64,000 bases of DNA, taken from positions 4,464,001 through 4,528,000 of the forward strand of contig NZ_LT670844.1 of the NCBI RefSeq assembly GCF_900141755.1, given 5' to 3'. Source of the stretch: Bradyrhizobium lablabi (GTDB lineage: Bacteria; Pseudomonadota; Alphaproteobacteria; Rhizobiales; Xanthobacteraceae). A model generated the notes under the pieces. That model ran no database searches and was not told the DNA's origin. It worked only from the letters and a program-made list of their open reading frames with translations. The translations under genes and the position numbers were made by a program. This document shows, piece after piece, positions 1 to 64,000 of the stretch (position 1 is the first letter of the stretch; every line of letters begins with the position of its first letter).

Positions 1-413
1 GGCCGCAAGGCGGGCCGGGCATGCCGGAATGGGGCATGCTGCCGATCCCCACCAAACTAGTAAAGCAGGGCGTGCGCGACATGGTACGGCTGTCGGATGC
101 GCGCATGAGCGGCACGAGCTACGGCGCCTGTATCCTGCATGTCTCACCGGAATCCTTTGTCGGCGGGCCGCTCGCGCTGGTTAGGAACGGCGACCGCATC
201 ACGCTCGACGTCGCCGCGCGCAGCATCAATCTCGATGTTCCTGAGGCGGAACTGGCAAGACGCCGGGCCGAATGGAAGCAACCCGAGCGCCGTTTCGAGC
301 GCGGCTATGGCTGGATGTTCACCAGGCACATCAAGCAGGCCAATGAAGGTTGCGATTTCGATTTTCTCGAAACCGGATTCGGCGCGCCGGTCGGCGAGCC
401 GTCGATTTATTGA
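1..413 (+). CDS. IlvD/Edd-family dehydratase, C-terminal part
   Basis: The frame is open from base 3 and ends with TGA at 411-413, so only the last ~136 residues are present; the start lies outside the window. The GGPGMPEW and LSDARMSGTSYG segments are typical of the C-terminal part of the IlvD/Edd family ([Fe-S]-dependent dihydroxy-acid and sugar-acid dehydratases). The tail GWMFTRHIKQANEGCDFDFL resembles the sugar-acid (arabonate-like) branch more than biosynthetic dihydroxyacid dehydratase. The RraA-like gene 118 bp downstream fits a sugar-acid or hydroxy-acid catabolic unit. Family assignment is firm; the substrate is inference. Confidence 0.85.
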   Translation, partial: PQGGPGMPEWGMLPIPTKLVKQGVRDMVRLSDARMSGTSYGACILHVSPESFVGGPLALVRNGDRITLDVAARSINLDVPEAELARRRAEWKQPERRFERGYGWMFTRHIKQANEGCDFDFLETGFGAPVGEPSIY

Positions 414-419
414 CCCCTC

Positions 420-521
420 GTCATTCCGGGGCGCGCGAAGCGCGAACCCGGAATCTCGAGATTCCCCGATGCGCAATTGCGCATCTGAGGTCTGGTCCTT
501 CGGACCATCGCGGAATGACGA
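420..521. repeat. Palindromic intergenic repeat, family C copy 1
   Basis: Begins CATTCCGGGGCG and ends CGGAATGACG as an imperfect inverted repeat. The inner segment GAATCTCGAGATTCC is itself palindromic, and GATGCGCAATTGCGCATC follows. The same element recurs near 17930, 45917 and 52608. Confidence 0.9.
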
Positions 522-530
522 ACACCTGGG

Positions 531-1259
531 ATGAAGACCATGACAAAACTCAGCGACTTAACCCGCAACAAACTAAAGACCGTCTCCACCGCAACGGTCG
601 CCACCGCGCTGTTCAAGCGCGGCTTTCGCATCCAGATGATTCAGGACGTCCATCCGCTTCATGCCGATCAGCCTGTTCTGGTGGGCGAGGCCTTCACCTT
701 GCGCTACATGCCCGCGCGCGAAGATCTCAACAAGCTCGAGGTGTTTCGCGACCGCGCCCATCCGCAGCGCAAGGCGATCGAAGATTGTCCGCCCGGTGCG
801 GTGCTGGTGATGGACAGCCGCAAGGACGCCCGCGCCGCGTCCGCCGGCGCGATCCTGGTGACGCGGCTGATGCAGCGCGGCGTTGCCGGCGTGATCACCG
901 ACGGCGGATTTCGCGATTCGGCCGAAATCGCCAAACTTGGTTTCCCCGCCTATCACCACCGGCCGAGCGCGCCGACCAATCTCACTTTGCATCAGGCGAT
1001 CGAGATCAACGTCCCGATCGGCTGCGGCGACGCGCCGGTGTTTCCCGGCGACGTCATCCTGGGAGACGCCGACGGCGTGATCGTGATCCCCGCGCATCTT
1101 GCGGATGAGATCGCCAATGAAGCCTTCGAGATGACGGCGTTCGAGGATTTTGTCACCGAAGAGGTGAAACGAGGCCGTTCGATTTTTGGGCTCTATCCGG
1201 CGACCGACGAGCAGACGCTGACCGATTTCGCGGCGTGGCGGAAGAAGGCGGGAAGGTAG
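531..1259 (+). CDS. RraA family protein
   Basis: A 242-residue protein of the RraA / HMG-aldolase-like fold, a family holding class II 4-hydroxy-4-methyl-2-oxoglutarate (oxaloacetate) aldolases and the RNase E inhibitor RraA. Supporting motifs are GVAGVITDGGFRDS in the middle, where the metal- and substrate-binding Arg-Asp of the family lie, and GDVILGDADGVIVIP near residue 185. A start at 540 (MTKLSDL) is also possible. The protein is longer than E. coli RraA and lies beside a dehydratase gene, which favours a catabolic aldolase or decarboxylase over an RNase regulator; that is inference. Confidence 0.85.
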   Translation: MKTMTKLSDLTRNKLKTVSTATVATALFKRGFRIQMIQDVHPLHADQPVLVGEAFTLRYMPAREDLNKLEVFRDRAHPQRKAIEDCPPGAVLVMDSRKDARAASAGAILVTRLMQRGVAGVITDGGFRDSAEIAKLGFPAYHHRPSAPTNLTLHQAIEINVPIGCGDAPVFPGDVILGDADGVIVIPAHLADEIANEAFEMTAFEDFVTEEVKRGRSIFGLYPATDEQTLTDFAAWRKKAGR

Positions 1260-1268
1260 TGTTTCCTA

Positions 1269-1416
1269 ACCTCTCCCCGCTTGCGGGGAGAGGTCGAAAT
1301 TCGCGGCAGCGAATTTCGGGTGAGGGGGACTCACCGCGCATACTTCACTTTCAGAATTCGCGGACAGGCCCCTCACCCCAACCCTCTCCCCGCGAAAGAG
1401 CGGGGCGAGGGAGAAG
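1269..1416. repeat. Intergenic repeat, family A copy 1
   Basis: Starts CTCTCCCCGCTTGCGGGGAG, a hairpin, then GGTGAGGGGGACTC, and ends with CCCCTCACCCCAACCCTCTC and a second GC-rich hairpin. Further copies occur near 19862, 23267, 23458, 31668 and 53094, with a variant at 34451. Confidence 0.9.
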
Positions 1417-1443
1417 GGCGGCGCATGCGGGGCGATCAGTAAC

Positions 1444-3606
1444 TCACACCTCGCCCTTGTCCGCTATCCCCACCGCCCACAACGCAAATGCATAGGCGAT
1501 CGCGACTTCGTCTAGTCGGTTGAAGCGCCCCGACGCGCCGCCGTGGCCGGCGCCCATGTTGGTGCGGAGCAATACCGGGCCGCCGCCGCGGATGGCGGCG
1601 CGCAATCGCGCGATCCATTTGGCGGGTTCCCAATAGGTGACGCGCGGATCGGTCAATCCGCCCATTGCGAGGATCGCCGGATAATCCTTTGCGGCGACGT
1701 TGTCGTAAGGCGAATAGGACAGGATGGTCCTAAAATCCTTTTCGTTTTCGATCGGGTTGCCCCATTCCGGCCATTCCGGCGGCGTCAGCGGCAAAGTATC
1801 GTCGAGCATGGTGTTGAGCACGTCGACGAACGGCACTTCCGCGACAATGCCGGCGAACAATTCTCCGGCACGGTTGGCGACTGCCCCCATCAGCATGCCG
1901 CCGGCGCTGCCGCCATGGCCGACGATGCGTTTTGCGCCGGTATATTTTGTCTCGATCAGGGCGCGAGCGGACGCCGCAAAATCATCAAAACTGTTGGTCT
2001 TCTTCTCGCGCTTGCCGTCGAGATACCAGCCCCAGCCCTTGTCGGTGCCGCCCCTGATGTGGGCGATCGCGTAGACAAAACCGCGGTCGACCAGCGACAG
2101 CCGGTTGGCCGAGAACGACGCCGGCATCGCCATGCCGTAGGAGCCGTAGCCGTACAGCAGAAGCGGCGCGCGTCCGTCGCGCAGCAAGTCTTTACGGTGA
2201 AGGATCGACACCGGCACTTGCGCGCCGTCGTGCGATTTCGCCATGATGCGGGTGGTGACGTAGTCGGCGGGGTTATGGCCGGACGGAATGTCCTGGCGCT
2301 TGCGCAAAATCCGCGTCCGGCTCGCCATGTCGTAATCATAGACTTCCGACGGCGTCGTCATCGACGAATAGGAAAACCGCAAATTGGTGGTGTCGAACTC
2401 ATAGCCGCCCATGGTGTCCAGCGAATACGCCGTCTCGTCGAAGGCGATGGCGTGCTCCTCGCTTGATGCGAGATCGCGGATGATGATGGCGGGCAACGCG
2501 TTGGCGCGCTCCAGCCGCACCAGATGGCCGGCATAGAGCTCGATGTCGATGATATAGACACCCTCGCGATGCGGAATGTAATCGCGCCAGTTGACGCAAT
2601 CGGGCGCAGCGATCGGGGTGGTGACGATCTTGAAGTCGATGGCGTCGTCGGCGTTGGTAAGAATAAAAAGTTCATCGCCGCGGTCGGCGACCGAATATTG
2701 CACGCCGTTTTCGCGGGCCGCCACCAGGCGCGGCGGCGCATCGGGATTGGCGAGATCGATCAGCCGCTGCTCGGATGTTTCGTGGTCGCCGCCGGCGATC
2801 ACGCAGAAACGGCCGCTGGTGCTTTCATGCAGATGGGTGAACCAGCCCGGATCTTTCTCCTCGTAAACCAGGACGTCGTGCTTCTGCTGTGTCCCCAGGC
2901 GATGAAGCCAGACCTGCATCGGGCGGTGGTTGTCGTCGAGCTTGACATAAAAAAAGCTTTTGCTGTCCGCGCTCCACACCACCGCGCCGTCGGTTTCCTC
3001 GACGACGTCGTCGAGATCTTCTTTGCTCGCCCAGTCGCGCACGCGAATGGCAAAATATTCCGAACCCTTGAGATCGGCGCTCCAGGCTTGCAGCCGGTGA
3101 TCCGGCGAATGCCGCGCGCCGCCGAACTTGAAATACTCGTGGTTGGCCGCCAGCGCATCGCCGTCGAGCACGATCTCGGTCTCGCTGCCATGGCGCGGCA
3201 TGCGGCCGAACATCTCATGCTGGCCGCCCTCGCGGAATTTGCGAAAATAAGCATAGGGCCCGTCGGGCGCGGGCACGCTGGAATCGTCCTCCTTGATCCG
3301 TCCGCGCATCTCGCCGACCAGCGTCTTCTGCAACGGCGCGGTGTGGCCGAGCAGGCCCTCGGTGTAAGCGTTTTCGGCTTCGAGGTAGTTACGGATATCG
3401 CCGTCGAGGACCGAGGGGTCGCGCAGCACGTCCTGCCAATTGGGATCCTTCAGCCAGGCATAGTCGTCGACCACCGTGATGCCGTGCCTCGTGAACGAAT
3501 GCGGTCGGCGCGGCGCCACAGGCGCGGGCAGGGGGTGTTTTCTCTTGATCGGTTCGGTCACCTGAAATCCTTGTTCGACATCAGCCGGCATGGCCGCTCG
3601 TCCCAA
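1444..3606 (-). CDS. S9 family peptidase (prolyl oligopeptidase / oligopeptidase B type)
   Basis: A 720-residue serine peptidase with an N-terminal beta-propeller (roughly residues 20-440) and a C-terminal alpha/beta hydrolase domain. The nucleophile lies in HGGSAGGML near residue 567, the acidic residue probably in GGLTDPRV near 650, and the His in GAGHGGASGR near 687. Length matches oligopeptidase B (PtrB), which cleaves short peptides after basic residues; no signal peptide is seen, so it is probably cytosolic. The start could also be the Met at 3591. It stands alone, convergent with the upstream RraA gene and divergent from the MBOAT gene. Confidence 0.93.
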   Translation of the reverse strand: MGRAAMPADVEQGFQVTEPIKRKHPLPAPVAPRRPHSFTRHGITVVDDYAWLKDPNWQDVLRDPSVLDGDIRNYLEAENAYTEGLLGHTAPLQKTLVGEMRGRIKEDDSSVPAPDGPYAYFRKFREGGQHEMFGRMPRHGSETEIVLDGDALAANHEYFKFGGARHSPDHRLQAWSADLKGSEYFAIRVRDWASKEDLDDVVEETDGAVVWSADSKSFFYVKLDDNHRPMQVWLHRLGTQQKHDVLVYEEKDPGWFTHLHESTSGRFCVIAGGDHETSEQRLIDLANPDAPPRLVAARENGVQYSVADRGDELFILTNADDAIDFKIVTTPIAAPDCVNWRDYIPHREGVYIIDIELYAGHLVRLERANALPAIIIRDLASSEEHAIAFDETAYSLDTMGGYEFDTTNLRFSYSSMTTPSEVYDYDMASRTRILRKRQDIPSGHNPADYVTTRIMAKSHDGAQVPVSILHRKDLLRDGRAPLLLYGYGSYGMAMPASFSANRLSLVDRGFVYAIAHIRGGTDKGWGWYLDGKREKKTNSFDDFAASARALIETKYTGAKRIVGHGGSAGGMLMGAVANRAGELFAGIVAEVPFVDVLNTMLDDTLPLTPPEWPEWGNPIENEKDFRTILSYSPYDNVAAKDYPAILAMGGLTDPRVTYWEPAKWIARLRAAIRGGGPVLLRTNMGAGHGGASGRFNRLDEVAIAYAFALWAVGIADKGEV

Positions 3607-3671
3607 TCCCCATATCGGTGCGATTTAGCGGATTGCGAGATCTGCCGCCACCATGCCCGCCGCTTGCGGGA

Positions 3672-3769
3672 CCTTATCCTGAGGAGCGGCGTCTTCGCCG
3701 CGTCTCGAAGGATGGGCCGCGGGCCGCATGGTTCGAGACGGCGCAAAGGCGCCTCCTCACCATGAGGGG
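3672..3769. repeat. Palindromic repeat, family B copy 1
   Basis: Contains TCCTGAGGAGC, GTCTCGAAGGATG, CATGGTTCGAGACG and CTCCTCACCATGAGG, so each outer half reappears in inverted form. Other copies lie near 14071, 18917 and 21828. Confidence 0.9.
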
Positions 3770-3857
3770 TTAAATCAGTGGTTTTGGACCGGCTCCCACC
3801 CGGCTTGTTGATCGGCCGGTTGTATGGTTAGGCTTTTCGGCCCGCCCGAGTAAACCT

Positions 3858-5294
3858 ATGCTTTTCAACTCCTACCCGTTCATTTTTTTGTTCCTGCCGG
3901 TCGTCCTGATCGGCTATTTCGCGCTCGGCCGGCTCGGCAATCTCGCGCCCGTAATCTGGCTGGCGCTGGCGTCGCTGTCTTTCTACGCCGTGAGCAACTG
4001 GCAGTTCGTGCCACTATTGCTGGCGTCGGTCGCATTCAATTACCTGATCGGGTGGCTGTTGATCTCCCGATCGCTGCACGCCGGGGCGCGATTTGCGGTG
4101 CTGACGGTTGGGGTCGCCGGCGATCTTCTGGTGCTCGGCATTTTCAAATATGCAGGCTTCTTGGCCGCCAATTTCAATGCGGTCTTGGCCACCGGGTTCA
4201 CGGTCAACATCCTGCTTCCGGTTGGAATTTCCTTCTATACGTTTACGCAGATCGCGTTCCTGGTCGACGCCTATCGCGGCAAGGTCGCGCATTACGCACT
4301 GCCGCATTATGCGCTGTTCGTCACTTATTTCCCGCATTTGATAGCCGGGCCGATCCTGCACCACCGGGATATGATCCCGCAATTCGAGCGCGTGGAATCA
4401 AAGCGGCCGAATCCGCATCTGATCCTGTGCGGCCTGATTATTTTCGCCATCGGCCTGTTCAAGAAGAGCTGTCTCGCCGACGGCATCCAGCCGCTGGTCG
4501 CGCAGGCGTTCGGCCCGGCGCCGCCGTCGTTCGACCAGGCCTGGATCGGCGCGCTGGCCTATACGTTCCAGCTCTATTTCGATTTCTCCGGCTATTCCGA
4601 TATGGCGATCGGAATTTCCCTGATGTTCGGCATCTTCCTGCCGCTCAATTTCAACTCGCCCTACAAGGCGACCAGCATCATCGATTTCTGGCGGCGCTGG
4701 CATATGACGCTGTCGCGCTTCCTGCGCGACTATCTCTATATCCCGCTCGGCGGCAACCGGCATGGCTCCGTGCTGCGCTATGTCAATTTGATGGTGACGA
4801 TGGCGCTCGGCGGCCTCTGGCACGGCGCGGCATGGACCTTTGTAATCTGGGGCGTCCTGCACGGCCTCTATCTCTGCATCAACCACGCCTGGAACAATTT
4901 TGGTCCGGCGATGGCGCCGCGTTTTGGGCGTGTCGCTAATTTCGCCGGGTTCGTTCTGACGTTTCTGTCGGTCGTGGTCGCCTGGGTGTTCTTCCGCGCC
5001 GACAGCGTGTCATCGGCGCTGTCCATCCTGTCTCACATGGTCGATCCGACGCATATCGCTTTCGGCCGCGGCGAAATCGCCTACGCCGCCTTCGTCGTCG
5101 TCTACGCCGCGCTTGCCTGGTTTGCCCCGAATACGCAGGAGATCATGGGCTACGATCACGAGGCGCGAACGGTAGGCGAGGGGTTTTATCGTTGGCGGCT
5201 GCGTCCCCTCTTCCTGTATGCAGCCGCGGCGGTGCTGGCCTTCGGGATTCTCGGAATTCAGCAGCACAGCGAATTCATTTATTTCAGGTTTTGA
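3858..5294 (+). CDS. MBOAT family O-acyltransferase (AlgI-like)
   Basis: A 478-residue polytopic membrane protein with about ten hydrophobic segments. It shows the MBOAT/AlgI signatures HLIAGPILHH, FWRRWHMTLSRFLRDYLYIP and GGLWHGAAWTFVIWG; the family's catalytic His lies in the last of these, near residue 322. AlgI/DltB-type proteins pass acyl (usually acetyl) groups across the inner membrane to a periplasmic partner that modifies a polysaccharide. The next gene overlaps by one base (TGATG), so the two are probably translated together. The acceptor is unknown, because no polysaccharide synthesis genes are adjacent. Confidence 0.92.
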   Translation: MLFNSYPFIFLFLPVVLIGYFALGRLGNLAPVIWLALASLSFYAVSNWQFVPLLLASVAFNYLIGWLLISRSLHAGARFAVLTVGVAGDLLVLGIFKYAGFLAANFNAVLATGFTVNILLPVGISFYTFTQIAFLVDAYRGKVAHYALPHYALFVTYFPHLIAGPILHHRDMIPQFERVESKRPNPHLILCGLIIFAIGLFKKSCLADGIQPLVAQAFGPAPPSFDQAWIGALAYTFQLYFDFSGYSDMAIGISLMFGIFLPLNFNSPYKATSIIDFWRRWHMTLSRFLRDYLYIPLGGNRHGSVLRYVNLMVTMALGGLWHGAAWTFVIWGVLHGLYLCINHAWNNFGPAMAPRFGRVANFAGFVLTFLSVVVAWVFFRADSVSSALSILSHMVDPTHIAFGRGEIAYAAFVVVYAALAWFAPNTQEIMGYDHEARTVGEGFYRWRLRPLFLYAAAAVLAFGILGIQQHSEFIYFRF

Positions 5295-6409
5295 TGAGTA
5301 CGGCGTCTAAAAATCTGCTGCAGTTTCTCTGTGCCAGCGTGCTCATCATGCTCGCGGCGGTCGCGCTCAATTTCGTCGTCGATCCCTTGCAGCTGTTCCG
5401 CCCCGCACGCTTTTATCATCCGATGTATTCGACCGACAGCCGGATGCAGAACGCCGGCCTGATCCGGAGCCAGGATTTCGATACGGTGTTCATGGGCACC
5501 TCGCTTGCCATTCACTTCAAGCAAAGCGACATCGACCGGCTGCTCGGCACGCATTCCCTGAAGCTCGCCATGACCGGCTCGAATTCCCACGAGCAGAGTT
5601 TCGTGATTGCGACCGCGCTCGAGCGCCATCCGAAGCGCGTGATCTGGCAAATGGACGACTGGATTTTCGGCGATGCGCCGGACATCGACCACGACATCTA
5701 TCTTCCCGCCGAACTCTACCGGCGCGATCTCAGGGGTGTCGCGGGATATCTGTTCAGCGGCGCGATGGCGCGCGAGTCGCTGTGGATGCTGGCGGGATCG
5801 CTAAAACCGCTTGAAAAAATTGTTGCGCGGCTGACGAACGGCGTGCTGTTCAAGTTTCCGATCGCGAACGCCGATGACATCAACATCCTGCGGCCCGATG
5901 TCGACGTCTCCGCTGCCTACAACGCCAAAAAGGCGGTCACCTCGTTCACGACTATCACCGCCCCCGCGCGCCGGGCATATCTCGCCGCCGGTTACGACTA
6001 TGCCGCGATGGTCCGGAATTTCGAGCGCGATGCGGTCAGCCTGATCGCGAGCCATCCGGACGTGAAGTTCGACATTTATTTCCCGCCCTATTCGATGCTG
6101 CAATGGGTAGCGATGCGCGATGGCTCGCCGGCGACATTGAAGATCGTCTATGATTTCACCACCTATGCCGCCAACCGGCTGGCACAATTTCCCAACGCCA
6201 GTCTGTATGATTTTCGCGAGGCCAAGGAGATCACCCACGATTTGCGCAATTACGCCGACGTCATTCACCATTCGCCGACGGTCGATCTGAAGGTGCTTGC
6301 CATGCTGGCGGAGAAAAAATATCTCGTCGACCCCGCAGCGCCGACGGCGTCGCTCGAGCGGCTGAAGGCGCAGATCGAGGCGTATCGGGTGGAGAATATC
6401 GAGCGGTAA
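5294..6409 (+). CDS. Periplasmic partner protein of MBOAT, SGNH-like (unknown function)
   Basis: A 371-residue protein. The ATG at 5294 overlaps the TGA of the MBOAT gene, which decides the start. One N-terminal hydrophobic segment (about residues 8-27) could be a signal anchor that places the rest in the periplasm. DTVFMGTSLAIHF near residue 66 resembles the nucleophile block of SGNH/GDSL-like proteins paired with MBOATs (DltD/AlgJ-like), and DVIHHSP near 322 could supply the acid and His. It may accept the acyl group from the MBOAT protein and hand it to a glycan. The SGNH assignment is inference from motif shape and position. Confidence 0.65.
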   Translation: MSTASKNLLQFLCASVLIMLAAVALNFVVDPLQLFRPARFYHPMYSTDSRMQNAGLIRSQDFDTVFMGTSLAIHFKQSDIDRLLGTHSLKLAMTGSNSHEQSFVIATALERHPKRVIWQMDDWIFGDAPDIDHDIYLPAELYRRDLRGVAGYLFSGAMARESLWMLAGSLKPLEKIVARLTNGVLFKFPIANADDINILRPDVDVSAAYNAKKAVTSFTTITAPARRAYLAAGYDYAAMVRNFERDAVSLIASHPDVKFDIYFPPYSMLQWVAMRDGSPATLKIVYDFTTYAANRLAQFPNASLYDFREAKEITHDLRNYADVIHHSPTVDLKVLAMLAEKKYLVDPAAPTASLERLKAQIEAYRVENIER

Positions 6410-6417
6410 CCATCGAT

Positions 6418-6535
6418 CGTCCCTGCGAAAGCGGGGACCCACAACCACCGGCGCTTATTGTTACGAAGCCGGCAGCCATCCTGCCCGAACGAGAGGCCGC
6501 GGCGTCTGGGTCCCGGCTCAAGGCCGGGACGACGT
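6418..6535. repeat. Palindromic repeat, family F copy 1
   Basis: Begins CGTCCCTGCGAAAGCGGGGA and ends GGGTCCCGGCTCAAGGCCGG GACGACG, two hairpin-forming ends in inverted orientation. A shorter related piece lies at 16456-16492. Confidence 0.75.
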
Positions 6536-6597
6536 GTTGATGGGTTTCGGCAGATTAATCACGCAACCGCGCGCCGGCGCTGAAACCAAAACATCGG

Positions 6598-7263
6598 CTA
6601 CCTCCCGAGATACTTGCGCAATACCTCCGTCAAGCGATCGGGATTGGTCTGCGGAGGCATGAACCCCAAATATTCGCCGTCGCGGCCCATCAGGTAAATA
6701 ACGCCGGCGTGGTCGATCGAGTATTCGCCCGTCCGCTCGTCCGGCACTTTCGCGTAAAACGCCTTGTATGCGTTGGCCACCTTTCGAATCTCGTCCGGTG
6801 AGCCGGTCAAGCCGATCAGGCTGTGATGGAACGCCGCAACATAGTCCGCCAGTCCTTTGGTGTCGCGCTCCGGGTCGATCGTGATGAAAATCGGCTGGAT
6901 ACCTTCGGCGGCCGCACCTAGAGCGTCGAGCGCCTGGGTGATCGCCATCAGGTCGGCTGGGCACACGTCGGGGCAATACGTATAGCCGAAATAGACGATC
7001 ATCAGCTTGCCGCGGAATTCGGTGTCGCTCCGCTTGCTGCCGGTCTGGTCGGTCAGCGTGAACGGCCCGCCAACCGACCCGCGGCCATACATCAAATCGT
7101 CCATCATCTGCGCGGCCGAGGGCTGCGCGATCAAAGGCTGCGCGATCGAAGGCTGCGCAGTCGACGGCTGCTCTGCCGCGGCCGTCAGGCCGCAAATAAA
7201 CACGGACGCGACGACAAGCAGCGCGCACGCCCTCGACCCCGCCACGACCTCGTCCCGGATCAA
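6598..7263 (-). CDS. SCO family protein (copper chaperone, SCO1/SenC)
   Basis: A protein of about 221 residues with an N-terminal hydrophobic export or anchor segment and a thioredoxin-like SCO domain. CPDVCP near residue 97 carries the two copper-binding Cys, and the third ligand is the His in YSIDHAG near 182. SCO proteins deliver copper to cytochrome oxidase or act as thiol reductases. The proposed TTG start at 7263 overlaps the TGA of the upstream gene (TTGA); a GTG at 7245 is an alternative. The open frame extends further upstream, but that part is antisense-like junk inside the preceding gene. Residues 25-45 carry a short repeat of the type PSIAQPLIAQP. Confidence 0.88.
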   Translation of the reverse strand: MIRDEVVAGSRACALLVVASVFICGLTAAAEQPSTAQPSIAQPLIAQPSAAQMMDDLMYGRGSVGGPFTLTDQTGSKRSDTEFRGKLMIVYFGYTYCPDVCPADLMAITQALDALGAAAEGIQPIFITIDPERDTKGLADYVAAFHHSLIGLTGSPDEIRKVANAYKAFYAKVPDERTGEYSIDHAGVIYLMGRDGEYLGFMPPQTNPDRLTEVLRKYLGR

Positions 7264-8366
7264 ATGCCAAAACTGATGCGGCTGCCGGTCGTCGTCGTCA
7301 AAACCTTGCCCGGCATCTGACGCTGCGCTTCCTGGGTGAAATTCAGTCCGCTGCAATGCATCGGAATCAGAGCATCCGGGTTCAACTTGCCGATCTCGCT
7401 GACGACCTGCGTCAGGTAATCTGCCGGCGCCGGTCCGAGATGAAAGCCGCCCATGATGGCATGTATCTTTGAGACGCCCGATACCTCCATCGCCTGCCGC
7501 ACCGAGTTCACGATACCGACGTGGCCGCACGAACTGATGACGATCAGGCCCTTGTCTTTCAGATTGAAGCAGGTCGCGTGCTCATGGATGTGCTCGTCGG
7601 GCACGATCTTGCCTTCCATTTCGGCCGGCAGATAGTGGCTCGCGTTGCATCCGGCGCCGTCCTTGAGCTTGAACTCCACCATCGTATTCGGAAGCACCTT
7701 CTCGATGCTGCTGCGCGTAATCTTGCCCGTGGTGAAGGCCTGCCCGCCGATGACGACGGGCGACTCGCACAGCACAAGCTTGACGTTCTGCTTGGCCAGA
7801 TCGCGGCGGTCGAGCATCCCGAAGTTACTCAGTTCGCTCTGGCCGGCGCGGGCGTAACGCTGGCAGAAATTATCCTCGCCACCGGCATACATCGTAAGGT
7901 CCGCAGGCAGATCCTTGCGGTGCTTGGCGAGAAACCCGAGCAGACCGCCCCAGTGATCGAAATGGCCATGACTCAGGATAAGCGTCTCGATCTTCGAGGG
8001 GTCGACCTTCAGCAACTCCATGTTGTCGTTGATGACCTCGGGCGTCCAGCCATAGTCCAGCAGGAAGGTACGCTTTTCATCGCCGCGCTGCGGCTCCAGC
8101 AGCAACGAGAGTCCCCATTCGCTATGCAGCGGCCGCAGCGAATCCGCGGAGCGGCCGGGCTCGATCTTCACGCCGTTCACCTCCTGAGGCTTGAAGAAGA
8201 TATCGCTCGCGCCGTCGACCAGAACGCGAACGCTGAGCTTGTCGATCGTCGGCACGTCGATGGGACCCGCCTTGGCCATCTCGATGCAGGAAAATCCACC
8301 GGCCGCCGCCGCCAGCGCGAAACCGGCGGACATCTTCAATGTATCTCGTCGATTGAAATCGGTCAT
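7260..8366 (-). CDS. Tat-exported metallo-beta-lactamase-fold hydrolase
   Basis: A 368-residue protein with a Tat-type leader (NRRDTLKMSAGFALAAAAGG), so it is probably exported folded with its metals. SHGHFDHWGG near residue 130 is the HxHxDH metal motif, and further His/Asp ligands lie in CGHVGIVNSV and GGFHLG. It resembles the MBL subgroup annotated with dihydropterin/RFA-P synthase-like names; its substrate is unknown. Its stop overlaps the start of the SCO gene downstream, which suggests one transcript and a possible role in a periplasmic redox or metal process. That link is inference. Confidence 0.85.
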   Translation of the reverse strand: MTDFNRRDTLKMSAGFALAAAAGGFSCIEMAKAGPIDVPTIDKLSVRVLVDGASDIFFKPQEVNGVKIEPGRSADSLRPLHSEWGLSLLLEPQRGDEKRTFLLDYGWTPEVINDNMELLKVDPSKIETLILSHGHFDHWGGLLGFLAKHRKDLPADLTMYAGGEDNFCQRYARAGQSELSNFGMLDRRDLAKQNVKLVLCESPVVIGGQAFTTGKITRSSIEKVLPNTMVEFKLKDGAGCNASHYLPAEMEGKIVPDEHIHEHATCFNLKDKGLIVISSCGHVGIVNSVRQAMEVSGVSKIHAIMGGFHLGPAPADYLTQVVSEIGKLNPDALIPMHCSGLNFTQEAQRQMPGKVLTTTTGSRISFGI

Positions 8367-8486
8367 GGGATGCTCTCATCGGTTAAATTGAGCGTCATCT
8401 CGACGAAGTTTGAAATCTGGATTACAGGGCCGTTCCACCCTGGTGTCAACGAATATCAAAGGCCGACGCAACATCGGCCCAGCCGA

Positions 8487-9206
8487 TCACGCGATGCCGC
8501 CATTCCGGCATGCGCTAAGAAAGAAAGCTACCCTTTGCAAGACATGGGGACCGATCTCGGCATGCAGGGTCTCTATATCCTCGCCCGACAAGGCACGCAG
8601 GACCTGCGGTAGCAGGATCAAATCGATGAAATATCGCGCCGTCATCGCGAGCCGGCCGGGACCTAATGCCGGGAAAGTCTCAACCTCACTGGATTCTGCC
8701 ACCTCGGCCAATAGCCGCATCATGATCTCAGTGCCCCGCTCGCGCATTATGCGGATCACGCTGCCCCCGAGATCCGGAAAGCGGCGTGCCTCGGCGATGG
8801 ACAAGCGTAGCAAGCTGATCCACTCCGGCGTCAAAGCTTCTTGCAGGACGATCACGCCAATGCTTGCCAGGCGCTCATCAATCGTTGTGCCGGAGGGCGA
8901 ATGATTCTCAAGCTGAGCCTGCTTGGCGATGACGTACTTGGTGACCGCGGCAGTAAAGAGCCCCTTCTTGTCGTGGAACCGCGCATAGATCGTCGGCTTG
9001 CCTGAGCGCGCAACCTCGGCGATCTCTTCGATACTCGCGCCTTCAAATCCGCGATCGAGAAACACTTTGCGGGCAGCATCGAGGATGCGCTCCTCGACCT
9101 CGCCCGCGAGTTCGTTGGGTGGGCGGCCAGACCGCCCGGGCGCCCGCGCCACGGAACGCGCTTTTTTTGCTGAAGTCCGTGCTGAAATCCTGGCCATTTC
9201 CATCAT
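8487..9206 (-). CDS. TetR/AcrR family transcriptional regulator
   Basis: A 239-residue protein with a basic N-terminal arm and a TetR helix-turn-helix at about residues 38-85 (ILDAARKVFLDRGFEGASIE and GKPTIYARFHDKKGLF). The rest is a helical ligand-binding domain. It is divergent from the EmrA/EmrB-type pair at 9396, and the shared intergenic region holds two operator-like dyads. It is therefore probably the local repressor of the pump, released by a toxic substrate. A start at 9197 (MARISART) is equally possible. Confidence 0.93.
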   Translation of the reverse strand: MMEMARISARTSAKKARSVARAPGRSGRPPNELAGEVEERILDAARKVFLDRGFEGASIEEIAEVARSGKPTIYARFHDKKGLFTAAVTKYVIAKQAQLENHSPSGTTIDERLASIGVIVLQEALTPEWISLLRLSIAEARRFPDLGGSVIRIMRERGTEIMMRLLAEVAESSEVETFPALGPGRLAMTARYFIDLILLPQVLRALSGEDIETLHAEIGPHVLQRVAFFLSACRNGGIA

Positions 9207-9292
9207 CCTCAGTGTGCAAATTGTGCAGGCTGCGTCCGGCGAAGCCGCCCGGCGCGGCGTCTCACTTAGCTTCTAACACAATCCCGTGAAAA

Positions 9293-9311
9293 GAACGATA
9301 CCGTTTCGTTC
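9293..9311. promoter_or_regulatory. Operator-like dyad 1 (TetR-emrA intergenic)
   Basis: GAACGA-7 nt-TCGTTC is a perfect inverted repeat. It contains CCGTTTCGTTC, also found as CCGTTTCGCTC in the second dyad at 9353-9370. Placement between a TetR gene and its divergent pump genes suggests a repressor site. Confidence 0.6.
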
Positions 9312-9352
9312 ATATCTTGCTTCGGGTATTCGACGCGCGTTATATAGCAAAA

Positions 9353-9370
9353 CGAAACAGTTCCGTTTCG
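9353..9370. promoter_or_regulatory. Operator-like dyad 2 (TetR-emrA intergenic)
   Basis: CGAAAC-AGTTCC-GTTTCG is a perfect inverted repeat located 26 bp before the ATG of the adaptor gene, where a bound repressor would block transcription. A Shine-Dalgarno CAGGAG follows at about 9381. Confidence 0.65.
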
Positions 9371-9395
9371 CTCTTTCACGCAGGAGTTACGCATC

Positions 9396-10721
9396 ATGTT
9401 GAAACGCTATGACGAGCAAACGCTCCGGGAAGTCGAAAGCCCGCGATTCCCTCCGGGTTCGCCGGATGGACCAGCGGACGAGGCCCTCGCACACCGTTCG
9501 CCCCAGAAGGAGAAGCCTGAAACGGAGGCTCCGTCGAGCCGGGAGCGCCCGGCCGGCGAGCCGCCAAGTCCGGAACTGCCTGCTGAGACCGACGATCAGC
9601 CCGCGCCAGGCGGTGTGAGCAGCGGAGAGTCCCGCAAGGGTTTCCGGCGCCGGCACCCGATCGCGGCTCTGGTTGGCTCGGCCCTCTTGGTGCTGGCGGT
9701 AGGGGCCGGCTATGCCTACTGGAACTACGCTTCCGATTTCGAATCGACCGACGATGCCTTCATCGCGGCGCGCCAGATCGCCATCGCCCCGAAAGTGACG
9801 GGCTATGTCACGCAAGTGCCGGTCACCGACAACCAGCACGTCGCGGCGGGGGCCGTGATTGCCCGTATTGATGACCGCGACTATCGCATCGCGCTCGAGC
9901 AAGCGAGCGCACAGGTCGCCGCCGCGCAAGCCACCATCCAGAATATCGACGCGCAGGTTGCCGTGCAGCAGGCGCAAATCAAATCGAGCGAGGCGCAGGT
10001 CGAGCAGGCGCAGGCGACGCTGGTGTTTGCGCAACAACAATCAGCTCGCTACGAGACGCTCGCTCGAAACGGCGCGGGCACCGTACAAAACGCCCAGCAA
10101 TATAGCTCGCAGCTGCTTCAGCAGCAGGCGGCCCTCAAGAGCGCGCAAGCGGCGCTGACCGTCGCACAGCGGCAAATCGAGTCCTTGAAGGCGCAACGCA
10201 GCAGCGCGGAGGCGAGCCTCGCGCAAGCGGTCGCGCAACGCGACCAGGCGCAGCTCAATCTGTCCTACACGACCGTCACCGCCGCTCAGGCCGGGCGCGT
10301 GGTCAACCTCACGGCATCGGCAGGCGAATTCGCCCAGGCGGGCACCAACCTTACCATGTTCGTTCCGGATGAAATCTGGGTTACGGCGAACTTCAAGGAG
10401 ACTCAACTCAATTCCATGCGGCCCGGCCAGCCCGCATCGATGCGCATCGATGCTTATCCGAAACGCGCCATTCGCGGGCACGTTGCGAGCGTTCAGCCCG
10501 GGTCCGGGACGGCGTTCTCGCTGCTTCCGGCGGAAAACGCGACGGGAAATTACGTCAAGGTCATCCAGCGCGTGCCGGTCAAAATCATCATCGACAATCC
10601 GCCGACCGATGTTGCGCTGGGCCCGGGCATGTCGGTGGTGCCGAGTGTGCGTATCAACTTCAAGCCATCGCTGTACGAGCGGCTGGCCTCATCCATCGAT
10701 TACCTGTGGAGGCAGTCATGA
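9396..10721 (+). CDS. HlyD/EmrA-type periplasmic adaptor of an MFS efflux pump
   Basis: A 441-residue membrane fusion protein. A long proline- and glutamate-rich cytoplasmic N-terminus (residues 1-80) is followed by one transmembrane helix (about 88-108). Then come a lipoyl-like half (STDDAFIAARQIAIAPKVTG), a long alanine/glutamine-rich coiled-coil hairpin (about 165-290), the second lipoyl half (LSYTTVTAAQAGRV) and a beta-barrel. This is the EmrA/FarA layout, which joins an MFS pump to an outer membrane channel. The stop overlaps the next start (ATGA). The 80-residue cytoplasmic extension is longer than in E. coli EmrA. Confidence 0.92.
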   Translation: MLKRYDEQTLREVESPRFPPGSPDGPADEALAHRSPQKEKPETEAPSSRERPAGEPPSPELPAETDDQPAPGGVSSGESRKGFRRRHPIAALVGSALLVLAVGAGYAYWNYASDFESTDDAFIAARQIAIAPKVTGYVTQVPVTDNQHVAAGAVIARIDDRDYRIALEQASAQVAAAQATIQNIDAQVAVQQAQIKSSEAQVEQAQATLVFAQQQSARYETLARNGAGTVQNAQQYSSQLLQQQAALKSAQAALTVAQRQIESLKAQRSSAEASLAQAVAQRDQAQLNLSYTTVTAAQAGRVVNLTASAGEFAQAGTNLTMFVPDEIWVTANFKETQLNSMRPGQPASMRIDAYPKRAIRGHVASVQPGSGTAFSLLPAENATGNYVKVIQRVPVKIIIDNPPTDVALGPGMSVVPSVRINFKPSLYERLASSIDYLWRQS

Positions 10722-12298
10722 GCATCAATGAGGGAATCGGCACAGGTTCAGCAGCCACCGCTATCAAGGGCGCAAGTCCGTGGTTGATTGCCATCGTGGT
10801 GGCTTTGGCGGCGTTCATGGAGGTTCTCGACACCACGATCGCCAATGTCGCATTGAACTACATTGCAGGCGGCCTGGGCGTCAGCGAGGACGAAGCGTCC
10901 TGGGTGGTAACCACCTATCTCGTTGCCAATGCCATTATTGTCACGGCGACCAGCTTTTTGGCCAACCGCTTTGGCCGCAAGACTTTCTTCCTCATCTGCC
11001 TCGGTTTGTTCACTGTGAGCTCGGTGCTCTGTGGAATGGCGTGGAATCTTCAGTCGCTCCTTCTCTTTCGCGTCCTGCAGGGTTTCGGCGGCGGCGGTAT
11101 GGTGCCGGTGGCGCAGTCAATTCTTGCGGATTCCTTTCCGCCGGCGAAGCGCGGTCAGGCTTTTGCGCTGTTCGGTGTTGCGGTGGTCGTGGCTCCCGCC
11201 GTCGGGCCGACCCTTGGCGGCTGGCTCTCCGACAATGTCTCCTGGCAGTCGTGCTTCCTGATCAACGGGCCGGTCGGCGTAATATCGATGCTACTCGTCT
11301 TTATGCTCGTGAAGGAGGTACGGCCGGATCGCAGTGTTCGCCTCGATTGGGGTGGCTTTATTCTCGTTGCCACGTTCCTGGGCGCTCTCGAATTCGTATT
11401 GGACCGGGGGCAGCAGGACGACTGGTTCGGATCGAATGTCATCATCACCTTCACATGCATTTCCGCGCTCGCGGTCTTGCTTTTGATCCCGTGGGAAGCC
11501 GGCCGCCGGAATGCTGTCGTCGACCTCAGGATGATGGCCACCCGTCAGTTCGCATCATGCTTTCTGGTGATGCTGGCGACCGGTGCGATCCTGTTGGCTA
11601 CCACGCAGTTTCTGCCGCAGCTGGTGCAGGGGGATTTCGGCTATACAGCGACATGGGCCGGCCTTGTCCTATCGCCAGGCGGTGTCGTGACGTTGGTGAT
11701 GATGTTCGTCACGGGTCAGCTGTCGAGCCGGGTCCAGCCCAAATACCTGATAGCCATCGGAGCTACCGTCATCGCAGCCTCCATGTACGTTATGACCAAT
11801 ATCAACCCCGATATGGGTTTCTGGTTCTTCGTGAAGGCACGCATGCTGACGAGTGTCGGACTGCCACTGATATTCGTCCCGATCATGGCCGCTTCCTATG
11901 ATGGCATTCCCCAGCACAAGACCGACCTGGCCTCCGCGTTGCTCAATGCGGCACGCAATACCGGTGGCTCGATTGGCGTGTCGCTCGCCTCGAACGTGCT
12001 CGCGCACCGCGCGCAGTTTCATCAGAGCTCCCTCGCCGCATACGCCATCCCTTCGGGCATTTCGTACCAGCAGACGATGCAGCAGCTGACGCATTATTTT
12101 GCCGCCCAGGGCAGCTCAATAGCGCAAGCCCAGCAACAAGCCATCGCCTGGATTGGCCAGCAGGTCCAGGCACAAGCGTCGTTGCTAGCCTACATAGATG
12201 TGTTTTGGACGCTGATGCTTGTCTCGGCGGCGGCGATACCCCTCGCGCTGCTCTTGCGCAAAGTGAAGCTGGGAGGGGCAGTCCATGTTGGACACTAA
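10718..12298 (+). CDS. DHA2 family MFS drug transporter (EmrB/QacA type)
   Basis: A 526-residue transporter with about 14 hydrophobic segments. It shows the DHA2 signatures LDTTIANVALNYIAGGLGVS in the first helix, NRFGRKTFF in loop 2-3 and RVLQGFGGGGMVPVAQS in helix 4. The start is fixed by GGAGG at 10708-10712 and by the ATGA overlap with the adaptor gene. With that adaptor it should form a proton-driven tripartite exporter of hydrophobic toxins. No outer membrane factor is encoded beside it, so a TolC-like protein from elsewhere is needed. Confidence 0.94.
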   Translation: MSINEGIGTGSAATAIKGASPWLIAIVVALAAFMEVLDTTIANVALNYIAGGLGVSEDEASWVVTTYLVANAIIVTATSFLANRFGRKTFFLICLGLFTVSSVLCGMAWNLQSLLLFRVLQGFGGGGMVPVAQSILADSFPPAKRGQAFALFGVAVVVAPAVGPTLGGWLSDNVSWQSCFLINGPVGVISMLLVFMLVKEVRPDRSVRLDWGGFILVATFLGALEFVLDRGQQDDWFGSNVIITFTCISALAVLLLIPWEAGRRNAVVDLRMMATRQFASCFLVMLATGAILLATTQFLPQLVQGDFGYTATWAGLVLSPGGVVTLVMMFVTGQLSSRVQPKYLIAIGATVIAASMYVMTNINPDMGFWFFVKARMLTSVGLPLIFVPIMAASYDGIPQHKTDLASALLNAARNTGGSIGVSLASNVLAHRAQFHQSSLAAYAIPSGISYQQTMQQLTHYFAAQGSSIAQAQQQAIAWIGQQVQAQASLLAYIDVFWTLMLVSAAAIPLALLLRKVKLGGAVHVGH

Positions 12299-12328
12299 CA
12301 TCGATCCAGTGCGGCCCCCGACCGGTTC

Positions 12329-14056
12329 CTAATTCCGCAACCTTGCCTCGGCGCTGGCCCCGAACACCGGAATCCGGTTGACGGCCAGCACCACTGCGAA
12401 AGTAATGACCAGCATCGCGATGCCCAAAACCGAAATCGCGGCGAGATCGCCGCTTTCGTTCAAATCGTAAATCAACACCGAAATCACCTTGGTCTGCGAG
12501 GTGAACAGGATGATCGCCGCTGAAAGTTCGCGCATCACGCCGATAAAGATAAAGCACCAGGTCGCAATCACACCGGTGCGCAGCAACGGCGCGGTGATCT
12601 GGCGCAGCGACTGCAGCCGCGTCGCGCCGAGGATGCGGCTGGCGTCCTCGAGCTCGGGGTGGATGGTTGAAAACGCCGCCTGCAATTGCTGATAGGCCGA
12701 CGGCAGGTTGATGGTGAGGAACGCGATCAGGAGGATCCACAGCGTGCCGTACAGCACGAAGGGCGGCCGCGTATAACTCAAGAACAGCCCGACGCCGAGC
12801 ACGATCCCGGGCACGGCGACAGGCGCGGTCGCGAGAAAGCCGAGCACGCGATGGCCTGCGATCACGCGGCGCGTGGTGACATAGGCGATCACGAGCGCGA
12901 GTACCGTGCCGATGGTCGCGGTCGCGGTGCCGAGAATCACGGTGTTTTTCAGCGCAAGCTGCGTCGAGGACAGTTCGGTAAACACGAACACGATGTTGTG
13001 CAGCGTCAAGGTCGCGGGCGTCACGAGCGTTGTCGCGTTCGGCGAGAACGCGGCATTGAGCAGAGCAAAATACGGCAGGAAAACCGGGTTGAGCAGCACC
13101 ACGAGACAAAACGCCAGCGCCGCCCAGCGCCACCCTTTCATCTCGACGCGGCGCGGCGCGCCATATTTGCCGCCCACGACCGAAAAGCCGCGGCGGCCGA
13201 GGATGAATTTTTGCGCCTGCAGCAACAGGATGGTCAGCAGCAGCAGTGGCACCGCGGCGGCGGCGGCAAGCTCGAGTTTTGGCGGGTACTGGAACAGGCT
13301 CCAGATTTTCGTGGTCATGGTGTGAAAGCCGGCCGGCAGCGCCAGGATCGCCGGTGAGCCGAACAGCGTCATCGCCTGCAGAAACGCGATCAGCGCGCCG
13401 GCAACCAGCGCTGGCAGCGCCAGGGGAATCGTGACCCGGCGCGCCGTGGTCCAGGCCCTGCCGCCGAGAATGGCGGAGGCATCCTCGAGTTCGCCCGGCA
13501 TGTTGTCGAGCGCGTTGGCGACCAGAACGAACACGAACGGAAACGTGTAACAGGAGATGACAAAAATGATTCCGGTCAGCGAATAGATGTTGAACAAATG
13601 ATCATCGGATTCCGCAGCCGTCACAAAACGATAGAGCTGGTTGAGCAACCCGCTGTTGGGCGCCGCCAGCAATTCCCACGCGACCGCGCCGAGAAACGGC
13701 GGCGTCACGAAGGACGCCGTCACCAGTGCCCGGATGAACTGCCGCCCCGGCATGTCGGTGCGCGACACCAGCCACGCAAACGGCGCCGCGACCAGGCAGC
13801 AGAGGGTGGCGGAAGTGGTCGCGATGATGGCGGTGGTCAGCAGCGGATCGAGGAAATCCGGATCGGTGAACAGCGTGACGAAATTCTGCAGCGTTATGTG
13901 GCGGGCTTTGTCGGTAAAGGCATAGACCGCGAGCCACGACATCGGCAGCACGATCAGAGCGACCAGGCAGGCCGCGAACAGAAACAACACCGGTTTTGTC
14001 CAGTCGACTTTGCCGCGCGTGCCGTCGATGTCTGCGGTGGTGGTCATATGGTCCAC
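12329..14056 (-). CDS. ABC transporter permease, fused two-domain (iron(III)-type)
   Basis: A 575-residue inner membrane protein with about 12 hydrophobic segments and two copies of the binding-protein-dependent permease domain. The EAA loops are recognisable at ELEDASAILGGRAWTTARRV and ELEDASRILGATRLQSLRQI, about 290 residues apart. This duplicated FbpB/AfuB layout is usual for Fe3+ and related importers. It is the last gene of the unit ATPase, binding protein, permease. The start may be the Met at 14047 (MTTTADID). Confidence 0.92.
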   Translation of the reverse strand: MDHMTTTADIDGTRGKVDWTKPVLFLFAACLVALIVLPMSWLAVYAFTDKARHITLQNFVTLFTDPDFLDPLLTTAIIATTSATLCCLVAAPFAWLVSRTDMPGRQFIRALVTASFVTPPFLGAVAWELLAAPNSGLLNQLYRFVTAAESDDHLFNIYSLTGIIFVISCYTFPFVFVLVANALDNMPGELEDASAILGGRAWTTARRVTIPLALPALVAGALIAFLQAMTLFGSPAILALPAGFHTMTTKIWSLFQYPPKLELAAAAAVPLLLLTILLLQAQKFILGRRGFSVVGGKYGAPRRVEMKGWRWAALAFCLVVLLNPVFLPYFALLNAAFSPNATTLVTPATLTLHNIVFVFTELSSTQLALKNTVILGTATATIGTVLALVIAYVTTRRVIAGHRVLGFLATAPVAVPGIVLGVGLFLSYTRPPFVLYGTLWILLIAFLTINLPSAYQQLQAAFSTIHPELEDASRILGATRLQSLRQITAPLLRTGVIATWCFIFIGVMRELSAAIILFTSQTKVISVLIYDLNESGDLAAISVLGIAMLVITFAVVLAVNRIPVFGASAEARLRN

Positions 14057-14070
14057 GAGTCAGGTGTTTC

Positions 14071-14173
14071 CCTCATCCTGAGGAGCGGCGTCTTCGCCGC
14101 GTCTCGAAGGATGAAAGCCGCATTGTGGCCTCATGGTTCGAGACGGCGCTAACGCGCCTCCTCACCATGAGGG
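14071..14173. repeat. Palindromic repeat, family B copy 2
   Basis: Lies between the binding-protein and permease genes. It contains CATCCTGAGGAGCGGCGTC and CTCCTCACCATGAGGG. Because it sits inside an apparent operon it could form an RNA hairpin that lowers permease expression. Confidence 0.9.
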
Positions 14174-14179
14174 TAGAGG

Positions 14180-15247
14180 TCAAACCTTAAACAGCTTCGC
14201 ATAACGGCTCTTGATCTCATCCGTCATCTTCTCCACCCCTGCTGCGTCCTCCTTCATCAATTTGATGTCGGAGATTTTTCGGCGCCCCGGCTTCGACTGC
14301 ACCTGCGCGTGAACCGAATATTGCGCGGTGAAGTCGATGAAGAATTGTTGCGTCTCGCGGGTGTGCAGCCAGGCCTGGAACAATCGCGCGGCGTTGGGAT
14401 GCGGGGCGGTTGCAAAAATTCCGGTCGGGCCCGAAATCGTCGGCGTGCCTTCGGTCGGATATACCGGCTCGACCGGCTGGCCGGCTTCCTTCAAGAGCAC
14501 GATGCCGTATTCATTGCCGTCGGCCATCACCGCGCGCTCGCCGAGCGACAATTTTTTTGGCGGGTCGGTCGAGGACTGCACCTGCATCACCCGCTGTTTT
14601 GCGAGCTTCTCAAAATAATCCCAGCCGAGCTCGCGCACCATCTGGAAAGTCGCGGTCATGATGGTGCCGCTATAGGCCGGATGTCCCTTGACCATCTTGC
14701 CGGCCCATTTCGGGTCGAGTAGATCGGCAAAACTCTTCGGCGCGTCCTCAGGCTTCACCAGATTGGTGTTGTAGGCGATCGACGACAGCCAGATCCGCGT
14801 GGTCGCGAACATCCCGTCGGGGTCGCGATAATCGGGAAGAAAATGCTGCGCGATATCCTCGGTGACGAACGGCGCCAGCCAGCCATTGCTCTTCCAGGAG
14901 ATAAAATGCGAGGCATCGGAGCTGTTGATGACGTCGACCGCGCGGATGCCGGAGGCAAATTCCTGCGCGACCCGCTGAAACAGCCGCTCCGAGCCGGCGC
15001 GCTCGACCTGCACGGCAATCCCCGGATATTTTGCCTCGAACGCCTTGCCGAGCTTCTCGCCGACCGGCAGATCCATCGAGGAATACAGCACCACCTTGGC
15101 TTCCTTGGTCGCCGCGTCGATCAATTGCGGGGTGATGGTTTCCGGCGGTGGCGCTGCCGCGCGCGCGGGCGAGGCGAACACGGCCCCTAACGCGAGCGCG
15201 GTTGAGCCTTTAAGAACGTCGCGCCTGGAAAGTCCTGTTCCGTTCAT
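14180..15247 (-). CDS. ABC transporter substrate-binding protein, Tat-exported
   Basis: A 355-residue extracellular solute-binding protein of the Fe3+/family 1 type. The leader GLSRRDVLKGSTALALGA has a twin-arginine motif followed by ASPARA, a likely cleavage site. KVVLYSSMDLPVGEKLGKAF is typical of the first strand and helix of iron(III)-type binding proteins. The start at 15247 is preferred because GTGGAGGACGCG gives a strong ribosome binding site; a Met at 15268 overlaps the ATPase stop (ATGA). Substrate is not certain: iron, thiamine and phosphonates all use related proteins. Confidence 0.9.
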   Translation of the reverse strand: MNGTGLSRRDVLKGSTALALGAVFASPARAAAPPPETITPQLIDAATKEAKVVLYSSMDLPVGEKLGKAFEAKYPGIAVQVERAGSERLFQRVAQEFASGIRAVDVINSSDASHFISWKSNGWLAPFVTEDIAQHFLPDYRDPDGMFATTRIWLSSIAYNTNLVKPEDAPKSFADLLDPKWAGKMVKGHPAYSGTIMTATFQMVRELGWDYFEKLAKQRVMQVQSSTDPPKKLSLGERAVMADGNEYGIVLLKEAGQPVEPVYPTEGTPTISGPTGIFATAPHPNAARLFQAWLHTRETQQFFIDFTAQYSVHAQVQSKPGRRKISDIKLMKEDAAGVEKMTDEIKSRYAKLFKV

Positions 15248-15264
15248 CGCGTCCTCCACGTCGT

Positions 15265-16326
15265 TCATCGGCTCAGCGCGCGGCAACGTTCGGCGGGCAA
15301 CGTGAGCCACACTTCAGTTCCCCTGGGAACGGCGTTTTCCGTCGAGGTGATCACGCGCAACGTGGTGCCGTCCAATGTCTCGACCATGTAATCGCGGCTG
15401 GCGCCGAGGAACACCTGCCGCATCACGGTGGCCTGGACAACGTTGCCCGCAGTTTGCGGCGCTTGCGTCGAAAGCTGGATGTCGTGCTGGCGTATCGCCA
15501 CCGCGCTGGTCTGAGCCCGCTTGAGCTTCGCGCCCACCACCTGCAGCGTCGTCCCTGAAAACACGACATGATTTTCGTCGTGGGCGATACCCTTGATCAC
15601 ATTGCTGGCGCCGATAAAGCGCGCCACGAATTCCGATTGCGGCCGGTCATAGATATCTTCCGGCGTGCCGAGCTGATCGATCTTGCCGGAGTTCATCACC
15701 GCGATCAGGTCGGCGGTGGTCATCGCCTCGGACTGGTCGTGGGTGACGTAGACCGTGGTGTAGCGGTATTGGTCGTGCAGCCGGCGGATCTCGAACCGCA
15801 TCTCCTCGCGCAAATTGGCGTCGAGGTTTGATAATGGCTCGTCGAGCAACAGCGTCTCCGGTTCGACGATCAAGGCGCGCGCCAGCGCCACGCGCTGCTG
15901 CTGGCCGCCCGACAATTCGCCGGGATAGCGCTGCGCCAGAATTTCGAGCTTTGTGGTCTCCAGAATCGCCTTAAGCTTCTTCGCGATGGTGTCGCGGTCG
16001 AGCTTGCGCAACCGCAAGCCATAGACGATGTTCTCAGTGACCGTCATGTGCGGCCACAGCGCGTAGCTCTGAAAGATCATCGACATCTTGCGGCTCTCGG
16101 GCGGCAAGGTCCGCGCCTTCGACGACACCACGCGATCGCCGACATGGATCTCGCCGTCGGTGGGCTCCAGGAATCCGGCGATCAGCCGCAACGTCGTAGT
16201 CTTGCCGCAGCCGGAGGGACCGAGCAGGCATACCAACTGCCCGTGGTCGATCCGCAGCGAGACCTGATCGACCACCGCAAGCGAGCCAAATCGCTTGGTC
16301 AGGCCGCGCAATTCAACGGACGCCAA
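15265..16326 (-). CDS. ABC transporter ATP-binding protein (Fe3+/spermidine-type)
   Basis: A 353-residue ATPase with Walker A (GPSGCGKTT near residue 36), Q-loop (MIFQSYALWPHMTV), signature LSGGQQQRVALARAL, Walker B (LLLDEPLSNLD) and the H-loop in VYVTHDQSEAM. A C-terminal TOBE-like regulatory domain follows (about 240-353). It is first in the importer unit and its stop overlaps a possible start of the binding-protein gene. Confidence 0.95.
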   Translation of the reverse strand: MASVELRGLTKRFGSLAVVDQVSLRIDHGQLVCLLGPSGCGKTTTLRLIAGFLEPTDGEIHVGDRVVSSKARTLPPESRKMSMIFQSYALWPHMTVTENIVYGLRLRKLDRDTIAKKLKAILETTKLEILAQRYPGELSGGQQQRVALARALIVEPETLLLDEPLSNLDANLREEMRFEIRRLHDQYRYTTVYVTHDQSEAMTTADLIAVMNSGKIDQLGTPEDIYDRPQSEFVARFIGASNVIKGIAHDENHVVFSGTTLQVVGAKLKRAQTSAVAIRQHDIQLSTQAPQTAGNVVQATVMRQVFLGASRDYMVETLDGTTLRVITSTENAVPRGTEVWLTLPAERCRALSR

Positions 16327-16352
16327 TTAGATCACTCCCCACTTTTTCTTCT

Positions 16353-16371
16353 CGCGTATGCGGAATACGCG
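16353..16371. promoter_or_regulatory. Dyad upstream of the ABC importer unit
   Basis: CGCGTAT-GCGGA-ATACGCG is a perfect 7+5+7 inverted repeat, 27 bp before the ATPase start codon. Its position suits an operator, or a 5'-UTR hairpin. The regulator is unknown. Confidence 0.5.
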
Positions 16372-16455
16372 CGCGCCGTTGTCGGCCTTTTTAATTTATC
16401 GCTAGATCAATATAAGCACGAAAGATGACGCGCGGAAAAGCCCCGGGCGCTCAAC

Positions 16456-16492
16456 AATCGTCGTCCCTGCCGAAGCAGGGACCAGAACCACA
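16456..16492. repeat. Short family F repeat piece
   Basis: CGTCCCTGCCGAAGCAGGGA forms a hairpin and matches the beginning of the family F element at 6418. Confidence 0.6.
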
Positions 16493-16501
16493 GGCATTTT
16501 C

Positions 16502-16584
16502 GTCATTGCGAGGAGCGAAGCGACGAAGCAATCCACACTTTCTTGGTGGCGATATGGATTGCTTCGCTACGCTCGCAATGACGG
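16502..16584. repeat. Palindromic repeat, family E copy 1
   Basis: Begins CGTCATTGCGAGGAGCGAAG with GAAGCAATCCA, and ends TGGATTGCTTCG with CTCGCAATGACGG, an inverted repeat with a short loop. Located just beyond the stop of the aminotransferase gene. Confidence 0.9.
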
Positions 16585-17772
16585 TTAAGCACTCACACTC
16601 TCCCCCAGCCACTCGATCGCGGCCTCGACGCCGCCCTTGCCGTGCGGGATCGCGAGCGCGTTGAGGCCGACTTCGATGACGCCGAGCGTGCCCAAAATCA
16701 TCGGCGCATTGACGTGGCCCATATGGGCGATGCGGAACGCCTGGCCCTGCAATTCGCCGATGCCGACGCCGAGCACCACGCCGCATTTCTCCTTGCAATA
16801 GCGATGCAGCGCCGCCGGGTCGTGGCCATTTCCCATCATGACCGTGGTGACCGTGTCGGACCGCTCGGCCGCTTCCGCGATGTTGAAGCCGAGCACCTGG
16901 CCCTCAGCCCACACGGCGACCGCGCGGCGCACGGCTTCGGCCAAGAGGCGATGGCGGATGAAGACGTTTTCGAGCTTTTCCTCGAAGATCATGTCGATCG
17001 CCTGGCGCAGCGCGAACAATAGATGCACGGGCGCGGTGCCGGAATATTTCCGGTAGTGCTCGGCGCCGTCGCGCTCGGTCCAGTCCCAATAGGGCGTGCG
17101 CAGATCGGCTTTCTTGTGCACCTCGCGGGCGCGGTCGTTGACGGCGACGAAACCCAGGCCTGGCGGCGTCATCAGGCCTTTCTGCGAGCCGGACATCGCG
17201 ACATCGATGCCCCAGGCGTCCATCTCGAACGGCATGCAGCCGAGAGATGCCACCGCATCGACCATGAACAGCGCCGGATGACCGGCCGCCTTGATCGCCT
17301 TGCCGATGGCTTCAATGTCGTTATAGGCGCCGGACGCGGTATCGACCTGGACCGCGAGGATCGCTTTTATCTTGTGGTCCTTGTCCTGCCGCAGGCGTTC
17401 TTCGACCTCGCTTGGGCGGATCGCGCGGCGCCAGTCGCCTTTCAGCACTTCGACCTCGGCGCCCATCGCCGCCGCAGCGTTGCCCCAGCCAATGGCAAAG
17501 CGGCCGCTTTCAAGGACTAACACCTTGTCGCCGCGCGACAGCACGTTGGAGAGCACCGCCTCCCAGGCGCCGTGGCCGTTGGCGATGTAGATGTAGGAAC
17601 GACCTTTGGTGGCGAACAAATCGGAGAGATCGCGCAGCAGGCTGTCGGTCAAATTGACCATCTGGTCGGAATAGATGTCCAGCGCCGGGCGATGCATCGC
17701 CTGCAACACTTCGTCGGGCATGGTGGTGGGCCCGGGGATCGCCAGGAATTCCCGGCCGGCGCGAACGACCAT
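16585..17772 (-). CDS. Class V aminotransferase (alanine/serine-glyoxylate type)
   Basis: A 395-residue PLP enzyme of the alanine-glyoxylate / serine-glyoxylate aminotransferase group. IPGPTTMPDEVLQAM at the N-terminus and SGSQKGLMTPPGLGF are diagnostic; the Lys of SGSQKG should form the Schiff base with PLP. VDAVASLGCMPFEMD holds the Asp that contacts the pyridine nitrogen. It lies upstream of the ABC importer on the same strand but is separated by repeats, so co-transcription is doubtful. The amino donor cannot be read from sequence. Confidence 0.92.
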   Translation of the reverse strand: MVVRAGREFLAIPGPTTMPDEVLQAMHRPALDIYSDQMVNLTDSLLRDLSDLFATKGRSYIYIANGHGAWEAVLSNVLSRGDKVLVLESGRFAIGWGNAAAAMGAEVEVLKGDWRRAIRPSEVEERLRQDKDHKIKAILAVQVDTASGAYNDIEAIGKAIKAAGHPALFMVDAVASLGCMPFEMDAWGIDVAMSGSQKGLMTPPGLGFVAVNDRAREVHKKADLRTPYWDWTERDGAEHYRKYSGTAPVHLLFALRQAIDMIFEEKLENVFIRHRLLAEAVRRAVAVWAEGQVLGFNIAEAAERSDTVTTVMMGNGHDPAALHRYCKEKCGVVLGVGIGELQGQAFRIAHMGHVNAPMILGTLGVIEVGLNALAIPHGKGGVEAAIEWLGESVSA

Positions 17773-17860
17773 TTTTGTTGTTCCTTATTGGTGGGCTCTC
17801 TTGAGGGAAGGGATGCAGGGGAATCGTAGGAAATTCAAGCCAAGATATGCGATAGAAGCC

Positions 17861-17926
17861 GTCATTGCGAGCCACCGGGTCGCGCGAATGCGCGCCCGAT
17901 GACAGGCTCCGCGAAGCAATCCACAA
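17861..17926. repeat. Family E repeat, partial copy 2
   Basis: Starts GCCGTCATTGCGAG and runs to GAAGCAATCCACAA, one half of the family E palindrome. It carries an insert GCGCGCCCGATGACAGGCTC, also seen in copy 5 at 48679. Confidence 0.75.
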
Positions 17927-17929
17927 TTC

Positions 17930-18033
17930 GTCATTCCGGGGCGATGCGTAGCATCGAACCCGGAATCTCGAGATTCCCCGATGCGCAATTGCGCATCTGA
18001 GGTCTGGTGCTAACGCACCATCCCGGAATGACG
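17930..18033. repeat. Palindromic repeat, family C copy 2
   Basis: GTCATTCCGGGGCGATGCG at one end and CATCCCGGAATGACG at the other, with the inner GAATCTCGAGATTCC as in copy 1. It abuts the family E piece, so two element types are stacked. Confidence 0.9.
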
Positions 18034-18037
18034 ATGT

Positions 18038-18877
18038 TCATTTCCCCAGCGCCTCGGCAATCCCTTTCCAGATTTCATCCTTCATCTCCGTCGCCGGCGG
18101 GCTCGGGATCACCGCGATCGGGCCGGTGCGCTTTTGGCACGCCTCGACCAGGCGCAAGATCCACACCTCGCCGTCGGTGTAATAGAGATCGCCGCCGCCG
18201 TTCCGCCCGGTCAAGGTCAGCCCGACGCCCGTGACCTGGTATTTTGCACTGACCATGCCAGCGCCTTCCAGATCGGCGGTGAGCAACGCGCGCTCGGCGT
18301 CGAGGTCGGCGTCGATATGATGGGTGATGGCGCCGGTGTAGTGGCTGATGCCGACGCCGCGGTCGTGGGTCGCCGCTCCCAGCCACACCGGGCGCTTCTC
18401 CTCGCCCTGGTCCAAGACCTTCCAGAACCGGACATGGTGGCGGCGGTCGGCGCTGTTGCCGTCGGGCTTTTCGAAGGCGAGATCTTCGCGGCGGCCGAGA
18501 TAGAACAACGGGCTCACCGGCGCGTCGCGGTAGGGGCGGTCCATCAGCACGCTGCCGGCGATTTCGATCGAGGATTTCAGCGTCACCGGATCGGCGGGAT
18601 ACCAGCCGGCGGCCGCAATGGCGCAGAGCAAATCCTTGTTGTCGCCGACCAGACCGATATTGATGGGATCGCCGGGAATGCCCTGCGCGGTGCGCGTCAC
18701 CATCGGAATCCGGGCGAGGTCTCTCTGATGCTCGTAATGGCTCCAGATCACCGGCAGCACGAGATAGGCCAGCGCCGTATAGGCCAGCACGACCGCGAGC
18801 GCGGCGAGCAGAAAGCGCTCCAGCCGCGAACGATCCGGCGGCGGCTGCGATTCGATATCGTCGTAGAGTTCAGCCAC
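18038..18877 (-). CDS. LssY C-terminal domain protein, membrane-anchored
   Basis: A protein of about 279 residues with one transmembrane helix (about residues 20-42, FLLAALAVVLAYTALAYLVL). A domain resembling LssY_C follows, with GLVGDNKDLLCAIAAAGWYP, FYLGRREDLAFEKP, HHVRFW and THDRGVGIS. The function of this domain is not established. The GTG at 18877 is chosen because GGCGGAGC lies about 10 bp upstream and the frame further upstream runs through a family B repeat, which makes the longer reading implausible. Confidence 0.75.
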   Translation of the reverse strand: MAELYDDIESQPPPDRSRLERFLLAALAVVLAYTALAYLVLPVIWSHYEHQRDLARIPMVTRTAQGIPGDPINIGLVGDNKDLLCAIAAAGWYPADPVTLKSSIEIAGSVLMDRPYRDAPVSPLFYLGRREDLAFEKPDGNSADRRHHVRFWKVLDQGEEKRPVWLGAATHDRGVGISHYTGAITHHIDADLDAERALLTADLEGAGMVSAKYQVTGVGLTLTGRNGGGDLYYTDGEVWILRLVEACQKRTGPIAVIPSPPATEMKDEIWKGIAEALGK

Positions 18878-18916
18878 GTCGCGTGCGCTCCGCCTAGAGC
18901 CTGCCGCACACACCGA

Positions 18917-19026
18917 CCTCATCCTGAGGAGCGCGCACTTGCGCGCGTCTCGAAGGATGGCCACGAGTCCATGCGTTGCGGCCATCCTTCGAGACGCTTG
19001 CTTCGCAAGCTCCTCAGGATGAGGTC
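18917..19026. repeat. Palindromic repeat, family B copy 3
   Basis: CCTCATCCTGAGGAGCGCGC at the left and CTCCTCAGGATGAGGTC at the right form a long inverted repeat. CGTCTCGAAGGATGGCC and GGCCATCCTTCGAGACG make the inner arms. Confidence 0.92.
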
Positions 19027-19038
19027 TGAGGAGCAGAA

Positions 19039-19764
19039 CTACCGCTTCGTCTCGCGGCAGCCGGCTGCTTCGGCCTCTTCGGTCGAGCAGAACCAGCGCG
19101 TGCCTTTTGCGATCTCCATCTTGATCCGCGCATACCAGCGGCTGGTCGGCGTGTGATAGATGCATTCACCGGAGCCGTTGACATTGCCCTTGATGGTGCA
19201 ATCGGGCGAGGGCGCCACCGATCCGGAGGCGGATGCGAGCAGGATCGCGTGCGCATTCGGCGGCGGTTTGACCGCGCCCAAAATCGCGGTCTTCTTGTTG
19301 CGGACACGCCAGTCCCACGGCGCGATGAAGGCGCCCTGCCACATCCCGGCCTTGGCCTCGCGCGCGGCCTTTTCGTCCTCGTCATAGTCGTGTGAGAACC
19401 GCGTGTAGGACAGCGCCCAGCCGCTTCGCACCAACCATTTCTGGATGTCCTCGCCGTCGACCTCGCAGCGCGAAACCTGCCGGCCGCGGCGGTCGGTCTG
19501 GCGCACGTGACAGGTCCAGACCTTGTTCTCGGTATGTTTTATCAGCTCATCGCGCGCGGCAACCCCACAGGTCCAGCGCTCGCCGGAATTGTTGAGGCAA
19601 AGCTGATCCACCTCCGGCGCATCGATGCCGCCCAGACGAATCCGGCTCGAGCCGATCTGGACCTGATCGCCGCCGCGGACTTTTGCGACGCCGGTGATGT
19701 CGGCGGCGTCCGCTATCGCCGGCAGCAGGACGACAAACAGCGCGATCAGGAAATTCTTCAACAT
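19039..19764 (-). CDS. Thermonuclease family protein (SNase-like), secreted
   Basis: A 241-residue protein with a signal peptide (residues 1-20, ending AIADA). The staphylococcal-nuclease-like fold is shown by RIRLGGIDAPEVDQ (with the Asp and Glu of the active site), DRRGRQVSRC and AREAKAGMWQG. It is predicted to be a periplasmic or extracellular Ca2+-dependent nuclease. The C-terminal ~90 residues are Cys-containing and unique; they include TIKGNVNGSGECIYHTP and FCSTEEAEAAGCR, an excalibur-like ending often appended to such proteins. Confidence 0.9.
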   Translation of the reverse strand: MLKNFLIALFVVLLPAIADAADITGVAKVRGGDQVQIGSSRIRLGGIDAPEVDQLCLNNSGERWTCGVAARDELIKHTENKVWTCHVRQTDRRGRQVSRCEVDGEDIQKWLVRSGWALSYTRFSHDYDEDEKAAREAKAGMWQGAFIAPWDWRVRNKKTAILGAVKPPPNAHAILLASASGSVAPSPDCTIKGNVNGSGECIYHTPTSRWYARIKMEIAKGTRWFCSTEEAEAAGCRETKR

Positions 19765-19861
19765 GAGAACCGATTTTCCAGGTGCAATGGCGCCATTGTG
19801 CGGCGGATCGCGCCGCCGTGCCAGCTTTAGGTGCTCAACTTAACGCGAGAAACGACTTTCT

Positions 19862-20004
19862 TACCTCGCCCCGCTTGCGGGGAGAGGTCGGAGACGAAGT
19901 CTCCGGGTGAGGGGGACTCACCGCGCGGACTTCAGCTTCAGAATTTGCGGAGGCGGCCCCTCACCCCAACCCTCTCCCCGCGAAGAGCGGGGCGAGGGAG
20001 AAGG
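19862..20004. repeat. Intergenic repeat, family A copy 2
   Basis: CTCGCCCCGCTTGCGGGGAG hairpin, then GTCTCCGGGTGAGGGGGACT, then CCCCTCACCCCAACCCTCTC and a terminal GC hairpin. It fills the space between two converging or tandem genes. Confidence 0.9.
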
Positions 20005-20016
20005 AAGGGCAAAACC

Positions 20017-21747
20017 TCACGCCTCCCGCAGCATCGCCTTGCGCGCCAGCGCGAGCCCCATCAGCACGAAGGCCGACGTCACCTCGGGGCCGCCGACGAG
20101 GATGCGGGTCGGGGTCTTCATCTTGTTCCATTCATAGGCCTTGAACGGGCCACGGCGGCCGCCTTCGCCGGCGTGCGCGACGATACAATGCAGCGCCGGC
20201 GTGAAGGTCGCGACATCCGCCCCGAGATGGCCGAGCGCGATCAGCGCCAGCGCCGCGTCGAACGCGTTCATCTCGCCCGTGATCAGCACACCCTGCACAT
20301 AGGCCAGCACGCGTTCGCGGATGAAATCGAACGCGCCGTCGGGGTCGATCGCGCGTCGGGCGGCGAGCGGCAGCGCGAGGTACGCCGCATAGCATCGGCC
20401 AAAATAGGCGCAATAGAGCTCGGGCAGATAATAGATGTGGGCGCGGGGATCGCAGAACGCGCCGCTTGCCGCGAGCTTCTTCTGGAAGCCGATGATGCGC
20501 TGAACCGTGTCGAGCCGCTGCGGCGTCTCGATGATCTTCCAGCGCACCAGATTGCGGAAGCTCACTTCCAGAATATCGAGATTGAGCGTCGGATCGAGAT
20601 CGTTGCCGAACGGCCGCTCGCCGGCGAAATTATCGATCCAGGTGACGACGCCGCCTTCGTAATCGATGTTGTCGTTGAGCGGCACGGTCACGAGCGGCTC
20701 GTTGGCGCCGCCGCGGACCTGGTAGCCGGCATAAAAATCCAGTAGCGGCTGCTCCAGGATCGGATCGTCCGAGCCCGCCTGGGTCGCGGCCGAAAACGCG
20801 CACGCGGTCGTATCGCAATCCGGCACATAGATCCCAAAACCCAGATCCTGCTTGATCTGGGCGAAGAAGCGCGAGAAGCGCGGATGCGGCAGGGGCGCCA
20901 GCGCGGTGATGACGGAAAACGGCGAGCCATCCTGCGCGCGCACCTCCTCGCGGCTGGTGCTCAGGCAAAACTCGACCATCTCGCTGACCGCCCGGCGCGA
21001 CGCCGCGGCCTGATCCGGCGAGGCCAGTCCGGTTTCCATAAAACTCAGCAATGCCTCGGTGAAGAAGGCGTCGTAATAGGCCGAGCGGTGGCGGATCTGC
21101 ATCGGCTCCCACATCGGCTCGGCGATGCCTCGCCAGGGCGGGTTGATCAGGGCGCGGGCCGGCGAGCGCGCGATGAAGATGCGGGCGAGGTTGAACAATA
21201 ATGTCGAGTTCTTGTAGCCGCGCGAGTTCAGCCCGGTCAGCGCCATCAGGAATTCGCGGCCACGCAGATCGGCGTCGCCAATCAGGTTGAAGGCGGCGTA
21301 GGTCGGGATGAACCCGTTGTTGCCGAACGAGCGTAAGAGATGCGCGCCGCAGGTCCGGATCACGGCCTCGATCTCGGCAAGCTCGGGCCCGCGCGCCGGC
21401 GCCGGCGCGGGGGCGGGCTTTGGATGCTTGAGGTCAATGGTGTCGAGCAGTTCGGCGACCGGCTGGCCGATCGCGGCCCAGTCCGGGGTCTCGTCGTCGC
21501 GCGCGGCGATCAGCGCGCCGCGCAGGCGTTGCAGGCGCGGCGCCTCGGATAGCTCTTTCAGGCCGGTCCGGCACAAGAGCGCCCGCAACGGCGGATTGCC
21601 GAGCGCGGTCCTGTAGAATTTGGCCAAATGCGGGTCGCCGCCGGGTGCGTGCCTGAGCAGGGGATCGCAGAGGTCATACAGCGACACCCCGTCCTTCCGG
21701 GCCGTCAATGCGCGGTAGGCGGCACCGGCAACATGCTGAAAACTCAT
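20017..21747 (-). CDS. Conserved hypothetical protein (576 aa), function unknown
   Basis: I do not recognise this family. The Met at 21747 (MSFQHVAGAAYRAL) is taken as start; 21759 (MRNFMSF) is possible, and the frame beyond that runs through a family B repeat. The protein is mostly alpha-helical with many Trp and aromatic residues and no signal peptide or transmembrane helix. Notable segments are TGLNSRGYKNSTLLFNLARI, PWRGIAEPMWEPMQIRHRSA, VPLNDNIDYEGGVVTWIDNF and GNDLDPTLNLDILEVSFRN. Acidic residues around a Trp-rich helical core recall alpha/alpha-toroid enzymes such as terpene cyclases, but this is weak. Confidence 0.7.
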   Translation of the reverse strand: MSFQHVAGAAYRALTARKDGVSLYDLCDPLLRHAPGGDPHLAKFYRTALGNPPLRALLCRTGLKELSEAPRLQRLRGALIAARDDETPDWAAIGQPVAELLDTIDLKHPKPAPAPAPARGPELAEIEAVIRTCGAHLLRSFGNNGFIPTYAAFNLIGDADLRGREFLMALTGLNSRGYKNSTLLFNLARIFIARSPARALINPPWRGIAEPMWEPMQIRHRSAYYDAFFTEALLSFMETGLASPDQAAASRRAVSEMVEFCLSTSREEVRAQDGSPFSVITALAPLPHPRFSRFFAQIKQDLGFGIYVPDCDTTACAFSAATQAGSDDPILEQPLLDFYAGYQVRGGANEPLVTVPLNDNIDYEGGVVTWIDNFAGERPFGNDLDPTLNLDILEVSFRNLVRWKIIETPQRLDTVQRIIGFQKKLAASGAFCDPRAHIYYLPELYCAYFGRCYAAYLALPLAARRAIDPDGAFDFIRERVLAYVQGVLITGEMNAFDAALALIALGHLGADVATFTPALHCIVAHAGEGGRRGPFKAYEWNKMKTPTRILVGGPEVTSAFVLMGLALARKAMLREA

Positions 21748-21827
21748 GAAATTTCTCATCCGCAGCGGGCAGACCCGCGCGTTCCCTTCAAAGACCAGTG
21801 CTGAAGCATCTTCCGGTCCCGCGGCTT

Positions 21828-21940
21828 CATCCTTCGAGACGCCCGTCTTCGCCCTCTGGGCTACGCCGGGCTCCTCAGGATGAGGTCTTAGACCCTCATG
21901 GTGAGGAGCGCGGCATCGCCGCGCGTCTCGAACCATGAAG
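21828..21940. repeat. Palindromic repeat, family B copy 4
   Basis: CATCCTTCGAGACGCCCG, then CTCCTCAGGATGAGGTC, then CTCATGGTGAGGAGC and GTCTCGAACCATGA. It has the same modules as the other B copies in a different order. Confidence 0.85.
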
Positions 21941-22032
21941 GCCCAACTGAACCGGAAAATGCCCTAGCGCCGCCTTCCTCCCCGAACCATGCAAGTGCTT
22001 GAAAAACTACACGAAACCCCGGGAAACACAAA

Positions 22033-22048
22033 TGTGACGAAAGTCACA
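22033..22048. promoter_or_regulatory. CRP-type box 1 (TGTGA-N6-TCACA)
   Basis: TGTGACGAAAGTCACA matches the full 10-base CRP consensus with the right 6-bp spacer and is a perfect dyad. It lies 328 bp before the ATG at 22376 and about 285 bp before the divergent gene start at 21747. A perfect 10-base match by chance is uncommon at this GC content. Target gene and regulator are inference. Confidence 0.6.
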
Positions 22049-22375
22049 GCGGCGACGCGGCATTTCGCGCCAGTCTGGGCATTCGGAACGCAAGCGGCAC
22101 GCAGGGGTTAAAACGGGACATAAGGCCCGATTTTAAAAGGGAACTCGAGGTGTGGCCGGCAAGGCCCAATCGCTCAAAATGCGTCTTTAGAATATGTCAA
22201 TGAGGTTGCCCCATACGCCCCAGCGGGCTAAAGACTTCGCTGCTGCGGTGCCGCAAATTGAGCGCAATTGGACGGCAAACCGTCCCTTACTCCCTAAAAC
22301 CTAAACGGCGCAGGCGCGACTAAAAAGGCGTGCCCCAAAAAAATGACGACGTCGATTGACCAGGAACGAAACGCC

Positions 22376-23236
22376 ATGAATGTAGGCCAGTTACGCATTT
22401 CCCGCCGCTCGATCGCTATGGCCGCCGCCTTGGTCGGCATGGTGTCGCTGGCGATTGGCGCCCATGCTGCGCTCAACATGCGCGCGCTGGATGCCGCCAA
22501 GGCGATCGAGACCGAGCAGAGCACGTTTGCCGCCGGCAAGCATGCCTCGAAGATCGCACTCGTGATCGGCAACGGCAATTATCCCGACGCGTCCGATCCC
22601 CTGGCCCAGCCGATCAACGACGCCCGCGCGCTGACGGCCGCACTTCGTCATAACGGCTTTGACGTCGACGTCGTCGAGGATGCTTCCAGGGACGACATGG
22701 CCCGCGCGGTCGAGCGGATGAAGGCCAAGATCCGTCCCGATTCCGTGGTCATGCTGTTCTTCGGCGGCTATGGCGTCCAGGTCGGCCGCGAAAGCTTTAT
22801 GATCCCGGTCGATGCCACGATCTGGAAGGAGACCGATGTGCGCCGCCAGGGCGTCAGCATCGAATCCGTGCTCGACATGATGAAGGAGCAGGGCGCGAGG
22901 GCAAAACTCGTCGTGATCGATGCCTCTAGGCGCAACCCCTATGAGCGCCGCTTCCGCGCCTTCTCCCATGGGCTGGCCCCGATCGCGGCCCCCGACAACG
23001 CGTTGATCCTGACCTCGGCCACCCCCGGCAAGGTCGCCGACGACGGCAAGGGCCGCCACAGCGTGCTGATGACCGAGCTTTTGGCCAATCTGAACGCGCA
23101 GGCCACGGGCGCCGAGACCGTCTTCAACAAAACCCGCGTCGCGATCTCGCGCGCCTCCGACGGCGAGCAGGTCCCCTCCGTCTCGTCCTCGCTCTTGGAA
23201 GACGTCCGCCTCGGCGGCGAAAGCGCCGGCGGGTAA
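22376..23236 (+). CDS. Caspase-fold (peptidase C14-like) protein lacking the catalytic His and Cys
   Basis: A 286-residue exported protein; residues 9-31 form a signal or anchor. The p20-like domain starts at KIALVIGNGNYPD (about 59). Active family members read SGHG and DACR; here the equivalents are FFGGYGVQ, with Tyr132 in place of His, and IDASRRNP, with Ser184 in place of Cys. It should therefore be proteolytically inactive. Start 22376 has AGGAA about 10 bp upstream; 22343 has no ribosome binding site. A longer paralogue with the same losses lies at 42785-44269. Probable roles are scaffold or sensor; unproven. Confidence 0.85.
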   Translation: MNVGQLRISRRSIAMAAALVGMVSLAIGAHAALNMRALDAAKAIETEQSTFAAGKHASKIALVIGNGNYPDASDPLAQPINDARALTAALRHNGFDVDVVEDASRDDMARAVERMKAKIRPDSVVMLFFGGYGVQVGRESFMIPVDATIWKETDVRRQGVSIESVLDMMKEQGARAKLVVIDASRRNPYERRFRAFSHGLAPIAAPDNALILTSATPGKVADDGKGRHSVLMTELLANLNAQATGAETVFNKTRVAISRASDGEQVPSVSSSLLEDVRLGGESAGG

Positions 23237-23266
23237 GGGCTAATCCTCGAGCCGCTTGCGCGCTGC

Positions 23267-23420
23267 ACCTCGCCCCGCCTGCGGGGAGAGGTCGCCCGGC
23301 GAAGCGTAGCGAAGTCGGGCGGGTGAGGGGGACTCACCGCGAGGACTTCATCTCCAGAATTTGCGGAAGCAGCCCCTCACCCCAACCCTCTCCCCGCAAG
23401 AGCGGGGCGAGGGAGAAGAA
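23267..23420. repeat. Intergenic repeat, family A copy 3
   Basis: CTCGCCCCGCCTGCGGGGAG at the left, with GTGAGGGGGACTCACCGCG, CCCCTCACCCCAACCCTCTC and a right-hand GC hairpin. It is followed 37 bp later by copy 4 in the same orientation. Confidence 0.92.
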
Positions 23421-23457
23421 AAAGATCAGCGCGCTTCGCACACGCCTTGTGGTTAGT

Positions 23458-23631
23458 CACCTCTCCCCGCTTGCGGGGAGAGGTCGGATCGCATCGCAGA
23501 TGCGATCCGGGTGAGGGGGACTCTCCGCGCACTCTTCATCTTCGGAATTTGCGGAGACAGCCCCTCACCCCAACCCTCTCAGAGCGAGCTTCGCTCGTCT
23601 CGACCCCGCGAAGAGCGGGGCGAGGGAGACC
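23458..23631. repeat. Intergenic repeat, family A copy 4
   Basis: Same modules as copy 3, with an extra palindrome GAGCGAGCTTCGCTCG inserted near the right end (about 23583). With copy 3 it fills the 395 bp between the pseudo-caspase and adaptor genes, and no gene is visible there. Confidence 0.92.
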
Positions 23632-24534
23632 TCACTTCGCATCCGCAGCTGCCGTCAACGCCCTTACCGGATCCCCCTCGCGCAGCAGCGCGCCGGCGCG
23701 CGCCACCACGATGTCGCCTTCCTGCAGGCCTTCCTTGATTTCGACCTGGCCGTTGAGCATCAGCCCGACCGCGACCCGCCGCGTCTCGATCCGCCCGCGC
23801 CGCACCACCTGGACCACGGTGCCGGCCGAGCCATAGAGCACGGCGGTGAGCGGCACCGACACGCCGCAGCTCTGCCCGGTCGTGATCCCCGCGCGGCCGG
23901 AGGAATTGACCAATAGCCGCTGGTTCGCCGTCAGCGCGATGAAGACCTGGCCGAGCTGGCTGTCGGGCTGCACCGTCGGCGCCACCCGCCGCACCCGCCC
24001 CGCCACCTCGGGCCCGCCGACCACCTTGACCCGCGCCGGCTGGTTGACTTGGAGTTTTGCAAGATCCGCGGTCGGCACCAGGCCGATGAGATCGAATTCG
24101 CTGCGCGCGATGATGGAAAACAGCGCTTCCCCGCGCCCCGAGGCCTGCGCCCCGATCACCGCGGACGAATTCGAGATCAGGCCTGCCACCGGCGCCTGCA
24201 CCACCTGCATGCCGCCTTCGGGCAGCGTCAGCCGGGCGAGCGTCTGGCCGGCGGTCACCGTATCCCCGGCATCCGCCAGGATTTCAGCCACCTTCAACCC
24301 CGGCCGTTCGGGGCGCACCGCCGTCTCCTCCCGCGCCAGCACGATGCCCGACACCTCGACGATGTCGTTGAAGCAGGATTTTGCGGCTTTGAGCACGGTG
24401 ACCGCCGCGCCCTTGGGGGCGTCGGGGTCGTCGGCGGCGAAGGTGGGGTGGGGGAGGAGGGTGAGGAGGGCTGCGGCGGCGGGCGCGAGTAAGGTGCGCG
24501 AAAGCCTCAGCGAGGCGAAAGGATTCATCGGCAT
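23632..24534 (-). CDS. RND-type periplasmic adaptor protein, orphan
   Basis: A 300-residue membrane-fusion-type protein with a signal peptide (ending PTFAA). SCFNDIVEVSGIVLAREE opens the domain, the lipoyl-like region is AEILADAGDTVTAGQTLARL, and a beta-barrel and membrane-proximal domain follow. A coiled-coil hairpin is short or missing. No RND pump gene is adjacent. A paralogue at 40817-41752 shares the SCF-D-V-V-GxxxxR-E opening and does have its pump, so this copy may be a relic of duplication or serve a distant pump. Confidence 0.85.
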   Translation of the reverse strand: MPMNPFASLRLSRTLLAPAAAALLTLLPHPTFAADDPDAPKGAAVTVLKAAKSCFNDIVEVSGIVLAREETAVRPERPGLKVAEILADAGDTVTAGQTLARLTLPEGGMQVVQAPVAGLISNSSAVIGAQASGRGEALFSIIARSEFDLIGLVPTADLAKLQVNQPARVKVVGGPEVAGRVRRVAPTVQPDSQLGQVFIALTANQRLLVNSSGRAGITTGQSCGVSVPLTAVLYGSAGTVVQVVRRGRIETRRVAVGLMLNGQVEIKEGLQEGDIVVARAGALLREGDPVRALTAAADAK

Positions 24535-24761
24535 CCCATTCTCGTTTTCGAGGTTATCGATATCAGAAGGCTGGCTCTGGAGCCAAGCGACAATGGAAAT
24601 TGGGGACGTGATAGCAGATTTCAGGGTGAATTTTGACCAGAGAATTTAAAGGTCTGACCAAGCTGGAGCAGGCAAAGGATAGTTCGGCTAGGTTAGGCTT
24701 TCAGGTCGTCATTTGAAATCAAGGCCTAGTCCTACATCTGCAAATCACGGCATACTGGGGC

Positions 24762-27700
24762 ATGAATAAACCTAAAGCTGCAGATTACATCCGCGAGTAC
24801 CTCGTGCGCATGGCCGAGATACGCGGGACCGGCGGGGCCACCAAAGAAACATCCTATTACAGCGCCCTCGAAAACCTTTTGAACCATTTCGGCAAGGACC
24901 TCCGCCCTCGAGTTATCTGCAACGGCCAGCTCCGTAATCAAGGTGCCGGAAACCCAGACTTTGGCCTCTATACGAAAACCCAACTGCAGGGTGGCGAGCC
25001 GCGCCCCGCTCAAATTCCTGAGCGTGGAGTCATTGAGGTGAAGGGCCTCGCCGACAAGAATTGGCAAACGGCCAAGAGTGCGCAGGCGACAAAATATTTT
25101 GGACATTACCACTTGGTGCTCGTGACCAACTACCGGGAGTTTCGGCTTATTGGCGAGGATGAAAATGGAAAAGCAACGGAGCTTGAGCACTATGTCCTAG
25201 CGATTGATGAGCCCTCTTTTTGGAGTATGACGGCGAATCCCGCGCTTGCTGTGGCTGAGCACGCCGTTCATTTCGAAGAATTCCTGCGGCGCGTCATGAT
25301 GACCGCGGCGCCTTTGGTGAAAGCTCAGGATGTCGCCTGGTTTCTCGCCTCCTATGCGAGAGACGCTTTACAAACTCTCAATGCTAAGGGTTCCGGAACG
25401 CTTGATCCCTTGCGCAAGGCTTTGGAAACCGCGCTCGGAATCAAATTTGAAGGTGAGGAAGGAGATCACTTCTTTAAATCCACCCTCATCCAGACGCTTT
25501 TCTATGGAGTGTTCTCGGCCTGGGTTGTGTACGTCAAGCAAAGTATCAACCGCTTTGATTGGAGGGCCGCCGCCTATACTTTGACCGTGCCGATGGTGAA
25601 AGCGCTATTTGAGCAAATCGCCACGCCAAGCAAGCTTGGCGCACTTGGCCTCATTCCAATACTTGATCGGACTGCTGAAGCACTCAATCGGGTCGACCAG
25701 AAAGCCTTTTTTAAAACCTTCGATACAGGCGAAGCAGTACAACATTTCTATGAGCCTTTCCTGCAAGCGTTCGATCCAGAACTCAGAAAGAGTCTAGGCG
25801 TTTGGTATACGCCCAACGAAATCGTTACCTACATGGTGGAGCGCGTGGATCATGTCCTCCGCACTGAATTGGGGCGGCCCAATGGCCTCGCCGACAAAGA
25901 CGTCTACGTGCTCGATCCCTGCTGCGGGACGGGCACCTATGTAGTTGCGGTCCTAAAGCGGATCGAGAAGACCCTTCGTGCTCAGGGTGAGGACGCGCTT
26001 CTCGCAGATGATATTAAGCAGGCGGCACGAGACCGTGTATTTGGCTTCGAGTTATTGTCTGCTCCGTTTGTTGTTGCTCACTGGCAGGTCGGCAACTACC
26101 TAGCACAGATCGGCGCTCCGCTTGACGCCGCGCACGGAGAGCGGGCATCCATCTACCTCACTAATTCGCTGACCGGATGGGAGCCGCCAAAGGGACCGAA
26201 AGCGAATCTACCGCTGTTTCCTGAACTGGAGCAGGAACGCGATGCTGCGGAGCATGTAAAACGCGATGTGCCGTTGCTCGTAGTCTTGGGAAATCCACCA
26301 TACAACGCATTCTCCGGCACAAGTCCCGAGGAAGAACAGGGCCTCGTCGAGCCTTACAAAGACGGCTTGATTAAGAAGTGGGGCATAAAAAAATTCAATC
26401 TCGACGAGCTTTACGTGCGCTTCATGCGCGTCTCTCAGCGCCGCATTGCGGAGGGCACGAAACAGGGCGTTGTCTGCTACATCTCAAGCTTTTCGTACCT
26501 GTCTGACCCATCTTTTGTTGTTATGCGTCAGCGTTTGCTGAATGACTTCGATAAGGTCTGGATTGATTGCCTGAATGGCGATAGTCGCGAGACAGGTAAG
26601 AAGACGCCGACCGGCGAACCCGATCCTTCTGTCTTTTCGACGAGCTACAACCCCGCTGGCATCCGTCTCGGGACGTCCATTGGTCTCTTCACCCGCAAGC
26701 TTGCGCACAGCCCAGCCAAAGCAGTTAGCTACCGAGATTTTTGGGGCAAATCCAAACGCGAGGATTTGCTTAATAGCCTCACCGCGACGGACCTCGAATC
26801 TTCCTATCTTCAGGCGCAGCCTAACGAGGAAAATCGATTCTCTCTTAGACCTCAGGATGTTTCGGACACCTACAGGTCCTGGCCAAAGGTCACAGAACTA
26901 GCTGAGTTGTCTCCGATTGCCGGACTACAGGAAATGAGATTCGGAGCTCTCCTTGCACATGGTCGAGCAGAGCTTGAAGCCAGTATTTCGAATTACCTCA
27001 ACCCTAAAAAATCGTGGGCTGAGGTCGTCGCAACTGCCAGCGGGCCGATACGCGATGCAGGAGCCTTTGACGCCGAAACGTCGCGCACTCGCCTTCTCTC
27101 CAAAGAGCCGTTCAGTGCCTCCAATATTCGGCGTTACAGTCTTTATCCGATGGACAATCGCTGGGCATATTGGAGCGCGGTCCCTACGTTGTGGAACAGG
27201 GCGCGGCCTCAACTAGTCTCGAACGCGTTCTCAGGCAACCAATTCCTAGTGGTCCGGATGTCAGCAGAGCGTCCGGATGAGGGAGTTCCTGCCATGCTTA
27301 CGGCGTCCTTGCCCGACTACCATCTGCTACGCCCGAACGTTGTAGCTATTCCTCTCATGGTTGAACATCATGTTGATAGCGGACTCTTCGCCGCCGAACA
27401 GAAAGCCAATCTTTCCTCCTCGGCTAGGAAATACTTGCGGGCAATCGGTTGCTGCGAGCCTGATAGCGATCCGGCAAGCGCGAAGCTCGTTTGGTATCAT
27501 GCCTTAGCTATCTTCTTTTCTCCACAGTATCTCAAGGAGCATCGGGATGGCGTTCTCACAGATTGGCCGCGTGTTCCTTTGCCAAGCGACCTTTCGACCT
27601 TGCAGAGTTCTGCAGCATTAGGACAGCGGATCGGCGCGCTTCTCGACCCAGATCTCCAGGTTGCGGGAGTTACGAGCGGCACAATTGATTCGCGGCTGGT

Positions 27701-28163
27701 CGGCCTCGGCGCACTTTCGCGAGTCGACGGAAAAGCCTTGAAACCGGTGGACCTCAGCCTCTCCGCCGGTTGGGGACATCGCACAACTAAGGGGATCATC
27801 ATGCCGGGAGCGGGACGAACCAGAAAAGGCTCCTATGATCCCCAGCAGTCTTCGACGCTCAGTAAGACCGACGTCGAGGCACTCGGCGCACCCATCGATA
27901 TTATGTTGAATGACGTGGCAACTTGGCTAGCGGTCCCATCCAGCGTCTGGGAATATCGAATCGGCGGATATCAAGTGGTGAAAAAGTGGCTCTCGTATCG
28001 TGAGGAATCGGTGCTTGGACGCCCACTCACAAAGGATGAGGCTCGAGAAGTTACGGCAATTGTCCGGCGACTAGCTTCGATCATTTTGATGGCGGACGAA
28101 CTGGACTCAAACTACGTCGTTGCAAGAGATGATGCTTTTCTCCCGGCCGCGAATGTCGATTAG
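24762..28163 (+). CDS. Single-chain restriction-modification enzyme (nuclease plus N6-adenine methylase, ISP/IIG-like)
   Basis: A 1133-residue protein. Residues 1-130 carry a PD-(D/E)xK nuclease-like motif (PDF at 65-67, Glu-Val-Lys at 92-94). A helical linker follows, then a gamma-class methylase with SAM motif LDPCCGTGTYV near 385 and catalytic NPPY near 511. The C-terminal ~500 residues should hold the target recognition domain, as in type ISP and related enzymes. The long helicase of true type ISP enzymes is absent, so a IIG-like single-chain enzyme is more likely. Base composition is lower in GC than the flanks, which suggests transfer. Its recognition site is unknown. Confidence 0.88.
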   Translation: MNKPKAADYIREYLVRMAEIRGTGGATKETSYYSALENLLNHFGKDLRPRVICNGQLRNQGAGNPDFGLYTKTQLQGGEPRPAQIPERGVIEVKGLADKNWQTAKSAQATKYFGHYHLVLVTNYREFRLIGEDENGKATELEHYVLAIDEPSFWSMTANPALAVAEHAVHFEEFLRRVMMTAAPLVKAQDVAWFLASYARDALQTLNAKGSGTLDPLRKALETALGIKFEGEEGDHFFKSTLIQTLFYGVFSAWVVYVKQSINRFDWRAAAYTLTVPMVKALFEQIATPSKLGALGLIPILDRTAEALNRVDQKAFFKTFDTGEAVQHFYEPFLQAFDPELRKSLGVWYTPNEIVTYMVERVDHVLRTELGRPNGLADKDVYVLDPCCGTGTYVVAVLKRIEKTLRAQGEDALLADDIKQAARDRVFGFELLSAPFVVAHWQVGNYLAQIGAPLDAAHGERASIYLTNSLTGWEPPKGPKANLPLFPELEQERDAAEHVKRDVPLLVVLGNPPYNAFSGTSPEEEQGLVEPYKDGLIKKWGIKKFNLDELYVRFMRVSQRRIAEGTKQGVVCYISSFSYLSDPSFVVMRQRLLNDFDKVWIDCLNGDSRETGKKTPTGEPDPSVFSTSYNPAGIRLGTSIGLFTRKLAHSPAKAVSYRDFWGKSKREDLLNSLTATDLESSYLQAQPNEENRFSLRPQDVSDTYRSWPKVTELAELSPIAGLQEMRFGALLAHGRAELEASISNYLNPKKSWAEVVATASGPIRDAGAFDAETSRTRLLSKEPFSASNIRRYSLYPMDNRWAYWSAVPTLWNRARPQLVSNAFSGNQFLVVRMSAERPDEGVPAMLTASLPDYHLLRPNVVAIPLMVEHHVDSGLFAAEQKANLSSSARKYLRAIGCCEPDSDPASAKLVWYHALAIFFSPQYLKEHRDGVLTDWPRVPLPSDLSTLQSSAALGQRIGALLDPDLQVAGVTSGTIDSRLVGLGALSRVDGKALKPVDLSLSAGWGHRTTKGIIMPGAGRTRKGSYDPQQSSTLSKTDVEALGAPIDIMLNDVATWLAVPSSVWEYRIGGYQVVKKWLSYREESVLGRPLTKDEAREVTAIVRRLASIILMADELDSNYVVARDDAFLPAANVD

Positions 28164-28165
28164 CG

Positions 28166-28223
28166 TAGCGAGCTCAATTCGCGCTGACTTCGATATTTAG
28201 GGAGGACATTGTTGAGCTCGCTA
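28166..28223. repeat. 12-bp perfect inverted repeat after the methylase gene
   Basis: TAGCGAGCTCAA at 28166-28177 and TTGAGCTCGCTA at 28212-28223 are exact reverse complements separated by 34 bp. The left arm starts 2 bp after the stop codon. It could fold as a transcript hairpin, or be a protein or recombinase site. Confidence 0.75.
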
Positions 28224-28243
28224 AGATTATACGCTATAGGAAT

Positions 28244-28261
28244 TATCACGGAAACGTGATA
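28244..28261. repeat. Perfect dyad in the island intergenic region
   Basis: TATCACG-GAAA-CGTGATA, 7-bp arms with a 4-nt centre. It directly abuts the next palindrome. Confidence 0.75.
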
Positions 28262-28277
28262 CTATTAGGCCTAATAG
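28262..28277. repeat. 16-bp perfect palindrome
   Basis: CTATTAGGCCTAATAG has no spacer. A shorter palindrome CGCTATAGCG follows at 28291-28300, and half of it (CGCTATAG) also occurs at 28232. The arrangement resembles a multi-site operator. Confidence 0.75.
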
Positions 28278-28315
28278 ATGATGTACTAGGCGCTATAGCG
28301 TGGCACCTATGTTGA

Positions 28316-28331
28316 CGCCCGCTTCCGGGCG
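28316..28331 (+). promoter_or_regulatory. Leader hairpin before the 181-residue gene
   Basis: CGCCCG-CTTC-CGGGCG hairpin, 17 bp before the ATG at 28349, with an AGGAG ribosome binding site between the two. It may influence translation. Confidence 0.5.
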
Positions 28332-28348
28332 CCGCACAGGAGCCTACT

Positions 28349-28894
28349 ATGATGCCGCAAGTCACACTTGAAACCTCAACCATTGAACGCATGAAAGCTT
28401 ACGCAGAACCCCTGGTCGATACGATGGACTCAGTGATTTTGAAAGGGCTCGATGCAATCGACATGCTGAAGGCGAAGACCAACGAACCCACCTCCGCCGA
28501 GCGCATCTTTAACCCCGCCTCACCCCCCAACCTTGCCTACACCACCGTCAAATCGGTCGTGTGGAAGGGTAAGCGCCTTTCCCCCGCTGAAGCTTACTGG
28601 AATCCGCTGATGTTCATTGTCATCCGCGAAACTGTGAAGCACATGACGAAGGAACAGGCCCGCAACCTGATCCTCTGCAACAAGGTGACAGGGAAAAAGG
28701 AAGACAATGGATACAAGTACGTCGATGAGGTGGGCGTTTCCATTCAAGGCCAAGACGCCAACAACGCTTGGAAAACGACTTATAACGTTCTACAGGCCCT
28801 CAAAATGCCCTTGGAAGTCATCTTCGCCTGGCAGGATAATCCCAAGGCCGCAACGCCTGGCGCAATTGGCAAGTTCGCTGTTACGTTCGAATAA
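28349..28894 (+). CDS. Hypothetical protein in restriction island (181 aa)
   Basis: Not recognised. The start at 28349 is supported by CAGGAG 8 bp upstream. There is no signal peptide or transmembrane segment. The N-terminal half is helical and charged (residues 1-50); the C-terminal half is compact, with SVVWKGKRLSPAEAYWNPLM, IVIRETVKHMTKEQARNLI, GYKYVDEVGVSIQGQDANNA and VEVIFAWQ-like segments. It lies between the methylase and an HNH endonuclease, all on one strand with low GC, and is followed by a good terminator, so it is its own transcription unit or the end of one. A role in the restriction system is inference from position only. Confidence 0.75.
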   Translation: MMPQVTLETSTIERMKAYAEPLVDTMDSVILKGLDAIDMLKAKTNEPTSAERIFNPASPPNLAYTTVKSVVWKGKRLSPAEAYWNPLMFIVIRETVKHMTKEQARNLILCNKVTGKKEDNGYKYVDEVGVSIQGQDANNAWKTTYNVLQALKMPLEVIFAWQDNPKAATPGAIGKFAVTFE

Positions 28895-28916
28895 TCGAAT
28901 GACAATTCTAAAATCA

Positions 28917-28946
28917 GGGCGGCAGACGTGCCGCTCTTTTCTTTTG
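28917..28946 (+). terminator. Rho-independent terminator after the 181-residue gene
   Basis: GGGCGGCA-GACG-TGCCGCTC hairpin followed by TCTTTTCTTTT, starting about 20 bp after the stop codon. Confidence 0.8.
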
Positions 28947-29104
28947 CTGGCGAGCCAGCCGCTCTACCGTAGGGCAAAGTTAGAAGAGAAACACTAAACC
29001 GTGTCAAAACGTTGCAAGCGGAAGGAAGTGCTGAGTGCTCAGCGGAGCAATGAAATCCAAGGCACTTCGAACCTAACTCAATTCGACGTTAGACGGGCAG
29101 GGAC

Positions 29105-30016
29105 GTGAAGGGAATCTTCGATACAAAAGCGAACTCTGGTTACGACGACGAAATCGTGCGCCGCTACCACTTCCCTCCTCAGTACCGGACTGTGGCCCAG
29201 CAACTGATCGGCGATTGGATTGTTTATCGAGAGCCGCAGCGAAACGGCGGCCGCCGTGCCTACATCGCCGTTGCCAGGGTGCAACGGATAGAGGCCGATC
29301 CGCTCCGTGCCGGCTATTCCTATGCCCTTGTCGACGAGTATCTACCGTTCGATCGGCCGGTGCCATTTGCTAACAACGGCGCCTACGCCGAGGCCGCCTT
29401 GCGCGAAATCAGCAATCCGAGCCGCGTAGGAGCCTATCTGCAGGGCAAGTCGATCCGAATTGTTTCTGATGCGGATTTTGAGGAGATCGTACGCGCTGGT
29501 CTCGGCGAGACGATTGGGCCCGCCAACGCAGTCCGTCCTGAGCTTGATCCTTATCAATTTGACGAGGAGACTTTAGACTTGCTCGGAGCGCCGCCCGCGG
29601 AGCAGGAGAGGCGAATAGAGCAAATTCTTGTCAACCGAAAAATCCGCGAAGCTAGCTTCCGCCGTCATGTTTGCGAAGCTTACGATAACCGGTGCGCCGT
29701 GACAGGACTTCGGATTGTGAACGGCGGCGGAAAGGCCGAAGTCCAAGCCGCGCATATTTGGTCAGTAGCCTCCGGCGGTCCGGACGTTGTTCAGAACGGC
29801 TTGGCGCTGTCGGGAACAGCGCATTGGCTTTTCGATCGTCATCTCATTTCACTAACCGATGATTATGGGCTATTGGTTTCGCACAATAAGGTGCCGGCCG
29901 AATTGCGCAGTCTTTTTTCCAAGCATTTGGACCGTATCCATCTCCCGGACGATCCAAGGCTGTGGCCACATCGCAGCTATGTCGCGAGACATCGCGAAGC
30001 ATTCAGCTCAACTTGA
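29105..30016 (+). CDS. HNH endonuclease with N-terminal PUA/EVE-like region
   Basis: A 303-residue protein starting at GTG 29105. The C-terminal HNH domain (about 180-270) has VCEAYDNRCAVTGLRI, QAAHIWSVASGGPDVVQNG and HWLFDRHLISL, giving the Cys/His core and catalytic His of the HNH_2 type. The N-terminal region (about 1-110, with GDWIVYREPQRNGGRRAYIA and ALVDEYLPFDRPVPF) has the look of a PUA-superfamily (EVE-like) modified-base reader, as in modification-dependent endonucleases; this part is inference. It closes the island after the methylase and unknown gene, transcribed in the same direction. Confidence 0.85.
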   Translation: MKGIFDTKANSGYDDEIVRRYHFPPQYRTVAQQLIGDWIVYREPQRNGGRRAYIAVARVQRIEADPLRAGYSYALVDEYLPFDRPVPFANNGAYAEAALREISNPSRVGAYLQGKSIRIVSDADFEEIVRAGLGETIGPANAVRPELDPYQFDEETLDLLGAPPAEQERRIEQILVNRKIREASFRRHVCEAYDNRCAVTGLRIVNGGGKAEVQAAHIWSVASGGPDVVQNGLALSGTAHWLFDRHLISLTDDYGLLVSHNKVPAELRSLFSKHLDRIHLPDDPRLWPHRSYVARHREAFSST

Positions 30017-30022
30017 AAAGCT

Positions 30023-30250
30023 TCATTGATCGAAGCGGCGAAACGCGGCTTCGACGTCTTCATCGGTGGCGAACTGGCGGCGCTTGGCTTGAGCGAGGCC
30101 CTCCAGCACGCTGGGCAGATGTGCCGGATCGATGGCCTCCGGCTCCTCCTCGTCGCCGGCCAAGGTAAGCATCGCGCGCGCGATTTCATCCTGGCTGCCG
30201 GGAGGCAACCGGCGCACCGCTTCGAGGGCTTTTTCCAGGAGTTTTGTCAT
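30023..30250 (-). CDS. Small antitoxin-like protein (75 aa), no toxin beside it
   Basis: The Met at 30250 (MTKLLEKALEAVRRLP) is the start; the upstream TTG would add two residues only. The short acidic protein, with SQDEIARAMLTLAGDE and LAQAKRRQFATDEDVEAAFR, resembles RelB/ParD-like antitoxins that precede RelE/ParE toxins. The pattern of a central helix and a C-terminal DEDVEAAFRRF tail fits a toxin-binding end. No RelE/ParE-like frame follows at 30022 or precedes it, so it seems orphaned, or is a standalone regulator. It ends 7 bp from the convergent HNH gene. Confidence 0.65.
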   Translation of the reverse strand: MTKLLEKALEAVRRLPPGSQDEIARAMLTLAGDEEEPEAIDPAHLPSVLEGLAQAKRRQFATDEDVEAAFRRFDQ

Positions 30251-30351
30251 GGCCAATTATATGCGGTGTTCGGACCGGAATGGAAGGCCGCGCCTGCCCT
30301 CGCACCAAGGCTTTACGGCACTGTTGCAATCAAGTGTCGCGCAAAAGAATA

Positions 30352-30373
30352 GAGCCCCGCCAAGGCGGGGCTC
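30352..30373 (-). terminator. Rho-independent terminator of the 77-residue gene
   Basis: On the minus strand GAGCCCCGCC-TT-GGCGGGGCTC is a perfect 10-bp hairpin followed by TATTCTTTT. It begins about 30 bp beyond the stop of the gene at 30405-30638. Confidence 0.85.
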
Positions 30374-30404
30374 CAGTTCGTCTCACGCAATCTCATCCCC
30401 CGCA

Positions 30405-30638
30405 TCAATTCCCCGCGCCGGGCGTCTTGCCCGACCCGGCCCCCGTCGGCGTTCCGCCGGAGGGATTGGCGGGCGCCGCGCTGTCCGGCTTCGTGCCGCC
30501 GTCCTGCTTCATGGTGGCGCCGGTCGTCGTGGAGGAGGGGTGTTTGCTGTGGTGGTTCGGCTTCGCGTCGGCAGCGAAGGTTGAGCCGAGGAGGCCGGCG
30601 ATGGCGAGCGCGCCGAGGAGCAGTCTGGTCTTCATCAT
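30405..30638 (-). CDS. Small secreted low-complexity protein (77 aa)
   Basis: The start at 30638 or 30635 (MMKTRLLLG) gives a clear signal peptide of about 21 residues ending FAADA. The mature part is about 55 residues rich in Gly, Pro, Ser, Thr and Lys with an HHSKH cluster, probably disordered. Such small exported proteins are common in Bradyrhizobium and have no known function. A good terminator follows, which supports real expression. Confidence 0.7.
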   Translation of the reverse strand: MMKTRLLLGALAIAGLLGSTFAADAKPNHHSKHPSSTTTGATMKQDGGTKPDSAAPANPSGGTPTGAGSGKTPGAGN

Positions 30639-31290
30639 GAGATCATCTCTTGCTGGTTGGTGGATGCGGGTCAAACACGAAAAATCCCCGATGCAGTTCC
30701 GGCGCGCTTCGACATGGGACGTCGGCGCTTTCGCGCGCCACGCCGGCCCTCGGTTACGTTCTGAACAGACGAAGGCGTTTTGATGCCGCTTGCATCAAGA
30801 TCAAGCGAGGAGGGCGGCGCGTTGGCGCGCGGGCGCGTGACGAGGCGGCAAAATCCGATGCGCGAAAAATTTAATTTCGTGAACCAAATCAAGCTGATTT
30901 GGGTCGTCCAGTCGTCGTTGCAAAAACAAATCCCTTCTCGCCCCACCCAAATCACCTCTATATCCCCCGCCGTCTCGTTCCCCTGGAGGGGCGGCTCATG
31001 ATCGTCACGGACGTTGGGAACGGGATGCGGTGGACGCGGCAGCGTCGGTTGCGCAAATGCTTTTCGCAGGGCGGGTTTTATCACCCGTGAGCGATCGGCA
31101 GCGCACGGACGAACGATGCTATCACGTACGGCCAAATCGTGTGGTCCTGACGCCTCGACGCCGGCGTCAAGTCCTTGCGGAGGTGTTGCGGGCCCGACCG
31201 GGTCTTGCAAAACCATTTTTCCGCGGGGCGACGGTGACAAGAAAGCCCGATCACCGGGGAGAGCACGACATAAGCCGTTAAAACCATTGC

Positions 31291-31393
31291 GTAGGGAATG
31301 CCGGGTCGTCTGGCTGAACCTGTGGTGAATACTCGTGTGCTTACTACACTGCACACGAGGCTGCGGGTGCAGCCGGCACCCGGCATTCCCTGC
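31291..31393. repeat. Structured palindromic module (possible folded RNA)
   Basis: Outer arms AGGGAATGCCGGGT (31293-31306) and ACCCGGCATTCCCT (31378-31391) are exact inverted repeats of 14 bp. Inside are two further hairpins: CTCGTGTGC / GCACACGAG (31332-31340 and 31351-31359) and GGCTGC / GCAGCC (31359-31374). Together they predict a multi-branched fold. Confidence 0.8.
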
Positions 31394-31460
31394 GCCCTCT
31401 GATTTTTCGGGGCGAGATTTCTGTCACACGCCCGGGCGCGCTCGCGCCGCGGGGCGCGGA

Positions 31461-31496
31461 CGTGTGTCTGGCCGTGTGTCTAGCCGTGTGTCTAGC
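31461..31496. repeat. 12-bp tandem repeat, three copies
   Basis: The unit CGTGTGTCTRGC occurs three times head to tail, and a degenerate copy may follow. It is a minisatellite-like tract. Confidence 0.85.
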
Positions 31497-31517
31497 CGTC
31501 ATCGCCATGTGTCTCCT

Positions 31518-31600
31518 CGTCATTGCGAGCGAAGCGAAGCAATCCATCTTCCTTACCGCGGCGCCAAAGCTGGATTGCTTCGCTTCGCTCGCAATGACGG
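31518..31600. repeat. Palindromic repeat, family E copy 3
   Basis: CGTCATTGCGAGCGAAGCGA with AGCAATCCA at the left, and TGGATTGCTTCGCTTCGCTC with GCAATGACGG at the right. The nearly perfect arms make this the cleanest copy in the window. Confidence 0.92.
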
Positions 31601-31667
31601 TGGAGAGACCGTCGGGCTGTTTGAAAATTGAATCCGGAACGAATTTGCGTTGAGGCGCAGCGGCGCC

Positions 31668-31813
31668 TTCTCCCTCGCCCCGCCCTTCGCGGGGAGAGGG
31701 TCGGGGTGAGGGGCCTCTATCCGCGAATACCGAAGCTGAAGCATGCGCGGTGAGTCCCCCTCACCCGCCGCGCGAAGCGCGCGGCGACCTCTCCCCGCAA
31801 GCGGGGCGAGGTG
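31668..31813. repeat. Intergenic repeat, family A copy 5 (inverted)
   Basis: Begins CTTCTCCCTCGCCCCGCCC and ends ACCTCTCCCCGCAAGCGGGG, the reverse orientation of copies 1-4. It directly precedes the stop of the cyclase gene. Confidence 0.9.
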
Positions 31814-31822
31814 ACCGGAGCC

Positions 31823-34270
31823 CTACTGCTTCCTTCTCCGCGCCGCGGCCAGATCCACCGCGTCGGCCTCCTCGCGCCAGCGCAAAATCTCGACCGCCAG
31901 CACCGGATGATTGAATCCCTTCAGCTGCAGGTCATCCAGCGGCTTGCCGTCGACCCATTGCTCGACCATGCCGTAGACGCGCCTGGAGACAACAATCTGG
32001 TCGGCCTTTGCCTCATCGCACAGGCGCGACGCCAGGTTGGTGACGCTGCCGATCGCGGCGTATTCGAGCCGCTGCTCGAAACCGATCTGGCCAAGCGTCG
32101 CATACCCCAGCGCGATGCCGACGCCGAAGCCGAGCGAGTGGCCGCGGTTGCGCCATTTCTGCGTCAAGACGCCGATCGTATCGCGCATCTCGACCGCCAT
32201 CTTCACCGCGCGCTTGGTGTGATCGGCAAACTTTATCGGCGCGTTGAACAGGATCATCACGCCATCGCCGGCATAGCGATCGAGCGTGCCCTCGTAGCGG
32301 AAGATCAGCTCTCCCAGTGCCGCATGATATTCGCGCAGCACGTTCATCGCCTCTTCCGGCTCGGTCGCCTCGGTAAAAGCCGTAAAGCCGCGCAGATCGC
32401 AGAACACCACGGTGACTTCACGGCGGTGGCTGTCGAGCAGCGAATCATGGCCGTCGGAGGACGCAATCAATTGCGCCACCTGCGGCGGCAGGAAACGCTC
32501 CAGCCGGCGGATGCGCTCGATCTCGCCGAGCTGTTTTTCCACCCGCTCCTCGAGCGACTTGTTCCAGTTTTTCAACTGCTCGGTCTGCGCCTCGAGTTTT
32601 GTCGCCTGCTGCTGCACGGTCGAATGCGCCGACGAAAGCTCGCGGCCTTTCTGGTCGACTTCCGTGAACAGCCGCGCGTTGCGCATCGCGAGCACCGATT
32701 GGTGCGCAAAGGTCCGCATCAGCCCGATCAGATTCGGCGAGAATTCGCCGGCGTTTTTGCGCAGCACCACCAGCGAACCCAGCGTGCCGGTCTGGTCGAC
32801 CAGCGGCACCACCAGCACCGAATGGAAACCGGCCGCGACCGCGACGTCGCGCAAAATATGATCCTTGGCATCGGCAAGATTTGCGATCGCGACCGGCTCG
32901 CTTTTGGCGGCGGCCTGGCCGAGCACGCTTCCCGCTTCGTCGATCGCCAGATGCGCGCCATCGGCAGAGCGATCGATGCCGATCGCTTCTGCGAGGTTGA
33001 ACTGATGTTTTGCCGCGTCATAGCCATAGATCAAGACCGCGTCGGCATGGGTGATTTCGAGCGCGCGGGCGGCGACCGTGGGCAGCACGGCGTTGAGATC
33101 GAGCGAGGAGGCGACCGCGCGGCCGACTTCTTCCAGCACCTTGAGCTCGTTGATCGACTGCGCCAGATCACGCGTGCGCGCCTCGACCTTGGATTCGAGG
33201 TCGGTATAGGTCTCGTGCAATTGCCCGGCCATGCTGTTGAATTGGTTGGCGAGCTCTTCCAGCTCGTCCTTGGTGTGCACGTCGATGCGATGGCTGAAAT
33301 CGCCGGCGCCGAGCCGCCGGGCGCCTGTACGGAGCGCCGTGATCGGGATCAGCATGCGCCGCGCGAGAAGCGTGCCGGCGAGGATCGCGACCACGAGGCC
33401 GAGGCCGATCAACAGCGCGATGCGCACCAGCTGGTCGCGGATCGGGGTCAGCGCCTGCGCCGTCGGCTGTTCGAAGAACACGAACCAGCCGAGTTTCGGC
33501 ACGGCGGAGGCCGCGGTGAACACCGCGTGCCCGTCGGAATCGGTGCCGGACGCCAGCGGCGCGCCCTCCGGCGTCATCAGGGGAGCGACCTGCGGCAGGC
33601 TGGAGAGGTCCTTGCCGATGTCGGGACCCTTGGCCGAGGTGGCCAGCACCTCGCCGCGCGAGTCCGTCACATAGGCGTAAGCGGTCTTGCCGACCTGGGC
33701 GTCGCCCAAAAAGTCCGACAGGAACCGCAAATCGATATCGGCCACCGTCACGCCCGCATTGAAGCCGGAATGCGCCACCGCGATCGACATATAGGGGTTG
33801 CTGCCCCTGAAATAGGCGGGGGCAAAACTGACGCCGCGCGTGACGGTTTCGGTGAAGCGCACGTCGCGGGAAAAATCGGCCTGGCTGCCGACCAACATCT
33901 GGGTGCGCGACAGCCGCAGCAATTCGCGGCCGTTGCCGCCGAGCAGGGACAGCTGGGAGACGGCGGGGACCTGGTTGAGCAGCTGCGCGTAGTCGGCGCG
34001 GTGCTGTTCCAGCGTCTGCGAGGAGGCGTGGGTGACCCAGCTGATCTGGCGTTCGAGGTCGGCGATCGATTGCTCGATCCGCTTCGCGGTCGCCTCCGCC
34101 TTCTCGCCCAAGCCGTCGATCAGTGTGGTCCGGGTCGCCCGGTAATTGATCCAGGTTTCCACCGCGCCGTTCACGGCCAGCACGAATACCACCAGGCCCA
34201 CCAGCGAGATGACGTATTTGGCGAACAGGCCTTCGCGGAGAAACCAGATCTTGTCCTTGACGCCGATCAT
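31823..34270 (-). CDS. Adenylate/guanylate cyclase with CACHE-like, HAMP and GAF domains
   Basis: An 815-residue membrane sensor cyclase starting at 34270 (MIGVKDKIWF). Order: transmembrane helix (about 15-38), periplasmic double-CACHE-like sensor (about 40-275), second transmembrane helix (about 280-305), HAMP (LIPITALRTGARRLGAGDFS), GAF domain (about 380-520), coiled coil, class III cyclase domain (about 590-790). FCDLRGFTAFTE and YAGDGVMILFNAP carry the two metal-binding Asp, and EYAAIGSVTNLASRL the later active-site block. It probably makes cAMP in response to an extracytoplasmic cue. A CRP-family gene lies 2.6 kb away. Confidence 0.93.
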   Translation of the reverse strand: MIGVKDKIWFLREGLFAKYVISLVGLVVFVLAVNGAVETWINYRATRTTLIDGLGEKAEATAKRIEQSIADLERQISWVTHASSQTLEQHRADYAQLLNQVPAVSQLSLLGGNGRELLRLSRTQMLVGSQADFSRDVRFTETVTRGVSFAPAYFRGSNPYMSIAVAHSGFNAGVTVADIDLRFLSDFLGDAQVGKTAYAYVTDSRGEVLATSAKGPDIGKDLSSLPQVAPLMTPEGAPLASGTDSDGHAVFTAASAVPKLGWFVFFEQPTAQALTPIRDQLVRIALLIGLGLVVAILAGTLLARRMLIPITALRTGARRLGAGDFSHRIDVHTKDELEELANQFNSMAGQLHETYTDLESKVEARTRDLAQSINELKVLEEVGRAVASSLDLNAVLPTVAARALEITHADAVLIYGYDAAKHQFNLAEAIGIDRSADGAHLAIDEAGSVLGQAAAKSEPVAIANLADAKDHILRDVAVAAGFHSVLVVPLVDQTGTLGSLVVLRKNAGEFSPNLIGLMRTFAHQSVLAMRNARLFTEVDQKGRELSSAHSTVQQQATKLEAQTEQLKNWNKSLEERVEKQLGEIERIRRLERFLPPQVAQLIASSDGHDSLLDSHRREVTVVFCDLRGFTAFTEATEPEEAMNVLREYHAALGELIFRYEGTLDRYAGDGVMILFNAPIKFADHTKRAVKMAVEMRDTIGVLTQKWRNRGHSLGFGVGIALGYATLGQIGFEQRLEYAAIGSVTNLASRLCDEAKADQIVVSRRVYGMVEQWVDGKPLDDLQLKGFNHPVLAVEILRWREEADAVDLAAARRRKQ

Positions 34271-34603
34271 CCGGACCCTCGTGCGCTCAACCCCAACGGG
34301 TAGGCGCAACCGCACCGGCGGCGCCCCTAATGGGGGCGGGCCGCGTTCATCTGCGGCCTATTTAGCACAGTTTGCGCGGTGTTACCGGCCCTCCACCCGC
34401 ATGGTTAGCCCGGATTATGGGCAGGGAGGGGTAATAAGGCGCGGCGAAATCCCCCACCCCAACCCTCCCCCGCAAGCGGGAGAGGGGGAAGAAAAGCAGC
34501 TTGCTGGGCCCTATCCCTCCCTCTCCCGCCCTTTGCGGGGGAGGGTCGGGGTGGGGGTGTCTCCGCAGCGGCAGTGGTAGTGCGCGTGATAAGCTCAGAC
34601 CGC
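34271..34603. repeat. Gene-free gap with a family A-like variant
   Basis: The variant lies at about 34451-34559: CCCCAACCCTCCCCCGCAAG at the left and GCGGGGGAGGGTCGGGGTGG at the right. It keeps the GGGTCGGGGTG core but lacks the GAGGGGGACTC module. The rest should contain the cyclase promoter; no gene is seen. Confidence 0.7.
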
Positions 34604-36628
34604 TCAGCGGTTAAACAACTGTCGCAGCACGTCGTTCATGGGCTGGCTGTCCTGCTGCGCCGGCGGCGGGGCCGGATCGTTCGGCGCCTGCGCCGGTGGC
34701 GGGGCCGATGCGGCGGGAGCCTCAGTCGGAGGCGTTTGCGTTGGAATGCCGCGGCCGCGGCTCATTCCCTGCTGGAACAGGTTGCCCAGTGTCTCGCCGA
34801 GCTTGCCGAGCTGATCGCCCTGTCCGCCGCCAGTGCCGGCGCTGTTCCCGCCCGCTCCGCCGCCGCCCAATCCGTTCACCAATCCGCCGAGGCCGCCAAG
34901 ACCGCCGCCATTGGCGCCGAACAGCCCCTTGCCCATCTCCTTCAGTTTTGCGTACGCCGCATCCGGATTATCCAAAATGCCCGCCATATCCGGATAGATC
35001 CGCGGCTGTGCCCACGGGCCCTCGATCATCACGGGAATGCCGAGCCCGAGCGGATCGGACGCGCGGCCCTGGCCCTCGGTTGTCATCACGAGTTTTGGCT
35101 CGACCCGAAACGCCAGTTGCTTGGTGCCGAGATCGATGGTTCCTGTCCCCGTCATCCGCACCAGCGGCCCGACCAGGTTGAGGTCAGTCGTGACGGCCTG
35201 GCCCTTGTCGATCCGAAACGAGGCCGAGAGCTGGGAGAGATCAGTCACCTGCTCCTTGCCCTCCTGCCATCCGGACAGCGTGCTGGCGGTCAGGTTACGG
35301 ACCATCTGCGCCACGTTGAGGCCGCGGATGGTGCCGTCCTGGAAATTGGCGAACACGGTGCCGTTGAGGTTCGACATGATGGCGCGCTGGCTCATGCCGT
35401 AAGAACGCACGCTGATCTTCGCCTGCATCTTGCCGTCGAGCTTGTCGAAATCCGCCGCACTCTGCAAAAGCGGCAGCGCGCGCACGCCGACAATGTCGCT
35501 CGCCATCGCAAAGCCCGGGTTGCCGGTGGTGGCATCGATCAGGAACTGGCCGTTGACCTGGCCGCCATAGGCCGCAAGGTTCGGAAAACCGCATTTCAGC
35601 ACGCCGCCGGCAAGGGTCGCGTCGATCGCGGCCGGTGCGAAGCGCGCTTGCCCGATATTGAGCTCGGCGGCGGAAATCCTGACCTGGGCGTCGACATAGT
35701 TCATGCCGTTGAGATCGATCGTGGCGTTGCTCCAGGGTTGCGAACCCTGCGAGCCGGACTGATCGGCGGGCGCCTTGGACATTGCAATGTCGAGGCGCTG
35801 GAAATCGAGATCGAGCTTGACCAGTGGCTTGCTCGCCATGTCGACCGAGGCCCAGCCATTGAACGTCGCATCGCCGAGCGTTCCGGTGACGCCGTTGATC
35901 ATCACGATGGCGCCGTTGAGGCGGACCTCGGCCTTCGCCGTCAGCGGGGCATCGAGCGAGCCGGGCGCATCCAGCGTGAGCTCGAGGGGAATATTCTGCC
36001 GCTCCAGCGGCGCGGCCGGCGCGGTCGCCTTGATGTCGAATTTCAGCGGATGCTCGCCGGCACGCGCGCTGCCGGTGATCTTGACGTGACGGTCGGCGCC
36101 GATCCGGACATCGGCATTGATGCCGTCGATGTGATTTTCCACGCGGTCGTGCAGATTGGAGAGCACCACGCCACCATCGGTGACGGTCATGCGATCGATC
36201 GTGACATTATCGCCGTCAGAGGTGCCGGACTTTGTCGATCTCGAAGAAGCATTGGGCAATTGATCACGCTCGCGCAGCAACGGGCGATACAGGACCGGAT
36301 GGACGATCTTGAGTTCGGTGATTTTCGGCTTGCCCGACCAAATGCTGTTCAGCGTGATATCGGCCTGCACGCTGCCGATCGTCAGGCGGTTGCTGGTGTC
36401 GCGGTCCTTGGGGTCCTGCAGCGTCAGGTCGTTCAAGGTCACGTTCAGCGTCGGCCACAGGCCGATTTTGGTCCCGCCCTTAATCGTCAGCCGGTAGCCG
36501 GTTTCGCGCTCGACCCGGTCCTGTATTTGCGAGGTCAGGAAGCCGGACGGCACCCCGATGATCAGAAGCAACGCGGCGATAACGATGACGGCAGCGACGG
36601 CGGCGCCTGCGAATTTCAGTGCTCTCAT
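34604..36628 (-). CDS. AsmA family protein
   Basis: A 674-residue protein with one N-terminal transmembrane helix (about residues 5-25) and a large beta-rich periplasmic part of the AsmA type. The C-terminal AsmA domain is visible around VFANFQDGTIRGLNVAQMVR, LVGPLVRMTGTGTIDLGTKQ and GIPVMIEGPWAQPRIYPDMA. The last ~90 residues are Gly-rich and then Pro/Ala/Gln-rich, probably disordered. AsmA-like proteins act in phospholipid transport or outer membrane assembly. The start at 36628 (MRALKFAG) is preferred because the helix begins there. Confidence 0.92.
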   Translation of the reverse strand: MRALKFAGAAVAAVIVIAALLLIIGVPSGFLTSQIQDRVERETGYRLTIKGGTKIGLWPTLNVTLNDLTLQDPKDRDTSNRLTIGSVQADITLNSIWSGKPKITELKIVHPVLYRPLLRERDQLPNASSRSTKSGTSDGDNVTIDRMTVTDGGVVLSNLHDRVENHIDGINADVRIGADRHVKITGSARAGEHPLKFDIKATAPAAPLERQNIPLELTLDAPGSLDAPLTAKAEVRLNGAIVMINGVTGTLGDATFNGWASVDMASKPLVKLDLDFQRLDIAMSKAPADQSGSQGSQPWSNATIDLNGMNYVDAQVRISAAELNIGQARFAPAAIDATLAGGVLKCGFPNLAAYGGQVNGQFLIDATTGNPGFAMASDIVGVRALPLLQSAADFDKLDGKMQAKISVRSYGMSQRAIMSNLNGTVFANFQDGTIRGLNVAQMVRNLTASTLSGWQEGKEQVTDLSQLSASFRIDKGQAVTTDLNLVGPLVRMTGTGTIDLGTKQLAFRVEPKLVMTTEGQGRASDPLGLGIPVMIEGPWAQPRIYPDMAGILDNPDAAYAKLKEMGKGLFGANGGGLGGLGGLVNGLGGGGAGGNSAGTGGGQGDQLGKLGETLGNLFQQGMSRGRGIPTQTPPTEAPAASAPPPAQAPNDPAPPPAQQDSQPMNDVLRQLFNR

Positions 36629-36773
36629 GACGAATTTCCAAACCGGGCAAGCGGCTTCGATCTCAGCCGCGCCATCTCGGGCCATATCAGGGCGTGGCCT
36701 TTTCCCTTAAGCTTATCCCGGAAGGGGAGGCCGCTCAAAGGAGCTAAAAATAGTCCGGGGTGCTGCAAACTTA

Positions 36774-36789
36774 TGTGACTTATGGCACA
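36774..36789. promoter_or_regulatory. CRP-type box 2, one mismatch, upstream of the CRP-family gene
   Basis: TGTGACTTATGGCACA matches TGTGA-N6-TCACA except for G in place of T at the first position of the right half. It lies 89 bp before the ATG at 36878, a usual distance for autoregulation. Confidence 0.5.
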
Positions 36790-36877
36790 CTTCTCCGGAC
36801 GGCATTTTGCAAGACCACCCATTTGACGATTTTGATCTGGCTCCGGTTCGAGCCTAGTTCCCAAGGAAGGCATTGCA

Positions 36878-37552
36878 ATGAGCAAACAGGCCGAATTTGC
36901 GGTCATTTTGAAAATGAATCCGATGTTCGCGGACCTAGGCTCCGACGAATTGCAGCGGATTTCCGGCCTTTGCCACACCCAGAATCTCGGCGTCGGCGAG
37001 ATGCTGTTCCAAAAGGGCGATCCCGGCGACGCCCTGTTCGGGGTCCGCCGCGGGCAGATCCGGATCGAGACCGGGGCTTCCGACGGCAGCCGCCTGACCC
37101 TGAATTTCATGGGTCCCGGCGATCTCTTCGGCGAGGTCGCCGTCCTCGACGGCCAGAGCCGCACCGCGGATGCGACCGCGGGCGAGCCTACCGAATTGTT
37201 CGTGCTGCGGCGGGAGGATTTCCTTTCGCATCTCGAGCGCGAGCCGAAGGTCGCGATCAAGATCATCCAGCTGTTGTGCCAGCGCATCCGCTGGCAGAGC
37301 GAGCGGATGGAGGAATCCATGCTGCAGCCATTACCCATACGCCTGGCGCGAAGGCTGTGTGCACTGGCTTCCGATTACGGCTCCGAGGTGCACATCTCCC
37401 AGGAGCAACTCGGCATCTTCGTCGGCGCCGCGCGCGAAAGCGTCAACCGCCAACTGCAGCTCTGGCGGAAAGACGGCATTTTGGATTTACAGCGCGGCCG
37501 CATATTGCTGCAGAACATGACCAAGCTGACGGCGGTGGCACGGAACGAGTGA
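36878..37552 (+). CDS. Crp/Fnr family transcriptional regulator (cAMP-type)
   Basis: A 224-residue protein with an N-terminal cyclic nucleotide-binding domain (about 20-130) and a C-terminal winged helix. The phosphate-binding cassette reads GPGDLFGEVAVLDGQSRTAD and keeps the Gly-Glu and Arg-Thr that bind cAMP in CRP; no Fnr-type Cys cluster is seen. The recognition helix GAARESVNRQLQLW keeps Arg-Glu and the Arg four residues on, which in E. coli CRP read TGTGA. The start is set by AAGGCATTGCA just upstream. It may bind the TGTGA-N6-TCACA boxes in this window. Confidence 0.92.
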   Translation: MSKQAEFAVILKMNPMFADLGSDELQRISGLCHTQNLGVGEMLFQKGDPGDALFGVRRGQIRIETGASDGSRLTLNFMGPGDLFGEVAVLDGQSRTADATAGEPTELFVLRREDFLSHLEREPKVAIKIIQLLCQRIRWQSERMEESMLQPLPIRLARRLCALASDYGSEVHISQEQLGIFVGAARESVNRQLQLWRKDGILDLQRGRILLQNMTKLTAVARNE

Positions 37553-37658
37553 GGGCGGTCAGATCCGCGCTTCCCGTCCATGCGAACCGGCTTCGCTTGA
37601 ATCAGTCGTAGCGGCGGCGGTCCTCGCCGCTATCCAGATTAACCGAGCTCTGCACTAC

Positions 37659-40600
37659 CTACTCAGCCGCAGGCGAGTGCACGATCGAGGGCGGCTGCGG
37701 CTTATGTTCGGCCGGCGGATGCGCACCATGTCCAGCCGGCGCATCCTCGCTCTCCCCGTGCGAGACCACGAGCTTCTTCCCGAAACGCCAGAACAGCGCG
37801 CCGACGTCGTCCATCATCATGAACATCGCCGGCACGAACACGAGAGACAAGACGGTCGAGAACACCAGGCCGCCGATCACCGCGAGCGCCATCGGCGAGC
37901 GGAATTCGCCGCCGGCGCCGAATGCCAGCGCCGAGGGCATCATGCCGGCGGCCATCGCGATCGTGGTCATCACGATCGGGCGGGCGCGCTTCATGCCGGC
38001 GTCGATGATGGCTTCATCCCGCGGCTTGCCTTCGCGAATCGATTCGACCGCGAATTCCACCAGCATGATGGCGTTCTTGGTGACGATGCCCATCAGCATC
38101 AGGATGCCGATCCAGACCGGCGTCGTCAGCTGCTTGCCGGTCACCAGCAACGCGGCGATCGCGCCGCCGATCGACAGCGGCAGCGAGAACAGGATGGTGA
38201 TCGGCTGCAGGAAGGTTCCGAACAATAGCACCAGCACCGCATAGACCATCATCAGGCCGGAGGTGATGGCGGTGGCAAAGCCCGCCGACAATTCGTTCAG
38301 GCTTTCGGCGTCGCCCGACGGGCTCACCTTGACGCCTTTCGGCAGGCTCTTCATGACCGGCAGGTCGTAGATTTTCTTGGTGGCGTCGCCGAGCGCCGCG
38401 GTGCCGACGAGATCGGCCGCGACCGTTGCCTGCCGTTCGCGGTCATAGCGGTTGATGCTGGTCGGGCCCTGGTCGAGTTTGATGTCGGCGATGACCGACA
38501 GCGGCACGCCGCCCTTTTCGCCGTGCTCGCCCAAGGGAACGCGCAACTGCTCGAGCAACGAGAGATCGCCGCGCGCGGCGTCTTCGAGCTGGACGCGGAT
38601 CGGCACAAGGCGGTCGCCGGCGTCGAATTTCGCCAGCGCCGGACCGACGTCGCCGATGGTGGCGACGCGGATGGTCTGCGACAGGCTTTCGGTGGAAACG
38701 CCGAGCCGCGCCGCCAGATCCGCCCGCGGCTGGATCCGCAATTCGGGCCGGTCGAGCGAGGTCTCGGAAATCACATTGGCAATCAACGGAATTCGCTTCA
38801 TCTGGGTCGCGAGTTCGCTCGCAACGTTGCTGACGATGTTGCTGTCGACGCCGGTGACGACCAGCGAGATGGCGCGCAGGCCGTTTTCGTCGAGGAACCA
38901 GAACCGGATATCGGGGACGTTCTCCAGTTCCTGGCTGATCGCGAGTTCGAGTTCGCGCTGGGTGATCTTGCGCTCGGTCTTCGGCGTGTAATTGATGATC
39001 AACGCCGCGCGGCGCACCTCAAAGGTTCCCGGCGGCACCCTTCCGCCGTCGACGAACACGCTTCTGACCTCGGGACGCTTGCGCAGGCGCGCGACGATCT
39101 CTTCGGTGGTCTTCTCGGTAAAGGCGAGCTGCGAGCCCGGCGGCAGCTCCATCGCGAGCAGCGAGCGCGCGGTGTCCTGCGCCGGCAAGAAGCCCTGGGG
39201 CAACAGCGTGATGCTCCAGATCGAGGCGGCGAAGATGCCGAAGCCGATCAGCACGGTGATGAAGTAATGATGCACCGACCAGGTCACGAGCCTTGTATAG
39301 CCCTTCAGCACGCGCCCCGGCGGCGGGTCGTCATGCGCATGATCTTTCAGGAAATAGGCGGCCAGCACCGGCGTGACGAAGCGGGCGGCGAGCAGCGAGA
39401 AGAACACCTGCACCGACACCGTGATGCCGAATTGCTTGAAGAACTGCCCGGCGATGCCGGACATGAAACTTGCGGGCGCGAAGATCGCGATGATGGTCAG
39501 TGAGATCGCGATCACCGCGAGACCGATTTCGTCGGCGGCCTCGAGCGCCGCGCGATAAGGCGATTTGCCCATACGCATGTGGCGCACGATATTCTCGATC
39601 TCGACGATAGCGTCGTCGACCAGAATACCGGTGGACAGCGTAATCGCGAGGAAGCTGACCAGGTTCAGCGAGAATCCCAGAATGTCCATCGCCCAGAACG
39701 CCGGGAAGATCGACAATGGCAGCGAGATCGCGGCGATGATGGTGGCGCGGATATCGCGCAGGAACAGCAGCACGATAATGACGGCGAGAATGGCGCCTTC
39801 GAACAGGGTCGAGATCGCGGCTTCGTAATTGCCTTTTGTGAACTCCACCGAGGTGTCGATCAGTTTCAGATCGACATCGGGATAGGCGACTTTGAGCGCG
39901 TCGATCCGCTTCTGCACAAGGCCCGCGACCACCACGTCGCTGGCGCCTTTGGAACGTTTGATGCCGAGCGCAACCACCGGCTCGCCGTTGAAACGCGCAA
40001 AGGTCCGGCGATCGGCGATGGTATCGGTGACGGTGCCGAGATCGTCGAGGCGCACCTCGCCGCCGCCGAATAGCGGAATCATGGTGCCGGCGAGATCGTT
40101 CAGCGTCTTGGCGCCGGCGAGCGTGCGGATCGCCTGGTCGTTCTTGCCGATCTCGGCGCGGCCGCCGGCGAGATCGACATTGGTGCCGCGCAGGCTCTGG
40201 CTGACATTGACGGCGGTGAGCCCCGCAGCCTGCAGCCGATCGGGATCGAGCGAGACCAGAATCTCGCGCTCGACACCGCCGATACGCTCGACCTGGGCGA
40301 CGCCGCGCACGCCCTGCAGCGCGCGTTTGACCACGTCGTCGACGAAGTAGGACAATTGCTCCGGCGTCTTGCCGGGCGAGATCGCCGCATAAGTGACGAT
40401 CGGCAGGCCGATCACGTCGACCCGCTGGATCAAGGGCTCGGTGACGTTTTGCGGCAAATTGGCGCGGACGCGCGTGACGGCGTCCTTGACGTCGTTGAGC
40501 GCCCGGTCGGTGTTGGTCTCGAGCGCGAACTGGATCGTCGTCACCGACAACCCGTCGGTGATCGAGGAAGAAATATGCCGCACGCCTTCGACGCCGGAGA

Positions 40601-40817
40601 CGCCGTCTTCGATCGTCTTGGTGACTTGCGATTCAAGTTCGGCCGGCGCGGCGCCGAATTGCGATACCGCAACCGAGATGACCGGAATGTCGGCCGACGG
40701 CAGCCGCGTCACCGCGAGCTTGGTAAAACTGACCCAGCCGAGCACCAACAGGATGATCGAAAACACGACGGAGGGCAGCGGATTTCGGATCGACCATGCC
40801 GAGATATTGAGTGCCAT
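37659..40817 (-). CDS. RND efflux transporter permease (HAE1/AcrB type)
   Basis: A 1052-residue inner membrane pump with the AcrB layout: 12 hydrophobic segments in two groups (after residue ~335 and after ~860) and two large periplasmic loops. NPLPSVVFSIILLVLGWVSF is the first helix. LSTGILVDDAIVEIENIVRH in helix 4 carries the Asp used in proton relay. The start (ATG 40817) overlaps the adaptor stop by one base (TGATG). The C-terminal ~35 residues are His/Pro-rich and outside the conserved core. Substrates are unknown. Confidence 0.95.
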   Translation of the reverse strand: MALNISAWSIRNPLPSVVFSIILLVLGWVSFTKLAVTRLPSADIPVISVAVSQFGAAPAELESQVTKTIEDGVSGVEGVRHISSSITDGLSVTTIQFALETNTDRALNDVKDAVTRVRANLPQNVTEPLIQRVDVIGLPIVTYAAISPGKTPEQLSYFVDDVVKRALQGVRGVAQVERIGGVEREILVSLDPDRLQAAGLTAVNVSQSLRGTNVDLAGGRAEIGKNDQAIRTLAGAKTLNDLAGTMIPLFGGGEVRLDDLGTVTDTIADRRTFARFNGEPVVALGIKRSKGASDVVVAGLVQKRIDALKVAYPDVDLKLIDTSVEFTKGNYEAAISTLFEGAILAVIIVLLFLRDIRATIIAAISLPLSIFPAFWAMDILGFSLNLVSFLAITLSTGILVDDAIVEIENIVRHMRMGKSPYRAALEAADEIGLAVIAISLTIIAIFAPASFMSGIAGQFFKQFGITVSVQVFFSLLAARFVTPVLAAYFLKDHAHDDPPPGRVLKGYTRLVTWSVHHYFITVLIGFGIFAASIWSITLLPQGFLPAQDTARSLLAMELPPGSQLAFTEKTTEEIVARLRKRPEVRSVFVDGGRVPPGTFEVRRAALIINYTPKTERKITQRELELAISQELENVPDIRFWFLDENGLRAISLVVTGVDSNIVSNVASELATQMKRIPLIANVISETSLDRPELRIQPRADLAARLGVSTESLSQTIRVATIGDVGPALAKFDAGDRLVPIRVQLEDAARGDLSLLEQLRVPLGEHGEKGGVPLSVIADIKLDQGPTSINRYDRERQATVAADLVGTAALGDATKKIYDLPVMKSLPKGVKVSPSGDAESLNELSAGFATAITSGLMMVYAVLVLLFGTFLQPITILFSLPLSIGGAIAALLVTGKQLTTPVWIGILMLMGIVTKNAIMLVEFAVESIREGKPRDEAIIDAGMKRARPIVMTTIAMAAGMMPSALAFGAGGEFRSPMALAVIGGLVFSTVLSLVFVPAMFMMMDDVGALFWRFGKKLVVSHGESEDAPAGHGAHPPAEHKPQPPSIVHSPAAE

Positions 40818-41752
40818 CAGCGTACCCGCGTGCGATCAAGGTCCTCGGCGAACGTCGTCTTGATCTTGTCGCCGTCGTGCAGCGAAGAGCCGGCGTCGGC
40901 CACGACGACTTCGCCGACGTCGAGGCCTTCCAGGATTTCCGTGCTCGTGTCGGACACCAGTCCGACCCGAACCTTTCGCGTCTCAACCGTATCTCCTTTG
41001 ACCACCTGAACTGTCAGATGGTCAATGGCGGTATGGGGGATCGCGACCCCGCAACTGCGCTTGGCGTCGATATTGGCGCGGGCAAACATTCCGACCTTGA
41101 GCGTCGGGTTGTTGGTCAGCGTGATCCTGACATGGCCGAGCTGGGTTGGGCGATCGATCTGCGGCGAAATCAGCCTGACGCGTCCGGGAAGGTCCGGCCC
41201 GTTGTCCCGGCTGATCCGTGCGGTCGCTCCCGGATTGAGCTTGAGCATGTGGACGCTCGGAACCTGTGCGTCCAGCTCGATTTCATTGTTGACCGAAATC
41301 CGGAACATCGGCCCGGCCTGCGGCGAGGCCGGCGCACCGGCGATGGTCCTGACCTCGGTGACGAGGCCGGGCGCCGGCGCGCGCAGCGATGTGGGGGGCG
41401 GCCTTCCGCCGCCTTGTTGGGATTGGGCGCCGGGCTGCGCCGGGGGCGGGGTCAGCCGCGCCAGTTCCTGATTGTCGGTGACCAAATCGCCTTCGCGGAC
41501 CAAGACCTCCGAAACCTTCGATCCCTCCTGATCGACCCCGACCACCGCTTCCCGGCGCGGCACGATGAACCCGGTGACCCGCACCAGATCGGAGAAACAC
41601 GCATTGGTGGACTTTGTCACAACGACCAGCGCGTTGCTCGGCGTTTCCTTTTCCTCGGGGTGAGGACGGTGCTCAAACCAGTACCATCCGCCACCCAGGG
41701 CAGCGAGGAAAACCACTGCCATTGCAGGCTTGAGGTATTCGGAGAATATCAT
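40817..41752 (-). CDS. RND periplasmic adaptor protein
   Basis: A 311-residue membrane-fusion protein with an N-terminal signal or anchor (residues 7-25). NACFSDLVRVTGFIVPRREA opens the domain, and the lipoyl-like block is SEVLVREGDLVTDNQELARL. A barrel and membrane-proximal region follow. The gene overlaps the pump gene by one base, so adaptor and pump are made together. It is paralogous to the orphan adaptor at 23632-24534. The coiled-coil hairpin is short (a Pro/Gln/Gly insert near residue 110 instead). Confidence 0.92.
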   Translation of the reverse strand: MIFSEYLKPAMAVVFLAALGGGWYWFEHRPHPEEKETPSNALVVVTKSTNACFSDLVRVTGFIVPRREAVVGVDQEGSKVSEVLVREGDLVTDNQELARLTPPPAQPGAQSQQGGGRPPPTSLRAPAPGLVTEVRTIAGAPASPQAGPMFRISVNNEIELDAQVPSVHMLKLNPGATARISRDNGPDLPGRVRLISPQIDRPTQLGHVRITLTNNPTLKVGMFARANIDAKRSCGVAIPHTAIDHLTVQVVKGDTVETRKVRVGLVSDTSTEILEGLDVGEVVVADAGSSLHDGDKIKTTFAEDLDRTRVR

Positions 41753-41802
41753 CGCCGGATCAGTCCAGACCTACGCGGGAAATACGATAAGTGCCTTTAT
41801 AC

Positions 41803-41875
41803 CGTCATTGCGGGCGCAAGCGAAGCAATCCGGACAGGCGAAAGCAAGAGCCGGGTTAATTCGTCGCAATGACGG
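41803..41875. repeat. Palindromic repeat, family E copy 4
   Basis: CGTCATTGCGGGCGCAAGCG at the left and CGTCGCAATGACGGG at the right, with GAAGCAATCCGGAC inside. More diverged than copy 3. Confidence 0.8.
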
Positions 41876-41906
41876 GAAAAAAGCAGATCGCCCGGGAAAT
41901 GAATAA

Positions 41907-41930
41907 GCGTCCCGCAGGGCTGCGGGACGC
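41907..41930 (-). terminator. Terminator-like hairpin after the OmpA-like gene
   Basis: GCGTCCCGCA-GGGC-TGCGGGACGC is a perfect 10-bp stem about 40 bp beyond the stop at 41971. On the minus strand TTATTCATTT follows, a weak T-rich tail. Confidence 0.7.
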
Positions 41931-41970
41931 GTGGGAGCTGCAGAAGCTTGGACGGTGCCACGAGAGGGCT

Positions 41971-42630
41971 TTACTTGGACGCCGTCGCCTTGTTTTCCAT
42001 ATTGACGACCTGCACCCGGCGGTTGACTTCCGAGAGCGGGTTATCCGCGTCCTTGAGCTTGCTCTTGCCGTAACCGACCGTCACGAGGTCGCTTCCGGCA
42101 ATACCGTATTTGTCGACCAGATATTTCTTGATCGAGTCGGCACGCCGCTCGGAGAGATCCTGGTTGTAGGCTTCGCCGCCGGCGGCGTCGGTGTGACCGG
42201 CGACCACGAAGGTCGAGCCCTTCAGGTCGGGATTGGTAAGCGCCCGTCCCAGCGCCTGGACGGAAGGCATGGACTTTGTGCTGATATCGGCCGAGTTGTA
42301 GTCGAAGTTGATTTCCAGATCGATTTTCGGCTTGTCCTTGACGATGGTGGCGATTTCCTCGCGCTCGGTCGATGAAAGCGAGCGCGTCGACCGGCCGCGG
42401 ATTTGCTGGACAAAACGCCCTTCCTCGGCGCTCACGGCCGGATCGACCTGCTGCGGCCCAACCGACAGGCCGCGGGTCAGCGGCTTCTTGGGCGGCGCCA
42501 GCGCCTTGACGATCTGATCCTCGGTGACATCCCCGGCGACGGCCGTTGCCACGCCAAAGGAAAGTGCTGCGCCGATCGTCAGTAGCGAAAGGATAGCGGC
42601 AAAACTTCCCCTTCCAGACTTTTTCGACAT
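41971..42630 (-). CDS. OmpA family protein
   Basis: A 219-residue exported protein with a signal peptide (about residues 10-32). A C-terminal OmpA-like peptidoglycan-binding domain (about 110-215) has FDYNSADISTKSMPSVQALG, VVAGHTDAAGGEAYNQDLSE and RADSIKKYLVDKYGI; the conserved Asp and Arg for diaminopimelate binding are in these last two blocks. It could anchor a periplasmic complex to the cell wall. It sits between the RND pair and the pseudo-caspase gene, all on the minus strand but with gaps of over 150 bp. Confidence 0.92.
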   Translation of the reverse strand: MSKKSGRGSFAAILSLLTIGAALSFGVATAVAGDVTEDQIVKALAPPKKPLTRGLSVGPQQVDPAVSAEEGRFVQQIRGRSTRSLSSTEREEIATIVKDKPKIDLEINFDYNSADISTKSMPSVQALGRALTNPDLKGSTFVVAGHTDAAGGEAYNQDLSERRADSIKKYLVDKYGIAGSDLVTVGYGKSKLKDADNPLSEVNRRVQVVNMENKATASK

Positions 42631-42784
42631 TGCCAGTCCCTCCTGCGCTGCCCGCGCGGTTCCAAATCAATTTGCAAAACGACCGCTTAAAAAAATCGGT
42701 CGCGGCCTTGCTTAAGCTACCTTGTTTGTCTCTGGCGGCGCCCCGGGGGTTCGAGGACACCTCACCCGTCAACTCAAATAATCG

Positions 42785-44269
42785 TCAACGCACCCCGTAA
42801 CTGGCGAATTCCTTGACAATATTCGGATCCATGGCCTTGGCGTTGTTTATATCCAGTTCGCCCTCAGAAATCGAGCCATTGCGCTGCTTGGCAAGGCCCC
42901 GCCCGTACAGCGACGACGTCAATCGCGGGTTGATCTTCAGCGCGGCGTCAAAATCGGCAATCGCATTCTTGGCCAGCCCGCTTTTGAGGTTGACCAGGCC
43001 ACGGCTGTCCAGGGCATCGACGAAGTTCGGGCGCAGCCGAAGCGCCTCGTTGCAATCCTTCAAGGCAGCCTGCAGGTCGCCGATCACCGTGCGCGCCCAG
43101 CAGCGGTTGTTGTAGGCCTCGACATCCTTCGGGTTGAGCCGGATGGTGTCGTCGAAGTCCCGGATCGCGAGGCTATAAGCACCTTTACTGGCATAGACCT
43201 GCCCGCGCCGATAAAGCGCGTTCTGATCGTCGGGGTTTTCGGCGAGTTTTGCGGTCAGGCTCTTGATCGTCGGGTCGTCGGCCAGCGCAAGCACCGTCTC
43301 GTCTTTCTTGTCCGTCGACTGGTCGGCGGCAGGCGGCGGCAGGATTTCGACCTTTGGCGGCGGTGGGGGCGGCGGCAACGGCAGCGGGTCGACGCGTGGG
43401 GGCGGCAGAGGAGCCGGGGCCGGCGAAGGCGATTGAGGCAAATTCGCCACCGGGCCCGGAGCAGGCGCAGGCAGCGGTTGAGGCGAAGGCGGCCGATTGC
43501 CGGTGCCCGGGATGAACGAAAAGTCTTCGGCGAGAGACGACGAAATCCACGGCACCTGCTCGCTGCGCGAGGCGCGGGTGACGCCGAGGCGGGTGCGGTT
43601 GAGCGTCTCTTCGGCCATCAGGTCGGGGACGCGAATTTCCTTCAAGAGCTCCTGCACGAACAGGCTGTGATCGCCGCCATTGTCGGAGATGACCGAAGAC
43701 AGCGCCGCCGAATACATCACCAGCGTACCATTCGGTGCGATCACGGGCGCCAAACCCGCGGAAAAGCTGCGGAACCGCCGCTCGAACGGGTTGCGCCTCG
43801 AGGCATCGATCAGGGCGATCTTGACGCCCGCGCCGCGATTGTTGATTTCGCCCAGCACCGACTCCAGGCCGAAGCCATCGCGCCGAACATCCGGTTCGGT
43901 CCAGATCTGCGCGTCGACCGGGATCATGTAGCTTTGGCGGCCGGACTGGACGCCAAAGCCGCTAAAGAAAATCAGCACCACCGAGCCCGGTTTGATCCGT
44001 CCGTAGAGCTTGTCGAAGGCGCGATGCATCGCATCGCCGGTCATGTTTTCGCCGACCTCGACGTTGAATCCGTCGCGCTTGAGTTCGTCGGCGACGTCGC
44101 GGGCGTCATTGATGGGTTCTTTGAGCGGCGCATCGGCGTCGGGATATTTCGCGTTACCGATCACCAGCGCAAACCGGTCCGCCGCCGCAAAGCAGGGAAC
44201 GACAGGCGCGACCGAAAAAATCGCGACCGACAAAATCGAGGTCACAAGCAATAAGAGGCGAAGTCTCAT
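42785..44269 (-). CDS. Caspase-fold protein lacking catalytic residues, fused to TPR repeats
   Basis: A 494-residue protein starting at 44269 (MRLRLLLLVTS), with a signal peptide (to about residue 30). A p20-like caspase domain (about 32-255) begins FALVIGNAKYPDADAP. The catalytic His position reads FFSGFGVQ (Phe105) and the Cys position IDASRRNP (Ser157), so no protease activity is expected. A Pro-rich linker (about 258-315) leads to about four TPR repeats (about 345-480). TPRs suggest protein binding. Its paralogue at 22376 lacks linker and TPRs. An upstream start at 44335 has no support. Confidence 0.88.
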   Translation of the reverse strand: MRLRLLLLVTSILSVAIFSVAPVVPCFAAADRFALVIGNAKYPDADAPLKEPINDARDVADELKRDGFNVEVGENMTGDAMHRAFDKLYGRIKPGSVVLIFFSGFGVQSGRQSYMIPVDAQIWTEPDVRRDGFGLESVLGEINNRGAGVKIALIDASRRNPFERRFRSFSAGLAPVIAPNGTLVMYSAALSSVISDNGGDHSLFVQELLKEIRVPDLMAEETLNRTRLGVTRASRSEQVPWISSSLAEDFSFIPGTGNRPPSPQPLPAPAPGPVANLPQSPSPAPAPLPPPRVDPLPLPPPPPPPKVEILPPPAADQSTDKKDETVLALADDPTIKSLTAKLAENPDDQNALYRRGQVYASKGAYSLAIRDFDDTIRLNPKDVEAYNNRCWARTVIGDLQAALKDCNEALRLRPNFVDALDSRGLVNLKSGLAKNAIADFDAALKINPRLTSSLYGRGLAKQRNGSISEGELDINNAKAMDPNIVKEFASYGVR

Positions 44270-44752
44270 TTCACGGCGGTCCAGCCAACAGGGCGCCGAT
44301 CCCAGCTTGCGCCTCGGCGACCTTACTCTACGCAAACCCCATTATCAAACCGGGCCCGCAAGCCCTGTCAACCATCAACAAGGCCCGCGGTTAAGCGCGT
44401 CAATTAACCGCAACAAAACTTTCAAATCCTGCCAAATCCTGCGCGGCGAAGTGCATCCGGAATCTCCCGCCCAGGTATCTGCGAACGAGCCCATGCACGC
44501 GCATCGGCGCAGCGAACCAGCACAACGTGGCGTTGATCGGCGGCGCGCGAGAGGCTGCGGATATTTTTTCTTAAGGTCGTTTTCGAAATGTGATGTAGCT
44601 CACATTGAGAATCGTCATTGCATTTTCGGGCCAATGCGTTCGGGAATGGTCTCGGTCTATCCGGAACCGGCGCGAGGGTTTGACCTTTGCGGACCGGGAT
44701 GGCTTGCTGCGGACGACACGAAAAATGTTGCAACCAAGAAGAAGTGTGACCT
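44270..44752. other. Divergent promoter region with a CRP-type box
   Basis: About 480 bp between the pseudo-caspase gene and the lactonase gene, with no convincing gene. The perfect TGTGA-N6-TCACA box lies at 44589-44604. A/T-rich stretches such as GGATATTTTTTCTTAAGG precede it. Confidence 0.6.
44589..44604. promoter_or_regulatory. CRP-type box 3 (AATGTGA-N6-TCACATT)
   Basis: TGTGATGTAGCTCACA is a perfect consensus match, and the dyad extends to AATGTGA...TCACATT over 20 bp. It lies 149 bp before the lactonase start and 320 bp before the pseudo-caspase start. Confidence 0.7.
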
Positions 44753-45565
44753 ATGGGAAACGTCTACGCAATCTACGCCATCCGCTACGCGACAATGTCG
44801 CCGCGCACGCCGCAGCTGAATTTCCTGGTGCCGGATCCGCATGAGACCACGGCGCAGGACCTCGATTATTTCGTCTGGCTGATCCGTGGCCACGGCCGCG
44901 ATATTCTGGTCGATACCGGTTTCAACGCGGCCGAAGCGCAATTGCGAAGCCGCAAACTGACGCTCAACCCGGTCGAGGCGCTGGCGCGCTTCGGTGTACC
45001 GGCTGAGACGATCAAGGACGTCGTCGTCACCCATCTGCATTACGACCACGCCGGCAATCTCGACCTGTTTCCGAACGCGCGCTTTCATCTGCAGGACCGT
45101 GAGATGAGCTACGCCACCGGGCGCTGCATGTGTTTTGGGACGCTGCGGCATCCGTTCTCGGTCGAGCATGTCACGCTGATGGTGCGCCATGTCTATAGCG
45201 AGCGGGTGACGTTTCACAATGGCGACGGCGAGGTCGCGCCGGGCGTGACGCTGCATCGGGTCGGCGGTCATTCCGACGGGCTGCAGGTGGTGCGGGTCGA
45301 GACCGCGCGGGGACCGGTGGTGCTGGCCTCGGATGCCTCGCATTATTACGCCAACATGCATCGCCGCAGTCCGTTTCCGATCGTCTATAATGTCGGCGAT
45401 ATGTGCGTGGGCTGGGAAATCGTCGAACGTCTCGCCGGCGATCCCGACCGCATCATTCCCGGGCACGATCCGATCGTGACCGAGATTTACCCGCGCGCCA
45501 GCGACAAGGTCGACGCCTATGCGCTGCATCTGCCGCCGTCGCGCTCATTTGGGGGCAAGCCATGA
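44753..45565 (+). CDS. N-acyl homoserine lactonase-like metallo-beta-lactamase-fold hydrolase
   Basis: A 270-residue cytosolic enzyme with the MBL metal motif HLHYDHAGNLDLF near residue 98. Further ligands lie in VGGHSDGLQVV (His), VLASDASHYYANM (Asp) and IPGHDP (His). The architecture and YDHAGN block are those of the AttM/AiiA-like AHL lactonases, which open the lactone ring of quorum signals; related lactonases cannot be excluded. Its stop overlaps the RidA start (ATGA). A CRP-type box lies upstream, so expression may follow cAMP. Confidence 0.82.
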   Translation: MGNVYAIYAIRYATMSPRTPQLNFLVPDPHETTAQDLDYFVWLIRGHGRDILVDTGFNAAEAQLRSRKLTLNPVEALARFGVPAETIKDVVVTHLHYDHAGNLDLFPNARFHLQDREMSYATGRCMCFGTLRHPFSVEHVTLMVRHVYSERVTFHNGDGEVAPGVTLHRVGGHSDGLQVVRVETARGPVVLASDASHYYANMHRRSPFPIVYNVGDMCVGWEIVERLAGDPDRIIPGHDPIVTEIYPRASDKVDAYALHLPPSRSFGGKP

Positions 45566-45906
45566 TCAGCCGCTTTCCCGGCCTCACGCCGACCCGCAGC
45601 CGCGCTGTCGTTCACGACGATCTCGTGTTCACCGTGGCGGTAGCGCCCGATCCCGTCACCGCCTCGATGTACGAGCAGAGCGTCAAGGCGCTCGCGCGCA
45701 TCGACGAGAGCCTTAAGCTGTGCGGCTCGGACAAGAGCAAGATCCTCACGGCCATCGTCTATATCGCCGATATGAAGCGGAAGGCCGAGATGAACCGCGC
45801 CTGGGACGAGTGGGTCGACACCAAAAATCCACCCATGCGCGCCTGCATCGGCGTTGAACTCGAACCGCCGCATATTGTGGAGATCGTGGTGACGGCGGCG
45901 AAGTGA
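45562..45906 (+). CDS. RidA family protein
   Basis: A 114-residue Rid protein; the ATG at 45562 overlaps the lactonase stop. ILTAIVYIADMKRKAEMNRA and PPMRACIGVELEPPHIVEI match the RidA/YjgF fold. The Arg in PPMRAC occupies the position of the carboxylate-binding Arg of imine deaminases. RidA proteins remove reactive enamines or imines. Coupling with a lactonase suggests a shared catabolic job; the substrate is not known. Confidence 0.85.
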   Translation: MISRFPGLTPTRSRAVVHDDLVFTVAVAPDPVTASMYEQSVKALARIDESLKLCGSDKSKILTAIVYIADMKRKAEMNRAWDEWVDTKNPPMRACIGVELEPPHIVEIVVTAAK

Positions 45907-45916
45907 CCGCCTTGCG

Positions 45917-46017
45917 GTCATTCCGGGGCGACGCGAAGCGTCGAACCCGGAATCTCGAGATTCCCCGATGTGCAATTGCACATCTGAGGTTCGCGCTGCG
46001 CGCGCCCCGGAATGACG
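45917..46017. repeat. Palindromic repeat, family C copy 3
   Basis: GTCATTCCGGGGCGACGCG at the left and CCCCGGAATGACGGG at the right, with GAATCTCGAGATTCC and GATGTGCAATTGCACATC inside. The change from GCGCAATTGCGC in copy 1 to GTGCAATTGCAC here preserves base pairing. Confidence 0.92.
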
Positions 46018-46036
46018 GGGGCTTAATCGTAAGCTC

Positions 46037-46128
46037 GTCATGCCCGGGCTTGTCCCGGGCATCCACGTCTTTCTTCCTTCGTAACGGCAGCAAAGACGTG
46101 GATGGCCGGGACAACGCCCGGCCATGAC
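46037..46128. repeat. Palindromic repeat, family D copy 1
   Basis: GTCATGCCCGGGCTTGTCCC with GGGCATCCACG at the left and GACGTGGATGGCCGGGACAA with CGCCCGGCCATGAC at the right. It stands head to tail with the family C copy before it. Confidence 0.92.
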
Positions 46129-46134
46129 GAACAA

Positions 46135-46704
46135 TCAATACGCCTCTTTCGCATCCGCTTCCCTGCTCGTCTGCACGAGATCAAGACTCTTCTCGATCTT
46201 GCCGAGCAGCATCGCAAAATCCCGCCGCTCCTGCGCCGAAAGGCACGAAAGAATTTCCTGCTCCCGCCGCAACAGGCGCGGGATCAGTTCCTCGTAGAGC
46301 GCCTTGCCCTTGCGCGTCAGGCGCAGGCGGTATTCGCGGCGGTCGTCTTCGTTCTCGACGCGCTCCACCAATTGCCGGTCCATCAGCGCGGTGACGGCGC
46401 GGCTGATGGTGGATTTGTGGGTCCGGGTGCAATAGGCGATGTATTGCGCGCTGCACGCATCGTTGCGGAAACCGAGCGTCGCCAGCACCCGCCATTCCGG
46501 AATATCGAGCCCGTACCGCGCCTGATATTCGCTGGAAAGGGCGGAGGAGACCTCGGCCGCCAACCGGTTCAGGCGGAACGGCACGAATCTGAACAGGTCC
46601 AGCCTGGAGCGCTTTTTCACCGCGGCTTCTTCACGCGAACCGCTCCCTATTTCGCTTAAAACCGCTTTTGGCAAAAATCGCTCCAAATTGAGTTGACGCC
46701 GCAA
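46135..46704 (-). CDS. MarR family transcriptional regulator
   Basis: A 189-residue winged-helix regulator. The MarR core spans about residues 40-150 (WRVLATLGFRNDACSAQYIA, HKSTISRAVTALMDRQLVER, DRREYRLRLTRKGKALYEEL). It is divergent from the flavin hydroxylase of the homogentisate cluster. A 24-bp dyad in the intergenic region is a likely binding site for it, and the ligand is probably an aromatic acid of the pathway. Confidence 0.93.
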   Translation of the reverse strand: MRRQLNLERFLPKAVLSEIGSGSREEAAVKKRSRLDLFRFVPFRLNRLAAEVSSALSSEYQARYGLDIPEWRVLATLGFRNDACSAQYIAYCTRTHKSTISRAVTALMDRQLVERVENEDDRREYRLRLTRKGKALYEELIPRLLRREQEILSCLSAQERRDFAMLLGKIEKSLDLVQTSREADAKEAY

Positions 46705-46718
46705 CGCGGCTGGCGTTT

Positions 46719-46742
46719 AGATAGTTGCAGATGCGACTATCT
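46719..46742. promoter_or_regulatory. MarR-type operator dyad
   Basis: AGATAGT at 46719-46725 and ACTATCT at 46736-46742 are exact inverted arms; the centre TGCAGATGCG also pairs nearly fully, so 10 of 12 half-site positions match. It sits between the MarR gene start (46704) and the hydroxylase start (46785). Confidence 0.7.
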
Positions 46743-46784
46743 TAGGCCGGTCGCGGTCCCTTGGCTAGTCGCAAGGTTAAGTCC

Positions 46785-48419
46785 ATGGCGCAGCAGTCCG
46801 AAATGGCGCAGCCGTCCAAAGTCCAGTTTGGCTACCGCCGCCACGCCGATCAGGCGAGGGCGGAAGGCGATGCGGCGTGGCATGCCGTCGCCGTGGTCGG
46901 CGCGGGCCCGGTCGGGCTATCGCTTGCGATTGATCTGGCGCAGCGCGGCCAAAGCGTGGTGTTGCTCGATGACGCCGACCGGATCGGCGAGGGTTCGCGC
47001 GCCATCTGCTTCTCAAAACGCTCGCTGGAATATTGGGACCGGCTCGGCGCAGGACAGCGCATGGTCGACAAGGGCGTGGTGTGGAGCGTCGGCAAGATCT
47101 TCCACGGCGCCTCGCTGCTGTATCAGTTCAACTTGCTGCCGGAGGACGGCCACAAGCGGCCGGCCTTCATCAACCTGCAGCAATTCTATGCCGAAGCCTA
47201 TCTGGTGGAACGCGTCCAGGAATTTTCCGAAATCGACCTGCGCTGGCGCAACAAGGTGACGGGGCTCGAGCAGCGCAACGACCACGTGGTGCTGACGATC
47301 GAGACGCCGGACGGGCCTTACCTCCTGCGCGCGACCTACGTTATCGCCTGCGACGGCGCGCGGTCGTCGCTGCGGCAAATGGTCGGCGCGGAATTTTCAG
47401 GAAAAGTGTTCGAGGATCAGTTCCTGATCGCCGATGTCCGGATGAGCGCGGAATTTCCGACCGAGCGCTGGTTCTGGTTCGATCCGCCGTTCCACACCGG
47501 ACGCTCGGCGCTCCTGCATAGACAACCGGACGATATCTGGCGCATCGATCTGCAGCTCAATCGGGATGCGGACCCTGTGGTCGAGAAGCGGCCGGAGAAC
47601 GTGCGGCCACGGATCGCGCGCATGCTGGGCCATGAAAAATTCGAGTTCGAATGGATCTCGCTGTACAAATTCCAGTGCCGCCGGATGGATAAATTCATTC
47701 ATGGCCGCGTGATCTTTGCCGGCGATGCCGCCCATCAGGTTTCGCCGTTCGGCGCCCGGGGCGCTAATTCCGGCCTGGAAGACGCCGAGAACCTGGTGTG
47801 GAAGCTCGACCGCGTGCTGCGGAAAACCTCGCCGGAGGCGCTGCTCGAGAGCTATCACGTAGAGCGCAGCGCGGCGGCGGACGAAAATATCCGGGAATCG
47901 ACCCGCTCGACCGATTTCATGGCCCCAAGCTCGCGCCAGGAGGCGCGGTTGCGCAAGGCGGTGCTGTCGCTTGCCAAGGAAACCGAATTCGGCAAGCGCA
48001 TGATCAATGGCGGACGGCTCTCGGTTCCCTCGGTCTATGACTCGCCGCTCTCGACGGATGATTGCGACGCCTGGCGCGGCGGCCCGCGGCCCGGCGCTTC
48101 GATGCTGGATGCGCCGATTGCCGGGCGCACCGGGGATACGACCTATTTGACGGATGCCTTCGTCAAGGCGGGAACGCGGTTCACGCTGGTCGAGTTTTGC
48201 AACGGCGTTGCGGTGGATGTGCCCGACGACGTCGGCGTGATCCGTATCGGCGGCAACGATGGTTTTGTCGATTCCGCAGGGCTAGCCGGCACGCGCTACG
48301 ATGCCGAACCCGGCACGGCCTATCTGTTGCGGCCCGACGGCTATGTCGCCGCACGTTTCCGGCAGCCGACAAGAGCCGCGCTCGACGCCGCATTGGCGCG
48401 GGCCGCAGGAATCAACTGA
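46785..48419 (+). CDS. FAD-dependent aromatic hydroxylase (MhpA/MhaA-like)
   Basis: A 544-residue class A flavoprotein hydroxylase. The FAD GxGxxG motif is in VAVVGAGPVGLSLAIDL (about residue 37), the DG motif in YVIACDGARSSLRQ, and the second FAD block in IFAGDAAHQVSPFGARGANS. The C-terminal domain resembles those of phenol and 3-hydroxyphenylpropionate hydroxylases. The start at 46785 has AAGG upstream; 46803 is possible. Neighbours point to making homogentisate, perhaps from 3-hydroxyphenylacetate as in the MhaAB system of Pseudomonas putida; this substrate is inference. Confidence 0.88.
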   Translation: MAQQSEMAQPSKVQFGYRRHADQARAEGDAAWHAVAVVGAGPVGLSLAIDLAQRGQSVVLLDDADRIGEGSRAICFSKRSLEYWDRLGAGQRMVDKGVVWSVGKIFHGASLLYQFNLLPEDGHKRPAFINLQQFYAEAYLVERVQEFSEIDLRWRNKVTGLEQRNDHVVLTIETPDGPYLLRATYVIACDGARSSLRQMVGAEFSGKVFEDQFLIADVRMSAEFPTERWFWFDPPFHTGRSALLHRQPDDIWRIDLQLNRDADPVVEKRPENVRPRIARMLGHEKFEFEWISLYKFQCRRMDKFIHGRVIFAGDAAHQVSPFGARGANSGLEDAENLVWKLDRVLRKTSPEALLESYHVERSAAADENIRESTRSTDFMAPSSRQEARLRKAVLSLAKETEFGKRMINGGRLSVPSVYDSPLSTDDCDAWRGGPRPGASMLDAPIAGRTGDTTYLTDAFVKAGTRFTLVEFCNGVAVDVPDDVGVIRIGGNDGFVDSAGLAGTRYDAEPGTAYLLRPDGYVAARFRQPTRAALDAALARAAGIN

Positions 48420-48430
48420 GGTTTTACAAG

Positions 48431-48661
48431 ATGGCGCTGTCTACCTCATCGAATTTTGCAAAGCCGGACGATGCGTTCCGCGCGGTCGTCGAGGCGCATC
48501 GCGGACTCTCCGAGGAACAAAGCGCCGAACTCGACGCCGCCCTGGTGTTGATCCTCGCCAATCATATCGGCGATCTCGACGTGCTGCGCGAAGCGATTGT
48601 GCTCGCCAAGCGACGGGTGGTGGAGGCGGACCAGCAGCAGCAACAACAACAGCAACAATAG
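48431..48661 (+). CDS. Small DUF2783-like protein, possible hydroxylase partner (76 aa)
   Basis: A small acidic helical protein (FAKPDDAFRAVVEAHRGLSE, LDAALVLILANHIGDLDVLR) just 11 bp after the hydroxylase, so they form one unit. It resembles the DUF2783 family. The two-component 3-hydroxyphenylacetate hydroxylase MhaAB also pairs a large flavoprotein with a small coupling protein of this size, which makes this a candidate MhaB equivalent; inference. It ends with nine consecutive Gln encoded by CAG/CAA codons, an expandable tract. Confidence 0.75.
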   Translation: MALSTSSNFAKPDDAFRAVVEAHRGLSEEQSAELDAALVLILANHIGDLDVLREAIVLAKRRVVEADQQQQQQQQQ

Positions 48662-48678
48662 GGTGAACATGCCTATGC

Positions 48679-48829
48679 CGTCATTGCGAGCCAACGCGTC
48701 GCGCGAACGCGCGCCCGATGACAGGCTCCGCGAAGCAATCCATCGAGCCAGAGCAAAGCTGGATTGCTTCCGCCTTCGCTCATGGAGCTACGGCGGACAA
48801 GTCGTCGCAAGGGCTCCTCGCAATGACGA
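48679..48829. repeat. Palindromic repeat, family E copy 5, with insert
   Basis: CGTCATTGCGAGCCAACGCG with GCGCCCGATGACAGGCTC at the left (same insert as copy 2), GAAGCAATCCATCGAGCC in the middle, and GGGCTCCTCGCAATGACG at the right. Confidence 0.85.
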
Positions 48830-48859
48830 GGATGAGAGTGATCGCAAGGGAATGAACGA

Positions 48860-49816
48860 ATGACAAAAGGTTTCGCATCGACCACCGATATGGCGGAGAA
48901 GAAAATCACCTTCTCCGAAATCGGCACCGATCTCTATGCCTTCACCGCCGAGGGCGATCCCAATTCGGCTGTCATCGTCGGCGACGATGGCTGCCTGGTG
49001 TTTGACGCGCAGGCGACGCCTGCGATGGCGAATAAAGTGATCGAGCGGGTGCGTACCGTTACCGACAAGCCGATCAAATATGTCGTACTGTCGCATTATC
49101 ACGCGGTACGCGTGCTCGGCGCGTCCGCCTACAAGGCGCAAGCCGTGATCGCGTCGCAGGAGACCTACCGACTGGTCGAAGAGCGCGGACAGCAGGATTG
49201 GGATTCCGAATATGGCCGCTTTCCGCGATTGTTCCAGGACGCGGAGAGCATCCCGGGCCTGACCTGGCCGACGCTGACTTTTGAGGGCGAGATGTCGATC
49301 TATCTCGGAAAGCGCGAGGTGCGGTTGATGCAGCTCGGCGCCGGGCATACGTCGGGCGATATCGTCGCCTGGGTGCCGGACGCGGAGGTGATGTTTTCCG
49401 GCGATCTGATCGAATATCATTCCGCCTGCTATTGCGGCGATGCGCATTTGCGCGAATGGCCGGCGACCTTGAACGAAATTCGCGCCTTCAATCCCAAGGC
49501 GATCGCGCCCGGCCGCGGCGATGCGCTCAAGGGCATTGCCACGGGGCGCGAAGCGATCGCGATGACCCGGGATTTTGTCACCTCGCTCTATGGCGCCGCG
49601 GAGACGGCGGTAGCAAAGGGCCGTAACCTCAAGGAAACGATGGCGGCGACGCGTGAAGTGATGGATCCAAAGTTCCAAAAGTTTGCGATTTACGAGCACT
49701 GCCTGCCGTTCAATGTCTCGCGCGCGTTCGACGAGGCTTCCGGGATCGACGACCCCGTGATCTGGACCGACAAGCGTGACCGGGAAATGTGGGCCGCCCT
49801 GCAAGGAGGAGGATGA
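48860..49816 (+). CDS. Metallo-beta-lactamase-fold protein with altered metal motif (homogentisate cluster)
   Basis: A 318-residue MBL-fold protein. The canonical HxHxDH is here HYHAVR at residues 79-84: both early His are present, but the Asp and third His are Val and Arg. Later ligands remain ([24 protein letters not shown]). So one metal site should be lost or rebuilt, and the usual dinuclear hydrolase chemistry is doubtful. It lies between the hydroxylase pair and hmgA, and its stop overlaps a possible hmgA start (ATGA). A role in the pathway is likely, its reaction unknown. Confidence 0.85.
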
Positions 49817-51165
49817 CCATGAATATCAACACTCAGCCTGATGTGATCTCCAGGAGCTCCGTCAATATCACGCCGGGCTACATGTCCGGCTTCGGCAACA
49901 GCTTTGAGACCGAGGCGCTACCCGGCGCGCTGCCGATCGGGCGCAACTCGCCGCAGCGCGCGGCTTACGGACTTTATGCCGAGCAACTCTCCGGCTCGCC
50001 GTTCACGGCGCCGCGCGGCAGCAATGAGCGCTCCTGGCTCTATCGCATCCGGCCCTCGGTCAAACACTCCGGCCGCTTTGCGAAAGTCGACGCCGGGCTG
50101 TGGCGTTCCGCGCCGTGCCACGAAGTCGATCTGCCGATCGCGCAACTGCGCTGGAATCCCGCGCCGATCCCAAAGGATGATAAGACGTTCCTACAGGGCG
50201 TGCAGACCATGACCACGGCGGGCGACGTCAATACCCAGGCCGGCATGGCCGCGCATGTCGTGCTGATCACGAAATCGATGGTCGATCAGCATTTTTACAA
50301 TGCCGATGGCGAGATGCTGTTCGTGCCGCAGCAGGGCAATCTGCGTTTTGTCACCGAGTTCGGCCGGATCGACGCCCAGCCCGGCGAGATTGTCGTGATC
50401 CCGCGCGGGGTAAAATTCCGCGTCGAGATTACGTCAGGCCCGGCGCGCGCTTATCTTTGCGAGAATTACGGCGGCGCCTTCACGCTGCCGGAGCGCGGTC
50501 CGATCGGCGCTAATTGCCTCGCCAATGCGCGCGATTTCTTGACGCCGGTTGCAGCCTACGAGGATAAGGACACGCCGACCGAGCTGTTCGTGAAATGGGG
50601 CGGCTCGTTGTTCAAGACCACGCTGCCGCATTCGCCGATCGATGTGGTGGCCTGGCACGGCAATTACGCGCCGTATAAATACGATCTTCGAACCTTCTCG
50701 CCGGTCGGCGCCATCAGCTTCGATCATCCCGATCCGTCGATTTTCACCGTGCTGACTTCGCCTTCGGAAACCGCCGGCACCGCGAACATCGACTTTGTGA
50801 TTTTCCCGGAGCGCTGGCTTGTGGCGGAAAACACGTTTCGACCGCCCTGGTATCACATGAACATCATGTCGGAGTTCATGGGTCTGATCTACGGCGTCTA
50901 CGACGCCAAGCCGCAAGGGTTCACCCCGGGCGGCATCTCCCTGCACAATTGCATGCTGCCGCATGGCCCCGACCGCGAGGCCTTCGATCACGCCAGCAAT
51001 AGCGAACTGAAACCGGTCAGGCTGACCGGCACCATGGCCTTCATGTTCGAGACGCGGTACCCGCAGCGCGTCACCGCGCATGCGGCGAACTCGCCGACGC
51101 TGCAGGATGATTATTCGGATTGCTGGAAGGGACTCGAAAAACGGTTCGATCCGAATAGGCCGTGA
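49813..51165 (+). CDS. hmgA: Homogentisate 1,2-dioxygenase
   Basis: A protein of about 450 residues that opens the homogentisate ring to 4-maleylacetoacetate. The family opening [19 protein letters not shown] and the [16 protein letters not shown] block are present. The Fe(II) ligands are seen in [18 protein letters not shown] (His and Glu) and the His of LPHGPD. An ATG at 49813 overlaps the preceding stop; an ATG at 49819 has the better spaced AGGAGG (49807-49812) and could be the true start. It is the central enzyme of tyrosine, phenylalanine and phenylacetate breakdown. Confidence 0.97.
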
Positions 51166-51187
51166 GATTTCGCGCCGCCCTCCATCC

Positions 51188-51307
51188 GTCATGCCCGGGC
51201 TTGTCCCGGGCATCCACGTCTTGCGGCTTGAAGCGAAGTCGTGGATGGCCGGGACATAGGCGAGCGGAAGCGACGCCGTCCTTCGGACGGCTATGCCCGG
51301 CCATGAC
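51188..51307. repeat. Palindromic repeat, family D copy 2
   Basis: GTCATGCCCGGGCTTGTCCC at the left and TATGCCCGGCCATGACG at the right, with CGTGGATGGCCGGGACATAG and an extra GACGCCGTCCTTCGGACGG hairpin inside. It lies between hmgA and fahA. Confidence 0.88.
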
Positions 51308-51330
51308 GATCATTTAACCGGAGAAAGTCT

Positions 51331-52602
51331 GTGCCCCACCCCAACGATCCCTCGCTCCGTTCCTTCATCCCGGTCGATCCCACCTCCGACTTCCCGATCC
51401 AGAATCTCCCCTACGGCGTGTTCTCGTCGAAGGATGGCCTTGCCCCGCGCGTTGGCGTCGCGATCGGCGATTTCGTGCTCGATCTCTGGGAACTCGAGCA
51501 GGACTCCAGGCTCGGTGTCGGCCCGCTCGGCATTTTCGCAGGCCCGTCGCTCAATCCCTTCATGGCGCTGGGCCCAAAAGTGTGGTCGCAGACCCGCGCG
51601 CGGATCAGCGAGTTGCTGCGGCACGATCATCCGGAGCTGCGCGACAATGACGAGCTGCGGGCCCGCGCCCTGGTGCCGATCAGGGACGCAAAACTGCATC
51701 TGCCGATCGCGGTCTCCGGCTATACCGATTTCTACTCCTCGAAAGAGCACGCCACCAATGTCGGCGTGATGTTTCGCGGCAAGGACAATGCGCTGCAGCC
51801 GAACTGGCTCTATATGCCGATCGGCTATAATGGCCGCGCGTCGACCGTCGTGGTGTCGGGGACAAAAGTGCGCCGGCCGCGCGGGCAGCTAAAACCGCCG
51901 AACGCGGAGGTGCCGAGTTTCGGCCCATGTAAACGGCTTGATTTCGAGCTGGAGATGGGCGTCGTGATCGGGCAGCCGTCGGCGATGGGCGAGATGCTCG
52001 ACGAGAGCCGGGCGGAGAAGATGATCTTCGGCTTTGTGCTGCTGAATGACTGGAGCGCGCGCGACATCCAGCAATGGGAATATGTGCCGCTCGGCCCGTT
52101 CCAGGCCAAGGCGTTTGCGACCTCGATCAGCCCCTGGATCGTCACCTCTGAGGCGCTGGAGCCGTTCCGCGTTCATGGACCCGAGCAGGATCCGGTGCCG
52201 CTGCCGTATTTACAGCAGACGCATCCGAACAATTACGATCTCACCCTCGATGTCAGCCTACGCGCCGCGCCCGTGAACGAGGGGCAGCGCATCTGCCGTA
52301 CCAATTTCAAATACATGTACTGGTCGTCAGTGCAGCAGCTCGTGCATCACGCTTCCTCCGGCTGCGCCATGAATGTCGGCGATCTCTTAGGGAGCGGCAC
52401 CATCTCCGGCCCCGAGAAAAGCCAGCGCGGCAGTCTGCTTGAGATCAGCTGGAACGGCACCGAGCCGCTCGATTTGCCCGGCGGGCTGAAACGCACCTTC
52501 CTCGAGGACGGCGATTCGCTTGTGATGCGCGGCTGGTGCCAGGGCGACGGTTTTCGCGTCGGTTTTGGCGAGCTTGAAGGGACGATTTTGCCGGCGGAAT
52601 GA
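51331..52602 (+). CDS. fahA: Fumarylacetoacetase
   Basis: A 423-residue enzyme that splits fumarylacetoacetate into fumarate and acetoacetate, the last step of the homogentisate pathway. The start is GTG 51331 with GGAGA 8 bp upstream. The N-terminal domain carries PYGVFSSKDGLAPRVGVAIG. The catalytic domain has DFYSSKEHATNVGVMFRG (Asp ligand and His), ELEMGVVIGQPSAMGE (Glu ligands) and LNDWSARDIQQWEYVPLG. It is in the same direction as hmgA, separated by a family D repeat. The isomerase that supplies its substrate is not in this window. Confidence 0.96.
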   Translation: MPHPNDPSLRSFIPVDPTSDFPIQNLPYGVFSSKDGLAPRVGVAIGDFVLDLWELEQDSRLGVGPLGIFAGPSLNPFMALGPKVWSQTRARISELLRHDHPELRDNDELRARALVPIRDAKLHLPIAVSGYTDFYSSKEHATNVGVMFRGKDNALQPNWLYMPIGYNGRASTVVVSGTKVRRPRGQLKPPNAEVPSFGPCKRLDFELEMGVVIGQPSAMGEMLDESRAEKMIFGFVLLNDWSARDIQQWEYVPLGPFQAKAFATSISPWIVTSEALEPFRVHGPEQDPVPLPYLQQTHPNNYDLTLDVSLRAAPVNEGQRICRTNFKYMYWSSVQQLVHHASSGCAMNVGDLLGSGTISGPEKSQRGSLLEISWNGTEPLDLPGGLKRTFLEDGDSLVMRGWCQGDGFRVGFGELEGTILPAE

Positions 52603-52607
52603 ATGCC

Positions 52608-52689
52608 GTCATTCCGGGGCGATGCGAAGCATCGAACCCGGAATCTCGTCATTCCGGGTCTGGTCCTTCGGACCATCCCGGAATGACGA
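52608..52689. repeat. Palindromic repeat, family C copy 4 (short)
   Basis: GTCATTCCGGGGCGATGCGA at the left and CATCCCGGAATGACGATG at the right; the inner GCAATTGC arm of other copies is missing. It lies just after the fahA stop and could fold as a terminator-like hairpin. Confidence 0.85.
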
Positions 52690-52700
52690 TGTGGAGAAAG

Positions 52701-53012
52701 TCAGCGCTCCTCCGGCGGAATTTCCTTGATCCGCGCCGAATGCGCCGCGATATCGTCCAGACTGTAAGACAAATGCACGCGCTTGTGCGACGGCGGCCGT
52801 TTCTCGACCGATAATCCCGGCCGCCATTCTCTTGCGGGGCGGATCGGCCGTGGCGCAAAGCCGCCGCCGCAGTTTGGACAGACATTGTGCAATTTGGTCT
52901 CGACGCAATCCGCGCAGAAGGTGCACTCATACGTGCAGATGCGCGCGTCCGTCGCGTTCGGCGGCAGGTCCTTGTCGCAATATTCGCAGTTCGGCCGAAG
53001 TTGCAGCGCCAT
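52701..53012 (-). CDS. DUF1272-type small zinc-ribbon protein (103 aa)
   Basis: Eight Cys in spaced pairs suit one or two zinc sites: CEYCDKDLP near residue 9, ICTYECTFCADCVE (about 25-40) and NVCPNCGGGF (about 43-52). This matches the DUF1272 family. The remaining ~50 residues are basic then acidic. Its role is unknown; it may be regulatory or bind nucleic acid. It is convergent with fahA and separated from the Lrp gene by a repeat. Confidence 0.85.
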   Translation of the reverse strand: MALQLRPNCEYCDKDLPPNATDARICTYECTFCADCVETKLHNVCPNCGGGFAPRPIRPAREWRPGLSVEKRPPSHKRVHLSYSLDDIAAHSARIKEIPPEER

Positions 53013-53093
53013 GGTGGTCTCGTCGCGGTGGAGGGCAGATCATTGCAAATCAACCGACCGATTCGAATGACAGATATCCCTCGATTTCGGCCA

Positions 53094-53274
53094 CTTCTCC
53101 CTCGCCCCGCTTGCGGGGGAGGGTCGGGGTGAGGGGGACTCTCCGCGCACTCGGACTCGCGGATAGTCCCCCTCACCCGGCGCTACGCGGTAGCCGAAGC
53201 TTCGCTTCGGCGTTCTTTTTTGAGAACGGCCGCCGAAGGCGGCCTGTGCTCTCCCCGCAAGCGGGGCGAGGTGT
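53094..53274. repeat. Intergenic repeat, family A copy 7 (inverted)
   Basis: CTTCTCCCTCGCCCCGCTTG at the left, GTGAGGGGGACTCTCCGCG in the middle, and CTCTCCCCGCAAGCGGGGCG at the right. It holds an insert with GCCGAAGCTTCGCTTCGGC, itself a hairpin. Confidence 0.9.
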
Positions 53275-53750
53275 CAAGTCCGCATCCCCTTCAGCGGCAG
53301 TTTTGAACTCTCCTTCAGCCGGTCCAGCACGATCGAGGAGCGCACATGGGCGACGCTCTGGTGCGGCATCAACACGTTGTTGACGATGTCGGACAGGCTT
53401 TTGAGGTCGCGCAGCACGGCCTTCAGGAGATAGTCGGCATCACCGGTCAGCGAATAGGCCTCCTGGATATCGTCGACGCGGCCAACCAGCGCGCGGAACC
53501 GTTTGGCGTTGTCGGGTGAGTGGGTCGCGAGCGTGATGTGGATAAAGGCGATGACATTGAAGCCGAGCGCTTCGCTGGCCAGATCAGCGTGATAGCCCGA
53601 AATCACCTTCTCGTCCTCCAGCCGCATCCGCCGGCGCGAGCATTGCGATGCCGACAGGCCGACGGCCTCAGCCAGTTGCTGATTGGTCAGGCGGCCGTCA
53701 TCCTGCAGCGCGCTGAGGATTTTGAGGTCGAAGGCGTCTACCGGGATCAT
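53274..53750 (-). CDS. Lrp/AsnC family transcriptional regulator
   Basis: A 158-residue protein with an N-terminal HTH (DDGRLTNQQLAEAVGLSASQ, SRRRMRLEDEKVISGYHADL) and a C-terminal AsnC/RAM effector domain (SLTGDADYLLKAVLRDLKSL). It is divergent from hpd with palindromes in between, so it probably controls hpd in response to an amino or keto acid of the tyrosine pathway. Confidence 0.94.
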   Translation of the reverse strand: MIPVDAFDLKILSALQDDGRLTNQQLAEAVGLSASQCSRRRMRLEDEKVISGYHADLASEALGFNVIAFIHITLATHSPDNAKRFRALVGRVDDIQEAYSLTGDADYLLKAVLRDLKSLSDIVNNVLMPHQSVAHVRSSIVLDRLKESSKLPLKGMRT

Positions 53751-53763
53751 GCGTAAAATGCCG

Positions 53764-53824
53764 TTTTGTGCACAAAGTGTGCATGATTATGGCAAAGCAT
53801 GAGCCGTTTTGCATGCACTTTGTG
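53764..53824. promoter_or_regulatory. Palindrome cluster between lrp-type gene and hpd
   Basis: TTTGTGCACAAA at 53765-53776 is a perfect palindrome. CACAAAGTG (53771-53779) recurs inverted as CACTTTGTG (53816-53824), and GCAAA (53792-53796) pairs with TTTGC (53808-53812). Arrays of related half sites suit an Lrp-type octamer. Confidence 0.6.
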
Positions 53825-53870
53825 GATTAATTGGCGGAGAATCCACGCCGGCAGATTCAAGGAGACAGCC

Positions 53871-54986
53871 ATGGGTCCATTTCCGCACGACGCGCCGCCG
53901 GCAACCATCAGCGCCGACAATCCGATGGGCACCGATGGTTTCGAGTTTGTCGAATACGCCCATCGCAATCCCGAAGCGCTGCACGCGCTGTTCACGCTGA
54001 TGGGTTTTGCGCCCGTCGCGCGCCACAAGACCAAGAACATCACGCTCTACCGCCAGGGCGACATCAATTATCTCGTCAACGAAGAACCCGGCAGCCACGG
54101 TTTTGCCTTTGTCGCCGCACACGGACCGTGCGCGCCGTCGATGGCGTTTCGGGTGGTCGATGCCAAGGCGGCCTATGCGCGCGCGCTGTCTCTCGGCGCG
54201 GAAGCCGCTGATATCCCCGCCGCGCAAAAGACGCTCGATGTTCCCGCCATCAAGGGCATCGGCGGCAGTCTCCTGTATTTCGTCGATCGCTACGGCGCCA
54301 AGGGCTCGGCGTATGATGCCGAATTCGAGTGGCTGGGTGCCAAGAACCCGCGGCCCGAGGGCGCCGGGCTTTTTTATCTCGATCACCTCACCCACAACGT
54401 CCATCGCGGCCGCATGGATGTCTGGACTTCCTTTTACAAAAAGCTGTTCAACTTCCGCCAGATTCGTTTCTTCGATGTCGAAGGCCGCGCCTCCGGCCTG
54501 TTCTCGCGAGCGCTGACCAGCCCCGACGGCAAAATCCGGATTCCGATCAACGAGGACGCAGGGGATTCCGGCCAGATCGAAGAATATCTCAGCGTCTATC
54601 GCGGCGAGGGCATCCAGCACATCGCCTGCGGCGTCAAGGACATCTGTCGCACAGTCGAGGGTTTGCGGGAGGTCGGCCTGCCGTTCATGCCGTCGCCGCC
54701 GGATACCTATTTCGAGAAGATCGACGCGCGTCTGCCGAAGCATGGCGAAGACGTCGCGCGCCTCAAGCGCGACGGCATCCTGATCGACGGCGAAGGCGTG
54801 GTCGATGGCGGCCAGACCAAAGTGCTGTTGCAGATTTTCTCCGCGAATGCGATCGGACCGATCTTCTTCGAATTCATCCAGCGCAAGGGCGACGACGGTT
54901 TTGGCGAAGGCAACTTTAAAGCGCTGTTCGAATCGATCGAGGAAGATCAGATCCGGCGCGGTGTGCTGAAGGTGGACGCGGCGTAA
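53871..54986 (+). CDS. hpd: 4-hydroxyphenylpyruvate dioxygenase
   Basis: A 371-residue non-heme iron dioxygenase that makes homogentisate from 4-hydroxyphenylpyruvate. The vicinal oxygen chelate fold has its iron ligands in LDHLTHNVHRGRMD (His), GIQHIACGVKDI (His) and IFFEFIQRKGDDGFGEGNF (Glu). The last block also holds the gatekeeper C-terminal helix start. ATG 53871 has AAGGAGA 6 bp upstream. It has its own promoter, separate from the hmgA group. Confidence 0.97.
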   Translation: MGPFPHDAPPATISADNPMGTDGFEFVEYAHRNPEALHALFTLMGFAPVARHKTKNITLYRQGDINYLVNEEPGSHGFAFVAAHGPCAPSMAFRVVDAKAAYARALSLGAEAADIPAAQKTLDVPAIKGIGGSLLYFVDRYGAKGSAYDAEFEWLGAKNPRPEGAGLFYLDHLTHNVHRGRMDVWTSFYKKLFNFRQIRFFDVEGRASGLFSRALTSPDGKIRIPINEDAGDSGQIEEYLSVYRGEGIQHIACGVKDICRTVEGLREVGLPFMPSPPDTYFEKIDARLPKHGEDVARLKRDGILIDGEGVVDGGQTKVLLQIFSANAIGPIFFEFIQRKGDDGFGEGNFKALFESIEEDQIRRGVLKVDAA

Positions 54987-55020
54987 CAGATTGATTGAAT
55001 TGCCGGCGCTATATTCCACC

Positions 55021-55108
55021 GTCATGCCCGGGCTTGTCCCGGGCATCCACGTTCTTGCGCGTTGATGCAAAGGAAGACGTGGATGGCCGGGTCAAGCCCG
55101 GCCATGAC
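55021..55108. repeat. Palindromic repeat, family D copy 3
   Basis: GTCATGCCCGGGCTTGTCCC at the left and GGGTCAAGCCCGGCCATGAC at the right, with GGCATCCACG and CGTGGATGGCC in between. Located between two converging genes, where a bidirectional terminator would be useful. Confidence 0.92.
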
Positions 55109-55116
55109 GAAGAGGC

Positions 55117-56229
55117 TTATCTCGTCCCCTTCCACTCCCGCGTCAGCGCCGCAATATCCGCCGTCTCCGCCTCACGGATCGCTGACGGCGTTCGCGAGAA
55201 GCGTGGCGCCGGTGCCGGTTGCGTCACGCCGTGGCGCTCGACAAAGATATTCCGCGCCGCCATGTGCGGATGCTGCGGCGCTTCCTTCATGGTCAGGACC
55301 GGCGCGAAGCAGATGTCGGTGCCTTCCATGATGTTGCACCACTCGTCGCGCGTTTTTGTCTTGAAGACGTCCACCAATTTTTGCTTGAGCGCGGGCCACG
55401 CCTTGCGGTCCATCTGCGCGTCGAAATCGGCTTCCGTCAGCCCCGCGTGCTGGCGCAGCAACGCGTAAAATTGCGGCTCGATCGAGCCGATCGAGACGAA
55501 CCGGCCGCAGGCGCATTCGTAGACGCCGTAAAAATGCGCGCCGCCGTCGAGAAAATTGCTCTCGCGCTGGTCGGTCCATCGCCCTGCCGCCGCCATGTCG
55601 AAAAACATCGAGAGCAGCGATGCCGCCCCGTCGCACATCGCGGCATCGACGACCTGTCCCTTGCCCGATCTCGATGCTTCCAGCAGCGCGGCGAGGACGC
55701 CGACCACCAGATAGAGCGCGCCGCCGCCGAAATCGCCGACCAGATTGAGCGGCGGCACCGGCCGCTCCTTTGGCCCGATCGCCGCCAGCGCGCCGGTCAC
55801 CGAGATATAGTTGATGTCGTGGCCGGCGGCCTGCGCCAGCGGGCCTTCCTGGCCCCACCCGGTCATGCGGCCGTAAACAAGTCGCGGGTTGCGCGCCAGC
55901 ACCACATCGGGCCCGAGCCCCAGCCGCTCCATCACGCCGGGCCGAAAGCCCTCGATCAGCGCGTCGGCATGGCCAAGCAAATCCAGCACCTGCGCGATTG
56001 AAGCCGTGTCCTTCAGATCGAGCTCGACGACCTTTCGCCCCCGCCCCGCCACCGATTTGAGATTTTTCCTGGCGCCGACGCGGTCGAGCGTGACCACCTC
56101 CGCGCCCATGTCCGCCAGCATCATGCAGGCGAACGGGCCCGGTCCGATGCCGGCGAATTCGATGATACGAAAACCGGCGAGCGGGCCGGAAGTTTGGGTC
56201 GCGGAATGCGGGGCTGATTTGTCGAGCAC
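55117..56229 (-). CDS. CaiB/BaiF (class III) CoA-transferase, alpha-methylacyl-CoA racemase-like
   Basis: A 370-residue protein with [20 protein letters not shown] at the start and the [12 protein letters not shown]oA-binding region. [20 protein letters not shown] holds the His of AMACR-type racemases in the AGHD block. So a racemase of 2-methyl-branched acyl-CoA is more probable than a CoA transfer reaction. It is on the same strand downstream of the LLM oxidoreductase, with only 34 bp between them, so they are probably co-transcribed. Confidence 0.9.
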
Positions 56230-56263
56230 GTTGTTATTCCCGTTGAAATGAGAGGCGTAAAAA

Positions 56264-57625
56264 CTATGACGTTGCGGAAGTCTTGTTCGCGGGAGTCTTG
56301 CTCGCGGAAGTCTTGCTCATGGAAGTCTCGGCCCCGTGGCGTCCGGGGTCGCTCAAGGTGACCTTGGCGGCGTCTGCCCAAAGCTTCGCGTTTTGCTTCT
56401 GGCGTTCGGTGCCGGTGCCTTCCTCGGCGATCTTGCGGCCGAGAGCGATGAAGACCGGAATCTCCTCGTCACGCATCGATCCTGTCGATTGCTTGCGCCG
56501 CATCGCTTTTTCGATGTAAGGCGCGAGTTCTTCCTGCTTGCGCTTTTCCCGCTCGATTTCGCGTTGCCGGAATTCCGGCATCACATCCTTGGCGAACAGT
56601 TCTAGCGCTTCGCAGATATGCTGATGCCGGTTGCGGCCGCCCTGCTGGATGAACACGGTCTGGTCGACGCCTGACTCCTCGAAATGCCGCAGATGGGTCC
56701 GCAATTGATCCGGCGTGCCGATGCCGTGCTCGGCGCCAGCTTCCGGCAGCGCATGGCGCGCCTTTTCGAAATTGGCCCAGATGTCGGTGCGCCCCGGCCG
56801 GTGCTCGCCGAACACGTAATGATGCGCCAGGCCGTAGCGGAAGAACCGCAATCCGTCCTCGCCGCGGCGGCGCGCCTCCATCTCGTCTGGATGGAGTGAG
56901 AAGCCGGTCACCATGGCGACGTTGGGATTGACCGCATGCCCGATCGGCACGCATTCCTCCTTGAAGATGCGGTAGTAGTCATCGACCCATTGCCGCGCCT
57001 CGCGCGGATCGACGAAGGAAAACGTCAGCGCGCCGATGCCGTGACGCGCCGCCATCTTGATGGTCTCGCGGTTGGAGCAGGCGACCCACAGCGGCGGGTG
57101 CGGCTTCTGCACCGGCTTCGGCACCACGTTGCGGCACGGCATCTCGAAGAACTCGCCCTTGAAGCCGGGATAGGGGTCCATCACCATCATGTCGGCGCAT
57201 TGCTCGACGCCCTCTTTCCACATCCGCCGCTTCTCGACCGGATCGAAGCCGACATTGAAGCCGCCGAGCTCCATCACCGAGGCGCTTTCGCCGGTGCCGA
57301 ATTCGACGCGGCCGTTGGAGACGAGGTCGAGGGTCGCGATGCGCTCGGCGACGCGGGCGGGGTGATTATATTTCGGCGGCATCAGGCAGATGCCGTGGCC
57401 GAGACGGATATTTTTGGTGCGCTGCGAGCACGCCGCGAGAAAAATCTCGGGCGCGGAGGAGTGCGAATATTCCTCGAGAAAATGATGCTCGACTTCCCAG
57501 GCGTAATCGATGCCGAGTCTATCTGCGAGTTCGACCTGGTCGAGCGCCTCCTGGAACAGCCTATGCTCGTCGCCCTCGTGCCACGGCCGCGGCAGTTGAT
57601 GCTCGTAGAAAATGCCAAATTTCAT
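56264..57625 (-). CDS. LLM class flavin-dependent oxidoreductase
   Basis: A 453-residue luciferase-like monooxygenase (FMN or F420 type). [20 protein letters not shown] and [20 protein letters not shown] are family blocks, and [16 protein letters not shown] and [20 protein letters not shown] come later. The C-terminal ~20 residues ([18 protein letters not shown]) are low complexity, encoded by a 15-bp tandem repeat, and lie outside the fold. It is upstream of the racemase-like gene. The substrate is not known. Confidence 0.9.
56274..56333. repeat. 15-bp tandem repeat inside a gene (four units)
   Basis: Units GCGGAAGTCTTGTTC, GCGGGAGTCTTGCTC, GCGGAAGTCTTGCTC and ATGGAAGTCTCGGCC are head to tail. 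On the coding strand they give a five-residue repeat rich in Lys, Thr, Ser and Ala at the end of the LLM protein. Confidence 0.85.
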
Positions 57626-57649
57626 GGGCGCTCCCGGGGAACTTGTTAA

Positions 57650-57665
57650 TTAGCTGATTAGCTAA
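57650..57665. promoter_or_regulatory. Dyad upstream of the LLM oxidoreductase
   Basis: TTAGCT-GATT-AGCTAA is a perfect inverted repeat 24 bp before the start codon (57625). The A/T-rich form with TTAG-like arms is typical of MarR-type operators. No such regulator is adjacent. Confidence 0.5.
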
Positions 57666-57779
57666 ATTGTCTCGCCTTCGGGAGAGGGTGGCAAGCACCT
57701 TTTGGGGAGAATACGGGCTAAATGCAGAGCGGCGCGCATGGCTAGCACGCCGCGTCCAGCAACTTGCGTTTAGGCGCTA

Positions 57780-58580
57780 TCAGCCGGCCGCAGTCACGGC
57801 GCGCTGTGCCATCACCTTGATCAGGTTGGCGCGATAGTCCGCCGTTCCCTGCAGATCGCTCAAGAGCCCGCTTGAGGAAATTGCGATGCTGCTGAGCGCG
57901 GCCGCCGACCAGTTGGCCTTCAGCGCCGCCTCGATCGCCGGCAGGCGCATCACACCGGATGAAGACGCGCCGGTGGCCGCCGCACGGACATCGCCCGATT
58001 TTGTCTTGGCGACGAACACGCCGGTGAGCGCAAAACGCGACGCCGGATGCGGGAATTTGGAATAGCCCGCTTTGGCCGGAACAGGGAACGACACGGCGGT
58101 GATGATCTCGCCGTCGGCCAGCGCCGTTGAGAACAGGCCCTTGAAGAAATCATCGGCCGCGATGCTGCGCTTGTTGGTCTTGACGGTGGCGCCGAGCGCC
58201 AGCACCGCCGCCGGATAATCCGCGGCGGGATCGTTGTTGGCGAGCGAGCCGCCGATGGTGCCCCGATAGCGCACGGCGGGATCGCCGATCAGCGAGACAA
58301 GGTAAGTGAGCGCGGGGATCGCCTTTTGCGCCGCCGCGTTGGTGGCGACGTCGTAATGCGGCGTCGCCGCCTTGATGGTCACCGCGTCAACGGAAACCTC
58401 GATGCCGATCAGCTCCTTGATCTTGCAGAGATCGATCACGTCGGAGGGCGACGCCAGCCGCTGCTTCATCACAGGGATCAGCGTGTGGCCGCCGGCGAGA
58501 TATTTTGCCTCTTTGCCCTTGGAAAATAACGCCGCGGCTTCGTCGACGGAGGAGGGGCGATGATAGGTCGTTGCGTACAT
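57780..58580 (-). CDS. Molybdenum hydroxylase medium subunit (CoxM-like, FAD-binding)
   Basis: A 266-residue FAD subunit of the xanthine dehydrogenase / CO dehydrogenase-like family. YLAGGHTLIPVMKQRLASPS matches the AGGHS FAD motif and TIGGSLANNDPAADYPAA the TIGG motif. The Met at 58580 (MYATTYHRPSS) with GGGAGC upstream is the start. It takes electrons from the small iron-sulfur subunit. It lies 14 bp after the large subunit gene. Confidence 0.93.
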   Translation of the reverse strand: MYATTYHRPSSVDEAAALFSKGKEAKYLAGGHTLIPVMKQRLASPSDVIDLCKIKELIGIEVSVDAVTIKAATPHYDVATNAAAQKAIPALTYLVSLIGDPAVRYRGTIGGSLANNDPAADYPAAVLALGATVKTNKRSIAADDFFKGLFSTALADGEIITAVSFPVPAKAGYSKFPHPASRFALTGVFVAKTKSGDVRAAATGASSSGVMRLPAIEAALKANWSAAALSSIAISSSGLLSDLQGTADYRANLIKVMAQRAVTAAG

Positions 58581-58594
58581 GGCTATGCTCCCTC

Positions 58595-60937
58595 TTAAGC
58601 GGCGTGAATGGCGCGCCACACCCGGTCGGGTGTCGCCGGCATCTCAAGCTTGTTGTTGCCGATGGCGTCCGTGATGGCGTTGATGACGGCAGCAGATGCG
58701 CCGATCGCGCCGGCTTCGCCGCAGCCCTTGACGCCGAGCGGATTGCCCGGACACAGCGTCGGGGTGTGGTTTAATTTGAACGACGGCAGATCGTCGGCGC
58801 GCGGCATGGTGTAATCCATGAACGACGCGGTCACGAGCTGACCGTTAGAGTCATAAACCGCGCCTTCCAGCAGCGCCTGGCCGATGCCTTGGGCGAGGCC
58901 GCCATGGACCTGGCCTTCGACGATCATCGGGTTGATCAGCCGCCCAAAATCGTCCGCCGCCACGAAGTTGACGAACGAAGTCTTGCCGGTCGCGGAATCG
59001 ACTTCCAGTTCGCAGATATAGGCACCGGCCGGGAAGGTGAAGTTGGTGGGGTCGTAGAACGCGGTTTCCTTCAACCCCGGCTCCATGCCGTCGGGCAGAT
59101 TGTGCGCGGTATAGGCGGCGAGCGCGACCATCGGCAGCGCGATCGACTTGTCGGTGCCGGTGACCTTGAACTCGCCGTTCTCGATGACGATGTCGCCCTC
59201 GGACGCTTCCAATAGATGCGAGGCGATCTTCTTGGCCTTGGCCTCGACCTTCTCCATCGCCTTGACGATGGCGGTGCCGCCGACCGCGATCGAGCGCGAG
59301 CCGTAGGTACCCATGCCGAACTGCACCTTGTCGGTGTCGCCATGGACGATCTGTACCTGGCTGATGGGAACGCCGAGACGTTCGGAGATCAGTTGCGCGA
59401 ATGTCGTCTCATGGCCCTGGCCGTGGCTGTGCGACCCCGTGAGGACCTCGATGGTGCCCACCGGATTGACGCGGACCTCCGCGGATTCCCAAAGGCCTAC
59501 GCCGGCGCCTAGGCTGCCGACCGCTTTCGAGGGCGCGATGCCGCAGGCCTCGATATAGCAGGAGAAGCCGATGCCGCGCAGCTTGCCTTCCGACTTCGCC
59601 TTTGCCTTGCGCGCGGGGAAGCCGGCGTAATCGATCGCCTTCAACGCCGCATCGAGCGAGGCGCCGAAATCGCCGATGTCATAGGCCATGATGACCGGCG
59701 TCTGATAGGGGAATTGGGTGATAAAATTCTTGCGGCGCAGTTCGCCCGGGTCGACCTTCAATTGCCGCGCCGCGGTCTCCATCATCCGCTCGACCAGATA
59801 GCTCGCTTCGGGCCGGCCCGCGCCGCGATAGGCATCGACCGGCGTGGTGTTGGTATAGACGCCCATCACCTCTGCATAGATCGCCGGGATGACATACTGG
59901 CCCGACAGCAGCGTGACATAGAGATAGGTCGGCACCGCGGACGAAAACAGCGACATATAGGCGCCGAAATTGGCGTGGGTTTTCACCCGCAAGCCCAAAA
60001 TCTTGTTGTCCTTGTCGAACGCCATCTCCGCCTTCGAGACGTGGTCGCGGCCATGCGCGTCGGTGAGGAAGGCCTCGGTGCGGTCGCCGGTCCATTTGAC
60101 GGGACGACGCACTTTCTTCGACGCCCACAGGGCGACCATTTCCTCGGGGTAAATGTAGATCTTGGAGCCAAAACCGCCGCCGACATCGGGCGCGATCACC
60201 CGCAGCTTGTGCTCCTGCGCGATATTGTAGAACGCCGACAATACGAGGCGCGCGACATGCGGATTCTGCGACGTCGTGTAGAGCGTAAAATGCTCTTCGG
60301 CTTCGTTATACTCCGCGATCGCCGAGCGCGGCTCCATCGCATTCGGCACCAGGCGGTTATTGGTGAGTTCGAGGGTGACGATGTTGGCCGCCTTCGCAAA
60401 GGCGTCCTTGACGGTAGCTTCATCGCCGAGCGCCCAGTCATAGACCACGTTGCCAGGTGCTTCCGGGTGCAGCTGCGGCGCGCCCGGCTTGATCGCGGCG
60501 CGAATGTCCGCCGCGGCCGGGAGCTCTTCGTAAGTGACGACCACGGCTTCCGCCGCATCCTTGGCCTGGTTTTTGGTCTCCGCGATCACGACCGCGACCG
60601 CTTGGCCAACGAAGCGCACCGTCTCCGGCGCCATCGCCGGCCACGCGCCCATCTTCATCGGCGTGCCGTCCTTTGAGGTGATCGCCCAGCCGCAAATCAA
60701 ATTGCCGACCTTGTCATCGACGATCTCTTTGCCCGTGAGCACGCCGACCACGCCGGGCATTTTCATCGCCGCCGACGAATCGATGCTCTTTACTTTCGCA
60801 TGGGCGTGGGGGCTTCGGATGAAATGGGCATAGGTCATGCCCTGCAATTTGATGTCATCGACGTAGCGGCCCTTGCCTGTGATAAAACGCCGGTCTTCCT
60901 TGCGCACCACGCTTGCGCCAATGCCTTCAACGCCCAT
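58595..60937 (-). CDS. Molybdenum hydroxylase large subunit (form II CoxL-like)
   Basis: A 780-residue molybdenum-binding subunit of the xanthine dehydrogenase family. [20 protein letters not shown] and [17 protein letters not shown] are cofactor-binding blocks, and [18 protein letters not shown] near the end contains the active-site Glu. The loop [10 protein letters not shown] near residue 370 is the form II type; true CO dehydrogenase (form I) has AYxCSFR. So it probably hydroxylates an organic aromatic or aldehyde, not CO. It is the middle gene of the S-L-M unit. Confidence 0.94.
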
Positions 60938-61024
60938 GTCCGTTCTCCCTACCGGAGTTTGTTGTCCGCCATTTCCATCGAAATTCGGCGGTCTTGATCG
61001 GGTAAATCGGTGGTCTGTCGCGCG

Positions 61025-61510
<486 letters not shown>

Positions 61511-61968
61511 GCGTAAACCCTCCCGATGAATTATTGATTGATCCGATTAGAAGCACGGGGGCCGGACTTTGCAACTGGGAATTTGGTTGCGGGGGTCATT
61601 GTGATGTCGCGATCGTCGCACCCGGCGTCCCGGCGAGCGGCGGGGGCGGCCGCCGGGCCGCGCATCGCCCTACGCAAATTTGCGCACTCCAAATAATGAC
61701 TCCGTCATGCCCGGGCTTGTCCAGGCTTGTCCCGGGCATCCACGTCTTCCCTCCTTGGCAGCAAGAAGGACGTGGATGGCCGGGACAAGCCCGGCCACGA
61801 CGGAGAGGTAGGCGTCCCGGATTGCGCTGCACTTCATCCGGGTTACTGGCCTGCCGATCCGCCCGAAATTTACGGCCTTTTATCTATTCTGCTCTAATTT
61901 TCGGCTTCGGCTCCGGGGGCTCGCGCCCCCGGTCCGGCTGTTTTGCGGAAAAAAGACGGGGGTCCGAG
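61511..61968. other. Gene-free region before the chemotaxis receptor
   Basis: About 460 bp with a family D repeat (61703-61803) and an 8-bp hairpin CCGGGGGC-TCGC-GCCCCCGG at 61913-61932 followed by GTTTTG. The hairpin may be a terminator or a leader structure for the receptor gene. No gene is evident. Confidence 0.55.
61703..61803. repeat. Palindromic repeat, family D copy 4
   Basis: GTCATGCCCGGGCTTGTCC, then a short duplication AGGCTTGTCCCGGGCATCCA, and GACAAGCCCGGCCACGACGG at the right. The duplicated CTTGTCC looks like slippage. Confidence 0.88.
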
Positions 61969-64000
61969 GTGTTCAAGCGTGTCTGGCCGCAATCATTGTC
62001 CCCGAAGTTTCCAAAACTAAAGCTCCCGACGCTCCGATTCCGCGGCAAGGTCATGCTCGGCTTTGCCGTCGTGCTGGCGATCTCGGCCGCCAGCATGGGG
62101 ATTGCCTATCTCGGCTTCGAGCGCGTCCTGGGTGGCGTCGCCGGCTACCGCAACAGCGTCGCGGAATCCGATCTGGCGCGCAATATCGACCGCGAGCTGA
62201 TCTCCTACCAGGCGATGGCGCGATATTATGTGGTGACCGGAAAGGAGGAGGACGCCAAAGCGACGCTGGACGCCGAGACGAGCCTCAAGGACGCCATCGA
62301 CAAATCGATGCGGGGCACCACCAATCCGGCGCGGCTCGATCAGATCACGCGGCTGGCCCGCGAATTCAAAACCTTCACCAAGATTTTCGTCGAAATCCTG
62401 AAATTCAAGCGCGACAGCGCGCTGGTGACGCAGAACCAGCTCGCCCGCGGCGCCAACATGCTGCGCTACAAGCTCGACGATCTCCCCAGCAACGCCGACG
62501 ATTCGGAGCTGCAGGTAATCCAGCTCGGCGCCAAGAAAGTGACCGAGCAATTCCAGGCGGTGACCGCGCTCGCCAACACCTTCGTCATCAATGCCGACCA
62601 GACAGTCGCCGCCAGCGCGCTGGCGCGGCTCAAATTCGTTGAAAACTCGCTGCACGCGATTTCCTCGAAGGACGAAAAGATCGTGCAGGGGCTGAAAGAA
62701 GCCGGCGCGCTGCTCGAAGAATACCGGCAGGCGCTGAGCAAACTGATCGACAATTCGAAGGAAATCGAGGAGCTGGTGGCCGAGATGGCCGACTCCGCCG
62801 GTGCGATCGTGAAGGGCGCGAGCGTGATGAAGGCGGATTTGCTTTCCGATCAGCAGCGGCTCGAAGCCGAATCGGATGCCACCATCGGCGAGACCGAGCG
62901 GTTGATCCTGATGCTCGCGGCCGGCGGCTTCCTGCTCGGCGCCATTCTGGCGCTGCTGTTGGGCCGGGGAATTTCGAAGCCGATGACGGCGATGTGCAAG
63001 GCGATGCGCGAACTCGCGGGCGGCAATTTCGACGTCGTGCTGCCGGGGTTGGGGCGCAAGGACGAGCTGGGCGAGATGGCGGGCGCGGTGGAAGAATTCA
63101 AGATGCAGGCGGTCGCCAAGGCCGAACGCGATGCTGCGGAGCAAGATGCCCAGAACAAGGCGGCGGGCGCCGCGCGCCGCGCCGAGCTCATTCGTTTCGC
63201 GGATGATTTTGAGACCGCGGTGGGCGCGATCGTCTCCAACGTGTCGGCCTCCGCGGTTCAGCTCGAATCGGCTGCCGGAACGCTGACGCGGACCGCGGAA
63301 ACCACGCAAGGCCTGTCCAGCCAGGTCGCAGGTGCGTCGGAAGAAGCCTCCAGCAGCATGCAGTCGGTCGCCAGCGCAACGGAGGAATTGTCGGCGTCGG
63401 TCGACGAGATCGGCCGGCGGGTGCGCGATTCCAACAAGATCGCGGAAGACGCGGTGCTGCAGGCGCAACAAACCGACGGGCGGATCGGAAAATTGTCGCG
63501 CGCGGCACAAGAGATCGGCGACGTCGTCAAATTGATCACGGCGATTGCCGAGCAAACCAATCTCTTGGCGCTCAACGCAACCATTGAGGCCGCCCGTGCC
63601 GGCGATGCCGGGCGGGGCTTTGCGGTGGTCGCCTCCGAGGTCAAATCGCTGGCGAGCCAGACCGCGAAAGCGACCGACGAGATCTCGTCGCATATTTTGG
63701 GCATGCAGGGCGCGACCCAGGAATCGGTCGCCGCGATCAAGGAGATCGGCGGCACCATCGGTCAGATCTCCAATATCGCTTCCTCGATTGCCAGCGCCGT
63801 CGAGCAGCAGAGCGCGGCGACGCAAGAGATCGCGCGCAGCGTGCAGAACGTCGCGCAGGGTACGCAGGAGGCCGCCGCCAACATCATGCAGGTCAATCGC
63901 GGCGCCACCGAAACCGGCTCGGCGTCGGAGGAGGTTTTGAATTCCGCCAAAACGCTGTCGGCCGAAAGCGCCCGCCTGCGCGAAGAGCTCGACCGCTTCA
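61969..64000 (+). CDS. Methyl-accepting chemotaxis protein, truncated by the window end
   Basis: About 677 residues are visible; the end lies beyond the window. Start GTG 61969 keeps the segment [20 protein letters not shown], typical of these receptors; ATG 62053 is an alternative inside the first helix. Then come a mostly helical periplasmic sensor (to about residue 305), a second transmembrane helix ([20 protein letters not shown]), HAMP ([20 protein letters not shown]) and the signalling domain. The hairpin tip is [20 protein letters not shown] with [18 protein letters not shown] after it. The ligand is unknown. There are no other chemotaxis genes in the window. Confidence 0.94.

Follow-up and report, generated by a model that had tools for sequence, protein, structure and literature searches.

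What would a bacterial caspase be kept for if it carried neither of the two residues with which such proteins cut? This question is raised by a gene of Bradyrhizobium lablabi, contained in a stretch of 64,000 nucleotides (the window), whose product has Tyr and Ser at the sites of the catalytic His and Cys and is called the YS protein here. We give a probability of roughly one half to the reading that it is an exported, proteolytically dead orthocaspase, whose retained task would be binding or scaffolding in the envelope. The features on which this reading draws are listed in Table 1.

Table 1. Positions of the discussed genes and residues within the window.
Feature	Position	Strand	Remarks
YS pseudo-orthocaspase gene	22376..23236	+	286 aa; alternative start 22343
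Likely signal peptide, residues 1-31	22376..22468	+	SRR at 22400-22408, AxA at residues 29-31
D82, first of two Asp in the S1 pocket for basic residues (compare TbMC2)	22619..22621	+	63/63 orthologues, 55/55 dead-clade rows
Y132 at the catalytic His site	22769..22771	+	aligned to MALT1 His
D182, second Asp of the S1 pocket	22919..22921	+	63/63 orthologues; 54/55 dead-clade rows, one Glu
S184 at the catalytic Cys site	22925..22927	+	aligned to MALT1 Cys
R186, basic residue marking the dead clade	22931..22933	+	dead clade R 52, K 2, H 1 of 55
u639, conserved divergent neighbour of the YS gene	20017..21936	-	no Pfam match
RND membrane-fusion protein MFP2, convergent with the YS gene	23632..24534	-	HlyD_3
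Cyclase, AsmA-like and CRP-type regulator genes, in several genomes	31823-34315, 34604-36685, 36878-37552		
RND permease	37659..40817	-	ACR_tran, E 3.7e-227
RND membrane-fusion protein MFP1	40817..41752	-	HlyD_D23
OmpA-family protein	41971..42630	-	PF00691, E 2e-22
F/S pseudo-orthocaspase with C-terminal TPRs, paralogue (C12)	42785..44335	-	516 aa; PF00656, E 4e-35; TPRs

In the translation of the window, the frame of the YS gene opens with an ATG and ends with a stop codon at the limits given in Table 1, and a second possible start, an in-frame ATG 33 bases upstream, would give a protein of 297 aa. The Pfam model PF00656 (Peptidase_C14) matches residues 59-276 with an E-value of 1.4e-36, far beyond chance, and the predicted structure matches caspases and MALT1, of whose caspase domain the C-terminal part is covered too. 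By both of these, the YS protein belongs to the Peptidase C14 (caspase) fold superfamily. MALT1 is a cytoplasmic paracaspase with Ig domains and an active His-Cys pair. In the alignment of the two proteins, GYG of the YS protein stands opposite GHG and DASR opposite DMCR, with Tyr132 (codon TAT, within GGYG) at the place of the His and Ser184 (codon TCT, within DASR) at that of the Cys. An intact pair elsewhere in the protein was also looked for: the 286 residues contain no Cys, and the only His residues, at positions 30, 56, 92, 198 and 228, do not lie at the catalytic place. The sequence-only reading of this locus, which had described the frame, both substituted codons and a clear caspase fold, was accurate on all of these points.

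With Tyr132 and Ser184 and without any Cys, the protein lacks the His-Cys dyad of an active orthocaspase. It shows instead two of the features by which pseudo-orthocaspases are described, namely a p20 domain with a substituted dyad and the two pocket aspartates; a further one would be that a p10 profile detects no separate p10 domain. Proteolytic function is almost certainly lost with the missing dyad. The role of the two aspartates in the S1 pocket is taken from the comparison with TbMC2 in the available text of PMC6426788. The EACC1-associated caspase model of NCBIfam stayed below its cut-off on the YS protein (51 of 140 bits), and Rfam at its gathering threshold gave no match within the window.

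The gene is widespread among relatives. With the 286-aa protein as query, an orthologue of at least 73% identity was found in 34 of the 36 genus genomes, and 51 of 198 genomes of the family gave a match of at least 60% over nearly the full length, the own genome being included in both counts. It was missing from two genus genomes, G006 and G035, the latter of which is just 80% complete. Among 63 distinct orthologous proteins, Ser184, Asp82, Asp182 and the run DASRRNP are invariant. Median pairwise dN/dS, calculated after Nei-Gojobori on related pairs and thus not a site test, was lowest in the domain (0.265), slightly higher in residues 1-32 (0.297) and highest in the linker (0.683), which supports purifying selection on the caspase domain. 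A caspase fold that is under purifying selection without its dyad is retained for something other than proteolysis, as had been supposed from the sequence. One could also think of a decaying, nonfunctional copy, given that the domain value exceeds the 0.176 of the FS-TPR paralogue domain (23 sequences) and that two genus genomes, one of them incomplete, are without the gene. However, the high identity across the genus, the occurrence in 51 family genomes and the many positions unchanged in the 63 orthologues make decay hardly credible.

At the catalytic His site, these orthologues have Tyr in 51 cases, Phe in 12 and His in none. As Phe can replace Tyr, the Tyr hydroxyl is not the feature that is retained. 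In the case of Ser184, the codons are of the TCN type throughout the orthologues, and therefore a codon switch that could prove selection for Ser is absent. The constancy of this Ser might still speak for a new hydrolase using the Tyr/Ser pair, or Ser alone. Such an enzyme is very unlikely in view of the Phe variants, and the FS-TPR group likewise contains both FS (18) and YS (5) dyads among its 23 sequences. The same holds for a wider group of 55 dead orthocaspases, referred to as the dead clade, in which the His site is Phe in 25 rows, Tyr in 23, His in five, and Ile and Val in one each, and the Cys site is Ser in 39 and Ala in 16. On the tree, at least 16 changes are needed within this clade at the His site and 6 at the Cys site, and the five members that retain His have Ala at the Cys site. 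The interchange of Tyr with Phe and of Ser with Ala disfavours Tyr/Ser as a new catalytic pair. Of what the sequence-only reading had put forward, a pseudo-caspase that lacks the dyad and is probably exported stands, while the Tyr/Ser pair as its distinguishing point does not.

The tree was calculated from 96 caspase domains, comprising the 55 dead-clade members, 39 His-Cys proteins and two proteins with Tyr/Ala (YA), C13 and C14, and it included 12 of the 63 orthologues; another tree was based on 85 of 138 alignment rows, with 29 of the 63 orthologues. In the 96-domain tree, all 55 dead orthocaspases fall on one side of a branch with a support of 100/98, and a quick search after omitting columns 130, 132, 184 and 186 gave this branch an SH-aLRT support of 90. 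C13 and C14 nest among the His-Cys proteins, which indicates a separate loss of the dyad. Among the tabulated sites, only 132, 184 and 186 separate the dead clade from the His-Cys rows, and the separation at site 132 is incomplete, as five dead-clade members keep His. Residue 186 is basic in all 55 dead-clade rows (Table 1) and Asn (26) or Asp (13) in all 39 His-Cys rows.

Among the sampled genomes, which consist of one family and a class draw containing two genomes of that family, the dead clade was met in the own bacterial family only. Of the 385 genomes in the class sample, 36 had a match at 1e-45, 34 of them outside the genus; loci were fetched from 28 of these 34 (best locus each), and all were His-Cys. 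The best non-family matches in this sample are His-Cys orthocaspases of other alphaproteobacterial families, which, unlike the YS protein, have intact His and Cys and carry Asn or Asp at 186. The tree shows a single origin of the dead clade within the family, and this would correspond to one loss of the dyad together with the appearance of a basic residue at 186. The ERRFR loop was also considered as an invention that accompanied the loss of catalysis. This was rejected because DACRNNPFERRFR is present in five of the 28 His-Cys loci from outside the genus, in relatives of other families, and the loop thus predates the loss.

The own genome (7.91 Mb, a single contig) has 18 PF00656 places. According to the alignment, 11 are full-length His-Cys members and one is a truncated one; besides the YS gene itself there are single FS and FA members, two YA members and a fragment that lacks the His half. 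The 11 full-length His-Cys paralogues make it conceivable that the YS protein pairs with one or more of them and tunes their activity, as the available text of PMC7586951 describes for the pseudo-caspase c-FLIP, and the caspase-8:c-FLIPL complex (3h11) is among the structural matches of the YS protein. Moreover, when 30 loci were fetched from ten small genomes with YS, nine of these genomes yielded one or more His-Cys members. The tenth case argues against such a regulator. This genome, G141, is rated 100% complete at 3.8 Mb in 4 contigs. PF00656 matches it at two places, an intact orthologue with an FS dyad and a YA protein, so that the orthologue has no His-Cys partner there to regulate; it nevertheless still lies together with u639, the RND permease and the two fusion proteins. 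Although G141 is one genome, from which other members could have been lost recently, we consider a c-FLIP-like role unlikely.

As for the location of the YS protein, its N-terminus suggests export. A likely signal peptide with an SRR motif is present (Table 1), which may or may not represent the twin-arginine motif that Tat substrates carry in the signal peptide. In the 63 orthologues, S9 is conserved in 62, R10 in 56, R11 in 62, and A29 and A31 in all 63. The conservation of M1 carries no evidential weight, since the starts of the orthologues were chosen near the expected position. Of all 18 caspase frames in the own genome, that of the YS gene alone has S-R-R within 60 residues of the first Met. 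No Tat profile matched the protein in the Pfam and NCBIfam scans. Overall, the YS protein is probably exported.

The genomic context was compared in 20 YS loci and 22 FS loci, which were hand-picked and not random. The divergent neighbour u639 adjoins the YS gene in 19 of the 20 YS loci, the exception being G198, and also in G141. It was found in G147 and G248 too, both without YS at an E-value of 1e-50, and in G006 neither u639 nor YS was found. Its mean column identity is 74% (21 sequences). Downstream of the YS gene, a convergent MFP2-type gene lies at most 4 kb away in 14 of the 20 loci, and again in G141. The YS gene itself is outside the pump operon, convergent and on its own strand.

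The paralogue close by, to which the sequence-only reading had drawn attention, is likewise a pseudo-caspase, with a Phe/Ser dyad. It occurs in 50 of the 51 YS-bearing family genomes: in 32 it lies 7.4-32.0 kb from the YS gene, in 7 far away on the same contig and in 11 on another contig. In G141 it was not found at an E-value of 1e-50. The row FS-OmpA-MFP1-RND permease, with FS at its head, is kept in 20 of 22 FS loci of YS-bearing genomes; the exceptions are G119, with the OmpA-like gene on the other side of FS, and G104, where the OmpA-like gene was not found. In four loci of a YS-lacking genus (g34), a match to the RND permease is absent.

In several genomes, the two pseudo-caspase genes have between them a cyclase gene with Cache, HAMP and GAF domains, an AsmA-like gene and a gene for a CRP-type regulator. 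An island of lower GC (24762-30016; 0.54-0.57 compared to about 0.60-0.66 around it), situated between MFP2 and the cyclase gene, contains an ORF that resembles restriction-methyltransferases of Type ISP/IIG, and an HNH ORF. None of the 20 context loci gave a retained match to these restriction-like genes at 24.8-30 kb. A defence role of the YS protein was rejected, the only hint being a weak match to a generic 'caspase' profile of PADLOC, which covers positions 5-130 of 453 (E 3.5e-08).

The reading of an exported, proteolytically dead envelope protein could be put in mechanistic terms as follows. In one ancestor within the family, the Cys/His dyad would have disappeared and position 186 would have become basic; the fold would have been passed on together with both aspartates, which in active relatives hold the side chain of Arg or Lys. 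Such a protein would most likely work by holding a basic stretch of peptide or protein in the periplasm without cutting it, and might do so for an envelope process whose genes are found nearby (those for the RND pump, the OmpA-like protein and the F/S-TPR pseudo-caspase). It is our best guess that the binding of a basic ligand by the kept acidic pocket is what selection keeps; the conservation of the pocket is common to active relatives and may also have a structural cause. For the place of action, the envelope locus is the best guess, against which it must be said that 6 of 20 loci have no fusion-protein gene within 4 kb, and that of 51 genomes 7 do not show the link to FS and 11 have the two genes on separate contigs. 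A more far-reaching version, which we find doubtful, would be that catalysis was lost only once, in an ancestor within the family, giving rise to non-cutting envelope proteins that bind basic residues, and that YS and F/S-TPR now belong to an envelope machine of RND efflux and OmpA, for which they sense or hold a basic peptide.

Proteins of this kind are already described, and the novelty that the sequence-only reading had implied was too high. YS, FS and YA pseudo-orthocaspases of Rhizobiales, 561 of the 582 alphaproteobacterial ones, were catalogued in 2019 by Klemencic et al. (PMC6426788), including FS forms that carry TPRs like the paralogue in the window. Going by the available text of that paper, the YS protein shares with these forms the p20 fold, the Tyr/Ser or Phe/Ser dyad and the S1-pocket aspartates, whereas it ends soon after the domain and the catalogued YS and YA forms mostly have prolonged C-termini. 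The same text contains no report that we could find of the RND/OmpA locus or of residue 186. What is added here is the clade, the invariance of S184, D82 and D182, residue 186, the genus-wide presence, the case of G141 and the RND/OmpA locus.

In the available part of PMC6426788, pseudo-variants within Alphaproteobacteria are said to occur in anoxygenic phototrophs only, and pseudo-orthocaspases are tied to photosynthesis, which would make the YS protein a photosynthesis factor. Reaction-centre genes were traced with PF00124. In the 198 family genomes, YS and PF00124 occur together in 12, YS only in 39, PF00124 only in 13 and neither in 134. The association (Fisher p 0.012, odds ratio 3.2) speaks for this idea, but it is uncorrected for kinship and weak, and 8 of the 12 genomes with both belong to one genus code (g52). 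Within the genus, PF00124 is present in 4 of 36 genomes, one of which, G006, is without YS, and it is missing in 31 of the 34 YS-bearing genomes, own included, contrary to an occurrence in phototrophs only. In addition, the Bradyrhizobium ancestor is reported to have been without the photosynthesis gene cluster (available text of PMC10569730). As YS is widespread in the genus and reaction-centre genes are rare, photosynthesis was rejected as its general role, and we give it almost no credence at all. For the sampled bradyrhizobia this corrects the published functional idea, as the presence of YS does not track that of reaction-centre genes.

That such proteins are little characterised, as had been remarked from the sequence, agrees with the open-access literature searched, in which no experiment on an alphaproteobacterial pseudo-orthocaspase was found. 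Alphaproteobacteria and cyanobacteria contain many dead caspases, and in the accessible text of this literature the only knockout of a bacterial pseudo-orthocaspase found was that of SyOC, a YS form of Synechocystis, which raised H2O2 tolerance (PMC7889975). SyOC and the YS protein are both pseudo-orthocaspases, the former being cyanobacterial and set beside the latter by description only. In B. diazoefficiens, the caspase family protein bll3611, which may or may not be the YS orthologue, is listed with -4.3 in an nnrR-mutant table (available part of PMC6710368). The YS protein represents a clean system, being small, single-domain and present in nearly all sampled genus genomes, with one genome rated complete that keeps the orthologue without any His-Cys caspase. 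The Tyr/Phe and Ser/Ala interchange and the basic residue 186 indicate which positions are worth testing and which are not.

Regarding the other caspases, a second and separate pseudo-caspase lineage, of the YA type (L266 and the own C13 and C14, L024 and L025), has long proline-rich C-terminal parts in the own genome. C18 is a caspase fragment with the Cys half and without the His half (G000:C1:5679848-5680159). Two of the eight OmpA-domain places in the own genome lie beside a caspase gene, namely beside C12, the FS paralogue, and beside the His-Cys orthocaspase C04 (G000:C1:5773228-5773500, 5774922-5775593). OmpA-like genes were also seen beside other caspase genes in L104, L110, L111 and L121.
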